IMG/VR virus record: IMGVR_UViG_3300015371_000011 | Span: 17,480-81,479 of that record | Length of the DNA: 64,000 bases | Reading direction: 5' to 3' (one strand) | From: a virus | Shown here: in pieces, positions 1-64,000 of the stretch | Position numbering within the stretch: the first letter of the stretch is position 1 | Layout: every line of letters begins with the position of its first letter | Program-made: the position numbers and the translations under genes | Notes under the pieces: generated by a model | Database searches by the model: none | What the model saw: the letters and a program-made list of their open reading frames with translations, nothing else | What the model was told of the DNA's origin: nothing

Positions 1-1484
1 TATGGCTTGCTGCTACTGCCACCTTCGCCCCTTGGCTGACTCCCACCAACTTGCCCTGGCCTGCCTTCATGGTCAGGAAATGAATACCGCTTCATGCCCT
101 GCAACTTGACACGCAATTTTTCTGGCAACTCGGCTATGGCCGCGTCACGGTTACGCCGCCACACGTCCATCAAGTACGCCTCCACGGCATTCTGAAACTC
201 GTGGCCCGTATTGACGCGTACCGATTGCGCAAACTCGGCGCTGAGCGGCCCTTGCTGCGCCTGTCTTTCTACGAGTTGCGTGAGCGCATCGCGCGCCGCC
301 GTGATGTAGGTACGCAGCGCTATGCTCAGGCGCACGGCGTCCTTGTTGTAGATGTCCTTGATTTGCTGGAAGTCGGTGCGGGATTCGGCGGCGGAGAATT
401 GTTGTTTAGAATGCCGCGGCGGTGCTTTGATTCGTGGCTGCGGGTCATAGCCCCATTCATGGATTGAATCGCCGTTTGTAAATATGTCACGCGCACTAAC
501 GCGCTTCATCAAGATTCTATACTTGCCATCAAACTGCGAATCTCCATGCTCCTTGGCGTACTCCCTATTGATCGTCACCCAATCGCCAGGATTGATAGCT
601 ATTTTCTGTTTCTCCTGTATCGGCAATGCCTTGAGCCTGTCCATTTCTTTAGAGATAAAATCGTAGTGTGCGCTGCTATTCTTACCGACTTGCTGCACGC
701 CTGGCGGCACCTTGCCATGCTTCAGGATATACGCCTTTTGCTTTTCGTAGTCCGTTATCAATTCTTCATTGGTTAGATTTTTCGGCACGGCGCGATAAAT
801 GGCTACCGTGGCGTTAGGCTTGCCATGCATGCTCTGGATAATCGCAATGGATTGTCTATCCATCGGATTACCGCCGCCGTAGTGGCCGTAATATTCAGCG
901 GCCTTTGGCCCATAAATATCTTCAGGATATGTGTTGGCTAAATCGTGCAGCGGCGAGCCACTATCGCGCATTGGCGCGGTATGTAACCCGCGATAATCTT
1001 CGCCTTCTTTACCTTTGCCCGGCTCGCCCGTTGGTGAGCATGAATTGTCTATGCCACCACCCTCGCCCGTCGGGCAAAACGCATAGCCCTTAACTTCGCG
1101 GTACTTGTCATACAACCTCAGCCCCACGCTGCCCGGCGTCATGTCCAGCGCGCCTAGCCACGGGTCGAGGGCGTCCATGTACGCCTTGCCTTGATTGTGC
1201 GCCGCAAACTCCCAGCTGTGCTCAAGCCGCATGGCCTCGCTGTAAGCCGTCTGTGCATCCACGCCCTGTTGCTCCAGCCACCACTGAAACTTGCGCCGCT
1301 TCTCTTCTAGGTTCGTGAAGTCAAAGCCCATCAGCGCCATGCGGTAGCCGTAGCCCTTGGCCGCGGTGGCGTAGGCGAAGCGCTCAGGCTTCTTCGGCAC
1401 CGCACGCAGTGGACGCTCCCGCTCAAGGCGCAACTGGCTAAGCTGAATCAGGCGGCTTAGAAATTGATTGCTGTCAGTCTGCAC
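1..1484 (-). CDS. Probable minor head protein with ADP-ribosyltransferase-like domain (partial, runs off left edge)
   Basis: The frame is open for 494 codons to the left edge, so the C-terminus is missing. The GTG start is the first start codon after an in-frame TAG and overlaps the end of the upstream gene. Residues 136-154 read FCPTGEGGGIDNSCSPTGE, a peptide that recurs exactly in the gene ending at 54276. The next roughly 190 residues contain IYRAVP, then GDWVTINREYAKEHG, then SIHEWGY. This is the Arg / Ser-Thr / Glu order of the ADP-ribosyltransferase fold. Its place downstream of the portal suggests an SPP1 gp7-like minor head protein carrying an effector domain that could be ejected with DNA. 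The coding call is firm; the ART assignment is by motif order only. Confidence 0.7.
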   Translation of the reverse strand, partial: MQTDSNQFLSRLIQLSQLRLERERPLRAVPKKPERFAYATAAKGYGYRMALMGFDFTNLEEKRRKFQWWLEQQGVDAQTAYSEAMRLEHSWEFAAHNQGKAYMDALDPWLGALDMTPGSVGLRLYDKYREVKGYAFCPTGEGGGIDNSCSPTGEPGKGKEGEDYRGLHTAPMRDSGSPLHDLANTYPEDIYGPKAAEYYGHYGGGNPMDRQSIAIIQSMHGKPNATVAIYRAVPKNLTNEELITDYEKQKAYILKHGKVPPGVQQVGKNSSAHYDFISKEMDRLKALPIQEKQKIAINPGDWVTINREYAKEHGDSQFDGKYRILMKRVSARDIFTNGDSIHEWGYDPQPRIKAPPRHSKQQFSAAESRTDFQQIKDIYNKDAVRLSIALRTYITAARDALTQLVERQAQQGPLSAEFAQSVRVNTGHEFQNAVEAYLMDVWRRNRDAAIAELPEKLRVKLQGMKRYSFPDHEGRPGQVGGSQPRGEGGSSSKP

Positions 1485-1686
1485 GTTTACTGAATTCTTC
1501 TTGCGGTATGATTTCCCGATAGCCTGCTATCGCCTGCTCATCATCATCTCTCAGCCATACCCTATCATGTCCTTCATCAAATCCGTGATAGGCGGGAAAT
1601 ACGCCAAACGTCACACCAGACCAATAATCGTCAGGGTCAAATGTCACACGCACAAAACACTTGCACGTGTGACAAATAACCAGCAT
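1474..1686 (-). CDS. Small hypothetical protein, 70 aa
   Basis: I do not recognise this protein. It starts with ATG one base after the stop of the preceding gene and overlaps the next gene by 11 bases, as expected for this polycistronic unit. A CHTCKC pair near the N-terminus is followed by an acidic, aromatic-rich stretch. It has no signal peptide or membrane segment. Its position in the head-gene operon suggests a virion or head-assembly accessory role, but nothing in the sequence proves it. Confidence 0.6.
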   Translation of the reverse strand: MLVICHTCKCFVRVTFDPDDYWSGVTFGVFPAYHGFDEGHDRVWLRDDDEQAIAGYREIIPQEEFSKRAD

Positions 1687-1687
1687 G

Positions 1688-1911
1688 TCACGCCGTGGGC
1701 GTCACGTTGTGCTTATCGCTTAGCCGCTGCAGATTGGCCGTCATGTCGGCGATTGTCTGCGTGGCGTCGGCCTTCTCCTCGTCCGTGCTGGCCGGGTCGT
1801 CCAGTACCGCCTGAGCCGAGACTATAACAGCCTGAAAATGATTAGCCTGTTTTTGCCACTGCGCCCCTGCCTTACCGTGTCCTGCTGGTCATCCATGTCA
1901 TACGGGTTCAC
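1688..1911 (-). pseudogene. Small head-operon gene split by an apparent one-base frameshift
   Basis: A GTG start overlaps the preceding stop (GTGA) and opens a frame MNPYDMDDQQDTVRQG that hits a TAG after about 29 codons. A clearly coding stretch follows in another frame, from AQWQKQANHFQAV through LDDPASTDEEKADATQT to the TGA just before the next ATG, and it has no start codon of its own. Adding one G to the G4 run (plus-strand C4 at 1864-1867) joins the two frames into one protein of about 74 aa. The simplest reading is a homopolymer undercall, though a real frameshift cannot be excluded. The function is unknown; the protein is hydrophilic and helical. Confidence 0.6.
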
Positions 1912-2087
1912 GGTTTAATCGTCGTCGAAGTCCCAATCACCTTTGCCGCTTTTCTTGCCGCTGCTCTTCTTATCGCTCTTGGACGAAGGCTTCTCTCGCC
2001 TTTCTTCTTTCTCCTCATCTTCTTCTTCCTCTCGTCGGGGTGTTGTGCCATAAAATCCTCCGGGTTAATGGTTATTATTCTGCGCAT
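1908..2087 (-). CDS. Small charged protein, reading frame uncertain
   Basis: The ATG chosen (MRRIITINPEDFMAQHPDE...) lies just after the preceding stop. A second ATG at 2051 has a GGAGG five bases upstream. As written, the frame continues into a very basic tail and stops at 1908. With one extra C in the CCCC run after MAQH, the tail would instead be acidic and lysine-rich, ending in GKGDWDFDDD and a TAA at 1915. I think the second version is more natural, and it is the same kind of homopolymer error seen in the next gene. The function is unknown. Confidence 0.4.
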   Translation of the reverse strand: MRRIITINPEDFMAQHPDERKKKMRRKKKGERSLRPRAIRRAAARKAAKVIGTSTTIKP

Positions 2088-2091
2088 CACG

Positions 2092-2391
2092 CTACCACCC
2101 ATGCTTTTCTATTTTCTCTTTTACTTCCAATGCCGTGCCTTCAATGATGATCGGTTTGCCCTTATCCACGGTAATCGTGAGTTTTACGCGGTCGGTATGC
2201 CAAATTGGCGGAACTAAATCATGCGGTGCCACTTGAAACACCGTACCCGAATACGGCGATGTATACGTCTTGCCCTTTATTTTGTAAGTGGACCACACTT
2301 CGCGTGACGGCCAATATTCCGCACGCATCTTTGTCTTGTGCTGCGGCGTGACTTGCACAATCTGCGACACAAGCCGTTTCGGTTTAGCCAC
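2092..2391 (-). CDS. Hypothetical protein, 99 aa
   Basis: This follows the portal gene with an 8-base overlap. The protein begins MAKPKRLVSQIVQV, contains a beta-rich stretch (WSTYKIKGKTYTSPYSGTV, then KLTITVDKGKP) and ends in a short helix (LEVKEKIEKHGW). I do not recognise a family. Its position directly after the portal suggests a small structural or assembly protein of the head. Confidence 0.6.
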   Translation of the reverse strand: MAKPKRLVSQIVQVTPQHKTKMRAEYWPSREVWSTYKIKGKTYTSPYSGTVFQVAPHDLVPPIWHTDRVKLTITVDKGKPIIIEGTALEVKEKIEKHGW

Positions 2392-3946
2392 GCAAACTCT
2401 CCACGTACTCTATCAACTGCGCCTCTTGCTCCGCACTAAATGATTGCTTATCCGCCGTGGGCTTAGGCGGCTGATTGCCGTTGCCATTGCCGCTAGCCTT
2501 GGGCACCTGTGGCCCTGCACCATTACCATTAGCCGTGGGCTGTCCGAGTGCCATTGGCCCGCCAGCCTTGGCCATCTCTAACTCGTTGTCCATGTTGGCC
2601 TGGTCTATCTCTGCCTGCTGGTCGGTAATCTCTTGCGGTAGCGGCTCGAAATTAATCAAATCGCGCAGCTTGCCCTCGTCCTCTGGGCCCTTGGTGAGCG
2701 CGCCGGCCGATAGGCCCATCAAGAATAACTCGAATTGGCGCTGGCGTGCCTCTTCTGTGACTTCCTTGAATTTAAACAGCGGGTACATGCCGTGCTCAAT
2801 GTCATAATTGAAATCGAGTAGCGGCTTGACTAGCTGCTCGTTGATGACGGTCTCTATATCACGCCGCAGTTGATTCAAGATCCACAGAAACGCGTCAAAC
2901 TCCTTTACCGCACGCGCGAAACTACCCGTCTGTTGCTCGCCGCTTAAACCCATCAATCCAGGCATCATTATGGCCACGCGTATGAGCTGGTCATAATAGT
3001 CCAGCGCGGGCATGAAGGCTTCGCCCGCACGCTGTGGCGGTTGTAATAGCTGCAGCACTATGGCTTCGGGCAGGATGATGCCGCTACGCGTTTGCAAGTT
3101 TTTCAAGAATTGCTCCAGGTCGTAGCGCTGATCGTCGTCAATTATGCCTTTGTATGTGGCTGTGGCTATCGGCTCGGCGTAGCGCTCTAATGCAATCGGC
3201 AGCATGCGCATCACGTTATCCTTGCACCAGTAGGCGCGGTATGCGGCCCTTAAGTCTGATTCGCCGTAATAATTGCCAAATGTGCCGTTATGACTGTAGA
3301 TGATAAACTTCCAGGCCGGCATCTTAACCATGTTTTGCCAGACGCCGTTTTGGGTCAGGTCGCCTGCGCTATCCATCTCGAATTCAATGTCGTCAGGCGG
3401 ACGCGTCTTTAGATCCTTAACGCCCCACATACCCTCAAACGGGCCATAGTCTATCTTCCAATAGACTTGCTCCGTGACCGAGTAGCCGTAGACCATAGCC
3501 GTCATGATGTCTAATAGCTTCGATTCGAAACTACCCTTCATCTCATTAAGGTTGAATTCGGCAAAGTCGGTATATTCATCCACCGCCTTGTCAGTCTCCT
3601 GGTCAGGCAACTCAGGCTTGCGTATCTCATAGCCCGTGCTTAGCACCGCATATTTCTTGGCGTTGAGCGCGGCTTTGACCTGCTCATCTTCAAGGTACAT
3701 TTTGCGATATATGCGGATGCCCTTGCGGTTGGCCAGCTCATCGGGATTGTACGGCGTGGGCGTGAAACTGTTGCGCATGCCGCCGAGCACCGACACGCCG
3801 AAGTAACTCCCCGCGCTCGATACCACGCCCGCCTTGGGCACCGCAGGCTGTGTTGACTGGTACGTGGCTGGCACAGGCGGCGATTTTTGCCGTTTTTGGC
3901 CTGATTTTGCTATTACTTTAGGCTTTGGTTTAGCTCTTTTTGCCAT
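2384..3946 (-). CDS. Portal protein, Mu gp29-like (DUF935 family)
   Basis: The portal forms the dodecameric ring through which DNA enters and leaves the capsid. The 520-aa product has the layout of the DUF935 family: a basic low-complexity N-terminus, then IRIYRKMYLEDEQVKAALNAKKYAVLSTGYEI, where repeated capsid and fusion segments begin, then the wing/stem region with RAAYRAYWCKDNVM and MMPGLMGLSGEQQTGSFARA, and a Q/N/G-rich C-terminal tail. The length is normal for the family. The gene lies downstream of the large terminase, with two small genes between them, and before the minor head gene, the standard order of a head module. Start and stop are clear. Confidence 0.88.
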   Translation of the reverse strand: MAKRAKPKPKVIAKSGQKRQKSPPVPATYQSTQPAVPKAGVVSSAGSYFGVSVLGGMRNSFTPTPYNPDELANRKGIRIYRKMYLEDEQVKAALNAKKYAVLSTGYEIRKPELPDQETDKAVDEYTDFAEFNLNEMKGSFESKLLDIMTAMVYGYSVTEQVYWKIDYGPFEGMWGVKDLKTRPPDDIEFEMDSAGDLTQNGVWQNMVKMPAWKFIIYSHNGTFGNYYGESDLRAAYRAYWCKDNVMRMLPIALERYAEPIATATYKGIIDDDQRYDLEQFLKNLQTRSGIILPEAIVLQLLQPPQRAGEAFMPALDYYDQLIRVAIMMPGLMGLSGEQQTGSFARAVKEFDAFLWILNQLRRDIETVINEQLVKPLLDFNYDIEHGMYPLFKFKEVTEEARQRQFELFLMGLSAGALTKGPEDEGKLRDLINFEPLPQEITDQQAEIDQANMDNELEMAKAGGPMALGQPTANGNGAGPQVPKASGNGNGNQPPKPTADKQSFSAEQEAQLIEYVESLRG

Positions 3947-4015
3947 TTGCGGCTATTTACCTATTGAAACGTGACTTTTGGGTTGTGTATAAGTATAAAT
4001 TAGGGTTGCGAACCC

Positions 4016-4110
4016 AAGGCGGAGCGGTCAGCGGGAGACAGGGGCCGGGCGAACGATAAGCGCCGATTAAATACAGGCCGTCTCATAGGACACTTTGGCC
4101 GCTCCGCCTT
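4016..4110. repeat. 12-bp perfect inverted repeat with 71-base loop in the gap before the portal gene
   Basis: AAGGCGGAGCGG at 4016-4027 is repeated in inverted form as CCGCTCCGCCTT at 4099-4110. A small hairpin, GGGTT/AACCC, lies beside it at 4003-4015. Together they fill most of the 164-base gap between the stop of the 67-aa gene and the portal start. No U-run follows, so it is not a standard terminator. It may be a transcript-processing or RNA structural element, or a packaging-related site. Confidence 0.5.
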
Positions 4111-4314
4111 TCACATCCACTTCTCCTGCCTTTGCATGAACGCATCCTCACTGCCGCATAGCATGATATACTCATCCGCCTCTTGTGAAAACATGAATTT
4201 TGCCACCTGCTTGTCCACGCCGTAGATATTGCCGTTCTCGTCGGGCATCGTGCGGTCAATATAGTCCAGCGCGGATTCAATAAAGCGAAATGAAAAACAG
4301 GATCGGGTCAGCAT
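4111..4314 (-). CDS. Hypothetical protein, 67 aa
   Basis: The ATG overlaps the TGA of the upstream sigma-like gene. The protein reads FIESALDYIDRTMPDENGNIYGVDKQ followed by a mostly helical segment and ends EKWM. I do not recognise a family and see no membrane segment or metal site. It belongs to the terminase-portal unit and may be an assembly accessory. Confidence 0.55.
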   Translation of the reverse strand: MLTRSCFSFRFIESALDYIDRTMPDENGNIYGVDKQVAKFMFSQEADEYIMLCGSEDAFMQRQEKWM

Positions 4315-4631
4315 GGCAATCCTCTACTCACAAGCCACTGCCGTGCTTCGGTGTGCCGTTTCAACTGCACATCTTTATAACGCTTAGGTGCACACGCATT
4401 TAGCATCTCATATGCTTGCCTAACGACCTCGCGCTCGATTATTTCAAACTCGCTGCCATTAAAGTATTTGGCCAATTCATTACGGTCACGAAACCGATAG
4501 AGCATCTTTTGTGCTAGTTGCCGTATGCGTTCGCTTGTTACGCCGAATTGCTGCCCCACTTCGTCCAGACCGTGACCTTCTAAATAAACCATGCGTAAAA
4601 TGACTAAGCTGCGAGCAAAGAATAAATCCAC
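4308..4631 (-). CDS. Sigma-70 region 4-like helix-turn-helix protein
   Basis: The 107-aa product contains GLDEVGQQFGVTSERIRQLAQKML followed by a basic RFRDRN, very close to the region 4 helix-turn-helix of sigma-70 factors (LEEIG..FGVTRERIRQIE..AL.KLR). There is no region 2, so it cannot be a full sigma factor. It lies between the large terminase and the portal. It might bind the -35 element or the beta flap to control late transcription, or act as a DNA-binding packaging factor. The start is GTG, since no ATG lies at the proper place. Confidence 0.65.
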   Translation of the reverse strand: MDLFFARSLVILRMVYLEGHGLDEVGQQFGVTSERIRQLAQKMLYRFRDRNELAKYFNGSEFEIIEREVVRQAYEMLNACAPKRYKDVQLKRHTEARQWLVSRGLPC

Positions 4632-4635
4632 CTGA

Positions 4636-7101
4636 TTACCAATCCGGCCGTAGCCGCTCGCCTACCATGAATATGGCCTTAGTGTTTATTGGCGGCACGC
4701 CAGTCAGCTCGTTGAAGGCGCCCGTGCAGGCGTCTACGATGTCGTCATGGCCGCCGCCTGGAAATAACTGAAACTCATCCAGCGCGTCTTTATTCCAGTG
4801 CGCAGCGAGCATATGGACATTGCCCGCTTCCGCCTGTGACGCTAGTGCGTTGGCTCTGATCTCTTTCGGCCCTGTCACCTTATCACCCTTGAAATCGTAG
4901 CCGGCGAGAAATGACGTATAGTCCGCAATCACCTTAACGCCGCTGTTATGGACAGCAAAATCTTTAACGGTAAAACTATGGCCACCGTCCACCGTTAAAC
5001 ATCGACACGGAAGCGTTTCTCCCTGTTTAACGATTTCAATGATCGGATCGGCTATATGATTCTCAAAAAATCGCTCCCTAGTTTGTGCATGATCCAATAG
5101 CAATCCAGCCTTCTTGCCGTAAACAGGGATTTGTTCGCAGAATCGAGCCTGCCCATCATTGCTCTTTCGTATTTCTAAGCGGTACATCGTCTGACGACGT
5201 TCTCTAAATTGTTTGTCTCGATAAACCCGCTCTCGAATCACAGATGGAATCCCAAATCTCAACAACAAATGACGGACACCGTGAAGCAATGCATAGCTTG
5301 TCCCATAAAACTCAATGCTCAGCCCATTGCCATAATAAATTGAGCCATCGGTAGCGAAATATGCTCCTAAAAAATGCGCTACTAAATCATTCGGCGCATT
5401 GAACACCCATTGCGGGACGACCTTTGTTTCTGTGCGCTTGCCAGCTAAGTCTACATTGCGCAACCAATCACGCACTCCACCTGATAACTTGCAATGCCAA
5501 TGTTGTGAGCCAGCCCATCTTGTTTTAAACCCAAGCACTTCAGCACAATGATTTATGTCTTCTTTAAGAATCATATCTGAGCAGGTAATCATCGCGTGAA
5601 TAGATGAGCCGTCAGCTACATAAGTGCAGCATCCGTCGCCAACAAAATATCCAGCTAAGCGAAACTCCTCGGCGATACGAGATGATACACCCTGAATTTC
5701 TGGCCGTGACGTTAATCCAAGACTCTGTCCGACTTTTAACAATCCCGCTTTGATCCAGCCGGTTGGCGTAAGAAATGGATGCTCCAATGCTGCCGTCACC
5801 GAGCGACCACTTTCTGTCTTAATGGTGACAACAGTTAATTCGCCCTGTTCATGCACTTTGGAGACAATTCGCCTCTGACCGTACCCATCAATGATAGAAT
5901 CATTAACGCGAATTTCTTTTAACGGCTTGATTGAGCCGTCCGCCATTAAAACTTCCTCTTCTTCCCAAATAGGCGAACCCGGTTCTTGCTCCATGCGGAT
6001 AGCCACATTACCGTAATTCTGTCGGTCAGTCTGCGCCGTCTGCATAATGAGTTGATCGACTTTATGCGGGCTGATTCTTTGGCGCTGAATGTCGGCTATG
6101 AAATACTCCCTGCCATACTGGCCCACAAGCGCACCCACGGTATAGTCAGGGTCGTTACCTTCTTTCGGCTCCGTTGCGGCACAATCCCAATACCGTACGA
6201 ATCGCACGCCTTGGACGGGCAGCACCTGCGCAATCTTAAACCAATGGCGCATAAACTTACCCGCCGCCTGTGCCTCCCAGTCGCCATTCATCACTTGCGC
6301 ACGCAGTATCGGGTCAAGGTGGCTCAGGCTGGATTCATACTCTGCAACATTAGCGGTGGGATTGTCGCGGATGCTGGCGGGAATAAATACTGGCGCGTTA
6401 GGATCGCCACGACGGTACGGATCAACGAAATGCTCTTTGGTCCACAGCCGTCCTTCGCCTATTGGGTTTGATGCCGAGCGCACACGGAGCGGTAGCGGAT
6501 TGCCTTCGCTTTTACGTAGCCAACCAAACGGGAATTCATATTGCTGCTTTTTGAACTGAGTAACCTCATCAAACGCTACGTATGTCCAGTTGACGCCCGT
6601 ATACTGATATTTGTCTCTATCAGTATCCATAAAACCAAACGTCACCGTGGCACCACTGGGAAACTCATAGCGATTCTTTTCATCTTTCCACTTGGCGTCG
6701 GTATCGCTCAGCCACTTATGTGCAAGGTCCAGTATGGCTTCAGGCTTATTTAACTCCTTGAATGTGCGCCGAATGATAAGCGCGTTGTAATTCGGCTGGT
6801 CAGCAAACTGTAACGCAGCCGCGAGCAGCGCCCAGCTTTTGCCCCCGAATCCTGCCCCGCCATAGAAGGCTTCCTTACAATCGAGCTTTAGAAACTCTTC
6901 CTGCTTAGGAAACGGCGTCATCTTGATGTACTTATTCAACCGCGGCTTCAGTTGGCCATCTGCCGTCAATATGCACGTCGGCGGGATGAGCGGCAGCCAT
7001 GGCTCTAGCACCGCCTTCTTGGCATCCTCTGCGCTCTTGAAGCGTGCAGCAAAGTCGCGGCTTACTGCGGCCCAGTCTATTTGCTCAGCGGTCAAACCCA
7101 T
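4636..7101 (-). CDS. terL: Large terminase subunit containing an intein
   Basis: This is the ATP-driven DNA packaging motor and nuclease. After removal of the intein the protein is about 478 aa, normal for the family. Walker A is GGAGFGGKS (residues 81-89) and Walker B is YVAFDEV (174-180). The RNase H-like nuclease has RYWDCAATEP and a later GGGHDDIVDA. The intein occupies residues 377-719, within EQEPGS|SGVK of the nuclease domain. The ATG at 7101 was chosen over the GTG two codons upstream. The start overlaps the preceding small gene by 17 bases, and those bases fall in a 17-bp direct repeat shared with that gene's start. Confidence 0.95.
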   Translation of the reverse strand: MGLTAEQIDWAAVSRDFAARFKSAEDAKKAVLEPWLPLIPPTCILTADGQLKPRLNKYIKMTPFPKQEEFLKLDCKEAFYGGAGFGGKSWALLAAALQFADQPNYNALIIRRTFKELNKPEAILDLAHKWLSDTDAKWKDEKNRYEFPSGATVTFGFMDTDRDKYQYTGVNWTYVAFDEVTQFKKQQYEFPFGWLRKSEGNPLPLRVRSASNPIGEGRLWTKEHFVDPYRRGDPNAPVFIPASIRDNPTANVAEYESSLSHLDPILRAQVMNGDWEAQAAGKFMRHWFKIAQVLPVQGVRFVRYWDCAATEPKEGNDPDYTVGALVGQYGREYFIADIQRQRISPHKVDQLIMQTAQTDRQNYGNVAIRMEQEPGSPIWEEEEVLMADGSIKPLKEIRVNDSIIDGYGQRRIVSKVHEQGELTVVTIKTESGRSVTAALEHPFLTPTGWIKAGLLKVGQSLGLTSRPEIQGVSSRIAEEFRLAGYFVGDGCCTYVADGSSIHAMITCSDMILKEDINHCAEVLGFKTRWAGSQHWHCKLSGGVRDWLRNVDLAGKRTETKVVPQWVFNAPNDLVAHFLGAYFATDGSIYYGNGLSIEFYGTSYALLHGVRHLLLRFGIPSVIRERVYRDKQFRERRQTMYRLEIRKSNDGQARFCEQIPVYGKKAGLLLDHAQTRERFFENHIADPIIEIVKQGETLPCRCLTVDGGHSFTVKDFAVHNSGVKVIADYTSFLAGYDFKGDKVTGPKEIRANALASQAEAGNVHMLAAHWNKDALDEFQLFPGGGHDDIVDACTGAFNELTGVPPINTKAIFMVGERLRPDW
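4945..5973 (-). mobile_element. TerL intein, N-terminal proline, LAGLIDADG endonuclease
   Basis: The 343-codon insertion starts PIWEEEEVLMADG and ends SFTVKDFAVHN before the extein serine. Taking proline as residue 1 leaves the conserved terminase string EQEPGSSG intact and puts the block A glycine at position 13, as in other inteins. Block B is LEHPFLTPTGW. Block F has a cysteine in CRCLTV, at the position used as nucleophile in class 3 inteins. Two LAGLIDADG motifs, LAGYFVGDG and LGAYFATDG, mark a homing endonuclease. The absence of a nucleophile at position 1 implies a non-classical splicing route. Confidence 0.9.
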
Positions 7102-7482
7102 GCGCACAACTCAAATACTGCAATAGATCAGCAATGTTATGCTTGCCTGACTCGCAAAAATGACAGGATACCTGCGCTTCCAAGTCATCTGATAACGTCA
7201 AAATCTTACCATCCTTAACCGAGCCCTCTTTATTGACCTCACCAAAAATCAACCCTACACCCTTGAAATCACCCGTACACCGACACGCCTCATATGCACG
7301 CATACCGTTATAAGCCACTCTCATGTGTCCTAACTCTTTGCCGAAACATTGCGTTACGGTCCAGAAAATACCATCGCGCCCGCCGTCCGGCTTCCAAAAC
7401 TGAAACAATGTATTTCGTGGAGCGATGTGCTGGTTTTTAATCGCAGCATCTAAAATCCCACCATTTATTTGCTCAGCGGTCA
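7078..7482. repeat. 17-bp direct repeats flanking a small gene next to terL
   Basis: TATTTGCTCAGCGGTCA occurs at 7078-7094 and again at 7466-7482. On the minus strand each copy encodes the LTAEQI segment near the start of a gene: terL in one case and the 134-aa cysteine-rich gene in the other. The repeats bracket almost exactly that small gene, as if it had been inserted at the terL start and duplicated the site. Confidence 0.8.
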
Positions 7483-7489
7483 GAGTCAT
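7085..7489 (-). CDS. Cysteine-rich hypothetical protein, 134 aa
   Basis: The ATG overlaps the stop of the methyltransferase gene upstream. The N-terminus MTLTAEQIN mimics the TerL N-terminus MGLTAEQID because both lie in a 17-bp direct repeat. The body has YEACRCTGDFKGVG and CHFCESGKHNIADL, which could bind a metal. I do not recognise a family. It ends 17 bases inside terL. Confidence 0.65.
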   Translation of the reverse strand: MTLTAEQINGGILDAAIKNQHIAPRNTLFQFWKPDGGRDGIFWTVTQCFGKELGHMRVAYNGMRAYEACRCTGDFKGVGLIFGEVNKEGSVKDGKILTLSDDLEAQVSCHFCESGKHNIADLLQYLSCAHGFDR

Positions 7490-8835
7490 CAGTCGGCCCA
7501 TGCTAATAGCGGCGCATCGTCATAGCAGCGTTTGTAAGCCATCTGGCAATACTCGATTTTAAGTTCTAGCCCAATACCAAACCGCCCCAGCTTATCCGCT
7601 ACTAGCGCCGTGGTGCCCGCGCCGGAGAATGGGTCGAGCACTATGCAGGGCGTTATTGGCGCGTCGTGCGTGCATGTGGGCTGCCAGCCGAGGGTCGTGG
7701 ATTGATATGCAATATTTCTTTGCATGTCTGAATAATTCCCATGTGCCGACCCGTTAGGATTAAACGGCGTAGTAGAACGCCGGCCGTCATATGTTGTCTG
7801 TTGACGCTCCGTCACCCTCTCCCACGGCGCACCGCACACGCTACACGCGCCCTTCTCGCTCGTGCCCGCCTTGATGCAGCGCTCGGCTATGGCCTCGGGA
7901 AATGTGGCAAAGTGCGCTTCGGGATAGGGCTGCGTGGCTATTTCCCAGACGGTTCTAATATTTCTGCCTGCTTCATTCGGTAACGGATAAGGACCACGAT
8001 GGTTATTACCTTGATGTATTCGGCGGGCTTCTGATTCTGCGTGATTTATATTTGCCATCGTGCCGCCATTATTTTCGTCCCACAACCTAGCATGCGGCTC
8101 CCGTACCGCATCCTGATCGAAGTAATATCTTTCATTTTTAGTGAGCAGGAAAATGTATTCGTGCGCCTTGGTGGGCCTGTCCGTCACGCTCTCCGGCATG
8201 GGATTGGGCTTTGACCAGATAATATCGCTGCGCAGATACCATCCATCGGCTTGCAGGGCGAAGGCAACGCGCCAGGGGATGCCAACGAGATCCTTGGGCT
8301 TGAGGCTCCAATTTTCAAATGATTGCTGTACCACCGTATTGCCAATGTGAGATTTGCGGCTTTCTAATTTAGTACCGACGAAGCCGTTATGTGGCTGCGT
8401 GACATTACGCGGTTTTCCTTGTCGGGTAAAATGATGTGTCGCCATTGAATCGCCTAGGTTGCACCACACCGTACCATCGTCGCGCAGCACACGCTTCACT
8501 TCCCGAAATACCGCCACCATGCGCTCGACGTATTCTTCAGGCGATTTTTCCAATCCCAACTGGCGGTCGATGCGCGTTGCGCCGCATGAACAAACAGCCG
8601 CTGGTAAATCCCTTGGGAAAGCGTTCTCAGTTTGCTTGCCGGGTGCACCTGATCCACCGCGCCCATTACGATGGGCAACGCGGTCGTGCGCGTGAGTTTC
8701 ATCGCCGCCCGACCATGACGCCGTACCGTAATCCCTCAGCCCCCAGTACGGCGGGCTCGTCACCACGCACTGAACGCTGTTGTCCTTGAGCGGTAGCGGA
8801 TTAGTGACATCAGCCTGTAATATTTGCCAACTCAT
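7489..8835 (-). CDS. DNA methyltransferase, SPPY type (N4-cytosine or N6-adenine)
   Basis: This transfers a methyl group from S-adenosylmethionine to the exocyclic amine of a base. The order of motifs is that of the beta class: the catalytic TSPPYWGLRDYG is at residues 27-38 and the SAM-binding DPFSGAGTTALVAD is near the C-terminus. An insertion of about 350 residues holds the target-recognition region and two cysteine pairs (CSCGA, CSVCGAPW) that may form zinc sites. No restriction enzyme is next to it, so it probably protects phage DNA. Confidence 0.88.
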   Translation of the reverse strand: MSWQILQADVTNPLPLKDNSVQCVVTSPPYWGLRDYGTASWSGGDETHAHDRVAHRNGRGGSGAPGKQTENAFPRDLPAAVCSCGATRIDRQLGLEKSPEEYVERMVAVFREVKRVLRDDGTVWCNLGDSMATHHFTRQGKPRNVTQPHNGFVGTKLESRKSHIGNTVVQQSFENWSLKPKDLVGIPWRVAFALQADGWYLRSDIIWSKPNPMPESVTDRPTKAHEYIFLLTKNERYYFDQDAVREPHARLWDENNGGTMANINHAESEARRIHQGNNHRGPYPLPNEAGRNIRTVWEIATQPYPEAHFATFPEAIAERCIKAGTSEKGACSVCGAPWERVTERQQTTYDGRRSTTPFNPNGSAHGNYSDMQRNIAYQSTTLGWQPTCTHDAPITPCIVLDPFSGAGTTALVADKLGRFGIGLELKIEYCQMAYKRCYDDAPLLAWAD

Positions 8836-9332
8836 TCGTCATCGTCCTCAACCACATGCCCATTACCCTGCGTCACTGCGTATTGCTGAAACATCTCGGC
8901 AGGCACGATGCCCGCTGCTACCATCGCCTTGAATGCCGTCACAACCTGCTCGTAGTTTGTCGGCTCGTTTTGCTGCACCACGGTTTGCTGATTGACAATG
9001 ACTTGCGGCATGTCATTCATGGACACAGGACGGCCGCAGGTATACTCCAAGGCTAACTTCACATACTCAGGCTCGCCGCGTAGCGCCCGTGCCCATATCA
9101 TGCCCGCCAGCGTGCGCTCGTTAGTCCACCCTGCACTGTAGCCAACCATTTGTATCAGCCACTTGCGCTCTTTCGGCTCCAGCCCCTTAGTCTTATTCTC
9201 ACCTATATCCTTGAGCCATGTGCGTACCGAGAATTCTTTACGCGGACGTCCAGCAGGGTTAGGTGACTGTCCGCCCTTAATCCATGCTGGATTACCGCCC
9301 TTGTTGACAACTTGTTTTTCAAACCCGTCCAT
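8832..9332 (-). CDS. Candidate small terminase subunit (DUF5681-like N-terminus)
   Basis: The N-terminus reads WIKGGQSPNPAGRPRK, the KGQSGNPAGRP signature common in phage proteins encoded near terminases. It is followed by helical segments (LKDIGENKTKG, RALRGEPEYVKLALEYTCGRP) and an acidic tail GHVVEDDDE. At 166 aa it fits a small terminase, which recognises phage DNA for packaging. It lies two genes upstream of terL with a 4-base overlap to the methyltransferase. The assignment rests on motif and context. Confidence 0.6.
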   Translation of the reverse strand: MDGFEKQVVNKGGNPAWIKGGQSPNPAGRPRKEFSVRTWLKDIGENKTKGLEPKERKWLIQMVGYSAGWTNERTLAGMIWARALRGEPEYVKLALEYTCGRPVSMNDMPQVIVNQQTVVQQNEPTNYEQVVTAFKAMVAAGIVPAEMFQQYAVTQGNGHVVEDDDE

Positions 9333-9337
9333 CGCCG

Positions 9338-9676
9338 CTATATTAATCCCTTAGCCTTGATTTCCCGCATACTTACCTGCTTGGGCTTTACCGCCTTGTA
9401 AACTTCAACCAACGGTTTATCTAAATCCTTGCTAGTTATCTTTTTGTCTACCAATCCAATAAATACTAAATCCTGGGTCCGTCGCACTAAAGCATTGAGC
9501 CAACTGACACCATCATCTCTGGTACAATCCACATCGGTAGCCCACCTGCGCTTTCTATCCATCACGATTTCAATCGTCTCGACTCCCAATTGATCGTTGT
9601 AGCTATACCGCTCGACGTATCCACGCTTGATACCCCAAGACTGCATAATGGCGGTAAGCGGTATGTCTTTTCTCAT
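9338..9676 (-). CDS. Hypothetical protein, 112 aa
   Basis: The ATG was chosen because it overlaps the upstream stop as ATGA. The protein is mixed alpha/beta with a segment GVETIEIVMDRKRRWATDVDCTR and a basic C-terminus VKPKQVSMREIKAKGLI. I do not recognise a family. It lies just before the small terminase candidate. Confidence 0.6.
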   Translation of the reverse strand: MRKDIPLTAIMQSWGIKRGYVERYSYNDQLGVETIEIVMDRKRRWATDVDCTRDDGVSWLNALVRRTQDLVFIGLVDKKITSKDLDKPLVEVYKAVKPKQVSMREIKAKGLI

Positions 9677-9900
9677 ATGTTGGGATCCCATACTGGCGGC
9701 GGGGGAGCTGGAGGCGGCGGCTTACGCTGTACTACTTCGCCGTCTACGGTAAGAGCTAATGTGTGATTATCGCAGTATATCTGATCGCCAAGCATCACCC
9801 AGCCATCGGGCACGCTCGGCGTATGCCTATACCATTGGCGCTTGAAACCGCACTTGTCGCAGATATAAGTCGAGCCTGGCTGAAACCCCATTTGCGCCAC
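9673..9900 (-). CDS. Zinc-ribbon protein with proline-rich tail, 75 aa
   Basis: YICDKCGFKRQWYRH and a later YCDNH form a likely zinc-binding site, and the tail is RKPPPPAPPPPVWDPN. Such short single-ribbon proteins occur throughout this genome. A role in binding nucleic acid or partner proteins is possible but not shown. Confidence 0.65.
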   Translation of the reverse strand: MAQMGFQPGSTYICDKCGFKRQWYRHTPSVPDGWVMLGDQIYCDNHTLALTVDGEVVQRKPPPPAPPPPVWDPNI

Positions 9901-11409
9901 TCATATCACGTTTGCACTAGTAATAGTATTCTCCAACAACCGCCTCTTCAAATCGTGGCCGAGCATAAAGCCAATCTCCATGATTGCCCGCGGCCCAAAC
10001 TTGCCTAACACATAGGCGCGATACGACTCGTCACTAAAATACCGCTTGAATGCATAATCCCTAAACGCCAGTACTTCTTCTGGCAGCAGGTACTTGGTCC
10101 CTAACGGCTCGTGCTCGTAACTGTGAAACGACCAGGCCAGCCAGTCTTTCGGTGGTGTCCAGCCTTGCTTGATTTTGTCATTCCAGAGTTGGCTACCAGG
10201 GAAGGCCACGGTGCAATACATATTCACGTATTCTGTCTTTAATTCGAGCGCAAGCTGCAGCGTGTCATTCATGGATTCTAGTGTGTCGTTAGGCAGGCCA
10301 AACATATAATTGGCAATGATATTTATGCCGTGCTGCTTAATGCGATTCACGGTGTCGATAATATCGTCACGACCATAGTCGCCCTTGTCTACACCGTCGC
10401 GTACCTCATCGGACACGGATTCAATTCCCAGACACAGCCACTTGAATCCGGCTTGCCGCATTTTATCCAGGAATCTGTCTTTGGTCTGATCAACACGGCC
10501 GTAACACCACAGGTTGAGCCTGTCACCGTAACGCTCTCTAATCCCGTCGCAAATGGATTCCACATGGTGCGGTTGCAGCACGAACATCTCATCATTAATT
10601 CGTATATTGGTAACGCCATAAGTCTCCACCAGTATGTCTAGCTCACGCATGACGGACGGCGCCGACCACATGCGATACATATTCACGCCGTCACGCCTAG
10701 TCGCTAGCTTGTTGCCTTCGCTAAATGGCGAATTAATCATGCAAAATGAGCACGCAAACGGGCAGCCGAGTGACGTGTAGATCGATGCGTATGGCGTGCG
10801 CTCGAAGTTATTCGTCCAGGCGTGGTGCGCGTAGGAGCGATAGCGGGCCATCGGCAGCAAATCCCAGCAATCGCCGGGCATGTCGTGGTCGAGGTCTTGG
10901 ACGTTAGGAGCGTGTTGCGGTGATTCACTCGGCACCACGCCGCGCACCGTACCTGCCAAACCTTTCAGCTTGCACACCATATCAAACACGCTAATCGGCC
11001 CTTCGCCCGTACAAACATAATCCGCACCCGTTTCACGCAAACTTTGATAAGGCAATGCCGCTGGATGACCGCCTATCAGCATTATAGGCATATCTGGCAT
11101 GACAGCCTTAAGCGCTTTAACCGTGGCCGCAGCCGCTGGCATTTTCTGCGTGCTGGCCGATGGCTGTGTACCGTGCACTATCACGCATACGAGCTTCGGT
11201 TGGAGGTGGCTTGCTAGCCTAGCCACAGTCTCGGCGTCATAGCCCATCGCCTCGGCGTCCAATATCATCACACTGATGTTTTTACGGCGCAGATATGACG
11301 CGATCAGGCGGCAGTGGATAGGCGGCTCGATGGCCGTTAAGCCTGCGCCCGTCAAGCCTTGAAAGACTTTATGCGGCTCGCCTGGATTGATGAGGATAAC
11401 GTCAGCCAT
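9901..11409 (-). CDS. Radical SAM protein with B12-binding-like N-terminal domain
   Basis: Residues 1-170 look like a cobalamin-binding Rossmann domain (MADVILINPG, IASYLRRKNISVMILDAE, MLIGGHPAALPYQSL, ADYVCTGEGP). The radical SAM core follows with the CX3CX2C cluster GCPFACSFCMI, and then IRINDEMFVL, KWLCLGIESVSDEV and NYMFGLPNDTLESM. The family methylates or rearranges unactivated carbons. Its place in the sugar block suggests modification of a sugar or lipid. It lacks the DXHXXG cobalamin-ligand motif as far as I can see, so B12 may be bound base-off or not at all. Confidence 0.88.
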   Translation of the reverse strand: MADVILINPGEPHKVFQGLTGAGLTAIEPPIHCRLIASYLRRKNISVMILDAEAMGYDAETVARLASHLQPKLVCVIVHGTQPSASTQKMPAAAATVKALKAVMPDMPIMLIGGHPAALPYQSLRETGADYVCTGEGPISVFDMVCKLKGLAGTVRGVVPSESPQHAPNVQDLDHDMPGDCWDLLPMARYRSYAHHAWTNNFERTPYASIYTSLGCPFACSFCMINSPFSEGNKLATRRDGVNMYRMWSAPSVMRELDILVETYGVTNIRINDEMFVLQPHHVESICDGIRERYGDRLNLWCYGRVDQTKDRFLDKMRQAGFKWLCLGIESVSDEVRDGVDKGDYGRDDIIDTVNRIKQHGINIIANYMFGLPNDTLESMNDTLQLALELKTEYVNMYCTVAFPGSQLWNDKIKQGWTPPKDWLAWSFHSYEHEPLGTKYLLPEEVLAFRDYAFKRYFSDESYRAYVLGKFGPRAIMEIGFMLGHDLKRRLLENTITSANVI

Positions 11410-12307
11410 GCCGCTCTGCCCATTTCAGAAAATAGCCCGTCGGGTCACGAAAGAATTTCTGCACCACATTGACAAAATACTGCCGCGCATTGCGTGAATC
11501 ACTAGTCGGCTCAATGTGCAATATGCGCTCAAACTCGTTATGCATCTCCCAATCCGTCGCCCTAGTTGATACCTGATAGATAAAGTCCAACGGCTCGTCA
11601 TCTTCGGCCAATATCGGCGAGTCCGCAATCACAATCGGCACACGGCCAAACGCGCACGCCTCATACAGCCGTGCCGTATGGTGGCCCGCACCACCTGGAC
11701 ACAGGCAAAACGCGTTATCAAGCATGCCCTGAATGTAACTTGCCGCAATCTCGTGCTGCGGCGGCACCACCGCGCCCCAGAATTGATTCGTCTTGATCTC
11801 GGCAGGCAGCCCCTTACATGCGTCAATCATACGCTGGCGCAGGCCGTTCGGCTCAGGCTGGCCATTGAAATACAGGCGCCTGAGTGGCGGCGATGTCCAT
11901 TCGGGTGCGCCATCGTCTACGAGTTGCATGAGTAGTCGGCTACACGGCGGACGTGCCATAAAGCGCCAGCCTTGCTGCACTTTCCCTGCGCGGCTGTAGG
12001 CATTCATGACGATGAGCGTTGCAGGCTTCAGCCATTCGGGCCATTCAATGCACCACCAATCACCCTCTAAATCAAAAATGTGCTTGCGCTCACGACCTTT
12101 ATAGTGCTCAAAACGATTCGGGTGCAGCAAGAACGCCACGTTATTGTGGTAGCGGCCGCACCAAAACCAATCCGCGGCGCCAGGGTCGGTTGTCACGGCA
12201 AAGTGCGCGTCCACGTCGGCCTGATTAGCAAATGGCCAGCGCTCGAATCCCTGCGTGGGATACTTGTCAACGAGGGCGTCAGGGTAAATGAATAGCTTAG
12301 GCTTCAA
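11402..12307 (-). CDS. Exostosin-like glycosyltransferase (GT47 type)
   Basis: The C-terminal half carries FCLCPGGAGHHTARLYEACAF followed by GRVPIVIADSPILAEDDEP, the nucleotide-sugar binding signature of exostosin-domain glycosyltransferases. The N-terminal half (LFIYPDALVDKYP, ADWFWCGRYHNNVAFL) fits the other Rossmann lobe of a GT-B fold. Length (301 aa) is normal for a single exostosin domain. The TTG start overlaps the preceding stop as TTGA. It probably transfers a sugar in the glycan pathway of this block. Confidence 0.75.
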   Translation of the reverse strand: MKPKLFIYPDALVDKYPTQGFERWPFANQADVDAHFAVTTDPGAADWFWCGRYHNNVAFLLHPNRFEHYKGRERKHIFDLEGDWWCIEWPEWLKPATLIVMNAYSRAGKVQQGWRFMARPPCSRLLMQLVDDGAPEWTSPPLRRLYFNGQPEPNGLRQRMIDACKGLPAEIKTNQFWGAVVPPQHEIAASYIQGMLDNAFCLCPGGAGHHTARLYEACAFGRVPIVIADSPILAEDDEPLDFIYQVSTRATDWEMHNEFERILHIEPTSDSRNARQYFVNVVQKFFRDPTGYFLKWAERHG

Positions 12308-12495
12308 TTTTTACGTCGCCACGTTTCTCCACACACATTACAGCGCCAGTATTCAGCGTGGTTAGGATCGCCTATGTCCTTTAACAAAGCTACCAAACAA
12401 CTTGTAAATGCATCGCACTTTGGACAGAACTGCTCTTCAGGTAAACCAAATGGATTGTCACGCTCTGCCTTTAGGGCTTCACTTTTCTTTCTCAT
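12304..12495 (-). CDS. Small zinc-ribbon protein, 63 aa
   Basis: The sequence has EEQFCPKCDAFTSCLVALL and EYWRCNVCGETWRRKN, two CxxC pairs about 30 residues apart, a typical zinc ribbon. It overlaps both neighbours by a few bases. The function is unknown. Confidence 0.7.
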   Translation of the reverse strand: MRKKSEALKAERDNPFGLPEEQFCPKCDAFTSCLVALLKDIGDPNHAEYWRCNVCGETWRRKN

Positions 12496-12694
12496 ACGGC
12501 GCCAGCGCCCGCTCCGACATCACTTCTTCTATAAACTCGCCATCACGCAGCGCTTTGATTGCGCACAGATAACAGGCATACACCATATTACGCGCATCAC
12601 GGTAACGGATACGCCAGCACGCGGGTTTGGCCCCGCATATTTCACAGACAAGACGCGTGTCACCTCCACTATAAGAAAACGCTGCGGTATTCAT
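12479..12694 (-). CDS. Small zinc-ribbon protein, 71 aa
   Basis: LVCEICGAKPACWRIRYRDA and YACYLCAIKALRDGEF form paired CxxC motifs. It overlaps the next zinc-ribbon gene by 17 bases. The two may have arisen by duplication but are not clearly alike outside the cysteines. The function is unknown. Confidence 0.7.
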   Translation of the reverse strand: MNTAAFSYSGGDTRLVCEICGAKPACWRIRYRDARNMVYACYLCAIKALRDGEFIEEVMSERALAPYEKEK

Positions 12695-12703
12695 TCATCC
12701 CTT

Positions 12704-13576
12704 TCATTCCCATGCCCCCCACGGCGACGGCGTGCGCACCGATTCACGCCCCTCTCGTATTGCCGCTATGCGCTCCACAAACATGCGGTGGTTATCCTCG
12801 GCGCTTCGCTGCCACGGCTTGACAATCGAGTGCGCCAACCGCGGCAGGCCATAAACGCCAATCTTGTAGTTGCACGTCGGCAACAAGCAAAATTTCCAAC
12901 CTACCATCTCCGCCCTGATACCAATATGAATATCCTGTGACGCATAGCCGCCGTCAAATCTCTCATCCCAGCCATTGATTTCCTTCAGCACGGCTAGCGG
13001 TATCGAATCATTAAGGCTCGCATACCATTTATCGCCCGGCATGCGAAACATTTCAGTCTCGCCTATGCGCTCGCCCTGCATGCCGCCTTTGCGCTCGCGA
13101 TAAACAGGCTCGACACAATCAAAGTAATGCCGCGCACGCTCGGCGGTAAACTCATCGGTAAACGACGTCCACCAGACATCTTCAATCTCTTTCGAGTCAT
13201 TCATCGCCGGCCACGGATAGCGGTCCAAATAACCGCTGGCCGAGTAACCAGACAGATTCTTGTAGATATTCCAATGATCACGCAGGTAATACGGGTAGGC
13301 CCAGATATAATCGTTGAGAAAACAAATCAGCTCGCCCTCGGCATGGCGCAGGCCAGTATTCCAGCCTGCACAGTGGTCTATGTAATCGTGTGGCGTTGGC
13401 GGGACGTGCCTAAATGCAGGAATGAAATAATCATCTACAAACCTTTTGCGCGCTTCATGCCATTCATCGACATAAATCACTTCGAACTGTGGCGCATCTA
13501 CCTGTGCTTTCATCGAATTGATAAGCATGTCCAAGCCGCCGAGCGAGATTGTGGTGGTGATGACAGAGATGCTCAT
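12704..13576 (-). CDS. Glycosyltransferase, GT-A (family 2-like)
   Basis: The N-terminus SISVITTTISLGGLDMLINSM and VIYVDEWHEARKRF match the nucleotide-binding start of family 2 glycosyltransferases. AGWNTGLRHAEGELICFLNDYIW matches the NxGxxxAxGExxxFLDxD region, with NDY in place of DxD. A later NGWDERFDGGYASQDIHIGIR fits the acceptor loop seen after that domain. The ATG at 13576 overlaps the transketolase stop. It likely adds a sugar to a glycan. Confidence 0.75.
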   Translation of the reverse strand: MSISVITTTISLGGLDMLINSMKAQVDAPQFEVIYVDEWHEARKRFVDDYFIPAFRHVPPTPHDYIDHCAGWNTGLRHAEGELICFLNDYIWAYPYYLRDHWNIYKNLSGYSASGYLDRYPWPAMNDSKEIEDVWWTSFTDEFTAERARHYFDCVEPVYRERKGGMQGERIGETEMFRMPGDKWYASLNDSIPLAVLKEINGWDERFDGGYASQDIHIGIRAEMVGWKFCLLPTCNYKIGVYGLPRLAHSIVKPWQRSAEDNHRMFVERIAAIREGRESVRTPSPWGAWE

Positions 13577-14544
13577 TGCCAATCTTCGCCTAGATAATCC
13601 TTGATGCGCTTCACCACGCCATCAACGGTAAGTCCGTACTTTTTGTGCGCCTCGTCCCTACCCCACGGCTCAAAGTGATACACGTCAGGTATGCCGACGC
13701 GCAGTAACGAATTAAGGTTGTCGGCATCATGCAGGACTTCGCTCACAATCGAGCCAAGGCCACCGCTCAAGAAATGTTCTTCTAGTGTGATGATATTTTT
13801 CTGGCCTACGTGCGCTAGAAATTCATCTTTATCAAAAGGCCATACCCGCGCCACATCGACTACGCCAAATTCTAATTTCTCCTTTAGAAAAAATTCGCTC
13901 ACCTTCAATGCCGTGTGCGTCATGATGCCTGACGAGACGATCCATGCATCACACTCGGACTTGCGCCAATTAGGATACAAAAACGTCAACGGCTTAAAGT
14001 CGTATTCGTCGGCCTTGTAGATATTCGGTATGCCTGCCCGATCAAATCTAATATATTTCGGCGTTAGCCGCTCATAGCTGAGTTTCGCCAATGCAGCGCC
14101 ACAGACTGAATCGGCTGGCGAGTATATCTCCAAGCCACAGCATGTGCGCATGATCGAAATGTCGTCCGCCGTATGATGCGACGGACCCATCTCCGCATAA
14201 GCATAGCCTGCACCCACACCAAGAATCGTAATAGGCAATTTCGAAGCACACACATCTAGCTTCACAAACTCATGGACATGACTGGTCGCAAACGGGGCGA
14301 TGCAGTACGTCCATACGCGTTTGCCTTCCTGCGCTAATCCAGATGCCATACCAATCATGTTTTGCTCGGCTATGCCTACCTGAATAAACTGGCGTGGCGT
14401 CTGCTCGACAAACTGATCGAGACTCGGTGCGCCATTGTCGGCGGTTATCAGAATGCAATTCGAGTCAGCTTTGAAAATATCGAATAGCGCATTGAAAAAG
14501 GCGTCGCGCTGGCCAATGATTCGCGGCGTTGCTTCGTAGCTCAT
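13573..14544 (-). CDS. Transketolase, C-terminal half (pyrimidine-binding subunit)
   Basis: The protein (323 aa) starts at the pyrimidine-binding domain: FIQVGIAEQNMIGMASGLAQ contains the conserved glutamate that activates thiamine diphosphate, and GAGYAYAEMGPSHHTADD follows. The C-terminal domain has WIVSSGIMTHTALKVSEFL and ITLEEHFLSGGLGS. With the gene upstream, which overlaps by 4 bases, it forms a two-subunit transketolase that moves two-carbon units between sugars. Split transketolases are frequent in sugar-modification clusters, and this setting argues for such a role instead of central metabolism. Confidence 0.88.
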   Translation of the reverse strand: MSYEATPRIIGQRDAFFNALFDIFKADSNCILITADNGAPSLDQFVEQTPRQFIQVGIAEQNMIGMASGLAQEGKRVWTYCIAPFATSHVHEFVKLDVCASKLPITILGVGAGYAYAEMGPSHHTADDISIMRTCCGLEIYSPADSVCGAALAKLSYERLTPKYIRFDRAGIPNIYKADEYDFKPLTFLYPNWRKSECDAWIVSSGIMTHTALKVSEFFLKEKLEFGVVDVARVWPFDKDEFLAHVGQKNIITLEEHFLSGGLGSIVSEVLHDADNLNSLLRVGIPDVYHFEPWGRDEAHKKYGLTVDGVVKRIKDYLGEDWQ

Positions 14545-15407
14545 TCCATGCCCAACTCTTTCTTGCTTTGCTCTAAGTCCGCGCCTAGGGGCGCTCTATA
14601 ATGCCAGAGCCGCACATCTTGCATTACGCTTGCCCCGTGGCCCTTGTCCGTATGCGCGATAACGCATAGCGGTTTGGTAATCAACGGCCAGTCACGAAAG
14701 CCTTCTAGCGACTTGAATATATCGTTGAAGTCATGCCCGTCACATTCTCTAATCTCACACCCAAATGCCGCTAGCTTATTTGCCAACGGGTCAAGGCCAG
14801 GCCCATCGGACGCATAGAGCAATTCATCGTGCATACCGATTGTCGCTTGCTTGTTGTTATCTACAATCAGAATCAGGTGGCCATACGCCCCTACCGCCGA
14901 CGACTCGTTGTATCGTCCACCCGCCGTGAATAGCGCCTCCCAATTGCTGCCCTCGTAAAGCTCGCCGTCACCGAGCAAGCAAAATATGAAATGCTTTTTG
15001 TTGGCAAGCCGTGCGGCGTGCGCCATGCCCAGGGCTATCGGCAAGCCATGCCCTAGCGATCCTGTCAGGACTTCAATCCCAGGCACGTTGTATTCAGCAT
15101 GCACGCCGAGAATGCCACCAGGGGATGCGAAGCGGTCTATCTCTTCTTCGCTGAAAAAACCCAAATCGGCTAGGATTGGATATAAGCCGAGTCCACCCTG
15201 CCCCTTTGAGAGAATGAATCTGTCACGCCCATCCCATTTCGGATTCTTCGGGTCTACGTTTAGAAGCCCACCGTAATAGAGCGCCACGGTCAACTCCATT
15301 TGCGAGAAGGCCGTGCTCACATGGCCCGACTCTTTTCTAACCGCCATCTCCAAAACCTGGCGCCGCATCTGGAGCGCCTTGCCTGCCAGAAACTCAACAT
15401 CAATCAC
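14541..15407 (-). CDS. Transketolase, N-terminal half (diphosphate-binding subunit)
   Basis: The thiamine diphosphate motif runs from GDGELYEGSNWEAL to LIVDNN about 30 residues later. Upstream are TALSQ-like FSQMELTVALYYGG and the loop GSLGHGLPIALGMAHAARL, typical for transketolase. The length (288 aa) is that of the N-terminal subunit alone. It is translated just before the C-terminal half, which fits assembly into one enzyme. Confidence 0.88.
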   Translation of the reverse strand: MIDVEFLAGKALQMRRQVLEMAVRKESGHVSTAFSQMELTVALYYGGLLNVDPKNPKWDGRDRFILSKGQGGLGLYPILADLGFFSEEEIDRFASPGGILGVHAEYNVPGIEVLTGSLGHGLPIALGMAHAARLANKKHFIFCLLGDGELYEGSNWEALFTAGGRYNESSAVGAYGHLILIVDNNKQATIGMHDELLYASDGPGLDPLANKLAAFGCEIRECDGHDFNDIFKSLEGFRDWPLITKPLCVIAHTDKGHGASVMQDVRLWHYRAPLGADLEQSKKELGME

Positions 15408-16344
15408 GATTCACCGCCTTTAATTCATCCACCAGCCATTCAAGGCTTTCAGTCAAACCAATCTTTGCCGTCCAGCCCGTCTCGATGCAAAACTTATCGC
15501 AATCGGGCACTGCGTAGAAAACATCCGTCGGCCGGCGCAGCGTCTCTTTCTCGTGCCACTCGGCATACACGGGCACAATGCGCCTTAGCTCGTCGGCTAT
15601 GCGCTGGATGCTGCACGGCTCCTCGCTACCGATATTGTAAACGCCCGGCCCGCATTTCGTGGCCGCGAGATAGTACGCCTTCACAATATCCCTCACATCA
15701 CAAAACGTACGCACGGGCGACAAATCGCCATGCTCAATCACATCCGTGTCGCCGCGTGAGAACTGCACGAGCTGATAGGCTAGCGACGTAGCCACCAGGT
15801 CGGGACGGCGCGGATTGATATAACCAAAGGCGCGCGTAATCACCAGCGGGAATCCTGCCATCATCGAATAGCAATTGGCGTAGTGCTCCTGACACGATTT
15901 CGTCACCGCATACGGGCTGCACGGATTGTGCGGCTGCTCTTCACGAATCGGGTTTTCTATCTGCGGCACATTGCCGTAAATCTCGGATGATGACGCCAAC
16001 ACTACCTTCGGCTTTAACCCGCTTTCGGCTATGGCGTGAAAGAGGTTAAGAGTACCGCCGACATTATTGGCTAGAAACAATTCAGGCTCAGCGAAACACC
16101 GCTTCACGTTGGCAATACCCGCCAAATGAATAATCACTTCGGGATTAGCGTTTTTTAAAGCACGAGCAATCTTTTCATTATCCGTTGCTAGATTTATTGG
16201 ATGTGAATAAACGTCAAGATACTTCGCCACTTCACCAGCTACAGGCTTGCGGCCGATGCCATACACCGTCTCGCCTGCCTCTTTTAGAAACTTGGCCTGA
16301 TAGTAGCCAACCGCGCCCGTGGCGCCGACGATAAGAAACCTCAC
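15400..16344 (-). CDS. NAD(P)-dependent SDR epimerase/dehydratase
   Basis: This is an extended short-chain dehydrogenase acting on nucleotide sugars. It has the Gly motif FLIVGATGAVGYYQAKFL, the LAGIANV strand, SSSEIYGNVP and the catalytic YAVTK. The C-terminal part (SPVRTFCDVRDIVKAYY, YNIGSEEP) is typical for GDP-mannose 4,6-dehydratase and GDP-4-keto-6-deoxymannose reductase relatives. The substrate cannot be fixed from sequence. It overlaps both neighbours by 4-8 bases. Confidence 0.82.
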   Translation of the reverse strand: MRFLIVGATGAVGYYQAKFLKEAGETVYGIGRKPVAGEVAKYLDVYSHPINLATDNEKIARALKNANPEVIIHLAGIANVKRCFAEPELFLANNVGGTLNLFHAIAESGLKPKVVLASSSEIYGNVPQIENPIREEQPHNPCSPYAVTKSCQEHYANCYSMMAGFPLVITRAFGYINPRRPDLVATSLAYQLVQFSRGDTDVIEHGDLSPVRTFCDVRDIVKAYYLAATKCGPGVYNIGSEEPCSIQRIADELRRIVPVYAEWHEKETLRRPTDVFYAVPDCDKFCIETGWTAKIGLTESLEWLVDELKAVNRD

Positions 16345-17306
16345 TTGCGCGCCACTCCCTGATTCTTTCTATACCAATCCACCGTCAACTTGAGTCCGTG
16401 ATGCAGGCTGGTGCGCGCCTCGAATCCCATATCACGCTTTGCCTTGCTCACGTCGAAACACCGCCGCGCCTGCCCGTTAGGCATGGTGTGGTCCCATGTA
16501 ATGCGGCCCTTAAAGCCTGTGATTTTCGCCAGCATCTTCACCACTTCGGCTATACTGTGCTCCTTGCCGCTCGATAGATTCACAATCTGCGGCTCGTCAT
16601 AGACTTCGGCAGCTTTCAATATCCCTTCGCAGACATCAGGCGCATAAATAAAATCGCGCGTAGCCGTGCCGTGGCCCCATAGGCTTAATACATCGGCGTT
16701 ATTGTCCACAGCCTCAACGAATCGACGCACCAATGCGGGTATGACGTGGCCCTGCTCCAGGTTAAACCAGTCGTGCGGCCCTTACAGATTGCCAGGTATC
16801 ACCACCACGCTAGGCAGACCGTACTGCGTATAAACGGCCTTGGCCTGCACGATTTGCATCCTTTTGGCTAACGAATACGGCGCGCTCTCTGGCTGCGGCA
16901 AGCCATTCCAGTAATCCTCTTCTTTGGTCGGTATAGGCGCATGCTCAGGATAGCCGCAGCCCGCCGATACTAGCACGGCTTTCTTGATGCCGTAGTCGTG
17001 CGCGTAATAGAGCAGGTGGGCGCTCATGGTCAGATTATCGTAAAAGAAATCCGCTGGCCGCTGCATGTTAGCGTTGATGCCGCCTACCAGGCCCGCCATG
17101 TGCACGAGCACCGTCGGCACCCGCTTAGTGTGGTGGTTGATATACAATTCTTCAACCTGATTCGCGTCTCTCAAGTCGTAAGCCTCGTGGCTAGGCCCAA
17201 CGATATACGCTTTGCGGTGCAGGCAGCGCATGGTGCGCTGAAAGTTTCTTCCAAGAAACCCTGCGGACCCTGTTAATAAAGTTTGGTGCTCGTCCCAGTT
17301 AAACAT
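16341..17306 (-). pseudogene. GDP-L-fucose synthase-like epimerase interrupted by an in-frame TAA
   Basis: The two halves are in the same frame and together give a full-length SDR of about 320 aa: LLTGSAGFLGRNFQRT, VLVHMAGLVGGINANM, SAGCGYPE and YSLAKR, as in GDP-fucose synthase (WcaG). The frame reads VIPGNL-TAA-GPHDWFNLEQGHVIPALVRR, where relatives have NLYGPHDNF. The TAA at 16782-16784 is thus one base away from the expected Tyr codon. The C-terminal half could only be made by readthrough or internal initiation. A sequencing error, a population variant or real decay are all possible. The ATG at 17306 has an AGGTGG upstream. Confidence 0.8.
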
Positions 17307-17347
17307 GGCCACCTAACCGAAACGGCGCGCCTTCGACGCCGACGCGC

Positions 17348-17536
17348 CTAGCCTCGGTGAATTTTCTCGGCTTCCTCCTTTGTGTTTATTTTCTTCTCTG
17401 ACACACCCGACATCTGAGCGCGTAGCCAATTGTCGTAGACTTCAAGCAGCATCACCTCGACGCCATTCGGCCATATCCCCTTTTGCGCACAGTGCTCCAG
17501 AAAGGCTTGCAGGCGGTCGCTAAAGCGTTGGCTCAT
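17348..17536 (-). CDS. Hypothetical protein, 62 aa
   Basis: This small helical protein (RFSDRLQAFLEHCAQKG, VMLLEVYDNWLRAQM) starts with an ATG two bases after the nuclease gene. I do not recognise a family, and there is no metal site or membrane segment. Confidence 0.55.
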   Translation of the reverse strand: MSQRFSDRLQAFLEHCAQKGIWPNGVEVMLLEVYDNWLRAQMSGVSEKKINTKEEAEKIHRG

Positions 17537-17538
17537 GA

Positions 17539-17916
17539 TTAAAACCTCTTGCCGCCTGCAAAGTTTAAAGGGATTTTGTGCTTAACGCTTTTCCATGCAA
17601 CCAAGCGGTCGGGTGCCCATGAGTACCAGATATAAACTTCAAGAATGTTATTCTGCTCAAGCAAGTCGAAAGTCCGCGCCTGATTCGGAGAAACGCTATC
17701 GTTTGGTCCTTTGACTTCAACGCCAATCGTCTTGCCGTTAAACCGCACTAAAAAATCAGGCCAGCTAGGACGATGGACCACCGTCCAATTATGGATATGC
17801 GCACGCTTGACAAAATCTTGCTCAGCAGGCACTAGCCGTTCAGGTATAACTTTAAAATTCTTTGCCTTTTTGATTTCCTTAGCGATGAATTTTCGCAAGC
17901 TAGGACTCAGGCTCAT
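17539..17916 (-). CDS. VRR-NUC-like PD-(D/E)XK nuclease, 125 aa
   Basis: WPDFLVRFNGKTIGVEVKGPND contains the PD...ExK catalytic pattern, followed by SPNQARTFDLLEQNN, the Q-rich helix typical of VRR-NUC domains. The N-terminus has a basic helix. Stand-alone VRR-NUC proteins are common in phages and act as structure-specific nucleases in replication or recombination. The gene overlaps its upstream neighbour by 4 bases. Confidence 0.75.
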   Translation of the reverse strand: MSLSPSLRKFIAKEIKKAKNFKVIPERLVPAEQDFVKRAHIHNWTVVHRPSWPDFLVRFNGKTIGVEVKGPNDSVSPNQARTFDLLEQNNILEVYIWYSWAPDRLVAWKSVKHKIPLNFAGGKRF

Positions 17917-18149
17917 TGATTCTCTCCGTTCTTAACAAGCCGCCCCATTACGCGATGAAACTCAAGACTCCACTTGCCATATTCTTTTACCCGCGAATAA
18001 ACCTCGTCCGCTAGTTTCTCGGCACGCGGTATTAGGCTATTGCGCCAGTCGATATAGTCACAGTTATGGACGTGCAAATCATTGCGCAGAACGGGTTGAC
18101 CGTTGCGATATTCAATCTTGCCCTCGGCACAGCTACAAAACACAGTCAT
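17913..18149 (-). CDS. Hypothetical protein, 78 aa
   Basis: It begins MTVFCSCAEGKIEYRNG and continues with DLHVHNCDYIDWRNSLIPRAEKLADEVY. The CSC and HxHNC groups could bind a metal, but no family is evident. It overlaps the upstream methyltransferase gene by 17 bases. Confidence 0.6.
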   Translation of the reverse strand: MTVFCSCAEGKIEYRNGQPVLRNDLHVHNCDYIDWRNSLIPRAEKLADEVYSRVKEYGKWSLEFHRVMGRLVKNGENQ

Positions 18150-19134
18150 TGGTAATAGCTTTCTCCGTCATCACAATCCTTGTCCCCTCTTTATGCACAT
18201 CCCAGCGGTTAAACCGCATGCCATAGTGAAAATGATCGACATACGGTATCTCGTATTGCGGCGGCGACTCCACGCGTATCGACAGGCCAGCCGTGTACTG
18301 ATCCTTGATCATAGCCCGTATCCCGCTGTTGTCGCCCACGTATGGCGGGCCGTAATCGCCGTCAGCCAGAATGAATGCCATATCGCGCCTATCGGCATCG
18401 TCAAACTTGACGCTGCGCTCATTGAGCACCTTATAGCCCGCCGCCTTTAATAGCGTGGACATCGACTCCCACGTAAAATTGCACTTATGCGCGAAATAGA
18501 AGGCGTCGCTCCAGTTTATAATTTGAAACGCGTGCGGCACCTCTAGGTAAACAATACCCTTCGGCTTCAGTATGGACTTCAAGCCGCGCATGACGGCGAG
18601 CGGGTCGCGGCAATGCTCTAGGACGTGCGACATGACGACTAGGTTGAAATCCAGCAGCCGCTCTTCACATAACTGCTCGATAGTTGTGCCATCGCCCATC
18701 GGCTCCACGCCGCACACGTCCAGATAGCCCGCCTCCTTAAACGCGTCCACGCCCTCATAGCTAGCCGCGCCAACGTCAAGAATATGGGCATTATGCTTCA
18801 CGTATGGTGCCACCATCTCGGCGCGTTTACGGTAGGCGGCAAACCTAGCCGCGCTATACGGCCGCTTATACGGCGGCTGCAATTCGGCCATGCGGGTAAA
18901 CCAATCGTCGGTAGGCGATAACGCGCGCCAGCTAAACGTGCATTGCTTGCAAATCACCGTCTGGTGCACGCATAAACGGCCGATATAGACACTTGCCGCC
19001 TCATCGAAGGCACTCACACCGCATATCGCGCACGAGCCGCGAAACACCAAATCGGCGTGCGCAATCGGATAGCGCGTTACTGGCTCGGCGGCGATGGCGG
19101 CTAAGCGGGCATCTTTGAAGTCGTGGGTTAACAT
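18133..19134 (-). CDS. SAM-dependent class I methyltransferase with N-terminal zinc site
   Basis: The N-terminal part holds CAICGVSAF and VICKQC, a zinc site like that of TylCIII/NovU-type sugar C-methyltransferases. The Rossmann domain shows ILDVGAASYEGVDAFKEAGY, CGVEPMGDG, then VVMSHVLEHCRDPLAVMRGL, as in the Methyltransf_23 group. The C-terminal domain of the C-methyltransferases is shortened. In this setting a nucleotide sugar or a glycan is the likely substrate. Zinc-site details are inferred. Confidence 0.75.
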   Translation of the reverse strand: MLTHDFKDARLAAIAAEPVTRYPIAHADLVFRGSCAICGVSAFDEAASVYIGRLCVHQTVICKQCTFSWRALSPTDDWFTRMAELQPPYKRPYSAARFAAYRKRAEMVAPYVKHNAHILDVGAASYEGVDAFKEAGYLDVCGVEPMGDGTTIEQLCEERLLDFNLVVMSHVLEHCRDPLAVMRGLKSILKPKGIVYLEVPHAFQIINWSDAFYFAHKCNFTWESMSTLLKAAGYKVLNERSVKFDDADRRDMAFILADGDYGPPYVGDNSGIRAMIKDQYTAGLSIRVESPPQYEIPYVDHFHYGMRFNRWDVHKEGTRIVMTEKAITNDCVL

Positions 19135-19268
19135 TTTTTCATATACACGAATCGGCTGGCCTTGGAGCAGTAGCCTTTATAGCCGCGCTTGGTCATAAAA
19201 CTTCTATCCACACGGCGGCGCATATCACGCCTGATTATCTCGCCGCACTTTGGACACAATAACTTCAC
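19128..19268 (-). CDS. Tiny zinc-finger protein, 46 aa
   Basis: A GTG start overlaps the stop of the glycosyltransferase upstream (GTGA), and the TAA overlaps the ATG of the methyltransferase downstream. The product reads VKLLCPKCGEIIRRDMRRRV and later GYCSKASRF, ending MKKC. Its CxxC pair and basic character resemble Ogr/Delta- or Com-like phage zinc-finger proteins. The perfect packing at both ends supports it as a real gene. Confidence 0.6.
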   Translation of the reverse strand: MKLLCPKCGEIIRRDMRRRVDRSFMTKRGYKGYCSKASRFVYMKKC

Positions 19269-20248
19269 GCCAACCCCGCAATCCGAAACATGCCCTTCCA
19301 GAATTGCCGCCCGTCAAATATCTCTTTGGCCTTTTTCGCGCCTGCCTCGGCTATCCTTGCCGCCTCATTTTGCCCTGGCCCTAAATAGTATTTGAGTCTA
19401 TCCACCAGCGTTGATGCGCCCTCGAAGCCAATGGCACCATTAGCCAGCAAGTGAAACGGCTCGCTGAATTTTACGTAATGCTTGAATTCATCTAATAGGC
19501 GCGGCGTCTCGTCGTTCGCGCTCTCCATCAACATTGCGCCGCATAAAGTCGCCTCAGACGTCCTGCCATTTAGGTGCTGAAACGTGACGGCACTGGTGAA
19601 ATTTAGCGTAATCTTGGATCGGCGCAGCAACCACGCATAGGCGTCGATGCTATCCACTTTCTGCCCGACGATGCCGCCGCCGCGAGTCACGGCTATGCCC
19701 ATACCATCAAGCCAGCCGAGATTGAGCGCACGGTCGAGACGGCCCGACGTACTGCCGATAAAGCTCAGCGGTATGTCGCGCTCGCCAAACGGCGCAGAAT
19801 AGAATATGCGCGGGTCTTTCGGCTCAGGCAGCCAAAACGTCTTGTCGGCAAACGACGTGAATTGTTTCCAGTGCTCGGCGGTATCGACAAACACATTGGC
19901 CGTGACGTGTGGCGCATACATATCGGCGTGCAGCACCACATTCGGCGCGCTCTCTAGCCACAGGCCAATGACGGGTATCTTGTAGCGGTCGCGCAGAAAG
20001 CGAAACAACTCAGGCTCGATATTGCCCGCAAAATTCACTAGCGGCGTTGCCACAATCAAGTCTGGATTCCAACCGCTGGCATACGCGGCCAGCGCCTTGT
20101 GGCCGTCCTCACTCACGTCAAACCAGTAGCGCTTAATATCAAATCCCAGCGCCTCGGCTGCACCGATTGAGCAATACTCGTGCGGTGATTGGCGTAAGTC
20201 GCTCTCATAGCCGTGCATCGTTTTGTGCGTGGCGAATAGGATTTTCAT
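19265..20248 (-). CDS. Glycosyltransferase, GT-B (CgeB-like)
   Basis: The ATG at 20248 overlaps the methyltransferase stop as ATGA and gives MKILFATHKTMHGYESD. The pattern PVIGLWLESAPNVVLHADM, NVFVDTAEHWKQF, FWLPEPKDPRIFY, IPLSFIGSTSGRLDRALNL, and FQHLNGRTSEATLCGAMLM is that of CgeB/spore-maturation-type glycosyltransferases (glycosyl transferase family 1_2). It probably uses a nucleotide sugar made by the pathway encoded nearby. Confidence 0.78.
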   Translation of the reverse strand: MKILFATHKTMHGYESDLRQSPHEYCSIGAAEALGFDIKRYWFDVSEDGHKALAAYASGWNPDLIVATPLVNFAGNIEPELFRFLRDRYKIPVIGLWLESAPNVVLHADMYAPHVTANVFVDTAEHWKQFTSFADKTFWLPEPKDPRIFYSAPFGERDIPLSFIGSTSGRLDRALNLGWLDGMGIAVTRGGGIVGQKVDSIDAYAWLLRRSKITLNFTSAVTFQHLNGRTSEATLCGAMLMESANDETPRLLDEFKHYVKFSEPFHLLANGAIGFEGASTLVDRLKYYLGPGQNEAARIAEAGAKKAKEIFDGRQFWKGMFRIAGLA

Positions 20249-20895
20249 GCGAATTTTAGGACTTCTTGCGCCATGCGTTTGGCAGCTATCTCGCAATATT
20301 TCTCTTCTATCTCGATACCAATAGCCTTGCGGCCCAAGTCCTTAGCGGCTCGCAATGTGGTTCCGCTGCCCATGAAGGGGTCAAGAATGGTTTCATCCTG
20401 CTGACAATAATTCGTCAAACACCAATTCATCAATTTTAATGGCTTCTGCGTCGGATGGTCTCGTAGTGTCTCTTTGCCTAACAAACCATTCCATTCAATT
20501 GTTATTTTTTTTACAGACTTACGATTGAATGAAGTCCAAGCTAATTCACAATCGCCAAAAGTTGGCATGGTGTTTAATTTATCCCAACTAATCCAATGGG
20601 TAGAGCGTGGCAACAAATCAGCAAAAAAATTACCGCCCCAAATAATAGCGTTTGATGCCATGTCTAAAATCATCAAAAAAATCTCTTGGCTAGGCCGTTC
20701 TGCGTCCCACGCATCAATGTACTGGCGTCGCCTAATAGGCGTGCCAAAGCCGCCAAAGCCGTCAAAGCCGTGTGACATACTCACACCATACGGCGGATCA
20801 GTCAGCACTAAATCCACCGGCTCAAGCTGCAGCAGTATTTCTCTACAATCCCCATGAAATATCGTCACCGCATCGTCCTGGTAATAGGGTTTCAT
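20245..20895 (-). CDS. DNA methyltransferase, DPPY type (N6-adenine)
   Basis: The catalytic LVLTDPPYGVSMSHG is near the N-terminus and the SAM-binding LDPFMGSGTTLRAAKDLGRKAIGIE near the C-terminus, the beta-class order. HPTQKPLKLMNW is also typical. The 216-aa protein has only a short recognition region. It overlaps the radical SAM gene by 4 bases. It likely protects phage DNA from host restriction. Confidence 0.9.
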   Translation of the reverse strand: MKPYYQDDAVTIFHGDCREILLQLEPVDLVLTDPPYGVSMSHGFDGFGGFGTPIRRRQYIDAWDAERPSQEIFLMILDMASNAIIWGGNFFADLLPRSTHWISWDKLNTMPTFGDCELAWTSFNRKSVKKITIEWNGLLGKETLRDHPTQKPLKLMNWCLTNYCQQDETILDPFMGSGTTLRAAKDLGRKAIGIEIEEKYCEIAAKRMAQEVLKFA

Positions 20896-23876
20896 AGCAA
20901 TAATATCTGCCCCGACTTGCGCCCGTAGAGCACGACTTCACGCGCAAACTTCTTCTTATCGCCGCCGTAATGCCACGGCGTGGGTATGCGCCACATCTGG
21001 TTTTCAATCACAGTGTCGTCGTACAGAAGCCCGCCCGTCTCGTCGTAGAATCCCGCCAAGTCATCGGCTGCCCTGAAAAATGTGGCCTCCTCTGGCCCCC
21101 AGTAAACCTCGCCGTACTCAGGCATGAGCGCCGCTATCGGCTCGCCACGCTCAAGCACGCCGTCAAGAATCTTATTGTACTCGGCCATCTCGTTGCGCCA
21201 GAAAGCGCCGTTGCTGTACATAATCGCTTCGATGAATGTGCTCGGCATAATACCCTTGGTAAGCAAGTCCTGCAGGATAAAAATACCCAACTTTAGCCCG
21301 TGCAGCGCCATAAAAATCCATGAAAAAATATTCATGCGCCGCCACTTGACTATGTCCATACTGCTCGTCTCGACAACCAAATCCTCATACTCGGCCAGAT
21401 AACCATCGGCCCGTACCGTGCCGTGAATCTCGGCTAACTCTATACGCCGTGTGCGGATACCAAACTGCGCCTGATAGTCGGGCCGGCCCATCTCGGTATT
21501 AGGCAAGGCCATCAGCGGGTAGATAAACACCTGCCCACTCATGCCAGCCGCCACGATCTCGTCCAGCCCCTGCTTCCACGTCTCGTATGTCTCACCCGGC
21601 AGCCCGACAATAAATTCGCTATATGTCGGCACGCCTTCGGCGTTGAAACGCTCCTGCAGCTTCTCGTAGGTAGACATTTTGATATTGCTGCGCTTGATAT
21701 TCTGCAGCACCGTGGCGTTGTTGCTTTGGCGTGCGAGCGTGACGCTTTTAGACATGCCTGCGTCGGCTAGCATCTTGCCTACGGCGTAAACCTTGTCGTC
21801 GGTGTTCTTGCCGTAATTGACGCGAAACCGCTGCGGATAGCCGTATTTCTCTTTGGTGGCTATCAGGTACTCGGCTATTTCACGGTCGCGTGCGAGCATG
21901 CCAAAATTCGACGCGCTCCCAAGTGCATACGGGATTTTATTACGCCCCAACCATTCAATCTCCGCAAATACTCGGTCTAGTCCATAGTAGCTCATCTTGT
22001 GTTGCCCAAGTCCATATTCGCAGAATGAACAATTTTCACAGAGCAACCCGTTAGCAAAAAAATTATGATTCGGCGTAGCTTCAACAATATCATAAACTCG
22101 CCGATGCTCGCTTGGCGAAATCTCTTCTACTGCACACCAAGAAACCTTTGCAGTCGTTGCACCATCGCTTCGTTCAACTTGTCGTCGTTCCAAATCACAA
22201 AAATCTCCCAACCGAAATATTGATAATCTGCCGCTTCCATTTCCACGTCCTTTTCCTCTTGGTGCCAATAACGACCATGAGCGAGAATCGCTTTTCTTAC
22301 TCCCTTTTTGCAGTGGATAAAATCTGGATTGCGACAACCTCCCGATACTCCCGGCCCCAACCAAAATGTCCTGTCGCCAGTATATTTGAATGGCAGTTGA
22401 TACTGTTGAAAAAATTTTATCAGCTTGCTCTCGAAACCATTCGGCGGCTCGCCAGCCTTTAAAAAATGAGCGGCATGCCATTGCGGATCGTTCCAATATT
22501 GCCGCATCTTTTGCTTCCACGATTCGATCATTTGCTTGTGCTTGATTGGATCTAACCGTCGCATCGGATTGTTGTCGCCAGTTTGCCATGCGTAACCGAG
22601 CCTCTTGCTTGTTTCCACCCCTTTCCTCGCATGTGCTAGTCGTTGTTCTCGACTCATTCGCCGCATTGGACTGTTGTCGCCAGTGAATTTCAGGTAGTGC
22701 CCCATTGCTCGTTGCGTTGCTACCACCTTCGCTACGTGTTCTGGCGATTTCTTTATTCCCTTGTTCATACCCGGATGTCTGTAGAGACCCGCTGCTGCTG
22801 CCCTCTTTATCCCCTCTATTCGCCGCTCTTCGCCTCCGCTTTGCTTCCGACTTGCTGCAGCTTTGATTCCCCGGAGTCTTTGCACTTCCAACGGAGTCGT
22901 TAATACTCTCTGTCTCAAGTGCGGCAGATAGCACCCCATCGAACAATACATCCTCTCTTTTGGCCGATGATCTATCGACGTTCCACAACCCTTGCAAAAT
23001 CTTGTCGCCGACTTTAAGGTCGCCTGCTGTAACCCATCCCCTGTCGGTGTAAAAAGGATGATCTCTAGTTGCTCCAATTTCAGAACCTCCCGCTACTATC
23101 TTGATGGTTTCCTTAATGCCGCTACAAATCGAAAATGCGACTCTATTCCACGCAAGGCATTCGTCTTTCTCATTCCAACCTAAAATATAATCACCGGACT
23201 GCACTGCTTCTATATTTTTTTGCCCTGTTTGAGTAACTACCACCGTTCCTTCCGCGAGACACATAAATGGGCATCCGCGATCCTGCTCCAAGACGTAGCT
23301 ATACTCTATTGGCTCTGGATGCTGCTCCAATAACCCGTCAAATAAGCCGGTCAACGCGGGCGACGGCAATTCATTCAACTCTTTCTGAAACGGATAATCC
23401 TGAGCGCAGTAGTGCACATCATTGTCTCGATACGTTATCTGCGGGATACCTTCAAAGTCCGTGCTGTGAGTTTCCGCCCAACGCTTTAATACGGCAGTAA
23501 ACGCCTGCTCACCCGCGCGTCTGACAGCTACGTCGATAAATGGATGCTTGGATAAATACTCAATGGCGTTATCGGGCACCTGCAATCCACCAAACACAAT
23601 CAGGCACTCAGGCCAACGGCGTTTCACTTCGGCGGCTACTGCCAGGTTTAATTGCTCATTCCACACCGCCACAGAGAAAGCCGCCACGTCCACACGGTTG
23701 TCATAGTGCTTGAGAATATTGGCCGGCTTATCCACGCAGTAAAGAAAATCGCCAAACTCGTAATTGGCCTTGATGTCGTCATTCTGCTCGGCATAGGCGC
23801 GCAGCAATCCCGTAGCCAGCGGCAAGTAGCAGTTGCGGCCGAGCCTGATGTTATATTCGTTTAGGACTACGCGCAT
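20892..23876 (-). CDS. Radical SAM protein with B12-binding-like N-terminus, interrupted by an intein
   Basis: The 994-codon frame encodes a 584-aa enzyme plus a 410-aa intein. The N-terminal part (VAAFSVAVWNEQLNLAVAAEV, LIVFGGLQVPDNAIEYL) is a cobalamin-type Rossmann domain. The cluster motif is GCPFM|CSFCEYG: the intein sits directly before the second cysteine of CX3CX2C, so no active enzyme exists until it is spliced out. Downstream are TLARQSNNATVLQNIKRSNI, EFIVGLPGETYETW and a C-terminal helical domain. It probably modifies a substrate of the sugar block. Confidence 0.9.
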   Translation of the reverse strand: MRVVLNEYNIRLGRNCYLPLATGLLRAYAEQNDDIKANYEFGDFLYCVDKPANILKHYDNRVDVAAFSVAVWNEQLNLAVAAEVKRRWPECLIVFGGLQVPDNAIEYLSKHPFIDVAVRRAGEQAFTAVLKRWAETHSTDFEGIPQITYRDNDVHYCAQDYPFQKELNELPSPALTGLFDGLLEQHPEPIEYSYVLEQDRGCPFMCLAEGTVVVTQTGQKNIEAVQSGDYILGWNEKDECLAWNRVAFSICSGIKETIKIVAGGSEIGATRDHPFYTDRGWVTAGDLKVGDKILQGLWNVDRSSAKREDVLFDGVLSAALETESINDSVGSAKTPGNQSCSKSEAKRRRRAANRGDKEGSSSGSLQTSGYEQGNKEIARTRSEGGSNATSNGALPEIHWRQQSNAANESRTTTSTCEERGGNKQEARLRMANWRQQSDATVRSNQAQANDRIVEAKDAAILERSAMACRSFFKGWRAAEWFREQADKIFSTVSTAIQIYWRQDILVGAGSIGRLSQSRFYPLQKGSKKSDSRSWSLLAPRGKGRGNGSGRLSIFRLGDFCDLERRQVERSDGATTAKVSWCAVEEISPSEHRRVYDIVEATPNHNFFANGLLCENCSFCEYGLGQHKMSYYGLDRVFAEIEWLGRNKIPYALGSASNFGMLARDREIAEYLIATKEKYGYPQRFRVNYGKNTDDKVYAVGKMLADAGMSKSVTLARQSNNATVLQNIKRSNIKMSTYEKLQERFNAEGVPTYSEFIVGLPGETYETWKQGLDEIVAAGMSGQVFIYPLMALPNTEMGRPDYQAQFGIRTRRIELAEIHGTVRADGYLAEYEDLVVETSSMDIVKWRRMNIFSWIFMALHGLKLGIFILQDLLTKGIMPSTFIEAIMYSNGAFWRNEMAEYNKILDGVLERGEPIAALMPEYGEVYWGPEEATFFRAADDLAGFYDETGGLLYDDTVIENQMWRIPTPWHYGGDKKKFAREVVLYGRKSGQILLL
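22032..23261 (-). mobile_element. Intein in the radical SAM CX3CX2C motif, with an out-of-frame endonuclease inside
   Basis: The 410-codon element spans residues 206-615 of the precursor. Block A is CLAEGTVVVTQTGQKNIEAV, block B is GATRDHPFYTDRGWVTAG, block F is RRVYDIVEATPNHNFFANG and the C-terminal splice site is CEN|C. Splicing parts are thus canonical class 1. The central roughly 280 residues in this frame are low-complexity, rich in R, S, E, Q and A, and match no endonuclease. The same bases in another frame encode one (22127-23077). Confidence 0.92.
22127..23077 (-). CDS. Homing endonuclease (zinc finger, NUMOD3-like repeats, Vsr-like domain) overprinted on the intein
   Basis: This 316-aa protein is read in the +1 frame relative to the intein and lies entirely inside it. 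The start is TTG with GGGAGG eight bases upstream. An N-terminal zinc site has C28, C31, C45 and C49. NUMOD3-like repeats follow (GMNKGIKKSPEHV, GDNSPMRRMSREQR, GDNNPMRRLD). The catalytic part has GFESKLIKFF, NPDFIHCKKG, GRYWHQE and FGWEIFVIWNDD, the E-D-x-H pattern of the Vsr-like EDxHD family. Its TAG lies just before intein block F. It would cut an intein-free allele to spread the intein. Confidence 0.88.
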   Translation of the reverse strand: MEQLEIILFTPTGDGLQQATLKSATRFCKGCGTSIDHRPKERMYCSMGCYLPHLRQRVLTTPLEVQRLRGIKAAASRKQSGGEERRIEGIKRAAAAGLYRHPGMNKGIKKSPEHVAKVVATQRAMGHYLKFTGDNSPMRRMSREQRLAHARKGVETSKRLGYAWQTGDNNPMRRLDPIKHKQMIESWKQKMRQYWNDPQWHAAHFLKAGEPPNGFESKLIKFFQQYQLPFKYTGDRTFWLGPGVSGGCRNPDFIHCKKGVRKAILAHGRYWHQEEKDVEMEAADYQYFGWEIFVIWNDDKLNEAMVQRLQRFLGVQ

Positions 23877-25234
23877 GACGACACACCCGTTATCATTGCA
23901 TCCATCTGTACTCGCACAATCCGCGACACAGGCTTGACCGCCTTCTTCAGCACTTCGAAAATATACCGCATGTGCTCTTCGTTAAGCCCAGGATGCACGC
24001 CAACGAAAAAGCCGCCATGCATGATTCTGTCCGTATTTGCCAAGGTGCCGTGCACACGGTGCGTAATGCCGCTAAACGCGGGTTGGCGTAGCAGGTTGCC
24101 CGCGAATATCGGCCGCGTCTCAATCTTAGCGGCCTCTAACGCCGCTATGATTTCACGCGTAGGCACGCCGCTGTTATTGATTAGCGGGTAAGCATACGGC
24201 GACGGGTCGGCGCGTGAATCCCACTTTGACAATATGAAATAGTCAGCCAACTCGGCGCGGCACATGGCGTGCAGCGTGTTGAAGTTTTCTTGCCGCTTGC
24301 CGATGATCGTGCCTAGTTTATCAAACTGAGCACACAGCACCGCCGCCTGCATATCGGTTGCCTGCATATTGTAGCCGATATTTGAATACTGATATTTGTG
24401 ATCGGTCCCTGGCGGCAATCCTGGCGTGTCCCATTCAAACCGCTTGCCGCAGGTATTTTCTTTGCCTGGCGCGCAGTAGCACGACCGACCCCATTGCGAG
24501 ATTGAGCGTGCTGCTATTTTCAATTTAGGGTTATTGACGATGACGCTGCCCGCCTCGCCGCAAGTCGTATGGTGCGCAGGGTAGTGGCTCAGAGATGCCA
24601 TGTCGCCGAAGGTGCCAGTCAGCATGCCGTCAAACCTAGAGCCTAGCGCATCGCAATTGTCCTCTAAGAACAACAAGCCATTCTTGGCACAGAAATATTT
24701 CACCGCGGCGCAATCAAACGGCAGGCCCATCGGGTGCGGTAGCATGACGGCGCGCGTCCTTGGCCCAACTGCACTAACAATGTCCGTGAATGTCGGGTTA
24801 TAGGTGCCAAGACCCACGTCCACGAATACAGGCACAAGCCGATTTTGAATAATCGGCGCTAGCGTAGTCGGGAATCCCGCCGCCACGGTTATAACTTCAT
24901 CGCCATCCTGCAGCGGCCTAAGTCCGTATTGCGCAATGTCCTTGCTGCATACCGTGGCAAGCATGAGCAGGTTGGCCGATGAGCCGCTATTGACGAGCAA
25001 GACGTCGCGCGCGCCAAAATACTTGATCATGGACGTCTCGAATTGCTCCGTCCACTTGCCCGCCGTCATCCATTGCGACAATGCCACGTCTATCAGGTTG
25101 AGCGTTTCCTGTTCGTCAAAGAAATGCTTGCTGTAGTGGATCTTTGTCTGGCCTGGGATGAAGTCCTGCGGCGTGTGCAACGCCTGCACGAATTTCTTAG
25201 CCAAGTCCCAGATCAACTCAACGGTGGCGTCCAT
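23867..25234 (-). CDS. rfbH: RfbH-type NDP-4-keto-6-deoxyhexose 3-dehydrase (E1)
   Basis: This iron-sulfur, PMP-dependent enzyme removes the C3 hydroxyl of a nucleotide 4-keto-6-deoxyhexose. The DegT fold is clear: VLLVNSGSSANLLMLATV, DEVITVAAGFPTTLAPIIQN, FLEDNCDALGSRFDG. In place of the PLP lysine the sequence is SHYPAHHTTCGEAG, with the diagnostic His of the dehydrases. The [2Fe-2S] cysteines are in GRSCYCAPGKENTCGKRF. The ATG at 25234 was chosen since longer versions overlap the upstream gene. It is the best evidence that the block makes a 3,6-dideoxy or branched deoxysugar. Confidence 0.9.
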   Translation of the reverse strand: MDATVELIWDLAKKFVQALHTPQDFIPGQTKIHYSKHFFDEQETLNLIDVALSQWMTAGKWTEQFETSMIKYFGARDVLLVNSGSSANLLMLATVCSKDIAQYGLRPLQDGDEVITVAAGFPTTLAPIIQNRLVPVFVDVGLGTYNPTFTDIVSAVGPRTRAVMLPHPMGLPFDCAAVKYFCAKNGLLFLEDNCDALGSRFDGMLTGTFGDMASLSHYPAHHTTCGEAGSVIVNNPKLKIAARSISQWGRSCYCAPGKENTCGKRFEWDTPGLPPGTDHKYQYSNIGYNMQATDMQAAVLCAQFDKLGTIIGKRQENFNTLHAMCRAELADYFILSKWDSRADPSPYAYPLINNSGVPTREIIAALEAAKIETRPIFAGNLLRQPAFSGITHRVHGTLANTDRIMHGGFFVGVHPGLNEEHMRYIFEVLKKAVKPVSRIVRVQMDAMITGVSSCA

Positions 25235-25259
25235 TATCGCCGCCCGCCCATGACCTTGC

Positions 25260-25496
25260 TCATTTACCAACCTCATTGAGCCATTCGGTCGCTTTTTCGA
25301 GCACGGTGAGGAATCCACCTTCATAAACTCGGTCGCCATATTTAACGGTGCAGGACGGTGATAGATCAGCAAATGTGCGCACCGTTATATTCACCGCTAA
25401 CGGCCATTTATAACCCTTACCCGAAAGTGCGCTGTCAGATTGCCGTGTCGTCACAACACATAGCGCCGCCAAGAATTCATCGACAACCTTACTCAT
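25260..25496 (-). CDS. Hypothetical protein, 78 aa
   Basis: The ATG lies just after the SDR stop; a TTG six bases upstream would overlap it. The protein reads SKVVDEFLAALCVVTTRQSDSAL, then a beta-rich middle (LAVNITVRTFADLSPSCTVKY) and a helical end. I do not recognise a family. It stands between two sugar genes. Confidence 0.6.
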   Translation of the reverse strand: MSKVVDEFLAALCVVTTRQSDSALSGKGYKWPLAVNITVRTFADLSPSCTVKYGDRVYEGGFLTVLEKATEWLNEVGK

Positions 25497-25498
25497 TT

Positions 25499-26530
25499 TC
25501 AATCCTTCTCATTACAATAATACTCGTACGTCCGTCGCAGCCCATCATCCAGCGACACGGCTGGCGGCGGCGCTAACTTCAATATCTTGCTGGTATCGGG
25601 CCGCCTGCGGCTCGGCGCATCGCTTAACCGCTCCTGATTGTCCACATGCTTCATTTCGAGTTTCGGGAATAGCGCCTGCGCCGTCCAGCCAAAGGCGTTG
25701 ATCGACACCTCGCTATTGCCGTCGCCCACGTTATAGGCTTCACCATTCTCACCGTCGAGCAGCACGGCCATGAATTGCAGCACGGCATCGCTGATATAAA
25801 CGAATGAGCGCGTAGCACGGCCGTCGCCGTAAATGGTTAGCGGCGTCTCCGTCATTAGCGCCTGCATGAGCTGAGGCACTAGGCGACCATCGTCTACGGC
25901 TTCGCCCGGCCCGTAGATATTAAACGGTCGCACCACCTTTACGGGCACGCCATGCATCTTGTGGTAAATCTGGCATAGTGTCTCGCTTAACCGCTTGCTT
26001 TCGTCATACGGGCTTGATGGCCCCGTAAACGAGCAATTGCCCCAATACGTTTCTGGCGTGGGTATAAACAGCGCAAACGGATCGCCGTAAACCTGCACGC
26101 TTGAAAAATGCAGCACCGCCTTGGAGCGTGACTCCAGCGCCAACCCCAGAATCACCTTAGTCAAGTCCACGTTAGCTTCAATCGTCTCTAACGGCTTTTC
26201 TAAGTACATTTTGGCCGACGCTATGGACGCTAGGTGAATGTAATAATCGGCCCCCGCCGCGCCCATATAGGCCAGCGGCGCCTCACACTGGAGCAGCTTG
26301 ACGTCCGTACCCCGCACGACGCGACTAGGGGCAATCATCGTGTCATAGCCCGTAACCTTGACGGACTTCTTGAAATATGTCTCGTTGGCGTAGGCAACCA
26401 GGCCCATCAGGTAGCTGCCGACAAACCCCGCGGCGCCAGTAATAAATACCTTGGCCCCCGCTAAATCCTTGAAAGTAGGCGTGATGGCATCGAGGATGCT
26501 GTCATAGTCGGATTGTAAGACGGGATTCAT
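25499..26530 (-). CDS. NAD(P)-dependent SDR epimerase/dehydratase, 343 aa
   Basis: The Gly motif is KVFITGAAGFVGSYLMGL. HLASIASAKMYLEKPLETIEANV, SSVQVYGDP and the catalytic YDESKRLSET follow, then VVRPFNIYGPGEAVDDGRLV. This is typical of UDP-glucuronate decarboxylase and dTDP-glucose 4,6-dehydratase relatives. The substrate is not certain. It could supply the 4-keto-6-deoxy intermediate to RfbH or a decarboxylated pentose. Confidence 0.82.
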   Translation of the reverse strand: MNPVLQSDYDSILDAITPTFKDLAGAKVFITGAAGFVGSYLMGLVAYANETYFKKSVKVTGYDTMIAPSRVVRGTDVKLLQCEAPLAYMGAAGADYYIHLASIASAKMYLEKPLETIEANVDLTKVILGLALESRSKAVLHFSSVQVYGDPFALFIPTPETYWGNCSFTGPSSPYDESKRLSETLCQIYHKMHGVPVKVVRPFNIYGPGEAVDDGRLVPQLMQALMTETPLTIYGDGRATRSFVYISDAVLQFMAVLLDGENGEAYNVGDGNSEVSINAFGWTAQALFPKLEMKHVDNQERLSDAPSRRRPDTSKILKLAPPPAVSLDDGLRRTYEYYCNEKD

Positions 26531-26605
26531 TCACCATCCAAATATAACTGAAAACACCGCAGACCAGACCACAGCTATAATAAATGCCAAAATCAACCAT
26601 CTCAT
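26531..26605 (-). CDS. 24-aa single-pass membrane peptide
   Basis: ATG to TGA gives MRWLILAFIIAVVWSAVFSV followed by IFGW. Almost the entire peptide is one hydrophobic segment. Its stop is directly followed by the ATG of the next gene. No other frame in this gap codes. The lack of a clear ribosome site keeps confidence moderate. Confidence 0.45.
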   Translation of the reverse strand: MRWLILAFIIAVVWSAVFSVIFGW

Positions 26606-26637
26606 GTCTTTATCACGCTTCAGCTTGCTTGTGTGAC

Positions 26638-27018
26638 TTATTTTAGGGCTGTTTTGCCCTCTCTGGCTGGACGAGTCATAATCGCCCACAGCATGTCAAA
26701 GTTGGATGGCCTGATGGTAAACACGTAAACCTCAGCATCGGTGTAGTGAAACACCTTGCGCCACGCGTGCAGCCATTCATGCTGTTTTTCGCTCACTTTG
26801 CCCTTTTCGCTTTTAAGCTCGCACACTATCATCCTGTGCTTTTCTGGATGGATCATTACGCAATCGGGGAAACCTTCAGGCGAGCGGTAAGCGTTAAAGG
26901 TGTGGTAATACAAGTAACCGTTTAGCAACGCGGCTTGACGCACCTTCTCCTGCAATAGCTTCTCGGTAATAACGGGCATGCCGTCCTTGCCAACGGCTCT
27001 AGCCCTATAATTTCTCAT
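26638..27018 (-). CDS. VRR-NUC nuclease, 126 aa
   Basis: ITEKLLQEKVRQAALLNGYLYYHT, then GFPDCVMIHPEKHRMIVCELKSEKGKVSEKQHEWL show the PD...ExK core and the Q helix of VRR-NUC domains. The C-terminus (VYVFTIRPSNFDMLWAIM) matches as well. This is the second protein of this type in the window, the other being at 17.5 kb. It likely acts on branched DNA during replication. Confidence 0.85.
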   Translation of the reverse strand: MRNYRARAVGKDGMPVITEKLLQEKVRQAALLNGYLYYHTFNAYRSPEGFPDCVMIHPEKHRMIVCELKSEKGKVSEKQHEWLHAWRKVFHYTDAEVYVFTIRPSNFDMLWAIMTRPAREGKTALK

Positions 27019-27214
27019 TGCGTGCGTCCTGGGGCATTTCTACGGGGTTTAAACGGCATTCTGGGCGGGATCGCCAATGCAGGTTGTGACACTGGCAGCA
27101 TATGTAGCAATCCGAGGTGCCCGTCCCGACCGACAACTCGCGACAGTCGGCGCACTCGGCGTGCCTAGCCTTGCACGTTTTCTTGACTGGCATAGGCTCC
27201 TGACGCTTGATCAT
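27005..27214 (-). CDS. Cysteine-rich zinc-binding protein, 69 aa
   Basis: The protein has nine cysteines, including HAECADCREL and CYICCQCHNLHW, which could bind one or two zinc ions. It overlaps the nuclease gene by 14 bases and the upstream gene by 4. The function is unknown. Confidence 0.65.
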   Translation of the reverse strand: MIKRQEPMPVKKTCKARHAECADCRELSVGTGTSDCYICCQCHNLHWRSRPECRLNPVEMPQDARNEKL

Positions 27215-27447
27215 GCCTTTTCTCTATACAAAGCGCACACCTGCGCCCAGTGTCGCTCGTACTCATCCATTGTCATCTTGCCTTCATACACGGCCAGCAC
27301 CAGCCGCATGCCTTCGCGCTGAAGCTCGCGGTTTCTAACGATTTTGCCGTGTGTCCTTTCGTATTTCTCGTCCGCCAAACGTAGATCTTGCAAACTCGGC
27401 TTCGGCTTCTTTTCTGGCGTTGTGCTCGGCTTCCGACGTGCGGGCAT
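27211..27447 (-). CDS. Hypothetical protein, 78 aa
   Basis: The chosen ATG (MPARRKPSTTPEKKPKPSLQ) has AAGGAG just upstream. The protein is basic at its N-terminus, then helical (LRLADEKYERTHGKIVRNRE, MTMDEYERHWAQV). It overlaps the preceding gene by 113 bases in another frame, much more than elsewhere in the window. Either both frames are used or the two genes were once one and are separated by a frameshift. Confidence 0.55.
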   Translation of the reverse strand: MPARRKPSTTPEKKPKPSLQDLRLADEKYERTHGKIVRNRELQREGMRLVLAVYEGKMTMDEYERHWAQVCALYREKA

Positions 27448-27664
27448 TGCTCCTTGCCTCCACTTTGTCCAGTATTCTGTCCAGGTAGGGCCACCAGTCA
27501 TTTGACACCTCGCGGGCCAATGGCTCAAACGCTTTTAGCGTGGCCACTATGATTTCAGGTTTGTAAGTGCGCTCGGCGGCAGTTATCCACCTAACAAGCC
27601 GTCGAAATTTCGCCTTATCTATGGCGTAGATACGATCACTGACAATTTTTATTGCGGGATTCAT
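27335..27664 (-). CDS. Hypothetical protein, 109 aa
   Basis: The protein has an ordered N-terminal part (IVSDRIYAIDKAKFRRLVRW, IIVATLKAFEPLAREV) and a charged tail (RTSEAEHNARKEAEAEFARS) that overlaps the next gene out of frame. It is the first gene after the 220-base non-coding region. No family is recognised; phage replication accessory proteins can look like this. Confidence 0.55.
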   Translation of the reverse strand: MNPAIKIVSDRIYAIDKAKFRRLVRWITAAERTYKPEIIVATLKAFEPLAREVSNDWWPYLDRILDKVEARSNARTSEAEHNARKEAEAEFARSTFGGREIRKDTRQNR

Positions 27665-27674
27665 AAGATTTAAC

Positions 27675-27704
27675 TTGACACGTCATTTTTGGATGACATA
27701 TATA
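27675..27704 (+). promoter_or_regulatory. Putative sigma-70-type promoter on the plus strand
   Basis: TTGACA at 27675-27680 and TATATA at 27699-27704 are separated by 18 bases. It points into the non-coding hairpin region and away from the minus-strand genes. The spacer holds an imperfect palindrome (TGACACGTCA and GGATGACA). Confidence 0.45.
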
Positions 27705-27870
27705 AATGCTTCAATAACCCGCCACTGTTAAAGGGTGACTCTCCGAAATACCTTTCGTAAGAAAGGTGCAACCTTCTTAGGTTGCGGCGCTTCGCCGATC
27801 TTAATTTCAACGTAAGCATTATAAGTTTCTTCTCATGTCTGCCGCCTCATGTTTAGAAGCGGCAGAGTGA
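27705..27870 (+). ncRNA. Non-coding region with four tandem hairpins, candidate small RNA
   Basis: No gene fits in 27665-27884. It contains four hairpins: ACCTTTC/GAAAGGT with a GTAA loop (27750-27767), GCAACCT/AGGTTGC (27768-27785), GGCG/CGCC (27786-27796) and CTGCCGC/GCGGCAG (27839-27865). AATGCTT at 27705 and AAGCATT at 27814 are also complementary. The hairpins fold equally on either strand. The promoter just before them favours a plus-strand RNA, but a leader or attenuator for the minus operon is as possible. I matched it to no known RNA family. Confidence 0.4.
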
Positions 27871-27884
27871 AAAGAAATTCCCAT

Positions 27885-28424
27885 TTACCCGACAGCTTCC
27901 TCTTTCAAACCCACTAGCACGCGTTTTGCTTTACGCGCTAGATATGCAAAATCGTCGGCAAGCTCCTCCATCCTAGCCCTGTGTTTTACTGAGCGCTCAT
28001 TATTCGCACAAGCAGTCCATGCCGCCGAGCTGTTTTGCGATTGCTGTAAAACACGCTGTACGGTTGATACACTACCGTTGCGAGCATTATCACGATTCTC
28101 GCTCGTGAGAACATAACTGCCATCTTTCTCTGTGGTCACAGCGAAAAACCGATGGCTGTCCTCGGCTCCGGGCCGCCCCGTTTTCACCAACGGGACGGTC
28201 CAGCCATACTCCGCGCAATGCTTCCGCAAGTGGTACAAAGCCTGAACGACACTGGCAACGCTCACGTTCTTGTTCTCATGGCGCACCTTGCGGAGCAATT
28301 TGGTTATGTCCACAGTAGTCCGACACCCGCCATTATCGACAAGCACGTCAAACAAGTCATCAAGAAGAATGTCCACTCTGGGGCGTTTCTTTGATGGCTT
28401 CTCGAATGAAATTACCTTACCCAT
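27885..28424 (-). CDS. Probable DNA-binding regulator (winged-helix-like), 179 aa
   Basis: The ATG at 28424 follows an AAGGAGG, so the longer version is rejected. VDILLDDLFDVLVDNGGCRTT and ITKLLRKVRHENKNVSVASV look like a helix-turn-helix of a winged fold, then HLRKHCAEYGWTVPLVKTG and a tyrosine/phenylalanine-rich wing. The C-terminus is helical. It lies next to the coiled-coil gene and the repressor, so a regulatory or partition-like role is likely. Confidence 0.55.
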   Translation of the reverse strand: MGKVISFEKPSKKRPRVDILLDDLFDVLVDNGGCRTTVDITKLLRKVRHENKNVSVASVVQALYHLRKHCAEYGWTVPLVKTGRPGAEDSHRFFAVTTEKDGSYVLTSENRDNARNGSVSTVQRVLQQSQNSSAAWTACANNERSVKHRARMEELADDFAYLARKAKRVLVGLKEEAVG

Positions 28425-28443
28425 GATTTTTTTCCCTCCTTCC

Positions 28444-29268
28444 TTATCGCACAACCGACAAGCGGTCGCGTTTCTTGGTTCCACCGGCTATCTCGATTGC
28501 TTCGTGAACCGCGTTGGAAACCTCCAGTAAATCCTCTGTCACGGAATCTAACGTCTTTTCGGACATTAGATGGCGGTGCGTCTTTAACTCCTTAAGACAC
28601 TTCTGCATTTGAGAATTTGCATCAGCGGCATAGGCGGCTACTTGGAGACCGACAACCAACGAATCCGCCTCATCATCATTCGGGACTTCTCGCTTCTTTG
28701 GCGGCACTCGTTTTATGACTGCTTCAGCCTCTGTTCTTTGTTCGCGGGCTTCTTCGAGCGCCTTTTCCGCCGCCTTGCGCGAGCGTTCATCTTCGGCATC
28801 CTTGAGCCTCATCTTGGCTTCGCGTTCCTTTGCAGCGGCTTTCTCCATATCAACGCGAGCACGCGCTTGTGCTTTTTCACGCTCGATTTCCTGTTCGCGT
28901 CGGAATTGACTCATAAAGTCTTCGGCCCAAATCTGCGAGAACGATTTGCCTTTAGCTGCCTTCAGCATCGTGGCAAGCATTTCTGGAGTACGAGCTACTT
29001 TATGGACGCCCCACGCTACGGACTTGCCCCGCGTTCGCGGGGGAAAATTGTAAGCAATTTTACGCAGTTCCGCTAAGTGACCTGTTGAATACTCCTGCCC
29101 ATTCTCAAACAAATATTCAGCCGCCCGTTCAATTTCCGCGTAACTCCCGTCTTTAACTTCCGATGGGTCTCCGACTTCGGCAAGCAACGCATCGCCGATT
29201 TCCCACTGTGACCCGTCCCGCCTTTGCGCTGCCGCAAGTGTACGGGGAAACGTCTTTCTTGTAGTCAT
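28444..29268 (-). CDS. Coiled-coil protein, 274 aa, possibly replication or partition related
   Basis: The ATG at 29268 follows AGGAGG. The N-terminal 115 residues (WEIGDALLAEVGDP, YAEIERAAEYLFENG, SVAWGVHKVARTPEML) resemble small DNA-binding domains found in actinophage and plasmid proteins with HTH. The middle is a long charged coiled coil (EIEREKAQARARVDMEKAAA to ALEEAREQRTEAEAV). The C-terminus is helical. I cannot name a family with certainty. Confidence 0.55.
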   Translation of the reverse strand: MTTRKTFPRTLAAAQRRDGSQWEIGDALLAEVGDPSEVKDGSYAEIERAAEYLFENGQEYSTGHLAELRKIAYNFPPRTRGKSVAWGVHKVARTPEMLATMLKAAKGKSFSQIWAEDFMSQFRREQEIEREKAQARARVDMEKAAAKEREAKMRLKDAEDERSRKAAEKALEEAREQRTEAEAVIKRVPPKKREVPNDDEADSLVVGLQVAAYAADANSQMQKCLKELKTHRHLMSEKTLDSVTEDLLEVSNAVHEAIEIAGGTKKRDRLSVVR

Positions 29269-29303
29269 TGCAATCCTCCTATAATTGAATTTAAGGTCCG
29301 GCT

Positions 29304-29525
29304 TCATTCCGGGTTAGGCTTTGACGTCAAATGCCACCATCCACAATTCGGACACTGATAAACTTGTTGCTCACGCCGATAGAAATTCCCTAATTCCCGA
29401 CCTTTCATTGCCTCTCGAAGTCTGTCTCGTGCCGCACGCTGGGAAAACTTGACTTTGCGGCATGGCTCATTTCTAACCGTCAATCCGTCGGGAAATCTCA
29501 GTGGGTTGAAAATCATTGGTTCCAT
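29304..29525 (-). CDS. Small zinc-ribbon protein, 73 aa
   Basis: The C-terminus has YQCPNCGWWHLTSKP, a half zinc ribbon, after a basic helical part (SQRAARDRLREAMKGRELG). Proteins like this with a C-terminal CPxCGxxH are common in actinophage and other phage early regions. The function is unknown. Confidence 0.65.
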   Translation of the reverse strand: MEPMIFNPLRFPDGLTVRNEPCRKVKFSQRAARDRLREAMKGRELGNFYRREQQVYQCPNCGWWHLTSKPNPE

Positions 29526-29562
29526 ATCTGTAACCTAGTGCTGCCACGTAAAACAAATTTTT

Positions 29563-29733
29563 TTAGGCTCCGTCCGTTATGTGCTCCACCGCCAGCGCTA
29601 TAGCTTTCGGTATCTTCTTGGCCCCTGTCTCGTAGCGGGTCATCGTTACGCGGTGGACCCCTAGCCGTTTAGCCAATTCGCCCTGGGTCATTCCTGCCCG
29701 TTCCCGCCTGCGCTTCAATTCTTCCTTTGTCAT
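29563..29733 (-). CDS. Cro/CI-type helix-turn-helix repressor, 56 aa
   Basis: The product MTKEELKRRRERAGMTQGEL continues AKRLGVHRVTMTRYETGAKK, an XRE-family helix-turn-helix of standard form (MTQ.ELA..LGV....V...E.G...). At 56 aa it is a bare DNA-binding domain, like lambda Cro. Its promoter contains a perfect inverted repeat, so it likely represses itself. The ATG lies eight bases after the -10 element, which implies a leaderless message. Confidence 0.85.
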   Translation of the reverse strand: MTKEELKRRRERAGMTQGELAKRLGVHRVTMTRYETGAKKIPKAIALAVEHITDGA

Positions 29734-29741
29734 ACGCGCCT

Positions 29742-29770
29742 AATGTAGTAATCGGCTACTACCGTGTCAA
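29742..29770 (-). promoter_or_regulatory. Promoter with embedded operator upstream of the Cro-like gene
   Basis: On the minus strand TTGACA (29770-29765) and TACATT (29747-29742) are 17 bases apart. The spacer and -10 hold the perfect palindrome GTAGTA-N6-TACTAC (29745-29762), the obvious site for the repressor. The -35 overlaps the stop codon of the upstream gene. Confidence 0.7.
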
Positions 29771-30093
29771 GTCCTAACTATTAGCTGATACTCAAACAGC
29801 CCATTTTCACGCTCACCACGAGCGCGGCGCTGCACTTCGTAGCCGCCAAACTTCTCCTTGCGCAAATCGCGTAGCCGCGCCGATATGCTCGCCTGCGGGT
29901 CGCCCGTGGCGGCCTCAATCTCGGCCAGTGTGCGCCAGCGGCCATCGGACATGGCGGTAAACACGCGCAGGCATTGGCCGGTGAGCCGCGCCTTGTCGTG
30001 TGCGCGCTCGTAGGTGGCGCCGTCGAAGTCGGGCTTACGCTGCTCTAGGTGCGCGGCGAAATCGAAATAGAGGTCTTGCTCTGGTCTATTCAT
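29767..30093 (-). CDS. Winged-helix DNA-binding protein, 108 aa
   Basis: The ATG overlaps the upstream stop as ATGA. CLRVFTAMSDGRWRTLAEIEAAT then GDPQASISARLRDLRKEKFGG is a winged helix, with QASISARLRDLR as recognition helix and YEVQRRARGERENGLFEYQL as wing. Phages often carry this protein in their early region. Its exact role is unknown. Confidence 0.75.
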   Translation of the reverse strand: MNRPEQDLYFDFAAHLEQRKPDFDGATYERAHDKARLTGQCLRVFTAMSDGRWRTLAEIEAATGDPQASISARLRDLRKEKFGGYEVQRRARGERENGLFEYQLIVRT

Positions 30094-30782
30094 TGCCATA
30101 TTCCAGCCCTTTCAAGCTGTTTTTTATACTTGGCCATTGGTTTTTCCATAATCCACAGAAACGAATGATTCTTGCGGGCATGAAACTGTGTTTTCCACCG
30201 CTTGTGGCTTGTCTGCGATGACGGCACGAGAATGAATAAATCCCGCGCAAATAAACCCTGAGACAATGCCGCATCGTAAATCTCGATATGTGACCACCGC
30301 TGCACACCGCTCTCCACTTCGTCTTTGCATTTGATCCACAACTGCCCGCCCTCTGGCTTTAGCACTCGGCCTGCCTCTTTCATTCCTAGTTTGTACAACT
30401 CAATAATGTCTCGGTGATACATGCCCTTAATGGTGCGCGATAGACGGTAACGATTGTCGGTGACATGCTCGCCAGGATTGTGCGTATATGGTGGATCAAA
30501 TACGACAATATCCATGCACTCGTCTTTGTAAGGCAATGCGCAAAAGTCGGCTTTAACCATCATACCGTGCTTGGGAGAAAAGAAATCGGCATTTTTATCA
30601 GGCGGTATCGTATGCAGGTCGGTCATAAATAAGTTGATATGACTACAGTTAATCTTTCGCCAGAAAACACCCAAGCCATAAGTCATATCCAGCACGTTGC
30701 TGTCTTTCGGTAGGTATAATCTTGCGACGGCTGCCAAAAGGTCGGCATTATTGCCAGCATGAGTTGTAACAACAGCCGTCAT
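30090..30782 (-). CDS. DNA methyltransferase-like protein, DPPY motif, 230 aa
   Basis: SNVLDMTYGLGVFW is the SAM-binding strand and VVFDPPYTHNPGEHV the catalytic motif IV. LKPEGGQLWIKCKDEVESG fits motif VI-VIII. The order is gamma-like (SAM motif first), unlike the three other DNA methyltransferases in the window. It overlaps the restriction-like gene by 4 bases. It may be the modification partner or an orphan. Confidence 0.75.
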   Translation of the reverse strand: MTAVVTTHAGNNADLLAAVARLYLPKDSNVLDMTYGLGVFWRKINCSHINLFMTDLHTIPPDKNADFFSPKHGMMVKADFCALPYKDECMDIVVFDPPYTHNPGEHVTDNRYRLSRTIKGMYHRDIIELYKLGMKEAGRVLKPEGGQLWIKCKDEVESGVQRWSHIEIYDAALSQGLFARDLFILVPSSQTSHKRWKTQFHARKNHSFLWIMEKPMAKYKKQLERAGIWQ

Positions 30783-31288
30783 TGCATCGCTGCTAGCGAG
30801 TACGGCATATGACGTGCCGTTCCTTTTAGGTATTTGACTAATCCATTTGCTAAAACATTCATGGTGTCAGGTACTGAGGGTGAGGCAAAAAAATCAAAGG
30901 CCGATTGCTTGTGGATCAATGCCAAAAATCTATTGATAGTTGCCGCACTGGCGTCATCTTTTTCTTGTCTCGTAAACTCAATCCATAGGCACGATGGAAA
31001 CCATTGTTTAAAAATTCTCGCATCACGATCATCTACTTTCCAGCGTTCCCGTAATGACCGTTTGCTGCCTCCACAAACAACCATCAATCCATCATTTCTG
31101 CGAATAACGTGGTCCGGCTTTATAGACACGGTGCCACTGCAAAACTTTTGCGCATTTTCAATATGAAACATATTGTCTAATGAATGGCGTTCTAAACAAG
31201 TCACTAACCATAAATGCATATCTTTTTGAAATCTGGTGCCACCTTTACTTTTATCACTTTGTCCCTCTCTGTTAGTTCTAGGCGGCAT
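30779..31288 (-). CDS. Candidate type II restriction endonuclease, 169 aa
   Basis: KPDHVIRRNDGLMVVCGGSK followed by RSLRERWKVDDRD resembles the PD...xK plus SLRERWK segment seen in several type II restriction enzymes (KTSLRERW). The flanking genes on both sides encode DNA methyltransferases, overlapping by 4 and 11 bases. It is shorter than most restriction enzymes. The acidic residue before the xK is replaced by glycine, so activity is uncertain. Confidence 0.5.
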   Translation of the reverse strand: MPPRTNREGQSDKSKGGTRFQKDMHLWLVTCLERHSLDNMFHIENAQKFCSGTVSIKPDHVIRRNDGLMVVCGGSKRSLRERWKVDDRDARIFKQWFPSCLWIEFTRQEKDDASAATINRFLALIHKQSAFDFFASPSVPDTMNVLANGLVKYLKGTARHMPYSLAAMQ

Positions 31289-32036
31289 CTTGCTCTAATC
31301 CTTTTTCTAATCCCATACGCCAGTATTTTTTCTGAATCTCTGCTCCAACAAATTGTCGGTCTAGTTCTCGCGCTGCTATGCCCGCTGTTCCACTACCAGC
31401 ATAAGGGTCACATACTAATTCGCCCGGTTTGGACCATGCCAAAATAACTCCTTTAGCCAGCTCAATCGGGAATGGGCAAGCATGGCCATTGCCTCTATGC
31501 CGAGTAATGGCCCAAACATCTGAGCGATAAGGCAATGCCTTTGTATTCTGAAAGCGATATTTGCCATCGGTACGGCGAAACACATAAAGGCGCTCGGTAT
31601 GTGGCCAGATAACCCTGTCGCCGTGGTTATGAGTTGACTTGCGGTCCCAGATAATTTCTTCCATTAGGGTCAAGCGGCTTCGCACTTCGGGCCGTAAAAA
31701 CCATTCTGCCGGATGAATCATCGCTCCATTACGACGGCGTGGTTTATGGTTGTAAACAACCGTGCCGTTTACAGTCAAATGATCGGCGGCCCAAACCAGA
31801 AATTTTGCCTGCTGGTCCTGATATTCGGTTTCGGGCAAGCTGTCTGGATAGTCACGGATGGCACCATAGGATTTAGGGTCGTATGTACCTAGCCGACGAT
31901 TACGAAGGCCAGTCTTTGCGGGTGATTCGCTACCAATATTGTATGGCGGTGATGTGAAAATTAAATCCGCCTTTACCGAATTCAACACATCGGCATAATT
32001 ACCGTGATGTATAATTATTTTTCTGTTCTCGTTCAT
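31278..32036 (-). CDS. DNA methyltransferase, SPPY type
   Basis: DLIFTSPPYNIGSESPAKTG is the catalytic motif near the N-terminus and VCDPYAGSGTAGIAARELDR the SAM site near the C-terminus, so it is of the beta class. PAEWFLRPEVRSRLTLMEEIIWDRKS and NGHACPFPIELAK are typical of N4-cytosine or N6-adenine enzymes of the DpnA/HindIII kind. It lies next to the restriction-like gene. Confidence 0.88.
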   Translation of the reverse strand: MNENRKIIIHHGNYADVLNSVKADLIFTSPPYNIGSESPAKTGLRNRRLGTYDPKSYGAIRDYPDSLPETEYQDQQAKFLVWAADHLTVNGTVVYNHKPRRRNGAMIHPAEWFLRPEVRSRLTLMEEIIWDRKSTHNHGDRVIWPHTERLYVFRRTDGKYRFQNTKALPYRSDVWAITRHRGNGHACPFPIELAKGVILAWSKPGELVCDPYAGSGTAGIAARELDRQFVGAEIQKKYWRMGLEKGLEQDAA

Positions 32037-32188
32037 TTCGCCCCTCTAATCCCCCACACAGCCCGCTCCAGCTCCAGCTTGAGCGACGCGTTATCAAGCA
32101 TGCTCAAGTCCTTTGTCACGCCGTAAATGCGTAGCAGGCGCACAATCATCTCGCGCATTGCCTGCTGGTGCGCGTAATCAATCTTCAT
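32033..32188 (-). CDS. Hypothetical protein, 51 aa
   Basis: ATGA overlaps at both ends fix this small gene: its ATG overlaps the preceding stop and its TGA overlaps the ATG of the methyltransferase. It reads MKIDYAHQQAMREMIVRLLR and is helical throughout. The function is unknown. Confidence 0.65.
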   Translation of the reverse strand: MKIDYAHQQAMREMIVRLLRIYGVTKDLSMLDNASLKLELERAVWGIRGAK

Positions 32189-32430
32189 GGCTCCACGTCG
32201 TTACTAAGCCTGACAATCTCAGCCTTGAGCCTGTTTATTTCCAATGCCGCCTGTAGTGCCAGTTCGTCTCTCTCGGCCTGACAGAGTTCGCTGTGACGCG
32301 CCTGGGCCTCCCGCAGCGCGGCGGCAATACGCTCGGTTAAAGCATGATGGTAACTGCTACCGATCAGGCTCAATGGCAAACAAAGCGCCACAATCTCCTC
32401 GGCTTGATTCTCCGCATCGTCATCGCTCAT
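32185..32430 (-). CDS. Hypothetical helical protein, 81 aa (paralogue of next gene upstream)
   Basis: It begins MSDDDAENQAEEIVALCLP and contains ERIAAALREAQARHSEL, followed by a leucine-rich coiled coil. The gene upstream shares MSDDAE...A and AIAAALRE, including a 19-base identical stretch, so the pair came from tandem duplication. The function is unknown. Confidence 0.6.
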   Translation of the reverse strand: MSDDDAENQAEEIVALCLPLSLIGSSYHHALTERIAAALREAQARHSELCQAERDELALQAALEINRLKAEIVRLSNDVEP

Positions 32431-32693
32431 TTCTTCCCCTCGGCTTGGGCGACTATGGCCTCTACACGCTTTTGAAAATGTTTAGCAACGCAATCATCCT
32501 CAGTGCAATCCCTATGGTCCGGTAAAAAAAACAACGCTTCTCGAAGCACCGTGGTGAGTTCCCGCAGCGCGGCGGCAATGGCGTTGACGCTCGCCTCATA
32601 GTCGGCCTTACACTCAGGCCTCCAATCGGGCATCGAGCAGTAACGGCAATGATCGGCCAACTCACGCGCCTTTTTTTCCGCATCATCGCTCAT
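32427..32693 (-). CDS. Hypothetical protein with cysteines, 88 aa (paralogue of next gene)
   Basis: The protein begins MSDDAEKKARELADHCRYCS and has NAIAAALRELTTVLREAL in the middle. HCRYC and CTEDDC could form a metal site. It shares its start and central helix with the gene that follows. The two overlap by 4 bases. Confidence 0.6.
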   Translation of the reverse strand: MSDDAEKKARELADHCRYCSMPDWRPECKADYEASVNAIAAALRELTTVLREALFFLPDHRDCTEDDCVAKHFQKRVEAIVAQAEGKK

Positions 32694-32887
32694 AATCCCG
32701 CCTTGGCCGGCGTATCGGCCAGCTCCGCGTCCACGGCGGCATCCACTTCGTCAATAATGCGCATGGCATGGGCAATAGCAGCTGCATCGCTCCAAACTGG
32801 GGTGCCACCTATAAGTGCTGCCGCCAGCTGCGCTACTTTGGTCTTGTACGCCGCGATGTCAGGTGAGTCGGTTTTGAGTTTTTTCAT
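32690..32887 (-). CDS. Hypothetical helical protein, 65 aa
   Basis: The ATG at 32887 (MKKLKTDSPDIAAYKTKVAQ) overlaps the stop of the tiny membrane gene as ATGA, so I prefer it over the GTG four codons upstream. The rest is helical and acidic (MRIIDEVDAAVDAELAD). No family is recognised. Confidence 0.6.
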   Translation of the reverse strand: MKKLKTDSPDIAAYKTKVAQLAAALIGGTPVWSDAAAIAHAMRIIDEVDAAVDAELADTPAKAGL

Positions 32888-32955
32888 GTCATTAACCACA
32901 ATACCGTCATAAAAAAACCCACGCCGAGCGCAAAACTGAGCACTATATTTCTCAC
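32884..32955 (-). CDS. 23-aa single-pass membrane peptide
   Basis: The GTG overlaps the stop of the AMP-binding gene (GTGA) and the TGA overlaps the next ATG. The product VRNIVLSFALGVGFFMTVLW ends LMT and is one membrane span. The exact double overlap supports it. Confidence 0.5.
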   Translation of the reverse strand: MRNIVLSFALGVGFFMTVLWLMT

Positions 32956-33647
32956 GGCACCCTCCCGTCGTGCATCAGCTCGCCGCTAGGTAGCCAATGG
33001 CCCGTGTCGTCGCTGAAATACCAACCATCCACAAATTTTCTCTCCGTCAATTCTGGGTCGTTATAATAACCCTCGGCCATATAAGGCGACTTGACAACGA
33101 TCTGTTTAGCTACGAGCGATACCTCAACACCCGCAACCGGCTGACCCACCGGCAAGCGACCCTCTCCTATCGGCTGATCGCCTGTCACGATCTTGCGGCA
33201 AATTATATTCGCTTCACTGCACGCATAGCGATTAACGAACACCGCATTGGGGCACACACGCCGGCCTAGCTCCACGTCGCCCCAGTCAACCATCTCACCG
33301 CCCACTTCCAAGACCTCGACGCTAGGGTATTGGTAAATGCCCTGCGCCACCCACCTAAACGTCGTAGCCAATAGACTCAAATGCGTGATCTGCTCCTGAT
33401 TGATCCATGTGCGGAGACTTATTGTCTCGTGCCCCGGATAGATCGCCAGACGCGCACCCGACGCACGTGCCCAATACAGTTTTCTAAACCCGCCCATGCT
33501 CCAGCGATCGATGTTGATGATTGATTTGTGGTTGATATTGAGGTCGGCGGCGTCCACCTTGCCCATTTCGATGAACGCCGCCTCACTGCATAGGACACGC
33601 TTCGGTTTCCCGGTCGTGCCCGAAGTCTCGAAGATAAAGTCAATCAT
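32952..33647 (-). CDS. Truncated adenylate-forming (ANL) enzyme core, 231 aa
   Basis: This family activates carboxylic acids with ATP. The protein starts at motif A3, FETSGTTGKPKRVL, and carries A5 (NRYACSEANI), A6 (GRLPVGQPVAGVEV), A7 (YFSDDTGHW) and the beginning of A8 (GELMHDGR), where it stops. The usual N-terminal roughly 150 residues and the C-terminal lid with the A10 lysine are absent. Start and stop overlap neighbours by 4 bases, so the gene has settled at this size. What it acts on, if anything, is unknown. Confidence 0.8.
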   Translation of the reverse strand: MIDFIFETSGTTGKPKRVLCSEAAFIEMGKVDAADLNINHKSIINIDRWSMGGFRKLYWARASGARLAIYPGHETISLRTWINQEQITHLSLLATTFRWVAQGIYQYPSVEVLEVGGEMVDWGDVELGRRVCPNAVFVNRYACSEANIICRKIVTGDQPIGEGRLPVGQPVAGVEVSLVAKQIVVKSPYMAEGYYNDPELTERKFVDGWYFSDDTGHWLPSGELMHDGRVP

Positions 33648-33979
33648 CTCATTAACGGATCGTCGGTGCCGGCCACGCCCACCTTGAATTTATCGTAAGC
33701 GGGATTCTGCAATATCCGCTTATCCACAGCATCATTGACGGCCACCTTTGCCTTAGCCGCGTCCTCCGACGTACCGCTGGCAAGCGCCCTAGCCGCAATG
33801 CCACGGATCTCGCTCCATGTTAGCGCGAACGCCTCCTGCTCCTGCGCCGTGCCCTCAAGCCGCAGATTGTGGCTAATCATAGTTGCCTGTGCGAGCTTGA
33901 CGGCCTGCAAGATCGCAAACAGATAATCGTTGGCCGCAGCAATCTCCTGACTCGGCGGTGGACTCGCTATATAACCCAT
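33644..33979 (-). CDS. Hypothetical helical protein, 111 aa
   Basis: The protein is almost wholly helical (AANDYLFAILQAVKLAQATM, EEQ-type helix, TWSEIRGIAARALASG). It overlaps the ANL gene by 4 bases. One possibility is a carrier or scaffold for that enzyme, but no phosphopantetheine DSL motif is seen. Confidence 0.6.
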   Translation of the reverse strand: MGYIASPPPSQEIAAANDYLFAILQAVKLAQATMISHNLRLEGTAQEQEAFALTWSEIRGIAARALASGTSEDAAKAKVAVNDAVDKRILQNPAYDKFKVGVAGTDDPLMR

Positions 33980-34045
33980 CGGATACCTCCTTGTTAATGG
34001 TTGATAATTTGGCGGGTCGGGTGTTGACGCACTCGGCCCGTCGGC

Positions 34046-34795
34046 TTATTTAGCTAGCTTCAATTCCTTTAACCGCTTGTATGCCTCAAACGCACCGAGA
34101 AACCCACTAAAATCCTTATCCAAGTCGCCAAACTCTTGCGGCTCAAATACTCCGTCATCCTTACCAAGCCGCACAATCCAACGCGTATATTGCAAACCGC
34201 TTTCTTCGCGCCTAGCCGCTTCGTATGCGGCCGTCTGAAACCGCATCTCAGGATATATAGCGTTACCTGTCTTGAAGTCGATAATAGCCAGTTTGCCGTC
34301 AACCAAACCCTCGGCGTCCAGCGTGCCTGCGTACCGATACCGCCTTGAATAAATCTTGCGCTCCGATTCGGTAAACTTGACGTCATGCTCTTTAACCCAA
34401 TTCAGAAAGGCGTCGGTGCCATTACGCATCTTTTTATTCACAGGCGGCGGCGGATTCTTGCCCTTGATATGATCTTCACACCAAGCATGGATAAGTGTAC
34501 CAATGTCAGCTGCTGCGTCTCGTTTAATGTTGTGTGCGCGTTTAGCCTGTGCGAGCAAATCTTTAAGCTGGATTTCATCAAGAGCTACACCAGGCTTTAA
34601 CTGCTCAGTCATAAACGCCACGCACATATTAACGCCCCATTGCAGAAGCGCGGGCTTATTGAGTACGCCGAGTATGCCCGTGCAGCCGTCCACCTGCCCT
34701 AGCGATTCACGCCGACTGTCATAGACGAAATACTGGTGCTTTGTCGGGTTAAACTGTAATTCAATCTCGCCGTTATAAAGCAGATAGGTTTCCAT
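34046..34795 (-). CDS. PD-(D/E)XK exonuclease (RecB/Cas4-like), 249 aa
   Basis: GTLIHAWCEDHIKG, SRRYRYAGTLDAEG, AIIDFKTGNAIYPEMRFQTA and AYEAARREE are the H, D, D-x-K and QxxxY motifs of the RecB/PDDEXK_1 nucleases. Such phage enzymes resect double-strand ends for recombination. The two genes upstream are co-transcribed and may be its partners. Confidence 0.85.
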   Translation of the reverse strand: METYLLYNGEIELQFNPTKHQYFVYDSRRESLGQVDGCTGILGVLNKPALLQWGVNMCVAFMTEQLKPGVALDEIQLKDLLAQAKRAHNIKRDAAADIGTLIHAWCEDHIKGKNPPPPVNKKMRNGTDAFLNWVKEHDVKFTESERKIYSRRYRYAGTLDAEGLVDGKLAIIDFKTGNAIYPEMRFQTAAYEAARREESGLQYTRWIVRLGKDDGVFEPQEFGDLDKDFSGFLGAFEAYKRLKELKLAK

Positions 34796-35232
34796 CAGAA
34801 TGGGATTTTTAAATCTTCAATTAGAATCTTGGAGTCCTTACCAAATACCGCAATCATCGCGGTATTAACCAAGGCCGCCCGTGCACGGCTACGGTCAATG
34901 GCAACAATATTATGCTCCACGTCTGCAACCGTATCAGGCTCCAACTCCTCAGCCACCTTGTGAGCCATCTTCATATAACTCTCATAAATCGACCAGTTGA
35001 TAATCAGCTTTGGATCTTCGTCTAATCCATTGCCTTTATTGTCTGGCTGAGTCTCTAGCAATCGTGCATCGTACCAGCCTTGATACTTGGATGGCTTAAT
35101 CTCCACTTTTTTATTTGCATACTCAGGATGGTGCTCAAAAATGTTATGCCAGACGCCATTGGCGTATAAGCCAGTTTTAGGTTTCCCGTTTTTGGTTTCC
35201 CCGACATTGACTCTCTCGACAAAGATTTCCAT
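34795..35232 (-). CDS. Hypothetical protein, 145 aa
   Basis: The N-terminal half is a small beta-domain (VNVGETKNGKPKTGLYANGVW, KKVEIKPSKYQGWYDARLLE), perhaps an OB-like fold. The C-terminal half is helical (AHKVAEELEPDTVADVEHN). Its one-base overlap with the exonuclease suggests a function in recombination, such as DNA binding. No firm family. Confidence 0.55.
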   Translation of the reverse strand: MEIFVERVNVGETKNGKPKTGLYANGVWHNIFEHHPEYANKKVEIKPSKYQGWYDARLLETQPDNKGNGLDEDPKLIINWSIYESYMKMAHKVAEELEPDTVADVEHNIVAIDRSRARAALVNTAMIAVFGKDSKILIEDLKIPF

Positions 35233-35241
35233 TTTTCCCCC

Positions 35242-35589
35242 TTAGTCCAATAATCGCTTAACACGGTCAATCGCACGCTCAAGCCATTTGCGATAAAAAG
35301 ATTCGAAGTCCTCTGGCTCGCCCTGTTGCTTCCACCAGACATAGAGCGTTGCGCGCAGTCGCTGCGATGGTGTTTTCTGCTCGTCGGTAGGCGCATCTTC
35401 TTCTGGTACGTCGCTTTGCTTGAATTGGTTTTCAGAAAATAAAATCCATCCAAATTTCTGATGAAAACCCATTGCGGTGACTTTCTCCTCGGTCGTTAAT
35501 TCATTGGTGTGAAAGTTGAGCCGCAATCCACCGTCGGCGGTACTGCCCACGCTAGTCAATGTAGCTGGCGCTTGAAAAACTTTTGTCAT
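35242..35589 (-). CDS. Hypothetical protein, 115 aa
   Basis: TLTSVGSTADGGLRLNFHTNEL and VTAMGFHQKFGWILFSENQF form a beta-rich start that resembles phage proteins of the recombination cassette. The second half (LRATLYVWWKQQGEPEDFESFYRKW) is helical. Probably works with the exonuclease. Confidence 0.6.
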   Translation of the reverse strand: MTKVFQAPATLTSVGSTADGGLRLNFHTNELTTEEKVTAMGFHQKFGWILFSENQFKQSDVPEEDAPTDEQKTPSQRLRATLYVWWKQQGEPEDFESFYRKWLERAIDRVKRLLD

Positions 35590-35783
35590 TACCTACCGCA
35601 ATCGCTACAACGCTCTAAATCACCGATACGCTCAAACCTGTCGCTCCCGCATTCAGGACACAATTGCCCCGCACAATACACGCAGTCATCCCCACAATCG
35701 CCGTCCTTGTGCCGCTGTATCTCGGCGTCAAGGCGCTTCTCGTTTTCATCGGCAAACTGAGACCAATAATCGTCTCTACTCAT
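35589..35783 (-). CDS. Zinc-ribbon protein, 64 aa
   Basis: The ATG at 35783 (MSRDDYWSQFADENEKRLDA) is preferred to an upstream one that overlaps the previous gene. CGDDCVYCAGQLCPECGSDR and RCSDCGR provide two zinc sites. The function is unknown. Confidence 0.65.
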   Translation of the reverse strand: MSRDDYWSQFADENEKRLDAEIQRHKDGDCGDDCVYCAGQLCPECGSDRFERIGDLERCSDCGR

Positions 35784-35794
35784 AATTGTCCCCT

Positions 35795-36001
35795 TCAAAA
35801 CAACTGTGTGTGACAAAACGGGCATTTTTTATGACGTATGCTGACACTCTCATTGAACGCCGTGTGACACTTGACGCATGACAATTTCAGCCATCCTTCA
35901 ACTTTGTCATATTGTCCTAAATTTGGTGGTTCTATGCGCTCACGTTTTTCTGCGTCTTTAATTCTTCTGTAGTCATCTTTTATATAAAGGTATCTGGGCA
36001 T
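35795..36001 (-). CDS. Zinc-ribbon protein, 68 aa
   Basis: The ATG at 36001 gives MPRYLYIKDDYRRIKDAEKR, then LSCVKCHTAFNES and KKCPFCHTQLF, two CxxCH pairs of a zinc ribbon. The longer frame would overlap the gene before it. The function is unknown. Confidence 0.65.
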   Translation of the reverse strand: MPRYLYIKDDYRRIKDAEKRERIEPPNLGQYDKVEGWLKLSCVKCHTAFNESVSIRHKKCPFCHTQLF

Positions 36002-36008
36002 GACTTTT

Positions 36009-36266
36009 TTATTGCAGCACCAAGGTTGTCGGCCCCAAAAACACATCGGCCACAACACTACCAAAGTTAGGCGAGCGGCGATCAATCTCCTCGATAAAAT
36101 GCGCCGCGCCTTTGGGATACTTTTCGCGGCACTCGTAGCAGTAGCAGGCTATCTTCCAGCATGTGAGCAAGTCGCGCTCCTCGTGGCCGTTACCGATGCC
36201 ATGCTCGTCACTGTAGCGGGCATTGGTTAACTTGACGTAGAATTCTAAAAGGCTGATTGATTTCAT
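36009..36266 (-). CDS. Hypothetical protein, 85 aa
   Basis: The sequence DLLTCWKIACYCYECREKYP holds four cysteines that could bind metal. The rest (MKSISLLEFYVKLTNARY, GSVVADVFLGPTTLVLQ) gives no family. It overlaps the next gene upstream by 4 bases. Confidence 0.6.
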   Translation of the reverse strand: MKSISLLEFYVKLTNARYSDEHGIGNGHEERDLLTCWKIACYCYECREKYPKGAAHFIEEIDRRSPNFGSVVADVFLGPTTLVLQ

Positions 36267-36406
36267 TTGCCTTCACCTCTTAGCCAATCTTCGATGGCGT
36301 CCTGAATCACCTGCGCCAACTCGTCAATCGCGGTTTCGGGTATCGGGTCGTAATGGTCGTCCAGAAACTCTATCGCTAAGTCGCGGCATTTGCGGTCGTA
36401 GCTCAT
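36263..36406 (-). CDS. Hypothetical acidic helical protein, 47 aa
   Basis: The ATG at 36406 (MSYDRKCRDLAIEFLDDHYD) overlaps the preceding tiny gene as ATGA. The rest is acidic and helical (IDELAQVIQDAIEDWLRGEG). The function is unknown. Confidence 0.6.
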   Translation of the reverse strand: MSYDRKCRDLAIEFLDDHYDPIPETAIDELAQVIQDAIEDWLRGEGK

Positions 36407-36510
36407 TTCGCCCTCCGTATCTCCAATAGGATTTTGGATTTGCGTGGCCACTCGGCCCACAGTTTTTTCATCGGGAATAGCCAGGAGAGTATGCGCTGGA
36501 TGATTTTCAT
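36403..36510 (-). CDS. Basic amphipathic peptide, 35 aa
   Basis: The ATG overlaps the stop of the lipoprotein gene and the TGA overlaps the next ATG. The product MKIIQRILSWLFPMKKLWAE continues WPRKSKILLE IRRAK. Its strongly basic and amphipathic nature would allow it to bind membranes. No homologue is recognised. Confidence 0.5.
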   Translation of the reverse strand: MKIIQRILSWLFPMKKLWAEWPRKSKILLEIRRAK

Positions 36511-36755
36511 CACTTCACTTCCATCCTGACGTAACCCTTGCTCTCCATGCATTGGTGCTCAATCATGTCCGACGCTATCGACGCACTGATGCTGCCGACG
36601 TTGCGGCTAGCCTGCTGAAAGTGATTATCGGCGTCACGCTTACACTCGTAAATATCTTTGGCATAAGTGCCTTGAGCGCCCTGTGTCTTGACGTATTGGT
36701 ACGTAGAGCATCCTGAAAGCAGGATGGCGAGAATTATGGCGTGTGTGGTTTTCAT
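36510..36755 (-). CDS. Small lipoprotein, 81 aa
   Basis: MKTTHAIILAILLSGCSTYQ is a signal peptide with lipobox LSGC. The mature part (YAKDIYECKRDADNHFQQ, IASDMIEHQCMESKGYVRM) has the two-cysteine pattern of small Gram-negative outer-membrane lipoproteins. In an early phage region it could block superinfection. This supports a Gram-negative host. Confidence 0.75.
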   Translation of the reverse strand: MKTTHAIILAILLSGCSTYQYVKTQGAQGTYAKDIYECKRDADNHFQQASRNVGSISASIASDMIEHQCMESKGYVRMEVK

Positions 36756-36976
36756 TGGACCCTCTGAATAAAATCCCATGCCCAATGCGTCGGGATAGGA
36801 TTGATTTGATATTGAATCACGTCACCGTTAAACCAGATTCGCGCATGCACTGAACGGCCTTCTCTCCATACTTCGCGATGCATATAGCCTTCACCGATAA
36901 TCCAAGTTCCATACTCACCCTTGGCGGCAAGCAGGGTATAAGGCCGCTTTTGATGAAATGCTGTTTGTGGTTTCAT
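36752..36976 (-). CDS. Hypothetical beta-rich protein, 74 aa
   Basis: This protein reads RPYTLLAAKGEYGTWIIGEG and VHARIWFNGDVIQYQINPIP, a small beta-sheet. It overlaps both neighbours by 4 bases. No family is recognised. Confidence 0.6.
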   Translation of the reverse strand: MKPQTAFHQKRPYTLLAAKGEYGTWIIGEGYMHREVWREGRSVHARIWFNGDVIQYQINPIPTHWAWDFIQRVQ

Positions 36977-37299
36977 AACCGTGCCTCCTTTGGCTTGCGC
37001 TTGGCCTCGGCCAAGGCGTCTAGAGTTTTATAGGCCGGTCCTCGCAATGTGTTGCACCGTATACAAACCGGCTCGACTTTTAATGGCTCAAAATAATCTC
37101 GATGGTCGTAGCTTTCCGCTTCTTCTCCGCAGTCAACACATTTCGGAATCTCGTGTTTTTCCAGACATGCGTTAGCATTCCGACCAAGGCGAAATAATAT
37201 GCCCTGTGAAAAGGCACGCATTAATTGTCTCGCCGCTAACCTCTGCATGGTTCTATATTCGTCTACTACAGCGCTGTCGTATTGAATCAATAACTTCAT
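36973..37299 (-). CDS. HNH-like zinc protein, 108 aa
   Basis: CVDCGEEAESYDHRDYFEPL followed by VEPVCIRCNTLRGPA is the treble-clef pattern of small phage HNH proteins (C..C, DHxDY..PL, C..C/H N). The basic N-terminal helix may bind DNA. It could be a nuclease that acts in replication or packaging. Confidence 0.65.
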   Translation of the reverse strand: MKLLIQYDSAVVDEYRTMQRLAARQLMRAFSQGILFRLGRNANACLEKHEIPKCVDCGEEAESYDHRDYFEPLKVEPVCIRCNTLRGPAYKTLDALAEAKRKPKEARL

Positions 37300-37475
37300 G
37301 ACCGCGCCTCGTGTTGCGGCGGTTTCTTTGGCATCTGCGCTAGTGCGCGCCTAATAAGAAAAAGCGCTTGTTTGCCAATGGAACGATTTTCATCGGCTGC
37401 CTGTCTTTCCACTTCCTGTTTGATGGACAACGGTAGCCGAATAAGGATGGTGGACGTTTTTGATTTCGATTGCAT
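37296..37475 (-). CDS. Ribbon-helix-helix (Arc-type) regulator, 59 aa
   Basis: SKTSTILIRLPLSIKQEVERQA is the ribbon and first helix, and ADENRSIGKQALFLIRRALAQ the second helix, of an Arc/MetJ fold. It is the first gene after the promoter of the early operon. The operator lies within that promoter, which suggests autorepression. The ATG lies six bases after the -10 element, so its message would be leaderless. Confidence 0.8.
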   Translation of the reverse strand: MQSKSKTSTILIRLPLSIKQEVERQAADENRSIGKQALFLIRRALAQMPKKPPQHEARS

Positions 37476-37481
37476 GACATA

Positions 37482-37510
37482 CTTATACACACGGTATCAA
37501 AGTGTGTCAA
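37482..37510 (-). promoter_or_regulatory. Promoter of the early operon with embedded operator
   Basis: On the minus strand TTGACA (37510-37505) and TATAAG (37487-37482) are spaced by 17 bases. ACACAC-N9-GTGTGT (37487-37507) is a perfect palindrome inside it and probably the site for the RHH protein. It has the same layout as the promoter at 29.75 kb. Confidence 0.72.
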
Positions 37511-37558
37511 CGCTATTTATCGGGCAAACGTGATTTATTATATGGCGAAAATGCCCGA

Positions 37559-40500
37559 CTAGCGGGAATAGATGGTGGCGTTGTAGTGAAGGTTGACGAG
37601 GTTGACGCTGGTAACGGTATTGCCGAATTCGGTAAAATATATGGTCATCGGCGCATAGGTCGTCACTAGGGTCTTGGCAAGCGTATAGCTCTTTTTCTGT
37701 GCGTTTCCTACGGATATGGAATCCATAAAAAGGCGGTTGGTGTAGTCCGTTAGATAATCTCCCCACAGTAGGCCAAATCCCGCTGGAGAGTTTATGACGC
37801 TCAGGCTATTGGCAATAAATACAGGTTCCAGTGCGAGCTGTGGGCCACCGTTACGGGCAAAATCCATAGTGGCTTGCAGAAATACGGTTGCGCCTGATTT
37901 GTTAATTGTGATTGCCGCATAACTGTGCGGGTATAATCCAGGCGATACAAACGATGGCTCTAATAGCTGCATTGAATCCGCATGCTCGTAAAACAGATAA
38001 TCAACGGTCTGCCCTGTTGATACGAATGTACCGCTGAAACTGATCGTGACTTCCCAATCGCCCAAATAATTACGCACGCCGCGCGTGTTAAAGGGCACGA
38101 CTTTGTACTGCATGTCGGCCTGTAGCGAGTCGATCATTACCGTTTCTTCGTAGTGCGTGCCTAAGATAGGCGCGACAAAGCTATAATCCGCCGACGCCTC
38201 AATAGTGCGTCGATACAGATCAAACCCATCAAAGAAGCCGCCGCGGTGTAGCAGCGTATAACGGTCGCCTGAGTTTGGTGGATACGGTGGAAAGCCCACA
38301 ATGGCAGACTGAAATCCAGGCGCGTAAAAGGCTTGGTGATCCGAGCCTGTCCAATAATTAATGGTACGGACTGCGCCTTCATTGCCCTTTGCACCTGGCC
38401 CAGGGCCGGCCGAGCCGGTATTCATGCGAAACATATCGCCGTTGAGCGAATAACGCACAGGGCAATGCGAACCGCTGAGCACTACGTAGGATGACGCCAC
38501 GGTGCCGAGCTGCCCGCCTTCTTCTAGCGGTGCCGGCACGACGTCTACATTGAGCAGCGCCGCCACGGTGCCATCCGCCGCTATATTATAAGTAATGCCG
38601 CCCTTGACACTTAACGGCTGCGCTGGCGGTGCGTTCATATCCCAGAATGTAATCGTGCTCACCAGCGTCGGCGTGATCGGCACAGTGGGCACGTACTCCT
38701 GCACGACTAATGAATGCTTAGCCGTTTGCGGGTCGAAATTGATTCGCTTGACGAAACACGTTCTGAGGTCTTCTGACGTGATACCGATGGCCCAGCGGTC
38801 GCCGTTTTGCGGTTGAATATTGAATGGATTGCTAGGGCTAACGGTAATCGTGATAATGCTCGGCGCGCCCGCTGGAGGTGTCGTCGCCACGGTGCGTACT
38901 TCGGGCGAGTCGCTTTGGGTGTGCCATAAATAAAACTCATAAGTGTAGCCGCTATTAACCGTTACCTCGCGGTCGAGCACGACATTGAATAGATCGCCCT
39001 CAAGCACGCGCCCACCATAACCCATCTCAAAGCCAGTAGTGACGATACCCACTTTGCACATATCGCCAGGCTCAACGGCTAGCGCCTCGATGCCCGTGGC
39101 GAATTGCATCTCGCGTACACTTTGACGGCGCCGTTGCAATTGATAATAGCCCTCGCGTACGGCCTCGGACTCGCGCGTGACGCCGATCAAACTTAAGTCC
39201 ACATCCTTGATCGGCTCGTTGCGGCCATAGATGCTGGCCGAGTCCTGCACGAAAATCGTGTCCATGTTGAAATCGGCCATGCGGTTGGGGAATGACAGAT
39301 TGACTTGATTCGGCGGTGTGGGATCGGTGGCGCCTATCGTCAATTGAAACGTGCCGGGTAGAATATTGCCCGCATGAAAAATCTGTCGCACGGGCAAGTC
39401 GCCGCGGTCGGTTATGATCTTAAATTTACCTTGACTATAAATAAGCGCTGATCGGTAAAGCCCCAGCATGTCGTTTACCCACTGGATATGCGGCTTCTTC
39501 TTGTCCATCACAATGTCTAAACAGTGCTGCGGCTCCAAACCGCCTGCGCCGTTGGAGACTTGCGAATCGCATAGCGTGGCAAAATCAATAAAGGACTGAA
39601 TATTTATGGCCGACGTCGGGATAAACGGCCCCATGCCGTAGACCGAATTCGTCATGTAATCCAGAATGCCCCAGGCTGGATTTCTCGTCCATGTGGTCAC
39701 ATAGGTTGTCGTATTGTAGTACGCGCGCACGTTACGCCCGCGCAGGACGGCGCTAATCGTAGGTGGTCCGCCCTGAAGTTGATTGGTTGCGATAGCCTTG
39801 ACGGACAGAAGCGCCGTGCCTGAATACGTCTCCACCTGCGCATCTGACATTTCGGTAACATTGCGCAGCCAGATATGAGCAAAATCGGCATCGCCTTTGG
39901 CTAGGTCGCTGCGCTCATGCTGAGCTTCGCCTATCCACGTAAGACGAAAATCCCATGCGGCACGACTGGGAAGATTGTAAACTGGCGCATCCCATATCTC
40001 GCCCTTGTCCGCACCTGAAAATGCACGGTCTTCAGCCGTCGTATAGGTGCCAGCCCCCTGCGGACTATACTCAACGCGATAATAGACAGTCTGCGTCTGC
40101 ATGCGCGGATTAGTGCCACCACGAAAAATCCCCAATCCTTGCAGCGCTGCCACCTGCAACTGCACTCGACTAACCTGATTGCCCTGTGTCGGATAGGTAA
40201 TGGCCAGACTTGAAATCTCACGGCCATCGGCAAATGTGTTGCGCGATAATTCAAAGCCAGGTATGGCCGATTGACTCGAAGCGCCTGTGCGCCAGTCCCA
40301 TGAGATGTTGAGCGGGTCGTTCGTGCATAACTCGGAATGCCATATCGCTCCCTCATATTGCCCATATGAAAGATAATGGTCGTAGGCACCCGCAGGCGAA
40401 GAGCCGTACCACGGGTCAGCCGCTACGTCGGGACGGTCGATCCAATATCTATCGGCCGCTGCCTGGCAGATAGCGGACTGCGGTAGTGGATTATTGAAAT

Positions 40501-41059
40501 TAGAAAAGGAGATCCCATTGACCTTGATGCAGTCCACATTGGTAATGGTGCCGCAGCCCTCGCCTAATAGCATGCTTAAAACCTGCTGATTGGGATTGGC
40601 CGGGTTGACGTCAATGGCAAGGCTTAGCAGTTGTCCGCCTGAGGCATGCTCGCCGTACACTACAGGTATCGGCCCGCCCGGTGCATAACTCGTTTTTAAT
40701 CCGTCCCAACTGTATGTCGTTGTCTCTTTCGGTGTTTCGAGTTTCGTCGGCTTGGGCCGCATGACCATGCTGACGATGGTGCTGATAAGAGAAATGACGA
40801 GCATAATGACTTGGATAACTGCCAACACAGGGCCGCGTGGCGCAATGTCTATCTCCACCGAGTCGGTCTGCCGTAAAGTCGTGGCTTGCCATTGATCAAT
40901 TTTAATGCTGTTGACCTTTACCTGTGCGACGCACGGCTTGATGCGCTTTAATTCTTCGCGCTGATCGAATAGATAGCCTAGCGTAATGTCGGCAGGCGGT
41001 GCTTGCGTGTGCGCAATGTGTACCTTGCCGTCGATAATATCGCGCACTTCAATAATCAC
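37559..41059 (-). CDS. Tail tip/hub protein (lambda gpJ-like), 1166 aa
   Basis: The N-terminus has a ubiquitin-like part and a membrane-like helix pair (VLAVIQVIMLVISLISTIVS), as in fused gpI-J tail proteins. GPIPVVYGEHASGGQLLSLA and the following beta-domains match the gpJ start. Later FNPIQ-type hub segments (IQWVNDMLGLYRSALIYSQG, PGDMCKVGIVTTGFEMGYGG) and fibronectin-like parts occur. The C-terminus probably contacts the receptor. It is the last of the tail genes. Confidence 0.85.
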   Translation of the reverse strand: MIIEVRDIIDGKVHIAHTQAPPADITLGYLFDQREELKRIKPCVAQVKVNSIKIDQWQATTLRQTDSVEIDIAPRGPVLAVIQVIMLVISLISTIVSMVMRPKPTKLETPKETTTYSWDGLKTSYAPGGPIPVVYGEHASGGQLLSLAIDVNPANPNQQVLSMLLGEGCGTITNVDCIKVNGISFSNFNNPLPQSAICQAAADRYWIDRPDVAADPWYGSSPAGAYDHYLSYGQYEGAIWHSELCTNDPLNISWDWRTGASSQSAIPGFELSRNTFADGREISSLAITYPTQGNQVSRVQLQVAALQGLGIFRGGTNPRMQTQTVYYRVEYSPQGAGTYTTAEDRAFSGADKGEIWDAPVYNLPSRAAWDFRLTWIGEAQHERSDLAKGDADFAHIWLRNVTEMSDAQVETYSGTALLSVKAIATNQLQGGPPTISAVLRGRNVRAYYNTTTYVTTWTRNPAWGILDYMTNSVYGMGPFIPTSAINIQSFIDFATLCDSQVSNGAGGLEPQHCLDIVMDKKKPHIQWVNDMLGLYRSALIYSQGKFKIITDRGDLPVRQIFHAGNILPGTFQLTIGATDPTPPNQVNLSFPNRMADFNMDTIFVQDSASIYGRNEPIKDVDLSLIGVTRESEAVREGYYQLQRRRQSVREMQFATGIEALAVEPGDMCKVGIVTTGFEMGYGGRVLEGDLFNVVLDREVTVNSGYTYEFYLWHTQSDSPEVRTVATTPPAGAPSIITITVSPSNPFNIQPQNGDRWAIGITSEDLRTCFVKRINFDPQTAKHSLVVQEYVPTVPITPTLVSTITFWDMNAPPAQPLSVKGGITYNIAADGTVAALLNVDVVPAPLEEGGQLGTVASSYVVLSGSHCPVRYSLNGDMFRMNTGSAGPGPGAKGNEGAVRTINYWTGSDHQAFYAPGFQSAIVGFPPYPPNSGDRYTLLHRGGFFDGFDLYRRTIEASADYSFVAPILGTHYEETVMIDSLQADMQYKVVPFNTRGVRNYLGDWEVTISFSGTFVSTGQTVDYLFYEHADSMQLLEPSFVSPGLYPHSYAAITINKSGATVFLQATMDFARNGGPQLALEPVFIANSLSVINSPAGFGLLWGDYLTDYTNRLFMDSISVGNAQKKSYTLAKTLVTTYAPMTIYFTEFGNTVTSVNLVNLHYNATIYSR

Positions 41060-41415
41060 AGTGGACGCCCCACGCCGACAATCCTGTGCTCGTATTTGAT
41101 TAACGGCTCACAAACCACGCCGCCAAACATCGCACCGCAGTGAAGAAAGTCAGAACCGTTGTTACAAACGATGCCAATATGATTGATGATACCCGGCAGG
41201 ATTTCGGCAAACATAACAACATCGTAAGGCTCAAGTTTGGCTGGCGGCGGTTTGTAGATTTTCACATAGCGCGGCCACGCGATGGCCGATGGCGGCGACT
41301 CTGGCAGATCCATACCGCGTTCTTTGTTGAGCACATAGCGTACAAGTGAATAGCAGTCGAAAGATTGCGGCCCGATGGCTTTCTCTGCGTATGGCGTGCC
41401 GACGAGTTCAAGCAT
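41056..41415 (-). CDS. NlpC/P60 peptidase, tail tip (gpK/gp14-like)
   Basis: AIGPQSFDCYSLVRYVLNKE holds the catalytic cysteine, NHIGIVCNNG the histidine and HCGAMFGG the third part of an NlpC/P60 cysteine peptidase. It lies between the DUF2163-like protein and the hub, as in lambda and the Rhodobacter GTA. It is thought to open the cell wall during DNA entry. Confidence 0.88.
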   Translation of the reverse strand: MLELVGTPYAEKAIGPQSFDCYSLVRYVLNKERGMDLPESPPSAIAWPRYVKIYKPPPAKLEPYDVVMFAEILPGIINHIGIVCNNGSDFLHCGAMFGGVVCEPLIKYEHRIVGVGRPL

Positions 41416-41912
41416 TAGAAGACAAAGAATTTTGAAGCATTGTACGGAATGGAAGGAAAGTCTTTTCTATTATAATTTCTGCGGGGTCCCTCGCTGTCAT
41501 AATCAAAATTAAATCCTAGATTGAACCTCGCCACTTCGTCAGTGAACACCACGTTTTTTACCTGCATCCTTATTAAGTCTTCCTGCCCCGATGTTGTGAG
41601 CGACGGATTCACGAGCCGTATCGTCACGTCGTTAAGCGCTAAGTCATTGTCCTTGGCGAAGCGCAGCGCCATGCCTTGAAAGTTAGACACGTCCACCGTC
41701 ATCTGCGGCAGCGAGCCGTCGCCGCTTTGCTCTGAGACGCCGACGAGAAAAGGCACTGCAGCGTAAATCTGGCCATTAAAAGTGAGTGTGTCGGGTAGGT
41801 TAGTAAACCGCGCAGTGGTGTTTGGGTTAATTGTTAAGTCTACACAATGGCACCAAGTTGTCTCTTCCATGGCGTTCTTCAATGCGATCAGGGAACTCGA
41901 AAATGACTTCAA
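41415..41912 (-). CDS. Tail tip protein (DUF2163/BR0599-like), 165 aa
   Basis: LTINPNTTARFTNLPDTLTF, NGQIYAAVPFLVGVSEQSGD and VTIRLVNPSLTTSG are the pattern of lambda gpL- and GTA gp13-like tail proteins. It lies in the correct place just before the NlpC gene. The TTG start is preferred as no ATG precedes the beta-domain. Full gp13 is longer, so this is a short form. Confidence 0.7.
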   Translation of the reverse strand: MKSFSSSLIALKNAMEETTWCHCVDLTINPNTTARFTNLPDTLTFNGQIYAAVPFLVGVSEQSGDGSLPQMTVDVSNFQGMALRFAKDNDLALNDVTIRLVNPSLTTSGQEDLIRMQVKNVVFTDEVARFNLGFNFDYDSEGPRRNYNRKDFPSIPYNASKFFVF

Positions 41913-41924
41913 TTGAATAATCCT

Positions 41925-41953
41925 TTGACTAAATAATCGTTGTTATATAAATT
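41925..41953 (+). promoter_or_regulatory. Putative promoter of the HNH endonuclease gene
   Basis: TTGACT (41925-41930) and TAAATT (41948-41953) are spaced by 17 bases. The ATG of the HNH gene lies nine bases after the -10, with no ribosome site, so the message may be leaderless. Confidence 0.45.
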
Positions 41954-41961
41954 CACCCCAT

Positions 41962-42648
41962 ATGCCATTTGCTAAAGGTCTTTACCGCACACCCATAGAA
42001 GAACGATTCAAACGTTTCTGGGATAAGATGGAAAAACCTGATGATGGCTGTTGGATTTGGCCTGGAAGCAAAGCTGCTGGCTACGGTACTATTTTTGTTG
42101 AATATAGAACTAAACATGCCACGATGATGAAGGCACACAGATTGTCTTACATGATTCATGTCGGAGCGATTCCACCCGATAAAGAAATTTGCCACAGTTG
42201 CGATACCCCACCATGCATACGTCCTTCCCATCTTTTTCTTGGTACTCATCAAGACAATATTGCGGATGCCAAGCGGAAAGGTCGCATGGCTCATATCGGT
42301 CAAAATTCTCCACGTGGCGAGAATCATCCAACGAGCAAATTGACACAAAATGCCATCAAAGAAATTCGTGCTACTTATGCCGCTGGTGATACTAGCATGA
42401 GTACTCTCGGTCAACGATTTGGTGTTTCCGCTTCTCTTATTTATCACATTGTACGAAACCATCGTTGGAAAGATGTTATCGCTACCGATGCGAGAATGGT
42501 TAATCGCGCTAGAAGAACCTCCGTAGATATAATGAAAGAAATTCAAGAAAGATATTTGGCTGGCGAAACACCTACCCAATTGGGTAAGATTTATAACCTT
42601 ACTCGTGGCCGTGTTTGGGGTATTGGGCATGGCAGATTTAAAAGTTAG
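41962..42648 (+). CDS. HNH homing endonuclease, 228 aa
   Basis: This gene lies on the strand opposite to the tail genes. ERFKRFWDKMEKPDDGCWIW, then AHRLSYMIHVGAIPPDKEIC, HSCDTPPCIRPSHLFLGTHQ and DNIADAKRKGRM are an HNH_3 nuclease of the phage type. The C-terminal half has two helix-turn-helix repeats (AAGDTSMSTLGQRFGVSAS, LAGETPTQLGKIYNLTRGR). It occupies only the gap between two tail genes and probably spreads by cutting phages that lack it. Confidence 0.9.
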   Translation: MPFAKGLYRTPIEERFKRFWDKMEKPDDGCWIWPGSKAAGYGTIFVEYRTKHATMMKAHRLSYMIHVGAIPPDKEICHSCDTPPCIRPSHLFLGTHQDNIADAKRKGRMAHIGQNSPRGENHPTSKLTQNAIKEIRATYAAGDTSMSTLGQRFGVSASLIYHIVRNHRWKDVIATDARMVNRARRTSVDIMKEIQERYLAGETPTQLGKIYNLTRGRVWGIGHGRFKS

Positions 42649-42650
42649 CT

Positions 42651-43214
42651 TCATGGCACCAGCGCATTCTCCGTCAACGTGAATTGCGTCTTGTAAACAT
42701 TACGCGCAATTTGCTCCATCTTCAGTCCATTCGGATCAAAATTGACAAGATAATTGCACGCCCACTTGGCATATATCTCCTGCCCCGATGACGGTGCCGT
42801 ACCGAAATCCACCTGCCCCCAGGTGCGCAGCGTATAGTCGGTGGTAATGGATGTGACGCCCGTATCGGTTGTGAGCATGCGTGCCGAGAAAGAGCTGGCA
42901 TTCAGGTTTCTATTCGGTAGGTAGTATGCCGTTGAGCGGCCATCGGCCACGCCAATCAGGCAGTAATTCTCTACCGCGCCAAACTCGCCGCCGTTCCAGT
43001 AAAATGGCGTTGCGCCTTGATGATAGGCATGCAGCCCTTGCAACTCCTGCATGTGGCTGCGGCTAATGGCGTCGTAGGTAAGCGTGAATCTATACATCGG
43101 CCTGCGTGCGCGATTACTGAGTTGAAACGCCGTCACGTAGTCGGTAAGCACCGAGAATGTCATGGCTTCGCGCGTAAGCGCGTTTGGCGTGAATGAAAGC
43201 GTGAGCGGTATCAT
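42651..43214 (-). CDS. DUF2460-like distal tail protein, third copy, 187 aa
   Basis: The protein has the pattern of the family: LSFTPNALTREAMTFSVLTDY, RPMYRFTLTYDAISRSHMQE, FYWNGGEFGAVENY and DGRSTAYYLPNRNLNASSFS. It lacks the C-terminal additions of the other two copies. The ATG overlaps the stop of the preceding gene. In the GTA the related gp12 forms the distal tail ring. Confidence 0.8.
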   Translation of the reverse strand: MIPLTLSFTPNALTREAMTFSVLTDYVTAFQLSNRARRPMYRFTLTYDAISRSHMQELQGLHAYHQGATPFYWNGGEFGAVENYCLIGVADGRSTAYYLPNRNLNASSFSARMLTTDTGVTSITTDYTLRTWGQVDFGTAPSSGQEIYAKWACNYLVNFDPNGLKMEQIARNVYKTQFTLTENALVP

Positions 43215-43435
43215 GGAGCGTCCACCCGCCAATCATAGCGGCCGCCGCCGCTGTCAATCTGTGTGCTGAATCGTATCGTCACGGCATTTGTTGACTTGCT
43301 GTACACCCATACCGTCGTATTCCAGCTAGGCGAAATGCCCGTCACGGCCACGCTGTTAGACGCCAGCGCGTGCGAGAATGAGCTGATGCTGGTGCCACTG
43401 CCGCAGCTTACCGTGCCGAATACCGTGGTTGTCAT
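43211..43435 (-). CDS. Stand-alone beta-domain, copy of the C-terminus of the neighbouring DUF2460 protein
   Basis: At 74 aa, it matches the final 75 residues of the preceding protein: PSWNTTVWVYSKSTNAVTIR and DSGGGRYDWRVD against PYWNTTWWISSRSASLNVVT and NSGGSYFDWSIV. It is thus a domain made into its own gene. It may decorate the tail tip. Confidence 0.75.
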   Translation of the reverse strand: MTTTVFGTVSCGSGTSISSFSHALASNSVAVTGISPSWNTTVWVYSKSTNAVTIRFSTQIDSGGGRYDWRVDAP

Positions 43436-44589
43436 GACCCCACGATGCTCCAGTCAAAGTAACTGCCGCCGCTATTGGCAGGCGTGGCGAATGTCACCAC
43501 GTTGAGCGATGCGCTGCGGCTACTGATCCACCATGTCGTATTCCAATACGGGACGCCGGTTATAAATTGGCTTGTTGTCGTCATGTTAACCGTGGTCGTG
43601 CTGGCCGAGCCTGCCACCACGTTTGTACCAAAGGACGTTACGCCCGTGACTGCGGACGATGTAATAACGCGGCTTATCCCTGGCACTGCGCGTGTCCGTG
43701 CGGCTAGTGTCTTGTGCCATAGCGGTACGTGCTCGGTGATGCTCGGCGTCTCTTTGGCTTGCGCACGCAAGGCCATGCGCTGTATTGGCGCATGCGCGGT
43801 CAGTTGCAGTGCGGTGCGCAATCCTACCGCCATGCTTACCCGCACTGTGGTAGCTGGCAAGGTTATAAATGGACTGACATTGGAGACTTCCGCAACATGC
43901 GCCCTTAGTGCCATGCGCTGAATCGGTGCGTGCTCCGTCATGCGTGCCGAGATTTGCGCCCCTGCGTTCAAGGTAATTTGATACCAAGTCGGCCGGCCCA
44001 CCGGGTCCACAATCGCGCCAGGATTCTCGATTAACTGTATTTGTGCGTTGTAAAGGCCAGGGCGAAATTGATCGAGCTTTAGCCCTTCTGGCGGAAAGAA
44101 TACGCGATAGCGACAGCAGTACGCCGCGCGTATGTGGTCGCCGCTGTAAGGCACGGTATCGAATGTCAGCACGCCGCTGGCCGAGGTGAGCGATGCAATG
44201 GCGTGCGTCCATGTAGAGTCGGTATATGAGCCGCCTGAGTAGCGGCGCGTCTTGACGGTATAGCTGGCCGCGTCGATCCAGCGGTTGGGCAAAAAATAGG
44301 TTTTGCGCACACCGTCTGCCTGCGCGATAAAGCATTCGTCTATGAGTCCATATTGCCCGCCATCCCAGTAAAAGGATCGTCCGCCTTGGACATACGCGAA
44401 TAGCGCAGACAACGATTCGGCCTCGTGGCGGAGCAGAGGCCCAATGTCCATACTGAAGCGGTAGCTTGGCCGCGGTGAATAATTGAATGCGTGGAAAAAC
44501 CCCGGCAGGCCCGCTACCGTCGTGCGCGTTACAGCTTCGCGTGTGACCGTGGGAGAAGGCGAAAAAGTTAAGGTGCGGGGTAGAGCCAT
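43432..44589 (-). CDS. DUF2460-like distal tail protein with C-terminal extensions, 385 aa
   Basis: Residues 1-200 are the DUF2460 domain (LTFSPSPTVTREAVTRTTVA, RPSYRFSMDIGPLLRHEAES, FYWDGGQYGLIDEC, YFLPNRWIDAASY). A region with two HAPIQRMALRA repeats follows, then a beta-domain shared with the next gene. The repeats are similar in style to the end of the copy at 45.7 kb. Confidence 0.82.
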   Translation of the reverse strand: MALPRTLTFSPSPTVTREAVTRTTVAGLPGFFHAFNYSPRPSYRFSMDIGPLLRHEAESLSALFAYVQGGRSFYWDGGQYGLIDECFIAQADGVRKTYFLPNRWIDAASYTVKTRRYSGGSYTDSTWTHAIASLTSASGVLTFDTVPYSGDHIRAAYCCRYRVFFPPEGLKLDQFRPGLYNAQIQLIENPGAIVDPVGRPTWYQITLNAGAQISARMTEHAPIQRMALRAHVAEVSNVSPFITLPATTVRVSMAVGLRTALQLTAHAPIQRMALRAQAKETPSITEHVPLWHKTLAARTRAVPGISRVITSSAVTGVTSFGTNVVAGSASTTTVNMTTTSQFITGVPYWNTTWWISSRSASLNVVTFATPANSGGSYFDWSIVGS

Positions 44590-44745
44590 TCATTCGGGAC
44601 TTTTTTGTGTCTGTATGCGCGTGACAATATTTTCCAATGCCGCTTTTTCTTCCTTTAGCTGCTCCACCTGTGCGGCCAGTGCCATGTTTTCCATCATCAA
44701 TGCGCCGAGCATCTCGCGCACGCGTTCGTCAATACTCTTAGCCAT
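44590..44745 (-). CDS. Coiled-coil protein, 51 aa
   Basis: MAKSIDERVREMLGALMMEN continues into a heptad-like coiled coil (AAQVEQLKEEKAALENIVTR). Its TGA touches the next ATG. Such short coiled coils are found among phage tail genes and may be a fibre chaperone or scaffold. Confidence 0.65.
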   Translation of the reverse strand: MAKSIDERVREMLGALMMENMALAAQVEQLKEEKAALENIVTRIQTQKSPE

Positions 44746-44748
44746 TTT

Positions 44749-45708
44749 TCAATTTGGCACGCGCAACGAACGAAACCCCGTTCCACCCGTATCGGCGCCA
44801 CCGACAAAAACCTGCTGCGCCACAACACCACCACCACCATTGTAAGCTACACGCATGGCTGTATAACCCGACGTCGGGTCAGCCGCATCGACTACGAACA
44901 CATTGTTAGTCGCCGTCGCATTGAAGCACTCAATAAGAGTACCGCTTGGATTGGTGTCCGTCTGACGGTAAATAAAAAGTGTTCGCCCCGTATCAGCCGG
45001 TTGTTTCAATTGCAGCACTCCGTCGCCGTCCAGCTTAAAAGCAGACTGCCCGCCGCTTGTAACAATATTGATATAGTTTCCCCACGGCCCTGTCAGTCTC
45101 AATCCATCGGCATTACCGCCCACGCCGGCCAGGCGTATTGCATAATAGCCCATTGTAATATTATTAGGCGCGACAACACCTACCTGAACATCTATCTGAT
45201 CCACTGCGGCGCTTAGTGAATTGAATTGCGTGGTAACGCCTTCAAGGATACAGTAAAAATAACTGCTCGGTTGATACCCAGCCACGTTTATATCAAACGC
45301 GCTGGCGTCGCCCTTTAATCCTTGGCGCACGTAGATGTTTCCTGCCGTAACCTGCCCTTCGATGTTGGACGTCTCGTAATTGATTTTCTGCGCTGACAGA
45401 AAAAGTGTTGCATCCATTGCATTGGGACCATTACTGCCTGAGCCTGTAGCGCGGTGCGTAATGCCTAGTGCCGCACGCGACTGCCAGCCGTGGCTGCCTG
45501 GGTCATCAACGCCGCTAAAATACACCCGTGTGACGGTATTGGATGTAGGCGAACCGACGGCATCCATGCTCAAAAGTGAGTCTGTGCGAGTATAGATACT
45601 GAGCGGCGATTTAACCGTGCCGCAGGCTGTAAGAGTTACGCCCAAATAATCATTAAGCACCTCGCCCCAGGTATTACCATCGCCAAAGACGGTCGGTAGT
45701 CTACTCAT
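44749..45708 (-). CDS. Tail fibre/adhesin-like protein, 319 aa
   Basis: The start MSRLPTVFGDGNTWGEVLND is a common N-terminus of phage fibre and tail-spike proteins. The rest is a repetitive beta structure with many G, T and N, and the end has FVVDAADPTSGYTAMRVAYN. It is placed between two DUF2460 copies, as if inserted with one of them. It probably binds the cell surface. Confidence 0.7.
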   Translation of the reverse strand: MSRLPTVFGDGNTWGEVLNDYLGVTLTACGTVKSPLSIYTRTDSLLSMDAVGSPTSNTVTRVYFSGVDDPGSHGWQSRAALGITHRATGSGSNGPNAMDATLFLSAQKINYETSNIEGQVTAGNIYVRQGLKGDASAFDINVAGYQPSSYFYCILEGVTTQFNSLSAAVDQIDVQVGVVAPNNITMGYYAIRLAGVGGNADGLRLTGPWGNYINIVTSGGQSAFKLDGDGVLQLKQPADTGRTLFIYRQTDTNPSGTLIECFNATATNNVFVVDAADPTSGYTAMRVAYNGGGGVVAQQVFVGGADTGGTGFRSLRVPN

Positions 45709-46487
45709 TTCGAATACAACCCATCACCAAAGAGTCCGCTGCTATAAGTATCACCGCCGCTAGCTGTAATCGTTGTTATCGTAGGCACCTCGCGCACCGT
45801 AGCCCTGAGTGCTATAGGCCATAGCGGTCTGCGCTCCACGATACGCGGCCACGCCGCCACCTGGGCCGCCAACACCACCTGATAGAAAGTCGTGCGTGCC
45901 GCTTCGCTGGCAACTAGTGTCGGGTGCTCGGTTAAAACCAGCTGCGCGTTGTATAGCCCTGGCCCGAATTGCTCCAGCTGTATGCCGTTGGTCGGGAATT
46001 TGACGCGATACATGCAGCCGTACTTGGCGCGCACGAAATCCCCACTGTAAGGCGCACTGCCGAACGTGACCACACCCGACGCGCCGCGCAGCGTGTAGGC
46101 GCCTGCCTGCCACGTCGATGCCGTCTGTGTGGTTGGTCTGTACGTCTGTACCGAGAATGAGCTTTGCCCGATATTGCGGTTGGGTAAAAAGTAATCGCGC
46201 CTCACGCCATCGGCCAGCGCCACAAAGTCGTAGTCCGTCATGCTGCCGAACTGCGCGCCGTCCCATAGAAATGTCTTGCCGCCCTGATGATAGGCGTGCT
46301 GCGCCGATAGGTTCTCCGCTTCGCCGCGCGTGAGCGGCCCCATATCCAAGGTGAATTGATAGAGCGGCCGATTGGTCGGATTGAATAAGTGCTGAAAGCC
46401 CTGCTGCCCCGCGCCCTCGGTAGCGCTGATATTCTCGCGCACCACCGTAGGCGCTGGGCTGAAACTGATTGTGCGGGAAACGGACAT
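45705..46487 (-). CDS. DUF2460-like distal tail protein, first copy, 260 aa
   Basis: This copy directly follows the tape measure, as does gp12 in the GTA. ISFSPAPTVVRENISATEGA, RPLYQFTLDMGPLTRGEAEN, FLWDGAQFGSMTDY and RRDYFLPNRNIGQSSFSV define the domain. The C-terminus (ERRPLWPIALRATVREVPTI) resembles the repeats of the second copy. It is the best candidate for the true distal tail ring. Confidence 0.85.
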   Translation of the reverse strand: MSVSRTISFSPAPTVVRENISATEGAGQQGFQHLFNPTNRPLYQFTLDMGPLTRGEAENLSAQHAYHQGGKTFLWDGAQFGSMTDYDFVALADGVRRDYFLPNRNIGQSSFSVQTYRPTTQTASTWQAGAYTLRGASGVVTFGSAPYSGDFVRAKYGCMYRVKFPTNGIQLEQFGPGLYNAQLVLTEHPTLVASEAARTTFYQVVLAAQVAAWPRIVERRPLWPIALRATVREVPTITTITASGGDTYSSGLFGDGLYSK

Positions 46488-46493
46488 TCATGT

Positions 46494-49400
46494 TTACCTG
46501 TTGCGCTTAAGCACGTTGACCGTCGCCTTGCTTGTCATGCCGCCTCTGTCCATGTCGTTGTAGACTACCTTTATTACCTGATCTGGAGTCATGCCTGGCT
46601 GTCTGGGCGTTATATCGCCATTCACAACTACGGAAACTGGCTGCTGTTGTTGCATAGTTGCCGTTTGTGTAGCGCCAGCCGTAGCTGTTGCCGCACGTGC
46701 AGGCGCTGCAGTTTGCTGAAATGGCTGCAAGAATGATTGTGGCACGGCATAATTGCTGGTTGAGAATGACGGCGGCGTGTAAGGCGTGACGGTCGGGAAA
46801 CTGGGCGAGCCTGTCGTTGGCATAGAATAAGTAAAATTAGAGCCTGCACTAGCCGCGCCCGCCACCGAGCTAAATATGCCAAGGATGCTGCGAAATATAC
46901 CGAAACCACCACCGCCACCTTCACTGCTAAACATTTTGGTAATCCCCTCAAGCATACTTGATACGAGTTTCGCAAGGCTACCGAAGAAATCACCAAACCC
47001 GCCAGCAGCTTTATCCAGCAAGCCACCTAAGCCTTCGGTTAAGGATTTGTCTATGCTAGTGATGCCCTTTTCGACTGCTTGTGATGTATCGCTAAAAAAC
47101 TGGCCACTCTCCATCAATGGGCCTTCAACCCCCGCGGGCCGTTTGTTTTTGCCGACGCCGAGCAAGTCAAGAATGGCTCCAAATCCACCACCACCGAAAC
47201 CGAATTTGGTAAACATCTCTCCCGTATTCGGCGCATTGGTGGCCCAGTCTTTTAGGATGGCTTCGAACGGTTTGGCGAGCAGCGTGGCGATGGCCGCGCG
47301 CATAAACTCAGCCATCACGGTTTTGCCAAGACTCTCAAACACGTCTCTAAGTTTGGCGTCACTGTTGGATATAAATTGCACGAACGTATCGACAAACGAG
47401 CCAGCCACATCGGTGGCCATCTGCTGGGCTTGCTGATGCAAGTCAGCTGCGAGTTTGCGCCCGCCTATACCAGTGACAGTAAGTGACTTTCTTAACCTTT
47501 CTAACTCCGCTTCGCCTGCCTCTAATTCACCTTGTGTTGCGGCCTCTGTCCCGGTCTTGGCCCGTAATATTTCAAGCTCCAGTTCTTTTTTCTTGATAGC
47601 GTTAAGGACTTGGCTGCGCTCAATGGCATCAATTTGAGTAGTAACGGATAAGATTTCGCCGTAAGGTCTTTGCTGCTCTTTGAGAATATCGAGTTGGTCT
47701 TTGAGCGCATCTAATCGAGCCTGATCTGCTTGGCTGGCGGCCTCAATAAAACCCGTGCGTGACGTGACGCTCCTGGCTATGGCCGCATTTAATCTGTCAC
47801 GGTCTCCTTTGGTGATGGCATCATTGATTGCATCGCGTGTGTCTTTTTCCTTGATGAGTTGGTTCTCGATGTTTTGTAAGTCTATCAGCCGCTGCTTTTC
47901 TAAGTTGCCCGACACCTTTAAGGTTTCAAGACGCGTTTTTTCCGCTTCTAAAGTGGCTACAACTTTGTCCTGCTTGTCGCGCTGAAACTCGAAAATGATA
48001 CTTTCCTGAGCGGCTTGCTCCGCAATGGTTGCGCCTTGGTCTTTCAGTACGCCCAAGCGCCGCTCTTCGGCACTAGCCTGAGCGCCGATTTGCTCAGATA
48101 TGGATTGCTGTAAACTAAGGTTGAGTTTAATGGCCTGCTGCTCGGCGTCGTATGCGGCCTTGCGCTGCTGCAATTGGCTGGCTTGGATTTGCAATGTAGC
48201 CTGAGCCATCAAGGCACCGCGTATGCGCGCTTGTTGGCCGGCATCAAAAGTATTCTGCTCCAGCAACGCTTTCATTTGCTGGTCAACGCTGGCCTTGGCC
48301 GCCGCCGCTATTCCCGCCTGCGTGGCGGCAAACGCGCGCGCCTGCGCGTTAAAGTCGCCTGTGGTCTCAAACAAGAATTGCTCGAAACTCGCCTGAGCGT
48401 CGGCGCGGCCCTTGATAATGTCGGCCTGCACCTTTTCAATAATCCGCCGTGTCTCTTCTTCTTCTTTGCTGAGTGCTGCGGCTGGCGGTGCCGCTTCGTG
48501 CGACGTCGGGCCAGTGTCCACTTCGCCACGTATGGTGAGCGAGCGTCGCTTAGCTAGCAGCTCATCTATTGCGGCCTGAGTCTCTTCGATGTCGCCTTTG
48601 ATACGTGGGTCAATTAGATTTTTAAGCGATTCCTGTTGTTTGGCTTTCAGCGCCGTCAATCGTTCAGTCAATACTTTAATGCGGGCACCAGCGTCATCGA
48701 AATTCTTTCCTGCGTCGATGTTGGCTGATTTCTCGAATTCTTTGTTGAGAATGGCAAAGGCACCTGCGGCTATGAGCGCTACTGTGCCTAAAGCGGCAAG
48801 TGCTGCGGGATTGGCGATCAGTCTGCCGAGAAAGCCTAGCACGCCCGTCATTTGCAGCGCCGCTAATGCAACCAAAACGCCCTTTAATTCATCCAGCGCC
48901 TTGGCTACGTCATAGATGCCTCTAACTAATATGGGATTGGCTTTGACAATCTCGGTGGCGTAATCAACATACTTTGTTAATTGCGGATTGATTGCCTGCA
49001 GCTGCTCAATGATTCCCGCACCAAGTGCCTTGTGAAAATCCTCTATGGCATTATTCAAAACGCGTTGCGTGCGCTGGTAGGTGTCAGTACTCTTGGTGTT
49101 GGCTTCTATGAATGTGGATAAATACTGTTGCAGAGCGGCCTCGCGCTCAACCAGCGGTATATGCTGATTGATGGCGTCAATGCCGCGCATGATTTGCGTA
49201 GTGTTGCCTTGTAGTAGTGCAATCGAGCGGCGTATTGCCGTCCCGAAATCAATATCCGTGACTTTGCTTAATGCGAGCGAGCCTTCGATAACTTTCTTTA
49301 TGCCCTGCTCGTTTAGCTTGGTAAGACTGACTAGTTGTTTCTCGGCGGCCAGGACAGATTCAGATGAGACACCGTTGGCCTTGGCCATCTCCTCGGAGAA

Positions 49401-49736
49401 ATCAATAAGCCTCTGTACGGGTATATTTTTGCCGAGTACCTGAAGCGTGCTGCCAAGAGTCGCGCTTTCCTGTTGAAACTGCCCAGCAAGCGCAATGCCT
49501 TTTTCAAAGTGGGCAAGCGTCGGCTCGAATATCCTGTTGAGTAATTCAAGGCCCTGATTGAGCACCACGACGGCGGCGCCAGCCTTGCTCCATGTGCTGG
49601 TAAGTGCGTCGGTGGCCTCGCTGGTTTTCTTGGTTTGCGACTCAATGCCAGCAAGGCGCTTCTCTATGTCGGCAAGCTGCGATGAAGCCTGATCGACGCT
49701 CTTTATGAGTACTTCTATAAGATTGGATTCGGCCAT
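46494..49736 (-). CDS. Tail tape measure protein, 1080 aa
   Basis: The length and make-up are typical: an N-terminal coiled coil (LIEVLIKSVDQASSQLADIE), a hydrophobic segment (LAALGTVALIAAGAFAILNK), long helical and coiled-coil stretches (QEQ-rich, to about residue 780), and a Gly-rich region (GFGGGGFGAILDLLGVG). At this size the tail tube would be roughly 150 nm long by the usual scaling. Its ATG overlaps the stop of the frameshifted chaperone. Confidence 0.9.
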   Translation of the reverse strand: MAESNLIEVLIKSVDQASSQLADIEKRLAGIESQTKKTSEATDALTSTWSKAGAAVVVLNQGLELLNRIFEPTLAHFEKGIALAGQFQQESATLGSTLQVLGKNIPVQRLIDFSEEMAKANGVSSESVLAAEKQLVSLTKLNEQGIKKVIEGSLALSKVTDIDFGTAIRRSIALLQGNTTQIMRGIDAINQHIPLVEREAALQQYLSTFIEANTKSTDTYQRTQRVLNNAIEDFHKALGAGIIEQLQAINPQLTKYVDYATEIVKANPILVRGIYDVAKALDELKGVLVALAALQMTGVLGFLGRLIANPAALAALGTVALIAAGAFAILNKEFEKSANIDAGKNFDDAGARIKVLTERLTALKAKQQESLKNLIDPRIKGDIEETQAAIDELLAKRRSLTIRGEVDTGPTSHEAAPPAAALSKEEEETRRIIEKVQADIIKGRADAQASFEQFLFETTGDFNAQARAFAATQAGIAAAAKASVDQQMKALLEQNTFDAGQQARIRGALMAQATLQIQASQLQQRKAAYDAEQQAIKLNLSLQQSISEQIGAQASAEERRLGVLKDQGATIAEQAAQESIIFEFQRDKQDKVVATLEAEKTRLETLKVSGNLEKQRLIDLQNIENQLIKEKDTRDAINDAITKGDRDRLNAAIARSVTSRTGFIEAASQADQARLDALKDQLDILKEQQRPYGEILSVTTQIDAIERSQVLNAIKKKELELEILRAKTGTEAATQGELEAGEAELERLRKSLTVTGIGGRKLAADLHQQAQQMATDVAGSFVDTFVQFISNSDAKLRDVFESLGKTVMAEFMRAAIATLLAKPFEAILKDWATNAPNTGEMFTKFGFGGGGFGAILDLLGVGKNKRPAGVEGPLMESGQFFSDTSQAVEKGITSIDKSLTEGLGGLLDKAAGGFGDFFGSLAKLVSSMLEGITKMFSSEGGGGGFGIFRSILGIFSSVAGAASAGSNFTYSMPTTGSPSFPTVTPYTPPSFSTSNYAVPQSFLQPFQQTAAPARAATATAGATQTATMQQQQPVSVVVNGDITPRQPGMTPDQVIKVVYNDMDRGGMTSKATVNVLKRNR

Positions 49737-50038
49737 CAGTGCATGGATTCCCGCTCTATAATCAGCGCATCTTCAGCCGCACGGGCGCGCCGCGCCAAGG
49801 CCAGTGCTTCGCGCCGATTAGAGGTAAACCCTGTTTGTGGATTGTATTTCTGCTCGGCCTCATCGCGTGCCTTTATCTCGGCCGCCATGCCGAGCAGCAT
49901 TACGTTATAGTCGAAGGCGAGCGCATCGTAGCCGTTGTCAAACGGCTCAGGCAGTAGGCTCGATGGCCTCTGGCCGTACCGGCGTGCCATCAAGTCCATT
50001 ATCTCCGGTCCCTGCCTGCTGGAAAAAAAAATTCTCAA
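49736..50038 (-). CDS. Tail assembly chaperone, frameshift extension (gpGT-like)
   Basis: This frame overlaps the end of the preceding gene by 92 bases and continues to the tape measure start. From the T9 run it encodes SSRQGPEIMDLMARRYGQRP and then a helical region. There is no good start of its own, so it is probably made only as a fusion with the gene before it. The frames differ by +1 or -2, and -2 is known for Mu-like phages. Confidence 0.7.
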   Translation of the reverse strand: MRIFFSSRQGPEIMDLMARRYGQRPSSLLPEPFDNGYDALAFDYNVMLLGMAAEIKARDEAEQKYNPQTGFTSNRREALALARRARAAEDALIIERESMH

Positions 50039-50402
50039 GTTGCGACATTGCCATGCCGTATGAATACTTCATTATTTCGGTCGCCAGTACGTCAAGGTCG
50101 CTACCTAAATCAAGGTGGTAAATCTGGTCAGCTGGGCACTCGGACTCTTCGCCAAACCAGACTTTAGGGCTAATCGTGCCCTTGCTGATATAAAACCTAA
50201 GTGCCTTATTCTCGGCCTCAGGATCACTCTTGGCCTTCTCCATATACTGCGAGATGACGTCCTGCGTAGCCTCGGCCATCGGCAAGGCCAGTCCGCCTAG
50301 CTCAGACAGGAAGTCTTTGAAACGCACGCGGCGTATTGTGAATGTCTGCCCTGAGAAGGGCACCATGATTTCTTTGCTAAACTTGGTTTTGTCTATGTCC
50401 AT
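49947..50402 (-). CDS. Tail assembly chaperone, short form (gpG-like)
   Basis: The 151-aa protein (KFSKEIMVPFSGQTFTIRRV, RFKDFLSELGGLALPMAEAT, TEIMKYSYGMAMSQLENFF) lies just before the tape measure, in the place of lambda gpG. Phages use it to keep the tape measure soluble. Near its end is a T9 run, where ribosomes probably slip to make a longer form. Confidence 0.72.
   Translation of the reverse strand: MDIDKTKFSKEIMVPFSGQTFTIRRVRFKDFLSELGGLALPMAEATQDVISQYMEKAKSDPEAENKALRFYISKGTISPKVWFGEESECPADQIYHLDLGSDLDVLATEIMKYSYGMAMSQLENFFFQQAGTGDNGLDGTPVRPEAIEPTA
50023..50031 (-). promoter_or_regulatory. Slippery T9 run, probable programmed frameshift site
   Basis: Nine T residues on the minus strand code NFFF in the short chaperone frame and IFFS in the extended one. 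Slipping by -2 (or +1) keeps UUU pairing in the P site. Confidence 0.55.
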
Positions 50403-51174
50403 TTACATCTCCCGCAGTAATGCCCAGCGCGTAGCAATAGGGCACGGTTACAATCGGCGGCATGGCACGCTTAAATACGCAATTCTCGCCGTCCAGCACC
50501 ACGCACGAGTCATAGCCGCGCTGATACAGCCACTGAACCACCATCGCGCGTGAATAACCGCGCAACTGCAAGCCAATATTCAACTCAACAATCAGCCACG
50601 GATCGAATCGTGCCAGTGTCTTTTCGGCGCCCTGCAGCACGTCGAAATCAAACGAGTCCACGTCGATTTTAAGCAGATCAAGTTTGTCTATCCCTTTGGC
50701 GTCCACGAATTCGTCCAGCGTGGTGAAATCATACTCCATCTCGTCAGGCACCAGCGGGTCGGCCCATAGCCGATACACTTTCTCCACCCTGCGGCCCGAC
50801 GTAGCGCCTAGCGCGATTCTCTCTATCTGGACATTGCGGCAGTTATTGTACGCCAGGTTTGTCTCCAGCATGTCGGCCGTAGACGTTGGCTCAATCGCCC
50901 ACACCTTGCCTTGCGGCGATAGCTGGCTGAATAAAATCGAGTAGTAGCCGATGTGCGCGCCACAGTCGATATATACCCAGTCATCAGCTTTCCATGTGAA
51001 TAGCGGACCACCCGCTATCTGCGTAAACCAGTAACGCGTCATCAACTCGCAGTTGGGATAATACGACTCAAACTCCTTGTAATACTCAGGCAGCACAATG
51101 TCCGCGCGGCCTGGTATATGGATGGAGAGATAGTCCGCTGATTGTGATAATTTAGCTGAAGCGGATCTCGACAT
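50377..51174 (-). CDS. FkbM-family methyltransferase, 265 aa
   Basis: WVYIDCGAHIGYYSILFSQL, KVWAIEPTSTADMLETNLAY, FTTLDEFVDAKGIDKLDLLK and IDVDSFDFDVLQGAEKTL are the FkbM pattern (IDxGANxG...D..KIDVEG.E...L.G). These enzymes methylate hydroxyl groups of sugars or polyketides. It lies between the tail tube and the chaperones, where no such gene belongs. The ATG pair at 51174-51177 is likeliest, though it overlaps the tail tube gene by about 23 bases. Confidence 0.82.
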   Translation of the reverse strand: MSRSASAKLSQSADYLSIHIPGRADIVLPEYYKEFESYYPNCELMTRYWFTQIAGGPLFTWKADDWVYIDCGAHIGYYSILFSQLSPQGKVWAIEPTSTADMLETNLAYNNCRNVQIERIALGATSGRRVEKVYRLWADPLVPDEMEYDFTTLDEFVDAKGIDKLDLLKIDVDSFDFDVLQGAEKTLARFDPWLIVELNIGLQLRGYSRAMVVQWLYQRGYDSCVVLDGENCVFKRAMPPIVTVPYCYALGITAGDVNGHRQNQV

Positions 51175-52144
51175 CATCGTCCCCGGTCGTTTCGTAACAA
51201 CTGTACCCAACCCCGAACGTCGCCAATCCGCTCTTGTCTTGGCGCGCCAAAGTCTTGAATACGGCTTGCGACGCCACGATGCTAAAGCACTCGCCCTGTG
51301 CTACGCCCGCCTGCGCATACAGCAAAGCCCCTGAGCTTGAGCGCCATACATTAACCCAGTCAAAACTACCCGCGTTAGTCGCTTCAGGATCGACACTACC
51401 ACCCGGTTGCCGCTCCGTAATGAGACACTTGATGATACCGCTACCCGACAACGCGTTAGATGCGCGCTGCTCGAAGATACGGTTGCCCGTATTCAAATTG
51501 AGATTTTCAATGACGGCGGTTAGAGATTGCACAAACACGCTACCACTACCTACCCAGCGTGCAGGCGTAGCCGTGGGCAAGCCGACTGGCGTACCGCGTA
51601 CCGTGCTGGCCTCGGTTGAGAGTTGGCCTCTAAAATTGAATTCGGCAATAAACGGCGTTGCCGCCACACCCACGAAATTCACATTGCCCATTGCGCCGAC
51701 GATTCGGTGCTCGTAACCGTCAATGTGCGCCACGAATGTCTGACTGCATTGGCTTTGCACGCGGGATAACGGCTTATATGAATACCCTGGCCGTCCATTA
51801 CCAGGCATGGATGTTACAAAGGTCTCTGACATGCCGCAGGCGCGTAGTAAGCCGCCTAAAGGCGGTTTTACCGTGGCGCTATATGAGCCGTTGACGCCCT
51901 GCACGAATGTCTTGAATGAAATGCCGACGGGCCGCACAGTGCCGAATGGCCGGCTAAAGCCCAGCGTACTTAAGCCACCCGTTTGTTCTAGTACTTCTTG
52001 ACCTAAGTCTAATGCGAATGGCTCAATCATTCTTATAGCCTGATACGAATTGGCTTCTTGCGGCGCGGCATCAATACCATAAGAAGATTCTACAGCGGAT
52101 AATAAACACTGACGGCGGTTTAATGCGACATCTAAGCCGGGCAT
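51152..52144 (-). CDS. Major tail tube protein, 330 aa
   Basis: The size and beta-rich sequence fit a tail tube protein: NRRQCLLSAVESSYGIDAAP at the start, YSATVKPPLGGLLRACGMSE in the middle, and HIDGYEHRIVGAMGNVNFVG, a motif of phage tail tube proteins. It follows tail terminator and completion genes and precedes the chaperones and tape measure. No direct family name is certain. Confidence 0.75.
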   Translation of the reverse strand: MPGLDVALNRRQCLLSAVESSYGIDAAPQEANSYQAIRMIEPFALDLGQEVLEQTGGLSTLGFSRPFGTVRPVGISFKTFVQGVNGSYSATVKPPLGGLLRACGMSETFVTSMPGNGRPGYSYKPLSRVQSQCSQTFVAHIDGYEHRIVGAMGNVNFVGVAATPFIAEFNFRGQLSTEASTVRGTPVGLPTATPARWVGSGSVFVQSLTAVIENLNLNTGNRIFEQRASNALSGSGIIKCLITERQPGGSVDPEATNAGSFDWVNVWRSSSGALLYAQAGVAQGECFSIVASQAVFKTLARQDKSGLATFGVGYSCYETTGDDDVEIRFS

Positions 52145-52184
52145 AGGCGTGGACCTACCTTTCTTTTTGTGCTACAGATGCTTC

Positions 52185-53000
52185 ATGCCAAAAGGAACAG
52201 ATTTGACGAGTGATCAAAGACTTGAAATCGTCAAACTTTACCAAAGTGGCACGCCCGTTAAGGACATCATTCATCAACTGAATTTGCACGTTAATACCAT
52301 TTACAGACAGCTTCGTCGGGCAAACATTCATGGAGCACAGCAACATCCAAAACCATTTGATGCAGCTATTTTTGACCCTGCACAAGAATCAGGTGCATAC
52401 TGGATTGGATTTTTCACGGCCGATGGGCACATTGATAAAAGCGGACAATTCCGATTAAAGCTAAGCCTCAACGACATTGAACATCTCCAAGCCTTTGTAA
52501 AATTTATCGGTATAGATCGAAAAATAGATACTGGAGTGTCGCCCGCACGACCTGGATTCTGTGCTGAAACTTCGTATTGTCGAATTTGGTTTAGCAACCA
52601 CGCGTTGAAAGACGCGTTTTTCTCTCTTGGAATCGCGCGACTCAAGACCGATAGAAACCCTGTTAGAATGCTCGCTGAAAACCGCCACTTCTGGCGTGGC
52701 GTTATTGATGCCGACGGTTGGCTTGGAGATACTGGACCGACTGCGCCTCGAATAACTTTGACGAGCACCGAGACAATTTGTAATGGGTTGCTTACCTTTG
52801 CCGAAAGTCATTTTACCGAATTGAAATCGCTCACACGGTTTAAAGGCACTGGCGCCTATCAGGTTGGACAGAAACAAAACCACCGAGTCGAGTTTGTGTT
52901 GCAGAAAGCCCATAAGCTAATTGACGTCCTTTATGCCGATTCCCACGTTTACCTACCCCGTAAGAAACTCATTGCCGACCGAATACTTGCTGCAAAATAG
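52185..53000 (+). CDS. LAGLIDADG homing endonuclease, free-standing, 271 aa
   Basis: This is on the strand opposite to its neighbours. The N-terminus is a helix-turn-helix (TSDQRLEIVKLYQSGTPVKD, IIHQLNLHVNTIYRQLRRAN). ESGAYWIGFFTADGHIDKSG and FWRGVIDADGWLGDTG are the two LAGLIDADG motifs, spaced by about 100 residues. A GTG at 52149 would add 12 residues. The gene fills exactly the space between tail tube and tail terminator genes. Confidence 0.9.
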   Translation: MPKGTDLTSDQRLEIVKLYQSGTPVKDIIHQLNLHVNTIYRQLRRANIHGAQQHPKPFDAAIFDPAQESGAYWIGFFTADGHIDKSGQFRLKLSLNDIEHLQAFVKFIGIDRKIDTGVSPARPGFCAETSYCRIWFSNHALKDAFFSLGIARLKTDRNPVRMLAENRHFWRGVIDADGWLGDTGPTAPRITLTSTETICNGLLTFAESHFTELKSLTRFKGTGAYQVGQKQNHRVEFVLQKAHKLIDVLYADSHVYLPRKKLIADRILAAK

Positions 53001-53018
53001 CACAAAGCTGAAAAATAG

Positions 53019-53486
53019 TCATTTACCAATACCGCTATAAATCACATATTCCGCCGTGATTGAGTGATAGCCCACATAGCCGTTATCCGACTCAGGACGG
53101 CGCACAGTCCAGATGACGCCCGCCTGCCCTAGCCCTACGCCCGTACCCAAGTCCGTCCAGTCGCGCACGAAATCGAGCAGGTGGCCGCCTAAGAAAAATA
53201 GCGCCTCATCCATGCGCTGCTTCGACTCGGCGTCATAGATCCACAATGTGAAAACCACCCGCGCCGTCAATGCCCGTGTCTGCAGGCTGTACGCGCCAGA
53301 GCCGCGCGCCAAGTCCTCCCACGGCGACTCGACGTAATATTCAATGGCGGGCATGGCGCTCATCGGTATTGGGTCGTCGGTGTCGTAAATAATGTTTTTC
53401 ACATCGGCAAAGCGCTCATCGTTGCGCAGCTTCTCGCCGATGGGGACTAAGAGCAGTTCATACACATTTATAGTGGGTTGATTCAC
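53019..53486 (-). CDS. Tail terminator-like protein, 155 aa
   Basis: The protein (NVYELLLVPIGEKLRNDERF, MPAIEYYVESPWEDLARGSG, RALTARVVFTLWIYDAESKQ) follows the pattern of lambda gpU and related tail terminators: a helix, then strands, with a length near 150. It lies after the gp10-like gene and before the tail tube. It probably caps the tail and joins it to the head. Confidence 0.7.
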   Translation of the reverse strand: MNQPTINVYELLLVPIGEKLRNDERFADVKNIIYDTDDPIPMSAMPAIEYYVESPWEDLARGSGAYSLQTRALTARVVFTLWIYDAESKQRMDEALFFLGGHLLDFVRDWTDLGTGVGLGQAGVIWTVRRPESDNGYVGYHSITAEYVIYSGIGK

Positions 53487-54091
53487 GCCGCCTCACGTCC
53501 TTGCAGGTAAATCAGCCCAGCCCTCAGTAAATCACGCATCAGTATCGGATCATTCTGTGTCGGCAACATGCGACGCCGCGGCACTCCAGGATGGTGGACA
53601 ACCTGCGCATGCACGTAATCGCCCTTCACCTTGATCATTTCGAGCACACGGCCTGACTTTAGCAGCTTTGTTTTCACGCCCTGCGATACGGCCACCTTGA
53701 ATGCCAATGTGCCGCCCGGCTTGGCGTGAATCTCATACGGCCCGGTGCCTAGCTCGTGATAGACGGCATATTGCAGGCCGCTGCCCACGCTCGCCTGCAC
53801 AGAATTCCAGCGCGGTATGAAGGAGCCGCGTAAGCGCCCTGTGTCCATTAGCGGCTTGCCTGTGCCGCTACGGCGATTGGCCAGCGTATTAGGACTAAGT
53901 GGTTTCCAGCCGCCGACCATGCCGCCTTCGGTAGTGAAATTCTTGTTGATCCAATTCAATGCGAGTATGGCCCAGCGTGCGTGCAGGTCGGTACGCGTTT
54001 GAATCTTGCGCGTGAGCCGCTCCATGATGCGCTGCATATCGCGCATGCCGCGTAATTCGACTTTAAGGCTAATGTCGTTTGCCAAGGACAT
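53483..54091 (-). CDS. Tail completion protein (Mu gpG / HK97 gp10-like), 202 aa
   Basis: VELRGMRDMQRIMERLTRKI, TEGGMVGGWKPLSPNTLANR and LMDTGRLRGSFIPRWNSVQA, then YAVYHELGTG and RRRMLPTQND are the signature of the phage virion morphogenesis family. The start at 54091 is near a GGGGAG; a TTG upstream is possible. It overlaps the small ImmA-like gene by 23 bases. Confidence 0.82.
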   Translation of the reverse strand: MSLANDISLKVELRGMRDMQRIMERLTRKIQTRTDLHARWAILALNWINKNFTTEGGMVGGWKPLSPNTLANRRSGTGKPLMDTGRLRGSFIPRWNSVQASVGSGLQYAVYHELGTGPYEIHAKPGGTLAFKVAVSQGVKTKLLKSGRVLEMIKVKGDYVHAQVVHHPGVPRRRMLPTQNDPILMRDLLRAGLIYLQGREAA

Positions 54092-54275
54092 ACTCCCCAA
54101 TACGAAAAGCCATTACAGAAAGCGGCACATCAAATTTATCAGCTAATTGTCGCAGTCCTTTATCGTCAGCTAAATCTGGTAAGAATTTTTCCCGCGCAAG
54201 AAATTCATCAGGCACAAGCAAATGCATGGCAAAATAATTTGCTTCGACGTTTTTAGGGTCTATCTTGTTAGGCAT
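54069..54275 (-). CDS. Remnant-like C-terminal part of an ImmA/IrrE metallopeptidase, 68 aa
   Basis: KNVEANYFAMHLLVPDEFLA matches the part of ImmA/IrrE peptidases just after the HEXXH (E..AN.FA..LLMP). LRQLADKFDVPLSVMAFRIG matches their last helices. The HEXXH metal site itself is not present in this gene or in the one before. It starts directly after that gene's stop. It may be a decayed peptidase or a stand-alone binding domain. Confidence 0.65.
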   Translation of the reverse strand: MPNKIDPKNVEANYFAMHLLVPDEFLAREKFLPDLADDKGLRQLADKFDVPLSVMAFRIGEYVLGKRH

Positions 54276-54815
54276 TTAGTGTTTACCTGCCAACCATTCC
54301 GCATAATCAAGACCAGTTTTAGTCAACGTATCGCCTGTTAAATATGAGCCATCGGGACTCGTTAAACGCCGCTCGCCGCCTTGTGATGTGACAACTTTGG
54401 CACCTTTGCCCACTAACTCTTCAATAATTGCGCTTCGTTTTGCCACGCCGCCATGCCAACCAAGATTTTTATCTAGTGCTGCTCTCATTTTACCTGCATT
54501 CATTGGCGACATGGTTTTCAAAAAATCATCGGCTTGTGTCTTGGTCGGCACTGGCTGATTTTCTCTGTTTCTTTTGTCACGTAGGCGCTGCTGGACATTG
54601 CGCCTATCGCCTTCTATCCAGTAAGGGTTATTCATGCGTTGTCCTTGCGGGACTTGTTTCATTGCGTTGTATAAATCTTCATCCGACATATCGCGCGGGC
54701 TATGCTCGCCCGTTGGACTACACGAATTATCTATTCCGCCGCCTTCGCCAGTAGGACAGAAAGCATGATCCTTCAGGCTGGCATATTCGTTGGCAAAGAA
54801 TCTAAGTAAACTCAT
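54276..54815 (-). CDS. Protein with the FCPTGEGGG motif, 179 aa
   Basis: The ATG at 54815 overlaps the connector stop as ATGA. Residues 19-37 are FCPTGEGGGIDNSCSPTGE, identical to the minor head protein at 1 kb. DMSDEDLYNAMKQVPQGQRM and a basic helix follow, then KTMSPMNAGKMRAALDKNLG and ERRLTSPDGSYLTG. Only the motif is shared between the two proteins, so it appears to be a mobile tag or processing unit. Confidence 0.65.
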   Translation of the reverse strand: MSLLRFFANEYASLKDHAFCPTGEGGGIDNSCSPTGEHSPRDMSDEDLYNAMKQVPQGQRMNNPYWIEGDRRNVQQRLRDKRNRENQPVPTKTQADDFLKTMSPMNAGKMRAALDKNLGWHGGVAKRSAIIEELVGKGAKVVTSQGGERRLTSPDGSYLTGDTLTKTGLDYAEWLAGKH

Positions 54816-55639
54816 CGTGGCCAATCCCACCATCCGCTGCCGTCCAAATCCGCCTCGATAATATTCCAATCCGTGTGCTGCAGCGGGAAAGGCAGTTTGT
54901 TAAACGTCGCCCTGCCACCCGAATCATCCAGCCCACCTGTAAATGCTGAAATCTTGCCCATGTTGATAGCCGTACCGTCCACGGTAATCTCGCCCGCACC
55001 CACGGCCGTCATGTACGCCATGAAATTGTCGTAGAGTTTCTGAAAGCTAGGCGGTATCTCGCCTTTCTCGGTCGCGCCGAAAGTGCCGAATAGCGTGTAA
55101 ATCGCCATTATCTCTTCGCCCTGCGCGATGTAATTCGTCGGCGGCGAGAATGGTACCGTGGTTATATGGCCAAGGCGTGCATTGATCTGATCGTAGGCGG
55201 CGAGCATGTGCGGCGCCACGTCGTGCTCGGTTAGATCGCCGCGGCCAATGAGCTGGCGTGCCACGCGCATGACGATGCCCTTATTGCCATAGCTGTAGAA
55301 ACTCACTGGCTCGGTCTGCACGATTTCAAACATTTCGCGCTCGCGCACGAATAATGATGACTGCGCGGTGCCTGAGCCGTAGGCCAGCCACTCCGACATA
55401 TAGAAACCACGGCTAGACGGCAGTTGGCGAAATATGAAGAAATTGCCGCCTTGAATGCTGCCGCCGCTGATGGTCACCGACACGCCACTTTCAACGCCCG
55501 TCGGCACAAGCAGCGAGCCGTCGGTATTGTAGAGATTGAAGCAAACGCAGCTCGGTACGCTTACCGTGTCGCGGTACGTGAATTGGCGCAGGTCGCCCGC
55601 CTCGAACCGCTGGATGTTTTGGGATAGGTCTATTGGCAT
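54812..55639 (-). CDS. Head-tail connector with gp36 (DUF1320)-like domain, 275 aa
   Basis: The first 100 residues form a beta-domain (GVSVTISGGSIQGGNFFIFR). From about residue 125, VARQLIGRGDLTEHDVAPHM, LAAYDQINARLGHI, EIMAIYTLFG and FQKLYDNFMAYMTAVGAGEI follow the helical pattern of Mu gp36-like adaptors. Its position before the tail completion protein fits. The N-terminal addition is unusual. Confidence 0.6.
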   Translation of the reverse strand: MPIDLSQNIQRFEAGDLRQFTYRDTVSVPSCVCFNLYNTDGSLLVPTGVESGVSVTISGGSIQGGNFFIFRQLPSSRGFYMSEWLAYGSGTAQSSLFVREREMFEIVQTEPVSFYSYGNKGIVMRVARQLIGRGDLTEHDVAPHMLAAYDQINARLGHITTVPFSPPTNYIAQGEEIMAIYTLFGTFGATEKGEIPPSFQKLYDNFMAYMTAVGAGEITVDGTAINMGKISAFTGGLDDSGGRATFNKLPFPLQHTDWNIIEADLDGSGWWDWPR

Positions 55640-55667
55640 ACCAAAATCCCTTTATATTTCAAGCTAC

Positions 55668-55722
55668 TTGACATTGAAATTCGAGTATGATATGATATAT
55701 AGGCAGAAAGGAGGTGATATAT
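55668..55722 (+). promoter_or_regulatory. Consensus promoter and perfect ribosome site of the moron
   Basis: TTGACA (55668-55673) and TATGAT (55691-55696) are spaced by 17 bases. AAAGGAGGTGAT (55707-55718) is fully complementary to the end of 16S rRNA and lies just before the ATG at 55723. No other gene in the window has both at this quality. Confidence 0.85.
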
Positions 55723-55959
55723 ATGAGTATTCCTAAGACGGTTAAGCGCGGAGATATGGTACGCGTTAATAGCCGCCAAGACATACCGTACAACGCGACG
55801 GTGTTGCCTCCGTGTGAAAGCAAGAACAACGGCCATTGGGCTTGCGTAACTCACACGGAGGACTTCGCCAACAACATGATGAAAGACGGTCATCTTGAAA
55901 CTCGTGGCAAGCATCTGCTTGTTTGGATGTGCCATGAGCACGGCCCAGAGGAGCCGTAA
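55723..55959 (+). CDS. Moron protein, 78 aa, unknown function
   Basis: This small gene is on the strand opposite to its neighbours, with its own promoter, ribosome site and terminator, the definition of a moron. The product (KRGDMVRVNSRQDIPYNATV, NGHWACVTHTEDFANNM, LLVWMCHEHGPEEP) looks like a small beta-barrel, perhaps SH3-like, with Cys and His residues. Morons are usually expressed in the prophage or host-takeover state and alter the host, e.g. by blocking other phages. I do not recognise this one. Confidence 0.85.
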   Translation: MSIPKTVKRGDMVRVNSRQDIPYNATVLPPCESKNNGHWACVTHTEDFANNMMKDGHLETRGKHLLVWMCHEHGPEEP

Positions 55960-55968
55960 GCCCGCGCG

Positions 55969-55998
55969 GGCGGGGTCAGAAATGGCCCCGCCTTTTTT
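55969..55998 (+). terminator. Intrinsic terminator after the moron
   Basis: GGCGGGGTC-AGAAAT-GGCCCCGCC forms a 9-bp stem (one G-T pair) followed by TTTTTT. The T-run overlaps the TAA of the minus-strand repeat-protein gene. Confidence 0.92.
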
Positions 55999-58144
55999 AC
56001 TCCACGTCACTATCACTATCGCCCCGCTTATTCATATTCGTCCTGCTGCTGTGCGCCTCTATATGGCTAGAGCGCGGCTTGGTTGAATGCGATGTGCGCC
56101 TCAGTCCCGCACCGCCTCTGAAAAAGCCCGTCACGCGCTGCCATGCCAGATGCATGGACGTGCCTTTAGTGCTTTCACTCCTGAAGATACTCGGTATCAG
56201 CGTTACCGCAACGGCTAGCGTGCGATAAAGGCTCATTAGCTTACTCAGTGACGGCGTTAATAGCACAGCGCCAGCCAGGAGCACGCTTAGCGCCTTGCCC
56301 AACGTGAGCGCAACCGTGGCCATTGTGGCGGCGGCGAGTAACTTGAATCGCCCTTTGACGATTGCCGCAGCCAGGATAGCCTGAGCCGCCACGGTACGAC
56401 TAAAGGCAAGCATGCGCGAAATGGCAGGTATCAATAATGCCTCTGCCGCCATGCGCTGCGTGAATGTATTGATTGTGGTAATGGATGCCGCAGCACTCAT
56501 GGCGGCGGCCACAAGCTGGCGAAAAATGTACTGCCGTAGCCGAATTGCCGCTGTGAGGCTTGCCACAGCCGCCATAGCCTGCGAGTAAATCTGCGACGTG
56601 CCACTGGTAATCGTACGGCTGATAGCGCCTGCGGCTATGGTAATGGCACTTAGGATCTTGCCGATAAACCTGGATTGGCTTGCCGTAGCGATTGTGCCTG
56701 CGCTGAGCGTGCGTGCGTACGTAGCTATGCGGACAAGGCCTGCAGCTTCGATGGTGCTTGCCGCCAGCGTCAGCATCCTGAATAGCCCTATGCCGAAAGC
56801 CGCCGTCTCTACGATTTGCGCCGCTAGGTTCTTGCCTATGCCGCGTGCAATGGCCGGTGTGGCAATCAGGCTTGCCGCTATCGCCTGCAGGTAGAGTTGC
56901 GCCACGCTGCTGACGCGCGTCATGTTGGCCTTGGCTACGGTGATAGCGGCTAAGGCTTGCGAGTACATCTGAGCGCCAGCCGTAAGCGCCCGCGAGATTG
57001 CCGCTGTGGCAATGGTGGCAGCACTCACAATCTTGCCGATAAACCTCGACATGCCAGTCGTGGCAATCGTCGCCGCATTTAGTGTGCGTGCGTATGTGCC
57101 TATGCGGGTTAAGGCAGCCGTTTCGATAATGGCAGCGGCTAATTGATTGCTCATCCCCTTGATAATTGCTGCCGTCTCAATATACGTCGCGGCCATTGAT
57201 TTGCTCGTGACTCTGACAAACCGCACCTCGGCAATCATAACGGCTGCAATTGCCTGCAAGTAAAGCTGCGTAGCGCTCGTAATGCGCGTCATGGCGACTT
57301 TGGCAATCGTCGCTGCGCTTAGAATCTTGCCGATAAAGAATGAAAAGCGTGGCGTGCCGATAATGTTGGCCGCAAGCGTACGGGCGTAGGTGCCAATTCT
57401 CGATAATCCTGCTGTCTCGATTGCCGTTGCCGCTAGGGTGCACGACAAGCTACGGACAAACGATATAGCTGGCGTTTCTATAATAACTACTGCAAGGTTC
57501 TTACCCGTGAGCCGAGCAACGTTGGCAAACTCTACCGCCTTTGCCGAAAGCGTCATGAAGAAACTATTTTGCCGTGATATTGCCGCAAACATGATCGTAC
57601 TAGCCGCTAAGGATTGTTGAAAGAGTTGCGCAACGCTCGACACACGCGTCATAGCGGCCTTTGCTATCGTCCCGGCCGCTAGCAACCGATTTAGAGCACC
57701 CTGCCGAACCAGTGCGGTTGTGGCGATAGCACTGCCCGCCAGCGTTCTCAAGAATGTGTTTTGCCGCGAAAATGCCGCCTGCATGACGCCTGTGGCCGCC
57801 AGCGGCTGCTGGATAAGTTGCGGCCCGGCTGGTGCTCCGCTCACCGCGCCCCAACGCCCCAAAGCAATCGGCGGCCAATGCCTGCCGCCTATAATAATCG
57901 TTATGACGCTTGATACTTTGCCAATAAAAGATGCTTGTATGGTTGTCGCGGCTAACCGTAGGTATAGCCCCTTTGCTATTGCCGGCGCAGCGATCAGTTT
58001 GGCCCCTACATCGTTGAAGTAGCCAGTTCGTGACATCCTGGCCTTTATCACAGACGTAGCCGCTAGCGGCTGCTGAATAAATTGCGGCCCTGGCGCTGCT
58101 CCGGCTGATGGTACGGCGTTCGGGAATAGTAATAACAGGCTCAA
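55997..58144 (-). CDS. Repeat protein of about 20-residue alanine-rich units, 715 aa
   Basis: The protein is made of some 25-30 copies of a unit like GKILSAATIATAAISRxxxxx. Many units are nearly the same, e.g. TYARTLxAxTIATxxMSRFIGK and QLYLQAIAA. Each unit could form an amphipathic helix or a strand pair, so the protein may be a solenoid or a membrane-associated structure. The C-terminal 70 residues are polar (SHSTKPRSSHIEAHSSR). It is a late gene among fibre-like proteins. I do not know its function. Confidence 0.75.
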   Translation of the reverse strand: MSLLLLFPNAVPSAGAAPGPQFIQQPLAATSVIKARMSRTGYFNDVGAKLIAAPAIAKGLYLRLAATTIQASFIGKVSSVITIIIGGRHWPPIALGRWGAVSGAPAGPQLIQQPLAATGVMQAAFSRQNTFLRTLAGSAIATTALVRQGALNRLLAAGTIAKAAMTRVSSVAQLFQQSLAASTIMFAAISRQNSFFMTLSAKAVEFANVARLTGKNLAVVIIETPAISFVRSLSCTLAATAIETAGLSRIGTYARTLAANIIGTPRFSFFIGKILSAATIAKVAMTRITSATQLYLQAIAAVMIAEVRFVRVTSKSMAATYIETAAIIKGMSNQLAAAIIETAALTRIGTYARTLNAATIATTGMSRFIGKIVSAATIATAAISRALTAGAQMYSQALAAITVAKANMTRVSSVAQLYLQAIAASLIATPAIARGIGKNLAAQIVETAAFGIGLFRMLTLAASTIEAAGLVRIATYARTLSAGTIATASQSRFIGKILSAITIAAGAISRTITSGTSQIYSQAMAAVASLTAAIRLRQYIFRQLVAAAMSAAASITTINTFTQRMAAEALLIPAISRMLAFSRTVAAQAILAAAIVKGRFKLLAAATMATVALTLGKALSVLLAGAVLLTPSLSKLMSLYRTLAVAVTLIPSIFRSESTKGTSMHLAWQRVTGFFRGGAGLRRTSHSTKPRSSHIEAHSSRTNMNKRGDSDSDVE

Positions 58145-58149
58145 TCAAC

Positions 58150-58851
58150 TCATGCCCCAAAGAATCCTGACATGCCCATTGCGTCACGCATGCCGCCGCC
58201 CGGTGGTGGCAATGGCGCGCCGCCAAGGTAATAATACTCGGCCGCCACATAGCCTAAATCCGCCTGTGCGCCTGTGCTGAATGTAAACGTGGTAGCGGCC
58301 ACCGCGCTTGTCGTGTAGCACACGCATAAGCCTGTAGTCGGCGTGGCGTAGGTGGCGCACATGGTGGTCCACCTGGCGGTCGGTGGCGTTATAGCCGCGA
58401 GCGCACCCGGCTCCGGTATCGCCACCACCACAGCGTTGCCCGGCATTATGGACTGCGGAAAGGTAATGACTGGGTTTGGCCCCACGCTATCTACATTGAC
58501 TATCTGCCGTGGTGCCGCACCGACTTCCTGCCCTGTGATTTTCAGCATGATGGCGCATAACCCACCTGCAGCGTCGCCCGTGTAGTCAAAGACTGGATAC
58601 AATGAGGATGGTGAAGCGGGGACGTCCATATCCCACATGCACACCGAGCCGCCAAGCGCCTGCGTATTCTGTGATGCTATCTGCGTGAATGTCGCGCCTG
58701 TGCCAGTAAGGGAACCTGTTACCGTGCCTGACGCGTGCGCTATGGCTACCAGCAATGCATTGGCCGTCGGCGCAAAAGACGTCATAGAATAAACGGACGC
58801 GTTCGTTGTGATCCCAATATTGCTGGTAGCTATGGTTATTGCGACTGCCAC
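58150..58851 (-). CDS. Beta-rich adhesin or decoration protein, 233 aa
   Basis: The sequence (TTNASVYSMTSFAPTANALL, FTQIASQNTQALGGSVCMW, PRQIVNVDSVGPNPVITFP) is a beta-sandwich such as is often found in phage fibre and decoration proteins. The end is Gly/Pro-rich (GGAPLPPPGGGMRDAMGMSG). It is five bases from the repeat protein gene. Confidence 0.65.
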   Translation of the reverse strand: MAVAITIATSNIGITTNASVYSMTSFAPTANALLVAIAHASGTVTGSLTGTGATFTQIASQNTQALGGSVCMWDMDVPASPSSLYPVFDYTGDAAGGLCAIMLKITGQEVGAAPRQIVNVDSVGPNPVITFPQSIMPGNAVVVAIPEPGALAAITPPTARWTTMCATYATPTTGLCVCYTTSAVAATTFTFSTGAQADLGYVAAEYYYLGGAPLPPPGGGMRDAMGMSGFFGA

Positions 58852-59676
58852 TTAAGGTGTCTCGTAGCCGCCCACACGGACGTAAATCTGTGCTGCTGCA
58901 GATATATAAACGCGTAGTGCATTATTAGGATCGCTGACCTCAGGGAATGTAAACGCCATTAGTGCGCCGGGCTTTGAGCCACTAGATGGCGACAATTCGC
59001 CATGAAAAATTGCCGTGCCCGATCCAACAGCAGGTGCCTGCGTCGGGCCTGAATTTGAAAAGTACACAGTGACTAATGCCGCACCTGCACTCCCTGCCTG
59101 AACCGTCCAATCAGTGATGACAATTCTATTGTTGACCCCAGGACTCCAAACTATTGTTCCGCTAGAGGGTCCCACATACGCGCCCCACCGCATCTGGCGC
59201 ATCGTGCCTGGCGCGTATGGCTGATTGAGTTGCTTGCCGACACGATCAAATAGCGCATTTACGCGCTCGGCACAGTCTACGGCGGTAGGAAACGACGACG
59301 TGACGGCGTATCCACCAATTTTTACAGGATAGCCAGTATCCAGTGAGCCGTGAGATACATCGCCCTGATTGACTACCGCTGGCGAGCTGGCATTAGTCGC
59401 CCACACGCTACCGATGATTGACCATTGCCCCGCTTGCGTTGCCGCTACCGAGCCGACCCAACTGCCACCCGAAATTGCCACCGAGCCGATAATGGTCTGC
59501 GTGCCTAGTGTCTGGATAGGAAACGGATTGGCGCTGCTAATCGGCGTGAGCGAACCGACATTGCCGTCAATCAGTTTGAAATACTGAAAGTGGCCCGCTA
59601 CGCCGTGCGATTCGGTAGCAACTAGTGGCGCAATTGCGCCAGGCCCCGTTGCAGGAATTGTGATTCCACTTGCCAT
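58852..59676 (-). CDS. Beta-rich phage surface protein, 274 aa
   Basis: The first part (VATESHGVAGHFQYFKLIDG, IGSVAISGGSWVGSVAATQA) has short repeats of a type seen in many phage tail-associated proteins. The C-terminal part (MRWGAYVGPSSGTIVWSPGV to IYVRVGGYETP) is a beta-sandwich. It may form part of a fibre or a head decoration. Confidence 0.65.
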   Translation of the reverse strand: MASGITIPATGPGAIAPLVATESHGVAGHFQYFKLIDGNVGSLTPISSANPFPIQTLGTQTIIGSVAISGGSWVGSVAATQAGQWSIIGSVWATNASSPAVVNQGDVSHGSLDTGYPVKIGGYAVTSSFPTAVDCAERVNALFDRVGKQLNQPYAPGTMRQMRWGAYVGPSSGTIVWSPGVNNRIVITDWTVQAGSAGAALVTVYFSNSGPTQAPAVGSGTAIFHGELSPSSGSKPGALMAFTFPEVSDPNNALRVYISAAAQIYVRVGGYETP

Positions 59677-59684
59677 TATTTACC

Positions 59685-60560
59685 TCACGTCGCTCCCCAG
59701 TACACTACACGCCGCGCGCCTGTTGTTGTCGGTGCATCTGCTTCTATCACTGCCAATGTCGCCTTGTAGCCTGCATCGAACCAGACAAACGACCTGCCCG
59801 TACCGAAATCACAAGTCAGATCATCCACGGTATCGAAGCTCGTCTTGCCCCACCAGATATGAGCCGCACCGTCCACGGTCGCAAGCTGCGTGAAGTCTGC
59901 GGCCTCAGATAGCATATCGGCCTCGCTCAGCACCTTATCGAAAATCTTGATCGGGCCGAGAATTCCCGCGAACGTTTCATGCTGCAATCCCCCCTCTGCC
60001 CACCACGGAGAATCCCCGATGGTCAAGGCGGTGTTGGTCGGGTAGCTTTCGCCAAAACCGGCAGCGTTGACGTATTGGATTACATGGTCGTTATCCACAC
60101 TTGGCAATTCCGGGTAGAAGCGCAGCGTCTTAGTTGCATCGCCATTGCGCGTGACGCGCATGCCCTGGACGTACCAGGCGTTTGGGACAAACGTATATGG
60201 AGCACCATTGATGTTATCGTCAAAATCGCCGCCAGTCGCTGTTGCAATCTCCCAATTCCAAGCAGCTACCGTATTGGTAGGCGGATACGGGTGCATTCCC
60301 CAGTATGTGTCAGGGTTCCCCCCGTTCCACCAGAACGATACTCCCGCAGTTGACCACCAGAACTGTGCACAATAATAAGTCCCGTTGGCGGCTGCGGTTT
60401 GGGATTGGGCGTAAATCTTTCGCACTACCGTCACGCCCGCATTGCTCGGCCCCCATATCGGCAGGCCATTGTCCTCTGGATTTAAAAACGAGATGGCCGT
60501 CATCGGCGTTGCCTGGGCTGTGCCGTTATTTTTAGGGAACTGTAGTCCGTTTACAGCCAT
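59685..60560 (-). CDS. LamG/concanavalin-like domain protein, 291 aa
   Basis: WYVQGMRVTRNGDATKTLRF, ALTIGDSPWWAEGG and ETFAGILGPIKIFDKVLSEA are typical of a LamG (concanavalin A-like) domain, in which GxIDxVxIYNRALS is the common form. Such domains bind carbohydrates. It likely acts as a tail-associated receptor-binding or decoration protein. Confidence 0.7.
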   Translation of the reverse strand: MAVNGLQFPKNNGTAQATPMTAISFLNPEDNGLPIWGPSNAGVTVVRKIYAQSQTAAANGTYYCAQFWWSTAGVSFWWNGGNPDTYWGMHPYPPTNTVAAWNWEIATATGGDFDDNINGAPYTFVPNAWYVQGMRVTRNGDATKTLRFYPELPSVDNDHVIQYVNAAGFGESYPTNTALTIGDSPWWAEGGLQHETFAGILGPIKIFDKVLSEADMLSEAADFTQLATVDGAAHIWWGKTSFDTVDDLTCDFGTGRSFVWFDAGYKATLAVIEADAPTTTGARRVVYWGAT

Positions 60561-60563
60561 GCT

Positions 60564-61121
60564 TTAGCCCGCCGGGTCAATTTCGACTATCGGGTCGCCG
60601 CTAGAGTTTGTCGTTAAAGTTGCCGACCAAACTACCGTGCTGTCGTTCTCTGCGTAAACGCCCATGACCCCACCGCTCGTCGTCACCCGGTTGCGCAGTG
60701 TTCGAAGTGCATTCACAGGCGCACGTGTACCTACAGGCGAAATGCTGGACATATCCACGCCGAACATCGACGCATTGCGCATGTCCATCAGTGCCGAGCT
60801 GCCGGGCGATATATAAAAATCGAACTGCGGTTGTGGGAGTACAGTGAAGTGCATCCAGACAGGCAACGCGGCCGCCGCAGACGACACAATGAGCAACCGC
60901 CCTGCGCCGTTGGTGTCCGTGTCGTTTAGTTCAGCCGAATAGTAGCCCAGGATTCTATGCGAGCCAGCGGTTGTTTCATTCTTGGCTATGAATGCCGCGC
61001 CATTTTTGGAGAGCATGAAGGTTGATTGTGTCAGCGACAGCCCCGTAACCGCTATGCCGTCACTGCTCACATACGGCCCAACCATTACGGTGGCGGATGT
61101 CGATTGCCTTAGAAAATTCAC
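60564..61121 (-). CDS. Conserved phage late protein, 185 aa
   Basis: FLRQSTSATVMVGPYVSSDG, LTQSTFMLSKNGAAFIAKNE and GYYSAELNDTDTNGAGRLLI, then LPVWMHFTVL, match a family of short phage proteins that is common next to fibre-like genes but has no proven function. It overlaps the upstream gene by 4 bases. Confidence 0.7.
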   Translation of the reverse strand: MNFLRQSTSATVMVGPYVSSDGIAVTGLSLTQSTFMLSKNGAAFIAKNETTAGSHRILGYYSAELNDTDTNGAGRLLIVSSAAAALPVWMHFTVLPQPQFDFYISPGSSALMDMRNASMFGVDMSSISPVGTRAPVNALRTLRNRVTTSGGVMGVYAENDSTVVWSATLTTNSSGDPIVEIDPAG

Positions 61122-61852
61122 CTGAGTCCTCTCCGTAGTTCCATTAGGATCGGCACAGCGTTGCCACCAGTCACGGGTGCCCCTGCAACTGGCCTAAACG
61201 CCATGACCCCGGTATTGGCCCTCGTGCCGGTATTGCCCGCCGTGAATGTCGCCGTAGTCGAAGCGTGACTGGCCAGCGTCTTGTCTTCCACCCGCGCTGG
61301 GACATAGGTTGTCCACGAGGCTCGGCTATTGTACCCGGTTCCAGCCACCGCTTGCGCCACGCCGTTGTCGTCACACGTTGCGCCGTAAATGAGCGCGTTG
61401 TCGGTGACGGGCACGATGGCATTGCTCGCCACTAGGTCTGTCGTGGTTGCCGGTGAGTCTTGCGTTCGCCAAGCTGGCGCAGCCACGTCGGGTTGCGTTG
61501 TATCAGCAGGACCTATCTCCGAGATATGAATGCCTCGATATGTTTTGTCAGTTCCCCCCGTCAGGGTCACTGTAACCGTAGGCTTGGCGGTGGACGTGTT
61601 GTTCGCTTTATAAAAAAGTGCAAAGCCCTGTGAATTGGTTGAGTCCCATAATTTCGGTCCAGCACTCCACGCGCCGTTGGTCGGGTCGGCGCAGGTCGGC
61701 GTACAGTCCACCGCGCCCCACGTTGCGATGGCAGCCAGCACGCTACCCGCCGTGAGGTTGAATGTCGTGTAGGCGACCGCAATCGTGCCCCCTGTAGTAG
61801 GTCCAGGTATAGGCTCGGCGGGAGCTTGCTGTATAAATACCGGATTAGCCAT
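61118..61852 (-). CDS. Beta-sandwich surface protein, 244 aa
   Basis: VAYTTFNLTAGSVLAAIATW, FALFYKANNTSTAKPTVTVT and YRGIHISEIGPADTTQPDVA resemble the beta-sandwich proteins found in phages and secreted bacterial proteins. Like the 233-aa protein at 58.2 kb, it has the pattern T...LL/VL.A.A near its start, so the two may be distant paralogues. Confidence 0.65.
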   Translation of the reverse strand: MANPVFIQQAPAEPIPGPTTGGTIAVAYTTFNLTAGSVLAAIATWGAVDCTPTCADPTNGAWSAGPKLWDSTNSQGFALFYKANNTSTAKPTVTVTLTGGTDKTYRGIHISEIGPADTTQPDVAAPAWRTQDSPATTTDLVASNAIVPVTDNALIYGATCDDNGVAQAVAGTGYNSRASWTTYVPARVEDKTLASHASTTATFTAGNTGTRANTGVMAFRPVAGAPVTGGNAVPILMELRRGLR

Positions 61853-62235
61853 TAGTTGTAATTGACAAACTCCGTAGTCACCCCAATTGTCATGGCGTGG
61901 CTGAGAGTAAAATTGCCTCTGATACGGCGCAGGTTGTTTCCCGGCTGCTTCAGTTCTATCCCGATATTACTGATGTATGGCGGCGGTCCAGCTCGCGGCC
62001 CCGGTGGTCCACCCGTAAACCAATCACCTGCGGCAATTAGTGCTTCCCACGTATTGCCTCCGTCAAAAGAAATATCCACGTTACCGCTGATGACCCTATC
62101 CCCCATTCCATCCGCAACGATTGACGTGATGTCGAAATAGACAGTGATGTAGCCTACAGGGTTTGGCGTGACGTGGGTGACGGGGATCTCCATCGTCCCG
62201 GCCGGGTATAATGCAAGTGGTAAGATGGTTGGCAC
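61852..62235 (-). CDS. Hypothetical beta-rich protein, 127 aa
   Basis: The protein (MEIPVTHVTPNPVGYITVYF, RVISGNVDISFDGGNTWEAL, LRRIRGNFTLSHAMTIGVTT) has an SDGG-type sialidase-like turn. It is a small beta-domain that may bind to a larger fibre. It overlaps the next gene by one base. Confidence 0.6.
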   Translation of the reverse strand: MPTILPLALYPAGTMEIPVTHVTPNPVGYITVYFDITSIVADGMGDRVISGNVDISFDGGNTWEALIAAGDWFTGGPPGPRAGPPPYISNIGIELKQPGNNLRRIRGNFTLSHAMTIGVTTEFVNYN

Positions 62236-62243
62236 TTTTTACC

Positions 62244-62885
62244 TCATATCCGCTGAATGACGCCGTTCCATTGCGTGTTGATGGCCGGCGTCGTCGGCGC
62301 GCCCACCCAATCGGCATAATCCCCTACAGTAAAATTGTCTAATTTCACATCCTCAAGATTGCCCCCGGTGCTGTTCTTTATCCGAATCGAGCCGCCTCCG
62401 GCTGTGAGCGTGCTATCGGTAACCGTCAGCGGCGAAATGATCGAACCGTTGCGATACACACTGATTGTGGTGCTGTTCGCCGTAATGGCGAGCACGTCTG
62501 AAACCGACCATGGGTTATTGATGTCGGTGGATAACGTCACCGTACCGCCCGACGAGCGCACTATCAGCTCACTAGTCTGCGTGCCGTTATTCAGTTCGGC
62601 CAACGCCTGATAGAAAAAGCGTCCATTGGCCGGAATATCGGAGCGCATACCGACCCCGATATCCTCGTAAACCGCGCTTGCGAAGGCGGTGATTGTGACC
62701 TGCGCAAACTGATCGTTGCCGGGAACGAAGGCGTTGTAATATTCCTCCGACGTCGCGTTGACGCCAGAGGCTGCAACCTCGATGTTGTTGACAATCTGAC
62801 AGCCAGTCAGCCCCGCATAAATATCCCAGGCCGCTCCGAGATCGGTGTTGCTGGGACGGTTAAAGTTGTCGCTCGATGTCGTCAT
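62244..62885 (-). CDS. Beta-jellyroll domain protein, 213 aa
   Basis: DNFNRPSNTDLGAAWDIYAG and GVGMRSDIPANGRFFYQALA, then LAITANSTTISVYRNGSIIS, form a LamG/DUF1080-like jellyroll that is frequent in phage adhesins (F.R....LG..W). The ATG at 62885 overlaps the preceding stop. Confidence 0.7.
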   Translation of the reverse strand: MTTSSDNFNRPSNTDLGAAWDIYAGLTGCQIVNNIEVAASGVNATSEEYYNAFVPGNDQFAQVTITAFASAVYEDIGVGMRSDIPANGRFFYQALAELNNGTQTSELIVRSSGGTVTLSTDINNPWSVSDVLAITANSTTISVYRNGSIISPLTVTDSTLTAGGGSIRIKNSTGGNLEDVKLDNFTVGDYADWVGAPTTPAINTQWNGVIQRI

Positions 62886-63454
62886 TAGAAAATGTACGGC
62901 CCCAGCTGAAACGGTTTGTTTCCCCACTGACCTGCAAGACTTTCTAAAATAACTCGCAGCTGATCGTTCGGCGCGGGGTTAATCGTATAGTTGAGCGAAG
63001 CGGCGGCGGCAAGAATTGCCGTCTGATACGGATCAACGGGGATTGACGACCACTGAGTATTTAATTTGGCGCTGCTATCGACTAAAAGCGTCGGCAGATA
63101 GTACCAAAGGCGCTGCATATACTGGAACATGCCGCCGACCATGCGCGCGACGTGAAGCCATGTGTCGGTAGCGTTAACCCACTGTGCGGGTATTAGTGCC
63201 GCTTCTAGCGCGTTACGCGCGTTTTGCAGATTGGCGCCGCCTATCGTTGTCGAGAGATCGAACGGAAAAACGATCACATCGGCGTTGGCGATGATGGCGG
63301 CGTCTTGAGCCGGGGTGAGATCGGCGGCAACCAGAAAAAGCATTTGCCCGCCGTAGTACATCGCCGCCTTAGCAACACCGTCGAAATACGCCGGGCGCCA
63401 GCGGTCTTCATCGCTGCCGGTGCCGAGCGATGGAGTAATATAGAGCCGGTACAT
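62885..63454 (-). CDS. Hypothetical protein, 189 aa
   Basis: This protein (MYRLYITPSLGTGSDEDRWR, FDGVAKAAMYYGGQMLFLVA, ANADVIVFPFDLSTTIGGAN) has an alpha/beta N-terminal part and a helical part after it. I know similar genes near phage fibre modules but no function. It may be the tip or a chaperone of the adhesins that follow. Confidence 0.6.
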   Translation of the reverse strand: MYRLYITPSLGTGSDEDRWRPAYFDGVAKAAMYYGGQMLFLVAADLTPAQDAAIIANADVIVFPFDLSTTIGGANLQNARNALEAALIPAQWVNATDTWLHVARMVGGMFQYMQRLWYYLPTLLVDSSAKLNTQWSSIPVDPYQTAILAAAASLNYTINPAPNDQLRVILESLAGQWGNKPFQLGPYIF

Positions 63455-63459
63455 AAATG

Positions 63460-63825
63460 TTAGCTCCCCGCCTTTGCCGCCTGCGCCAATAATGGGATAA
63501 GCGTATTGAGCACGTCTACCATTTTCGCTAGTGCCGCGGATGCCGCCGCTATCGCCGACTCGGCTGTTGCACTTTTATCAACGTGAAGCTCAACCTCGGT
63601 CGGCTGGCCGTCTTTTTCTTTAACGAATACATCCATGCCCTGTTGGTTCTTCGATGAATCATACGTAACTTCTTTCGTGACAACGCTACCGTCCTTTGTC
63701 GTAGTGGTGACACGATAAACCGCAGTTGTATTTGCGCTAAACCACGACGCGCCGCAGCCAGTGGATGACAACACGATGGCGAGCAACATGGCAGCCAGCC
63801 ATAGCACGGCTTCATTTTGGCTCAA
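63460..63825 (-). CDS. Lipoprotein, possible spanin component, 121 aa
   Basis: A TTG start with AGGAG upstream gives a signal peptide AVLWLAAMLLAIVLSSTGCG with a lipobox. The mature part is beta-rich, then ends in a helix (LAKMVDVLNTLIPLLAQAAK). The gene before it encodes a membrane-anchored coiled coil. That order is seen in spanin pairs, but no lysin is in the window. Confidence 0.6.
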   Translation of the reverse strand: MSQNEAVLWLAAMLLAIVLSSTGCGASWFSANTTAVYRVTTTTKDGSVVTKEVTYDSSKNQQGMDVFVKEKDGQPTEVELHVDKSATAESAIAAASAALAKMVDVLNTLIPLLAQAAKAGS

Positions 63826-64000
63826 TTTTATTCTCCTTTTTTAAGCCCGCCGCTTCGTCTTTCTGCTCTGCACGCCCAACTAAATTACCTTCAAGCAGTG
63901 CCAGCTTGCGTGTCGCCAATATCAGCTCTTCGCGCATTCCATCCGTGTTTCTAACCAATTCCTTAAAATGAAACGCCATAAAAAGCATGACTGCGCCGAT
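63812..64000 (-). CDS. Membrane-anchored coiled-coil protein (partial, from right edge)
   Basis: The frame enters from the right edge: IGAVMLFMAFHFKELVRNTD, then helical MREELILATRKLALLEGNLV and a charged end. A membrane segment followed by a coiled coil fits an inner-membrane spanin or a holin accessory. The TGA overlaps the TTG start of the lipoprotein gene by 14 bases. The N-terminus is outside the window. Confidence 0.6.
   Translation of the reverse strand: MGAVMLFMAFHFKELVRNTDGMREELILATRKLALLEGNLVGRAEQKDEAAGLKKENKIEPK

What the first reader, a model, noticed from the sequence alone, without database searches (positions are those of the whole stretch)
32952..33647. A 231-residue core of an adenylate-forming enzyme in a phage
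Motifs A3 to A8 are kept while both the N-terminal third and the C-terminal lid are gone. The ends are sealed by 4-base overlaps with other genes, so it is no random debris. It may bind ATP and an acid without completing the reaction, or act with a host carrier.
Basis: partly seen in the sequence, partly recalled or inferred. Interest (0 to 1): 0.7.

Follow-up and report, generated by a model that had tools for sequence, protein, structure and literature searches.

The report
Half-size lidless adenylating proteins in phages
This soil-type phage carries a real gene for about half of an enzyme that normally uses ATP to activate acids, and unrelated marine phages carry similarly cut-down versions that made their own way to this size, which suggests the half-enzyme is a useful part rather than debris.

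Summary
Window 32952-33647(-) encodes a 231-aa ANL core that runs from motif A3 to the A8 hinge. No N-lobe (A1-A2) and no C-terminal lid can be found anywhere in the 81-kb virus record. No frameshift explains this: upstream lies a separate 111-aa gene with a strong ribosome-binding site, and ATGA/GTGA overlaps flank the ORF. The closest relatives are bacterial NRPS/DltA/MenE-type enzymes (about 30% identity), all full length. A scan of viral contigs by the A3 motif found three other phage groups with closed 210-248-aa ANL ORFs starting near A3 and ending at A8. A larger set (about 320-370 aa) lacks only the N-lobe. A single origin of the lidless form is rejected (p-AU 0.001). One marine group evolves under purifying selection (dN/dS 0.19-0.29). 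AlphaFold predicts a confident ANL half-core (pLDDT 93), but a slice of a full-length enzyme scores the same, so that is not proof. Best reading: a functional minimal ATP/acid-binding core that forms or presents an acyl-adenylate for a partner. Activity is inferred, not shown. The window gene itself has no relatives to prove selection, so a settled remnant remains possible.

The parts
32952..33647 (-). 231-aa minimal ANL (adenylate-forming) core, A3 to A8 hinge; no N-lobe, no lid
   Evidence: ORF; Pfam PF00501 7.2e-16; NCBIfam AA-adenyl-dom 9.1e-25 and menE 3e-18, both far below curated cut-offs; AF2 pLDDT 93.2, pTM 0.89; Foldseek to NRPS A domains E 1e-17
33600..33626 (-). motif A3 / P-loop, TSGTTGKPK (residues 8-16)
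   Evidence: T8, G10, T12, G13, K16 invariant in a 45-sequence alignment
33213..33227 (-). motif A5, YACSE (residues 141-145)
   Evidence: E145 at least 90% conserved
33006..33020 (-). motif A7, YFSDD with ribose-binding Asp D214
   Evidence: D214 at least 90% conserved, invariant
32955..32966 (-). start of motif A8 (G228-R229-V-P) and truncation point at the hinge
   Evidence: alignments; hinge definition GRxD from PMC11253843
33644..33979 (-). upstream 111-aa gene of unknown function, ATGA overlap with the ANL start, own Shine-Dalgarno AAGGAGG
   Evidence: no confident Pfam/PHROG hit
32884..32955 (-). 23-codon ORF, hydrophobic membrane-helix-like (VRNIVLSFALGVGFFMTVLWLMT), GTGA overlap with the ANL stop
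32690..32887 (-). next gene of the overlap chain (MKKLKTDS..., 65 aa), ATGA overlap

Best explanation
The ORF is a genuine phage gene for a minimal ANL core that has shed both the N-terminal sub-domain and the mobile lid. It most likely still binds ATP and a small acid through the kept P-loop, A5 and A7 residues. It would form, slowly or with a partner's help, an acyl-adenylate that another protein consumes (in other phages possibly the adjacent acetyltransferase-like or full-length ANL protein; here a host or still unknown protein). It would thus do the first half-reaction only, without domain alternation. Shown: the architecture, absence of lid and N-lobe, the flanking overlaps, predicted foldability, and recurrence in other phages by independent truncation. 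Inferred: ATP use, adenylate formation, hand-over to a partner.
For: Intact A3/A5/A7 residues. The whole P-loop TSGTTGKPK is kept; in ANL enzymes it contacts ATP's phosphates (established knowledge), so pure AMP or acyl-AMP binding would not need it. ATGA/GTGA overlaps and phage-like codon usage. Confident ANL fold matching NRPS A-domain cores. Closed 210-248-aa ORFs of the same span in phage groups B (L030/L034/L062), C (L066/L069/L071/L080/L081/L090) and D (L087), beside T4-like clamp-loader or terminase genes in C and D. Their records hold no separate lid over the cut-off. Group C is under purifying selection, dN/dS 0.19-0.29 in most pairs at dS 0.24-0.99. Single origin rejected, p-AU 0.001. 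Group neighbours: acetyltransferase-like genes in B (phrog_1249, 1.4e-5) and weakly in C (E 0.04-0.05), and a second, full-length ANL overlapping the short one in D. Among 45 matches in 149 Bacillota genomes no open frame is shorter than 378 aa. Crystal structures of lid-less ANL cores with bound acyl-AMP exist for PqsA (PMC11253843).
Against: M. tuberculosis FadD23 loses nearly all activity without its C-terminal domain (PMC9989471), and the lost A10 Lys is normally the adenylation catalyst. AF2 gives an A3-A8 slice of a full-length enzyme the same confidence (pLDDT 93.9), so the model does not prove a stable stand-alone protein. The window gene has no close relative, so its own dN/dS cannot be measured. 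No carrier protein, GNAT or halogenase was found in the record by Pfam.
Confidence: 0.42

Rival explanations
1. A binding-only protein: it holds ATP and/or an acid or acyl-adenylate but has lost catalysis, acting as a sensor, a sink or an inhibitor of a host ANL/NRPS enzyme.
For: Loss of the A10 Lys and the whole lid; FadD23 N-domain alone is inactive (PMC9989471); nucleotide-contact residues retained.
Against: Conservation of the full phosphate-binding P-loop is more than AMP or acyl-AMP binding needs; no direct evidence for an inhibitory target.
Confidence: 0.27
2. A settled remnant: a captured bacterial A domain was cut down by deletion and happens to keep an open frame; the product has no important role.
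For: No relatives of this particular protein in viral, phage or genome collections; it branches inside bacterial full-length enzymes with a long end branch; a captured gene elsewhere in the same phage (fucose-synthase-like) carries an in-frame stop.
Against: Intact motifs along the full 231 codons, ATGA/GTGA overlaps on both sides, phage-like codon usage; the same span recurs in unrelated phages, one group under purifying selection.
Confidence: 0.22
3. A split enzyme: the missing lid and/or N-lobe is supplied in trans by an unrecognised phage protein such as the 111-aa neighbour, or by a host ANL enzyme.
For: In group D the short ANL overlaps a full-length ANL and in group B a full-length one lies about 4.5 kb away.
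Against: No AMP-binding_C match in the window's record; the 111-aa protein has no confident family match; group C records have neither lid nor second ANL.
Confidence: 0.09

Closest known systems
NRPS adenylation-domain core (Acore), e.g. teixobactin Txo1 A domain, GrsA PheA
   Same: Best structural matches (6p3i/6oyf, E 1e-17, TM 0.86-0.88) and best NCBIfam score (TIGR01733, 9e-25); window protein branches with NRPS/DltA-type domains (99/98 support)
   Different: Natural Acores are about 400 aa with A1-A7 plus an Asub lid; here A1-A2 and A9-A10 are absent, and the position of PheA Asp235 is Met51 in the alignment, so not a standard alpha-amino-acid pocket
MenE, o-succinylbenzoate-CoA ligase
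   Same: TIGR01923 at 3e-18; several local stretches resemble Aeromonas MenE (L025); solved MenE structures match the model
   Different: MenE is usually 440-490 aa with a lid; no menaquinone genes were noticed in the phage
Engineered lid-less ANL constructs (PqsA, NpsA, LgrA F-A-delta-sub, FadD23 N-domain)
   Same: Lid removed at the hinge
   Different: They retain the N-lobe and are man-made; FadD23's is inactive
Short ANL ORFs of uncultured marine phages (this study: groups B, C, D; BFVD A0A6J5L770, 214 aa)
   Same: Start near A3, end around A8, 210-248 aa, tailed-phage context for C and D
   Different: Do not form one clade with the window protein (p-AU 0.001-0.01); group C keeps about 13 residues more of A8, including its Lys

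Membership tests
ANL superfamily (PF00501) | AMP-binding profile above the curated cut-off | tested here: met
   58.4 bits versus cut-off 29.9
ANL superfamily (PF00501) | A3 P-loop, A5 Glu, A7 Asp | tested here: met
ANL superfamily (PF00501) | N-terminal A1-A2 region | tested here: not met
   profile positions 1-165 unmatched in six frames of the record
ANL superfamily (PF00501) | C-terminal lid with A10 Lys (PF13193) | tested here: not met
   no match in the record at E<=10
ANL superfamily (PF00501) | ANL core fold | tested here: met
   AF2 plus Foldseek, 590 PDB matches at E<=0.001; prediction only, and a slice control scores equally
ANL superfamily (PF00501) | Adenylation (ATP-PPi exchange) activity | not testable with these tools
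   needs a bench assay
MenE (o-succinylbenzoate-CoA ligase) | TIGR01923 curated cut-off 330 bits | tested here: not met
   65.9 bits
NRPS A domain | TIGR01733 curated cut-off 317 bits | tested here: not met
   87.3 bits
NRPS A domain | carrier (T/PCP) partner encoded in the record | tested here: not met
   PF00550 no match at E<=1

The most novel reading that the evidence does not exclude
Tailed phages have repeatedly evolved a half-size ANL enzyme (A3 to A8 only) that activates acids without N-lobe or lid and passes the adenylate straight to a partner protein: a way of working that does without domain alternation.
Probability: 0.25. Interest if true: 0.78.

Novelty: new variant of a known kind. 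Interest (0 to 1): 0.55.

Why it matters
ANL enzymes are textbook two-domain machines whose lid rotation drives both half-reactions. Natural, selected proteins lacking the lid and the first third would define the smallest working unit of the fold, and they are directly testable with simple assays. They also make up a set of phage genes without a PHROG of their own, now recognisable by span (A3 to A8, 210-250 aa).

Tried and rejected
Upstream frameshift or hidden N-lobe: rejected. Lid elsewhere in the record: not found. Phage-collection tblastn hits as true phage relatives: of those opened (L008-L010) all are 448-508-aa full-length enzymes in unverified metagenome scaffolds, L008 next to a dlt-type gene; the rest were not opened and may be bacterial carry-over. 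Relatives through the neighbouring exonuclease: 11 related loci, none with an ANL. Relatives of the ANL by peptide pattern: none in viral contigs; in genomes only the generic A6-A7 stretch of a full-length Fictibacillus enzyme. First alignment (A1) too diverse for a profile scan. AF2 confidence as evidence for stand-alone stability: rejected after the slice control. Link with a halogenase or carrier module, as in some phage ANLs: not present here. Groups B, C and the N-lobe-less group A: no match in 50,697 phage records. Open-access literature on phage-encoded ANL proteins: nothing relevant found.

Full report
Observation. ORF 32952-33647(-) starts with ATG and encodes 231 aa. Pfam AMP-binding aligns residues 8-195 with profile positions 170-384 at 7.2e-16, so the profile's first 165 or so positions are missing. 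The NCBIfam matches are NRPS adenylation domain (9e-25) and MenE (3e-18), both far below their curated cut-offs, as expected for half a protein. A3 TSGTTGKPK, A5 YACSE and A7 FSDD are intact. The protein ends DGRVP, right after the GR of the A8 hinge (GRxD hinge and motif roles: PMC11253843). A six-frame search of the full 81,479-base virus record finds one PF00501 match and no PF13193 lid.

Is it a gene? Upstream, the 111-aa gene has AAGGAGG before its ATG and shares ATGA with the ANL start. Downstream, the ANL stop shares GTGA with a 23-codon hydrophobic ORF, which shares ATGA with the next gene. No ANL N-lobe is hidden in the forward frames upstream. Codon usage in frame is like that of the phage's other genes. 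The record is a tailed phage: large terminase (phrog_979, 5.5e-92), portal (phrog_113, 1e-61) and tail protein J (phrog_31, 1e-78).

Relatives. No viral contig carries a relative detectable by peptide pattern. Hits in the phage collection are 20-35% identical; the three opened are full-length enzymes. The best match in plasmid records is a 719-aa adenylation-carrier protein of Nostoc (30%, 5e-18). A maximum-likelihood tree places the window protein in the NRPS/DltA-type branch (99/98), sister to that Nostoc domain (95/86), with a long end branch.

Recurrence. Scanning viral contigs with the A3 motif returned 76 distinct stretches of DNA in three scans. Three are chance matches (L072, L073, L093) and the rest read as ANL-like frames, some of them cut by contig ends. 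Among those, ten have closed frames of at most 260 aa. Group B is L030/L034/L062 (248 aa, ends GRHSE). Group C is L066/L080/L081 (229 aa, A3 at residue 6) and L069/L071/L090 (245-248 aa). Group D is L087 (210 aa). C lies beside a T4-like clamp loader (phrog_168, 1.5e-82) and D beside T4-like terminases. All match PF00501 from position 167-170 on, and none of the ten records has a lid over the cut-off. A weak lid match in the group D record lies in its second, 488-codon ANL frame. A further set lacks the N-lobe but is about 320-370 aa: ANLs next to Trp-halogenase genes (L038, L067, L092), which carry an A10-like C-terminus by eye but no Pfam lid match where tested (L038), and ANLs with a Pfam lid in sugar- or carrier-type cassettes (L086, L101; similarly L100). 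In 149 Bacillota genomes, 45 matches to the window protein all sit in frames of 378 aa or more; this control used a different query method from the viral scan and one phylum only.

Independence and selection. Holding the six lidless short rows together costs 38.8 log units (p-AU 0.001); window plus group C alone costs 32.1 (p-AU 0.011). Long branches limit this. Group C has dN/dS 0.18-0.29 for pairs with dS 0.24-0.99, so in that group a lidless protein is under purifying selection. Group B copies are identical and give no test. The window protein has no relatives close enough.

Structure. AF2 with the 45-sequence alignment gives pLDDT 93.2 and pTM 0.89. Foldseek finds NRPS A domains (E 1e-17, TM 0.86-0.88 on the query) and MenE. 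In the viral library it finds five ANL-like models at E<=0.001, one of 214 aa. Control: the A3-A8 slice of a 501-aa enzyme (L075) scores pLDDT 93.9. The model therefore shows that the segment is a coherent fold, not that evolution has stabilised it alone. From general knowledge of ANL structures, the lost first third forms most of one of the two large sheets, while the kept part holds the nucleotide site and the acid pocket.

Mechanism. Kept are residues for ATP phosphates (A3), adenine/Mg (A5) and ribose (A7) (roles from established knowledge of the family). Lost are the lid, with the lysines of A8 and A10. Met51 stands where alpha-amino-acid A domains have Asp235, so a standard alpha-amino acid is not the expected substrate. 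Lid-less cores can hold acyl-AMP (PqsA crystals, PMC11253843) but FadD23's is nearly inactive (PMC9989471). Best guess: first half-reaction or adenylate presentation to a partner (0.42), then binding only (0.27), remnant (0.22), trans-complementation (0.09).

Verdict. What is new is that the cut-down form recurs in unrelated phages and is selected in at least one group.

Noticed in passing
window 20892-23876 (-): B12-radical-SAM gene (KedN5-like, 994 aa) carries an intein of about 400 aa inserted inside its CxxxCxxC iron-sulphur motif (GCPFM / CLAEG...LLCEN / CSFC).
   Followed up: partly
window 16341-17312 (-): GDP-fucose-synthase-like gene reads in one frame but for a single in-frame stop: recent nonsense change, recoding or assembly error.
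   Followed up: partly
window 9901-26530 (-): About 17 kb sugar-type island in the phage: two B12-radical-SAM proteins, transketolase as two genes (N and C halves), several NAD epimerases/dehydratases, a full RfbH above its cut-off.
   Followed up: partly
window 52149-53000 (+): ORF on the opposite strand that looks like a free-standing LAGLIDADG homing endonuclease (WIGFFTADGH ... FWRGVIDADGW) with an HTH-like start; by eye only.
   Followed up: no
L038 1992-5226, L092 5948-8727, L067 95-2267: Phage N-lobe-less ANL genes (about 320-330 aa) lie directly after flavin-dependent Trp-halogenase genes, in L038 and L092 followed by a small gene without Pfam match: possible phage biosynthetic module; in the two cultured phages opened (HTVC008M, S-WAM1) no ANL is annotated beside the halogenase.
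   Followed up: partly
L101 43-2694, L086 2317-4855: Phage cassettes of ANL, carrier protein (Pfam match in L101; by eye in L086), short-chain dehydrogenase and acyl/aminotransferase-like genes, resembling sugar N-acylation pathways.
   Followed up: partly
window 3-1484 (-): ParB-like protein (phrog_2579, 2e-37) near portal and terminase.
   Followed up: no
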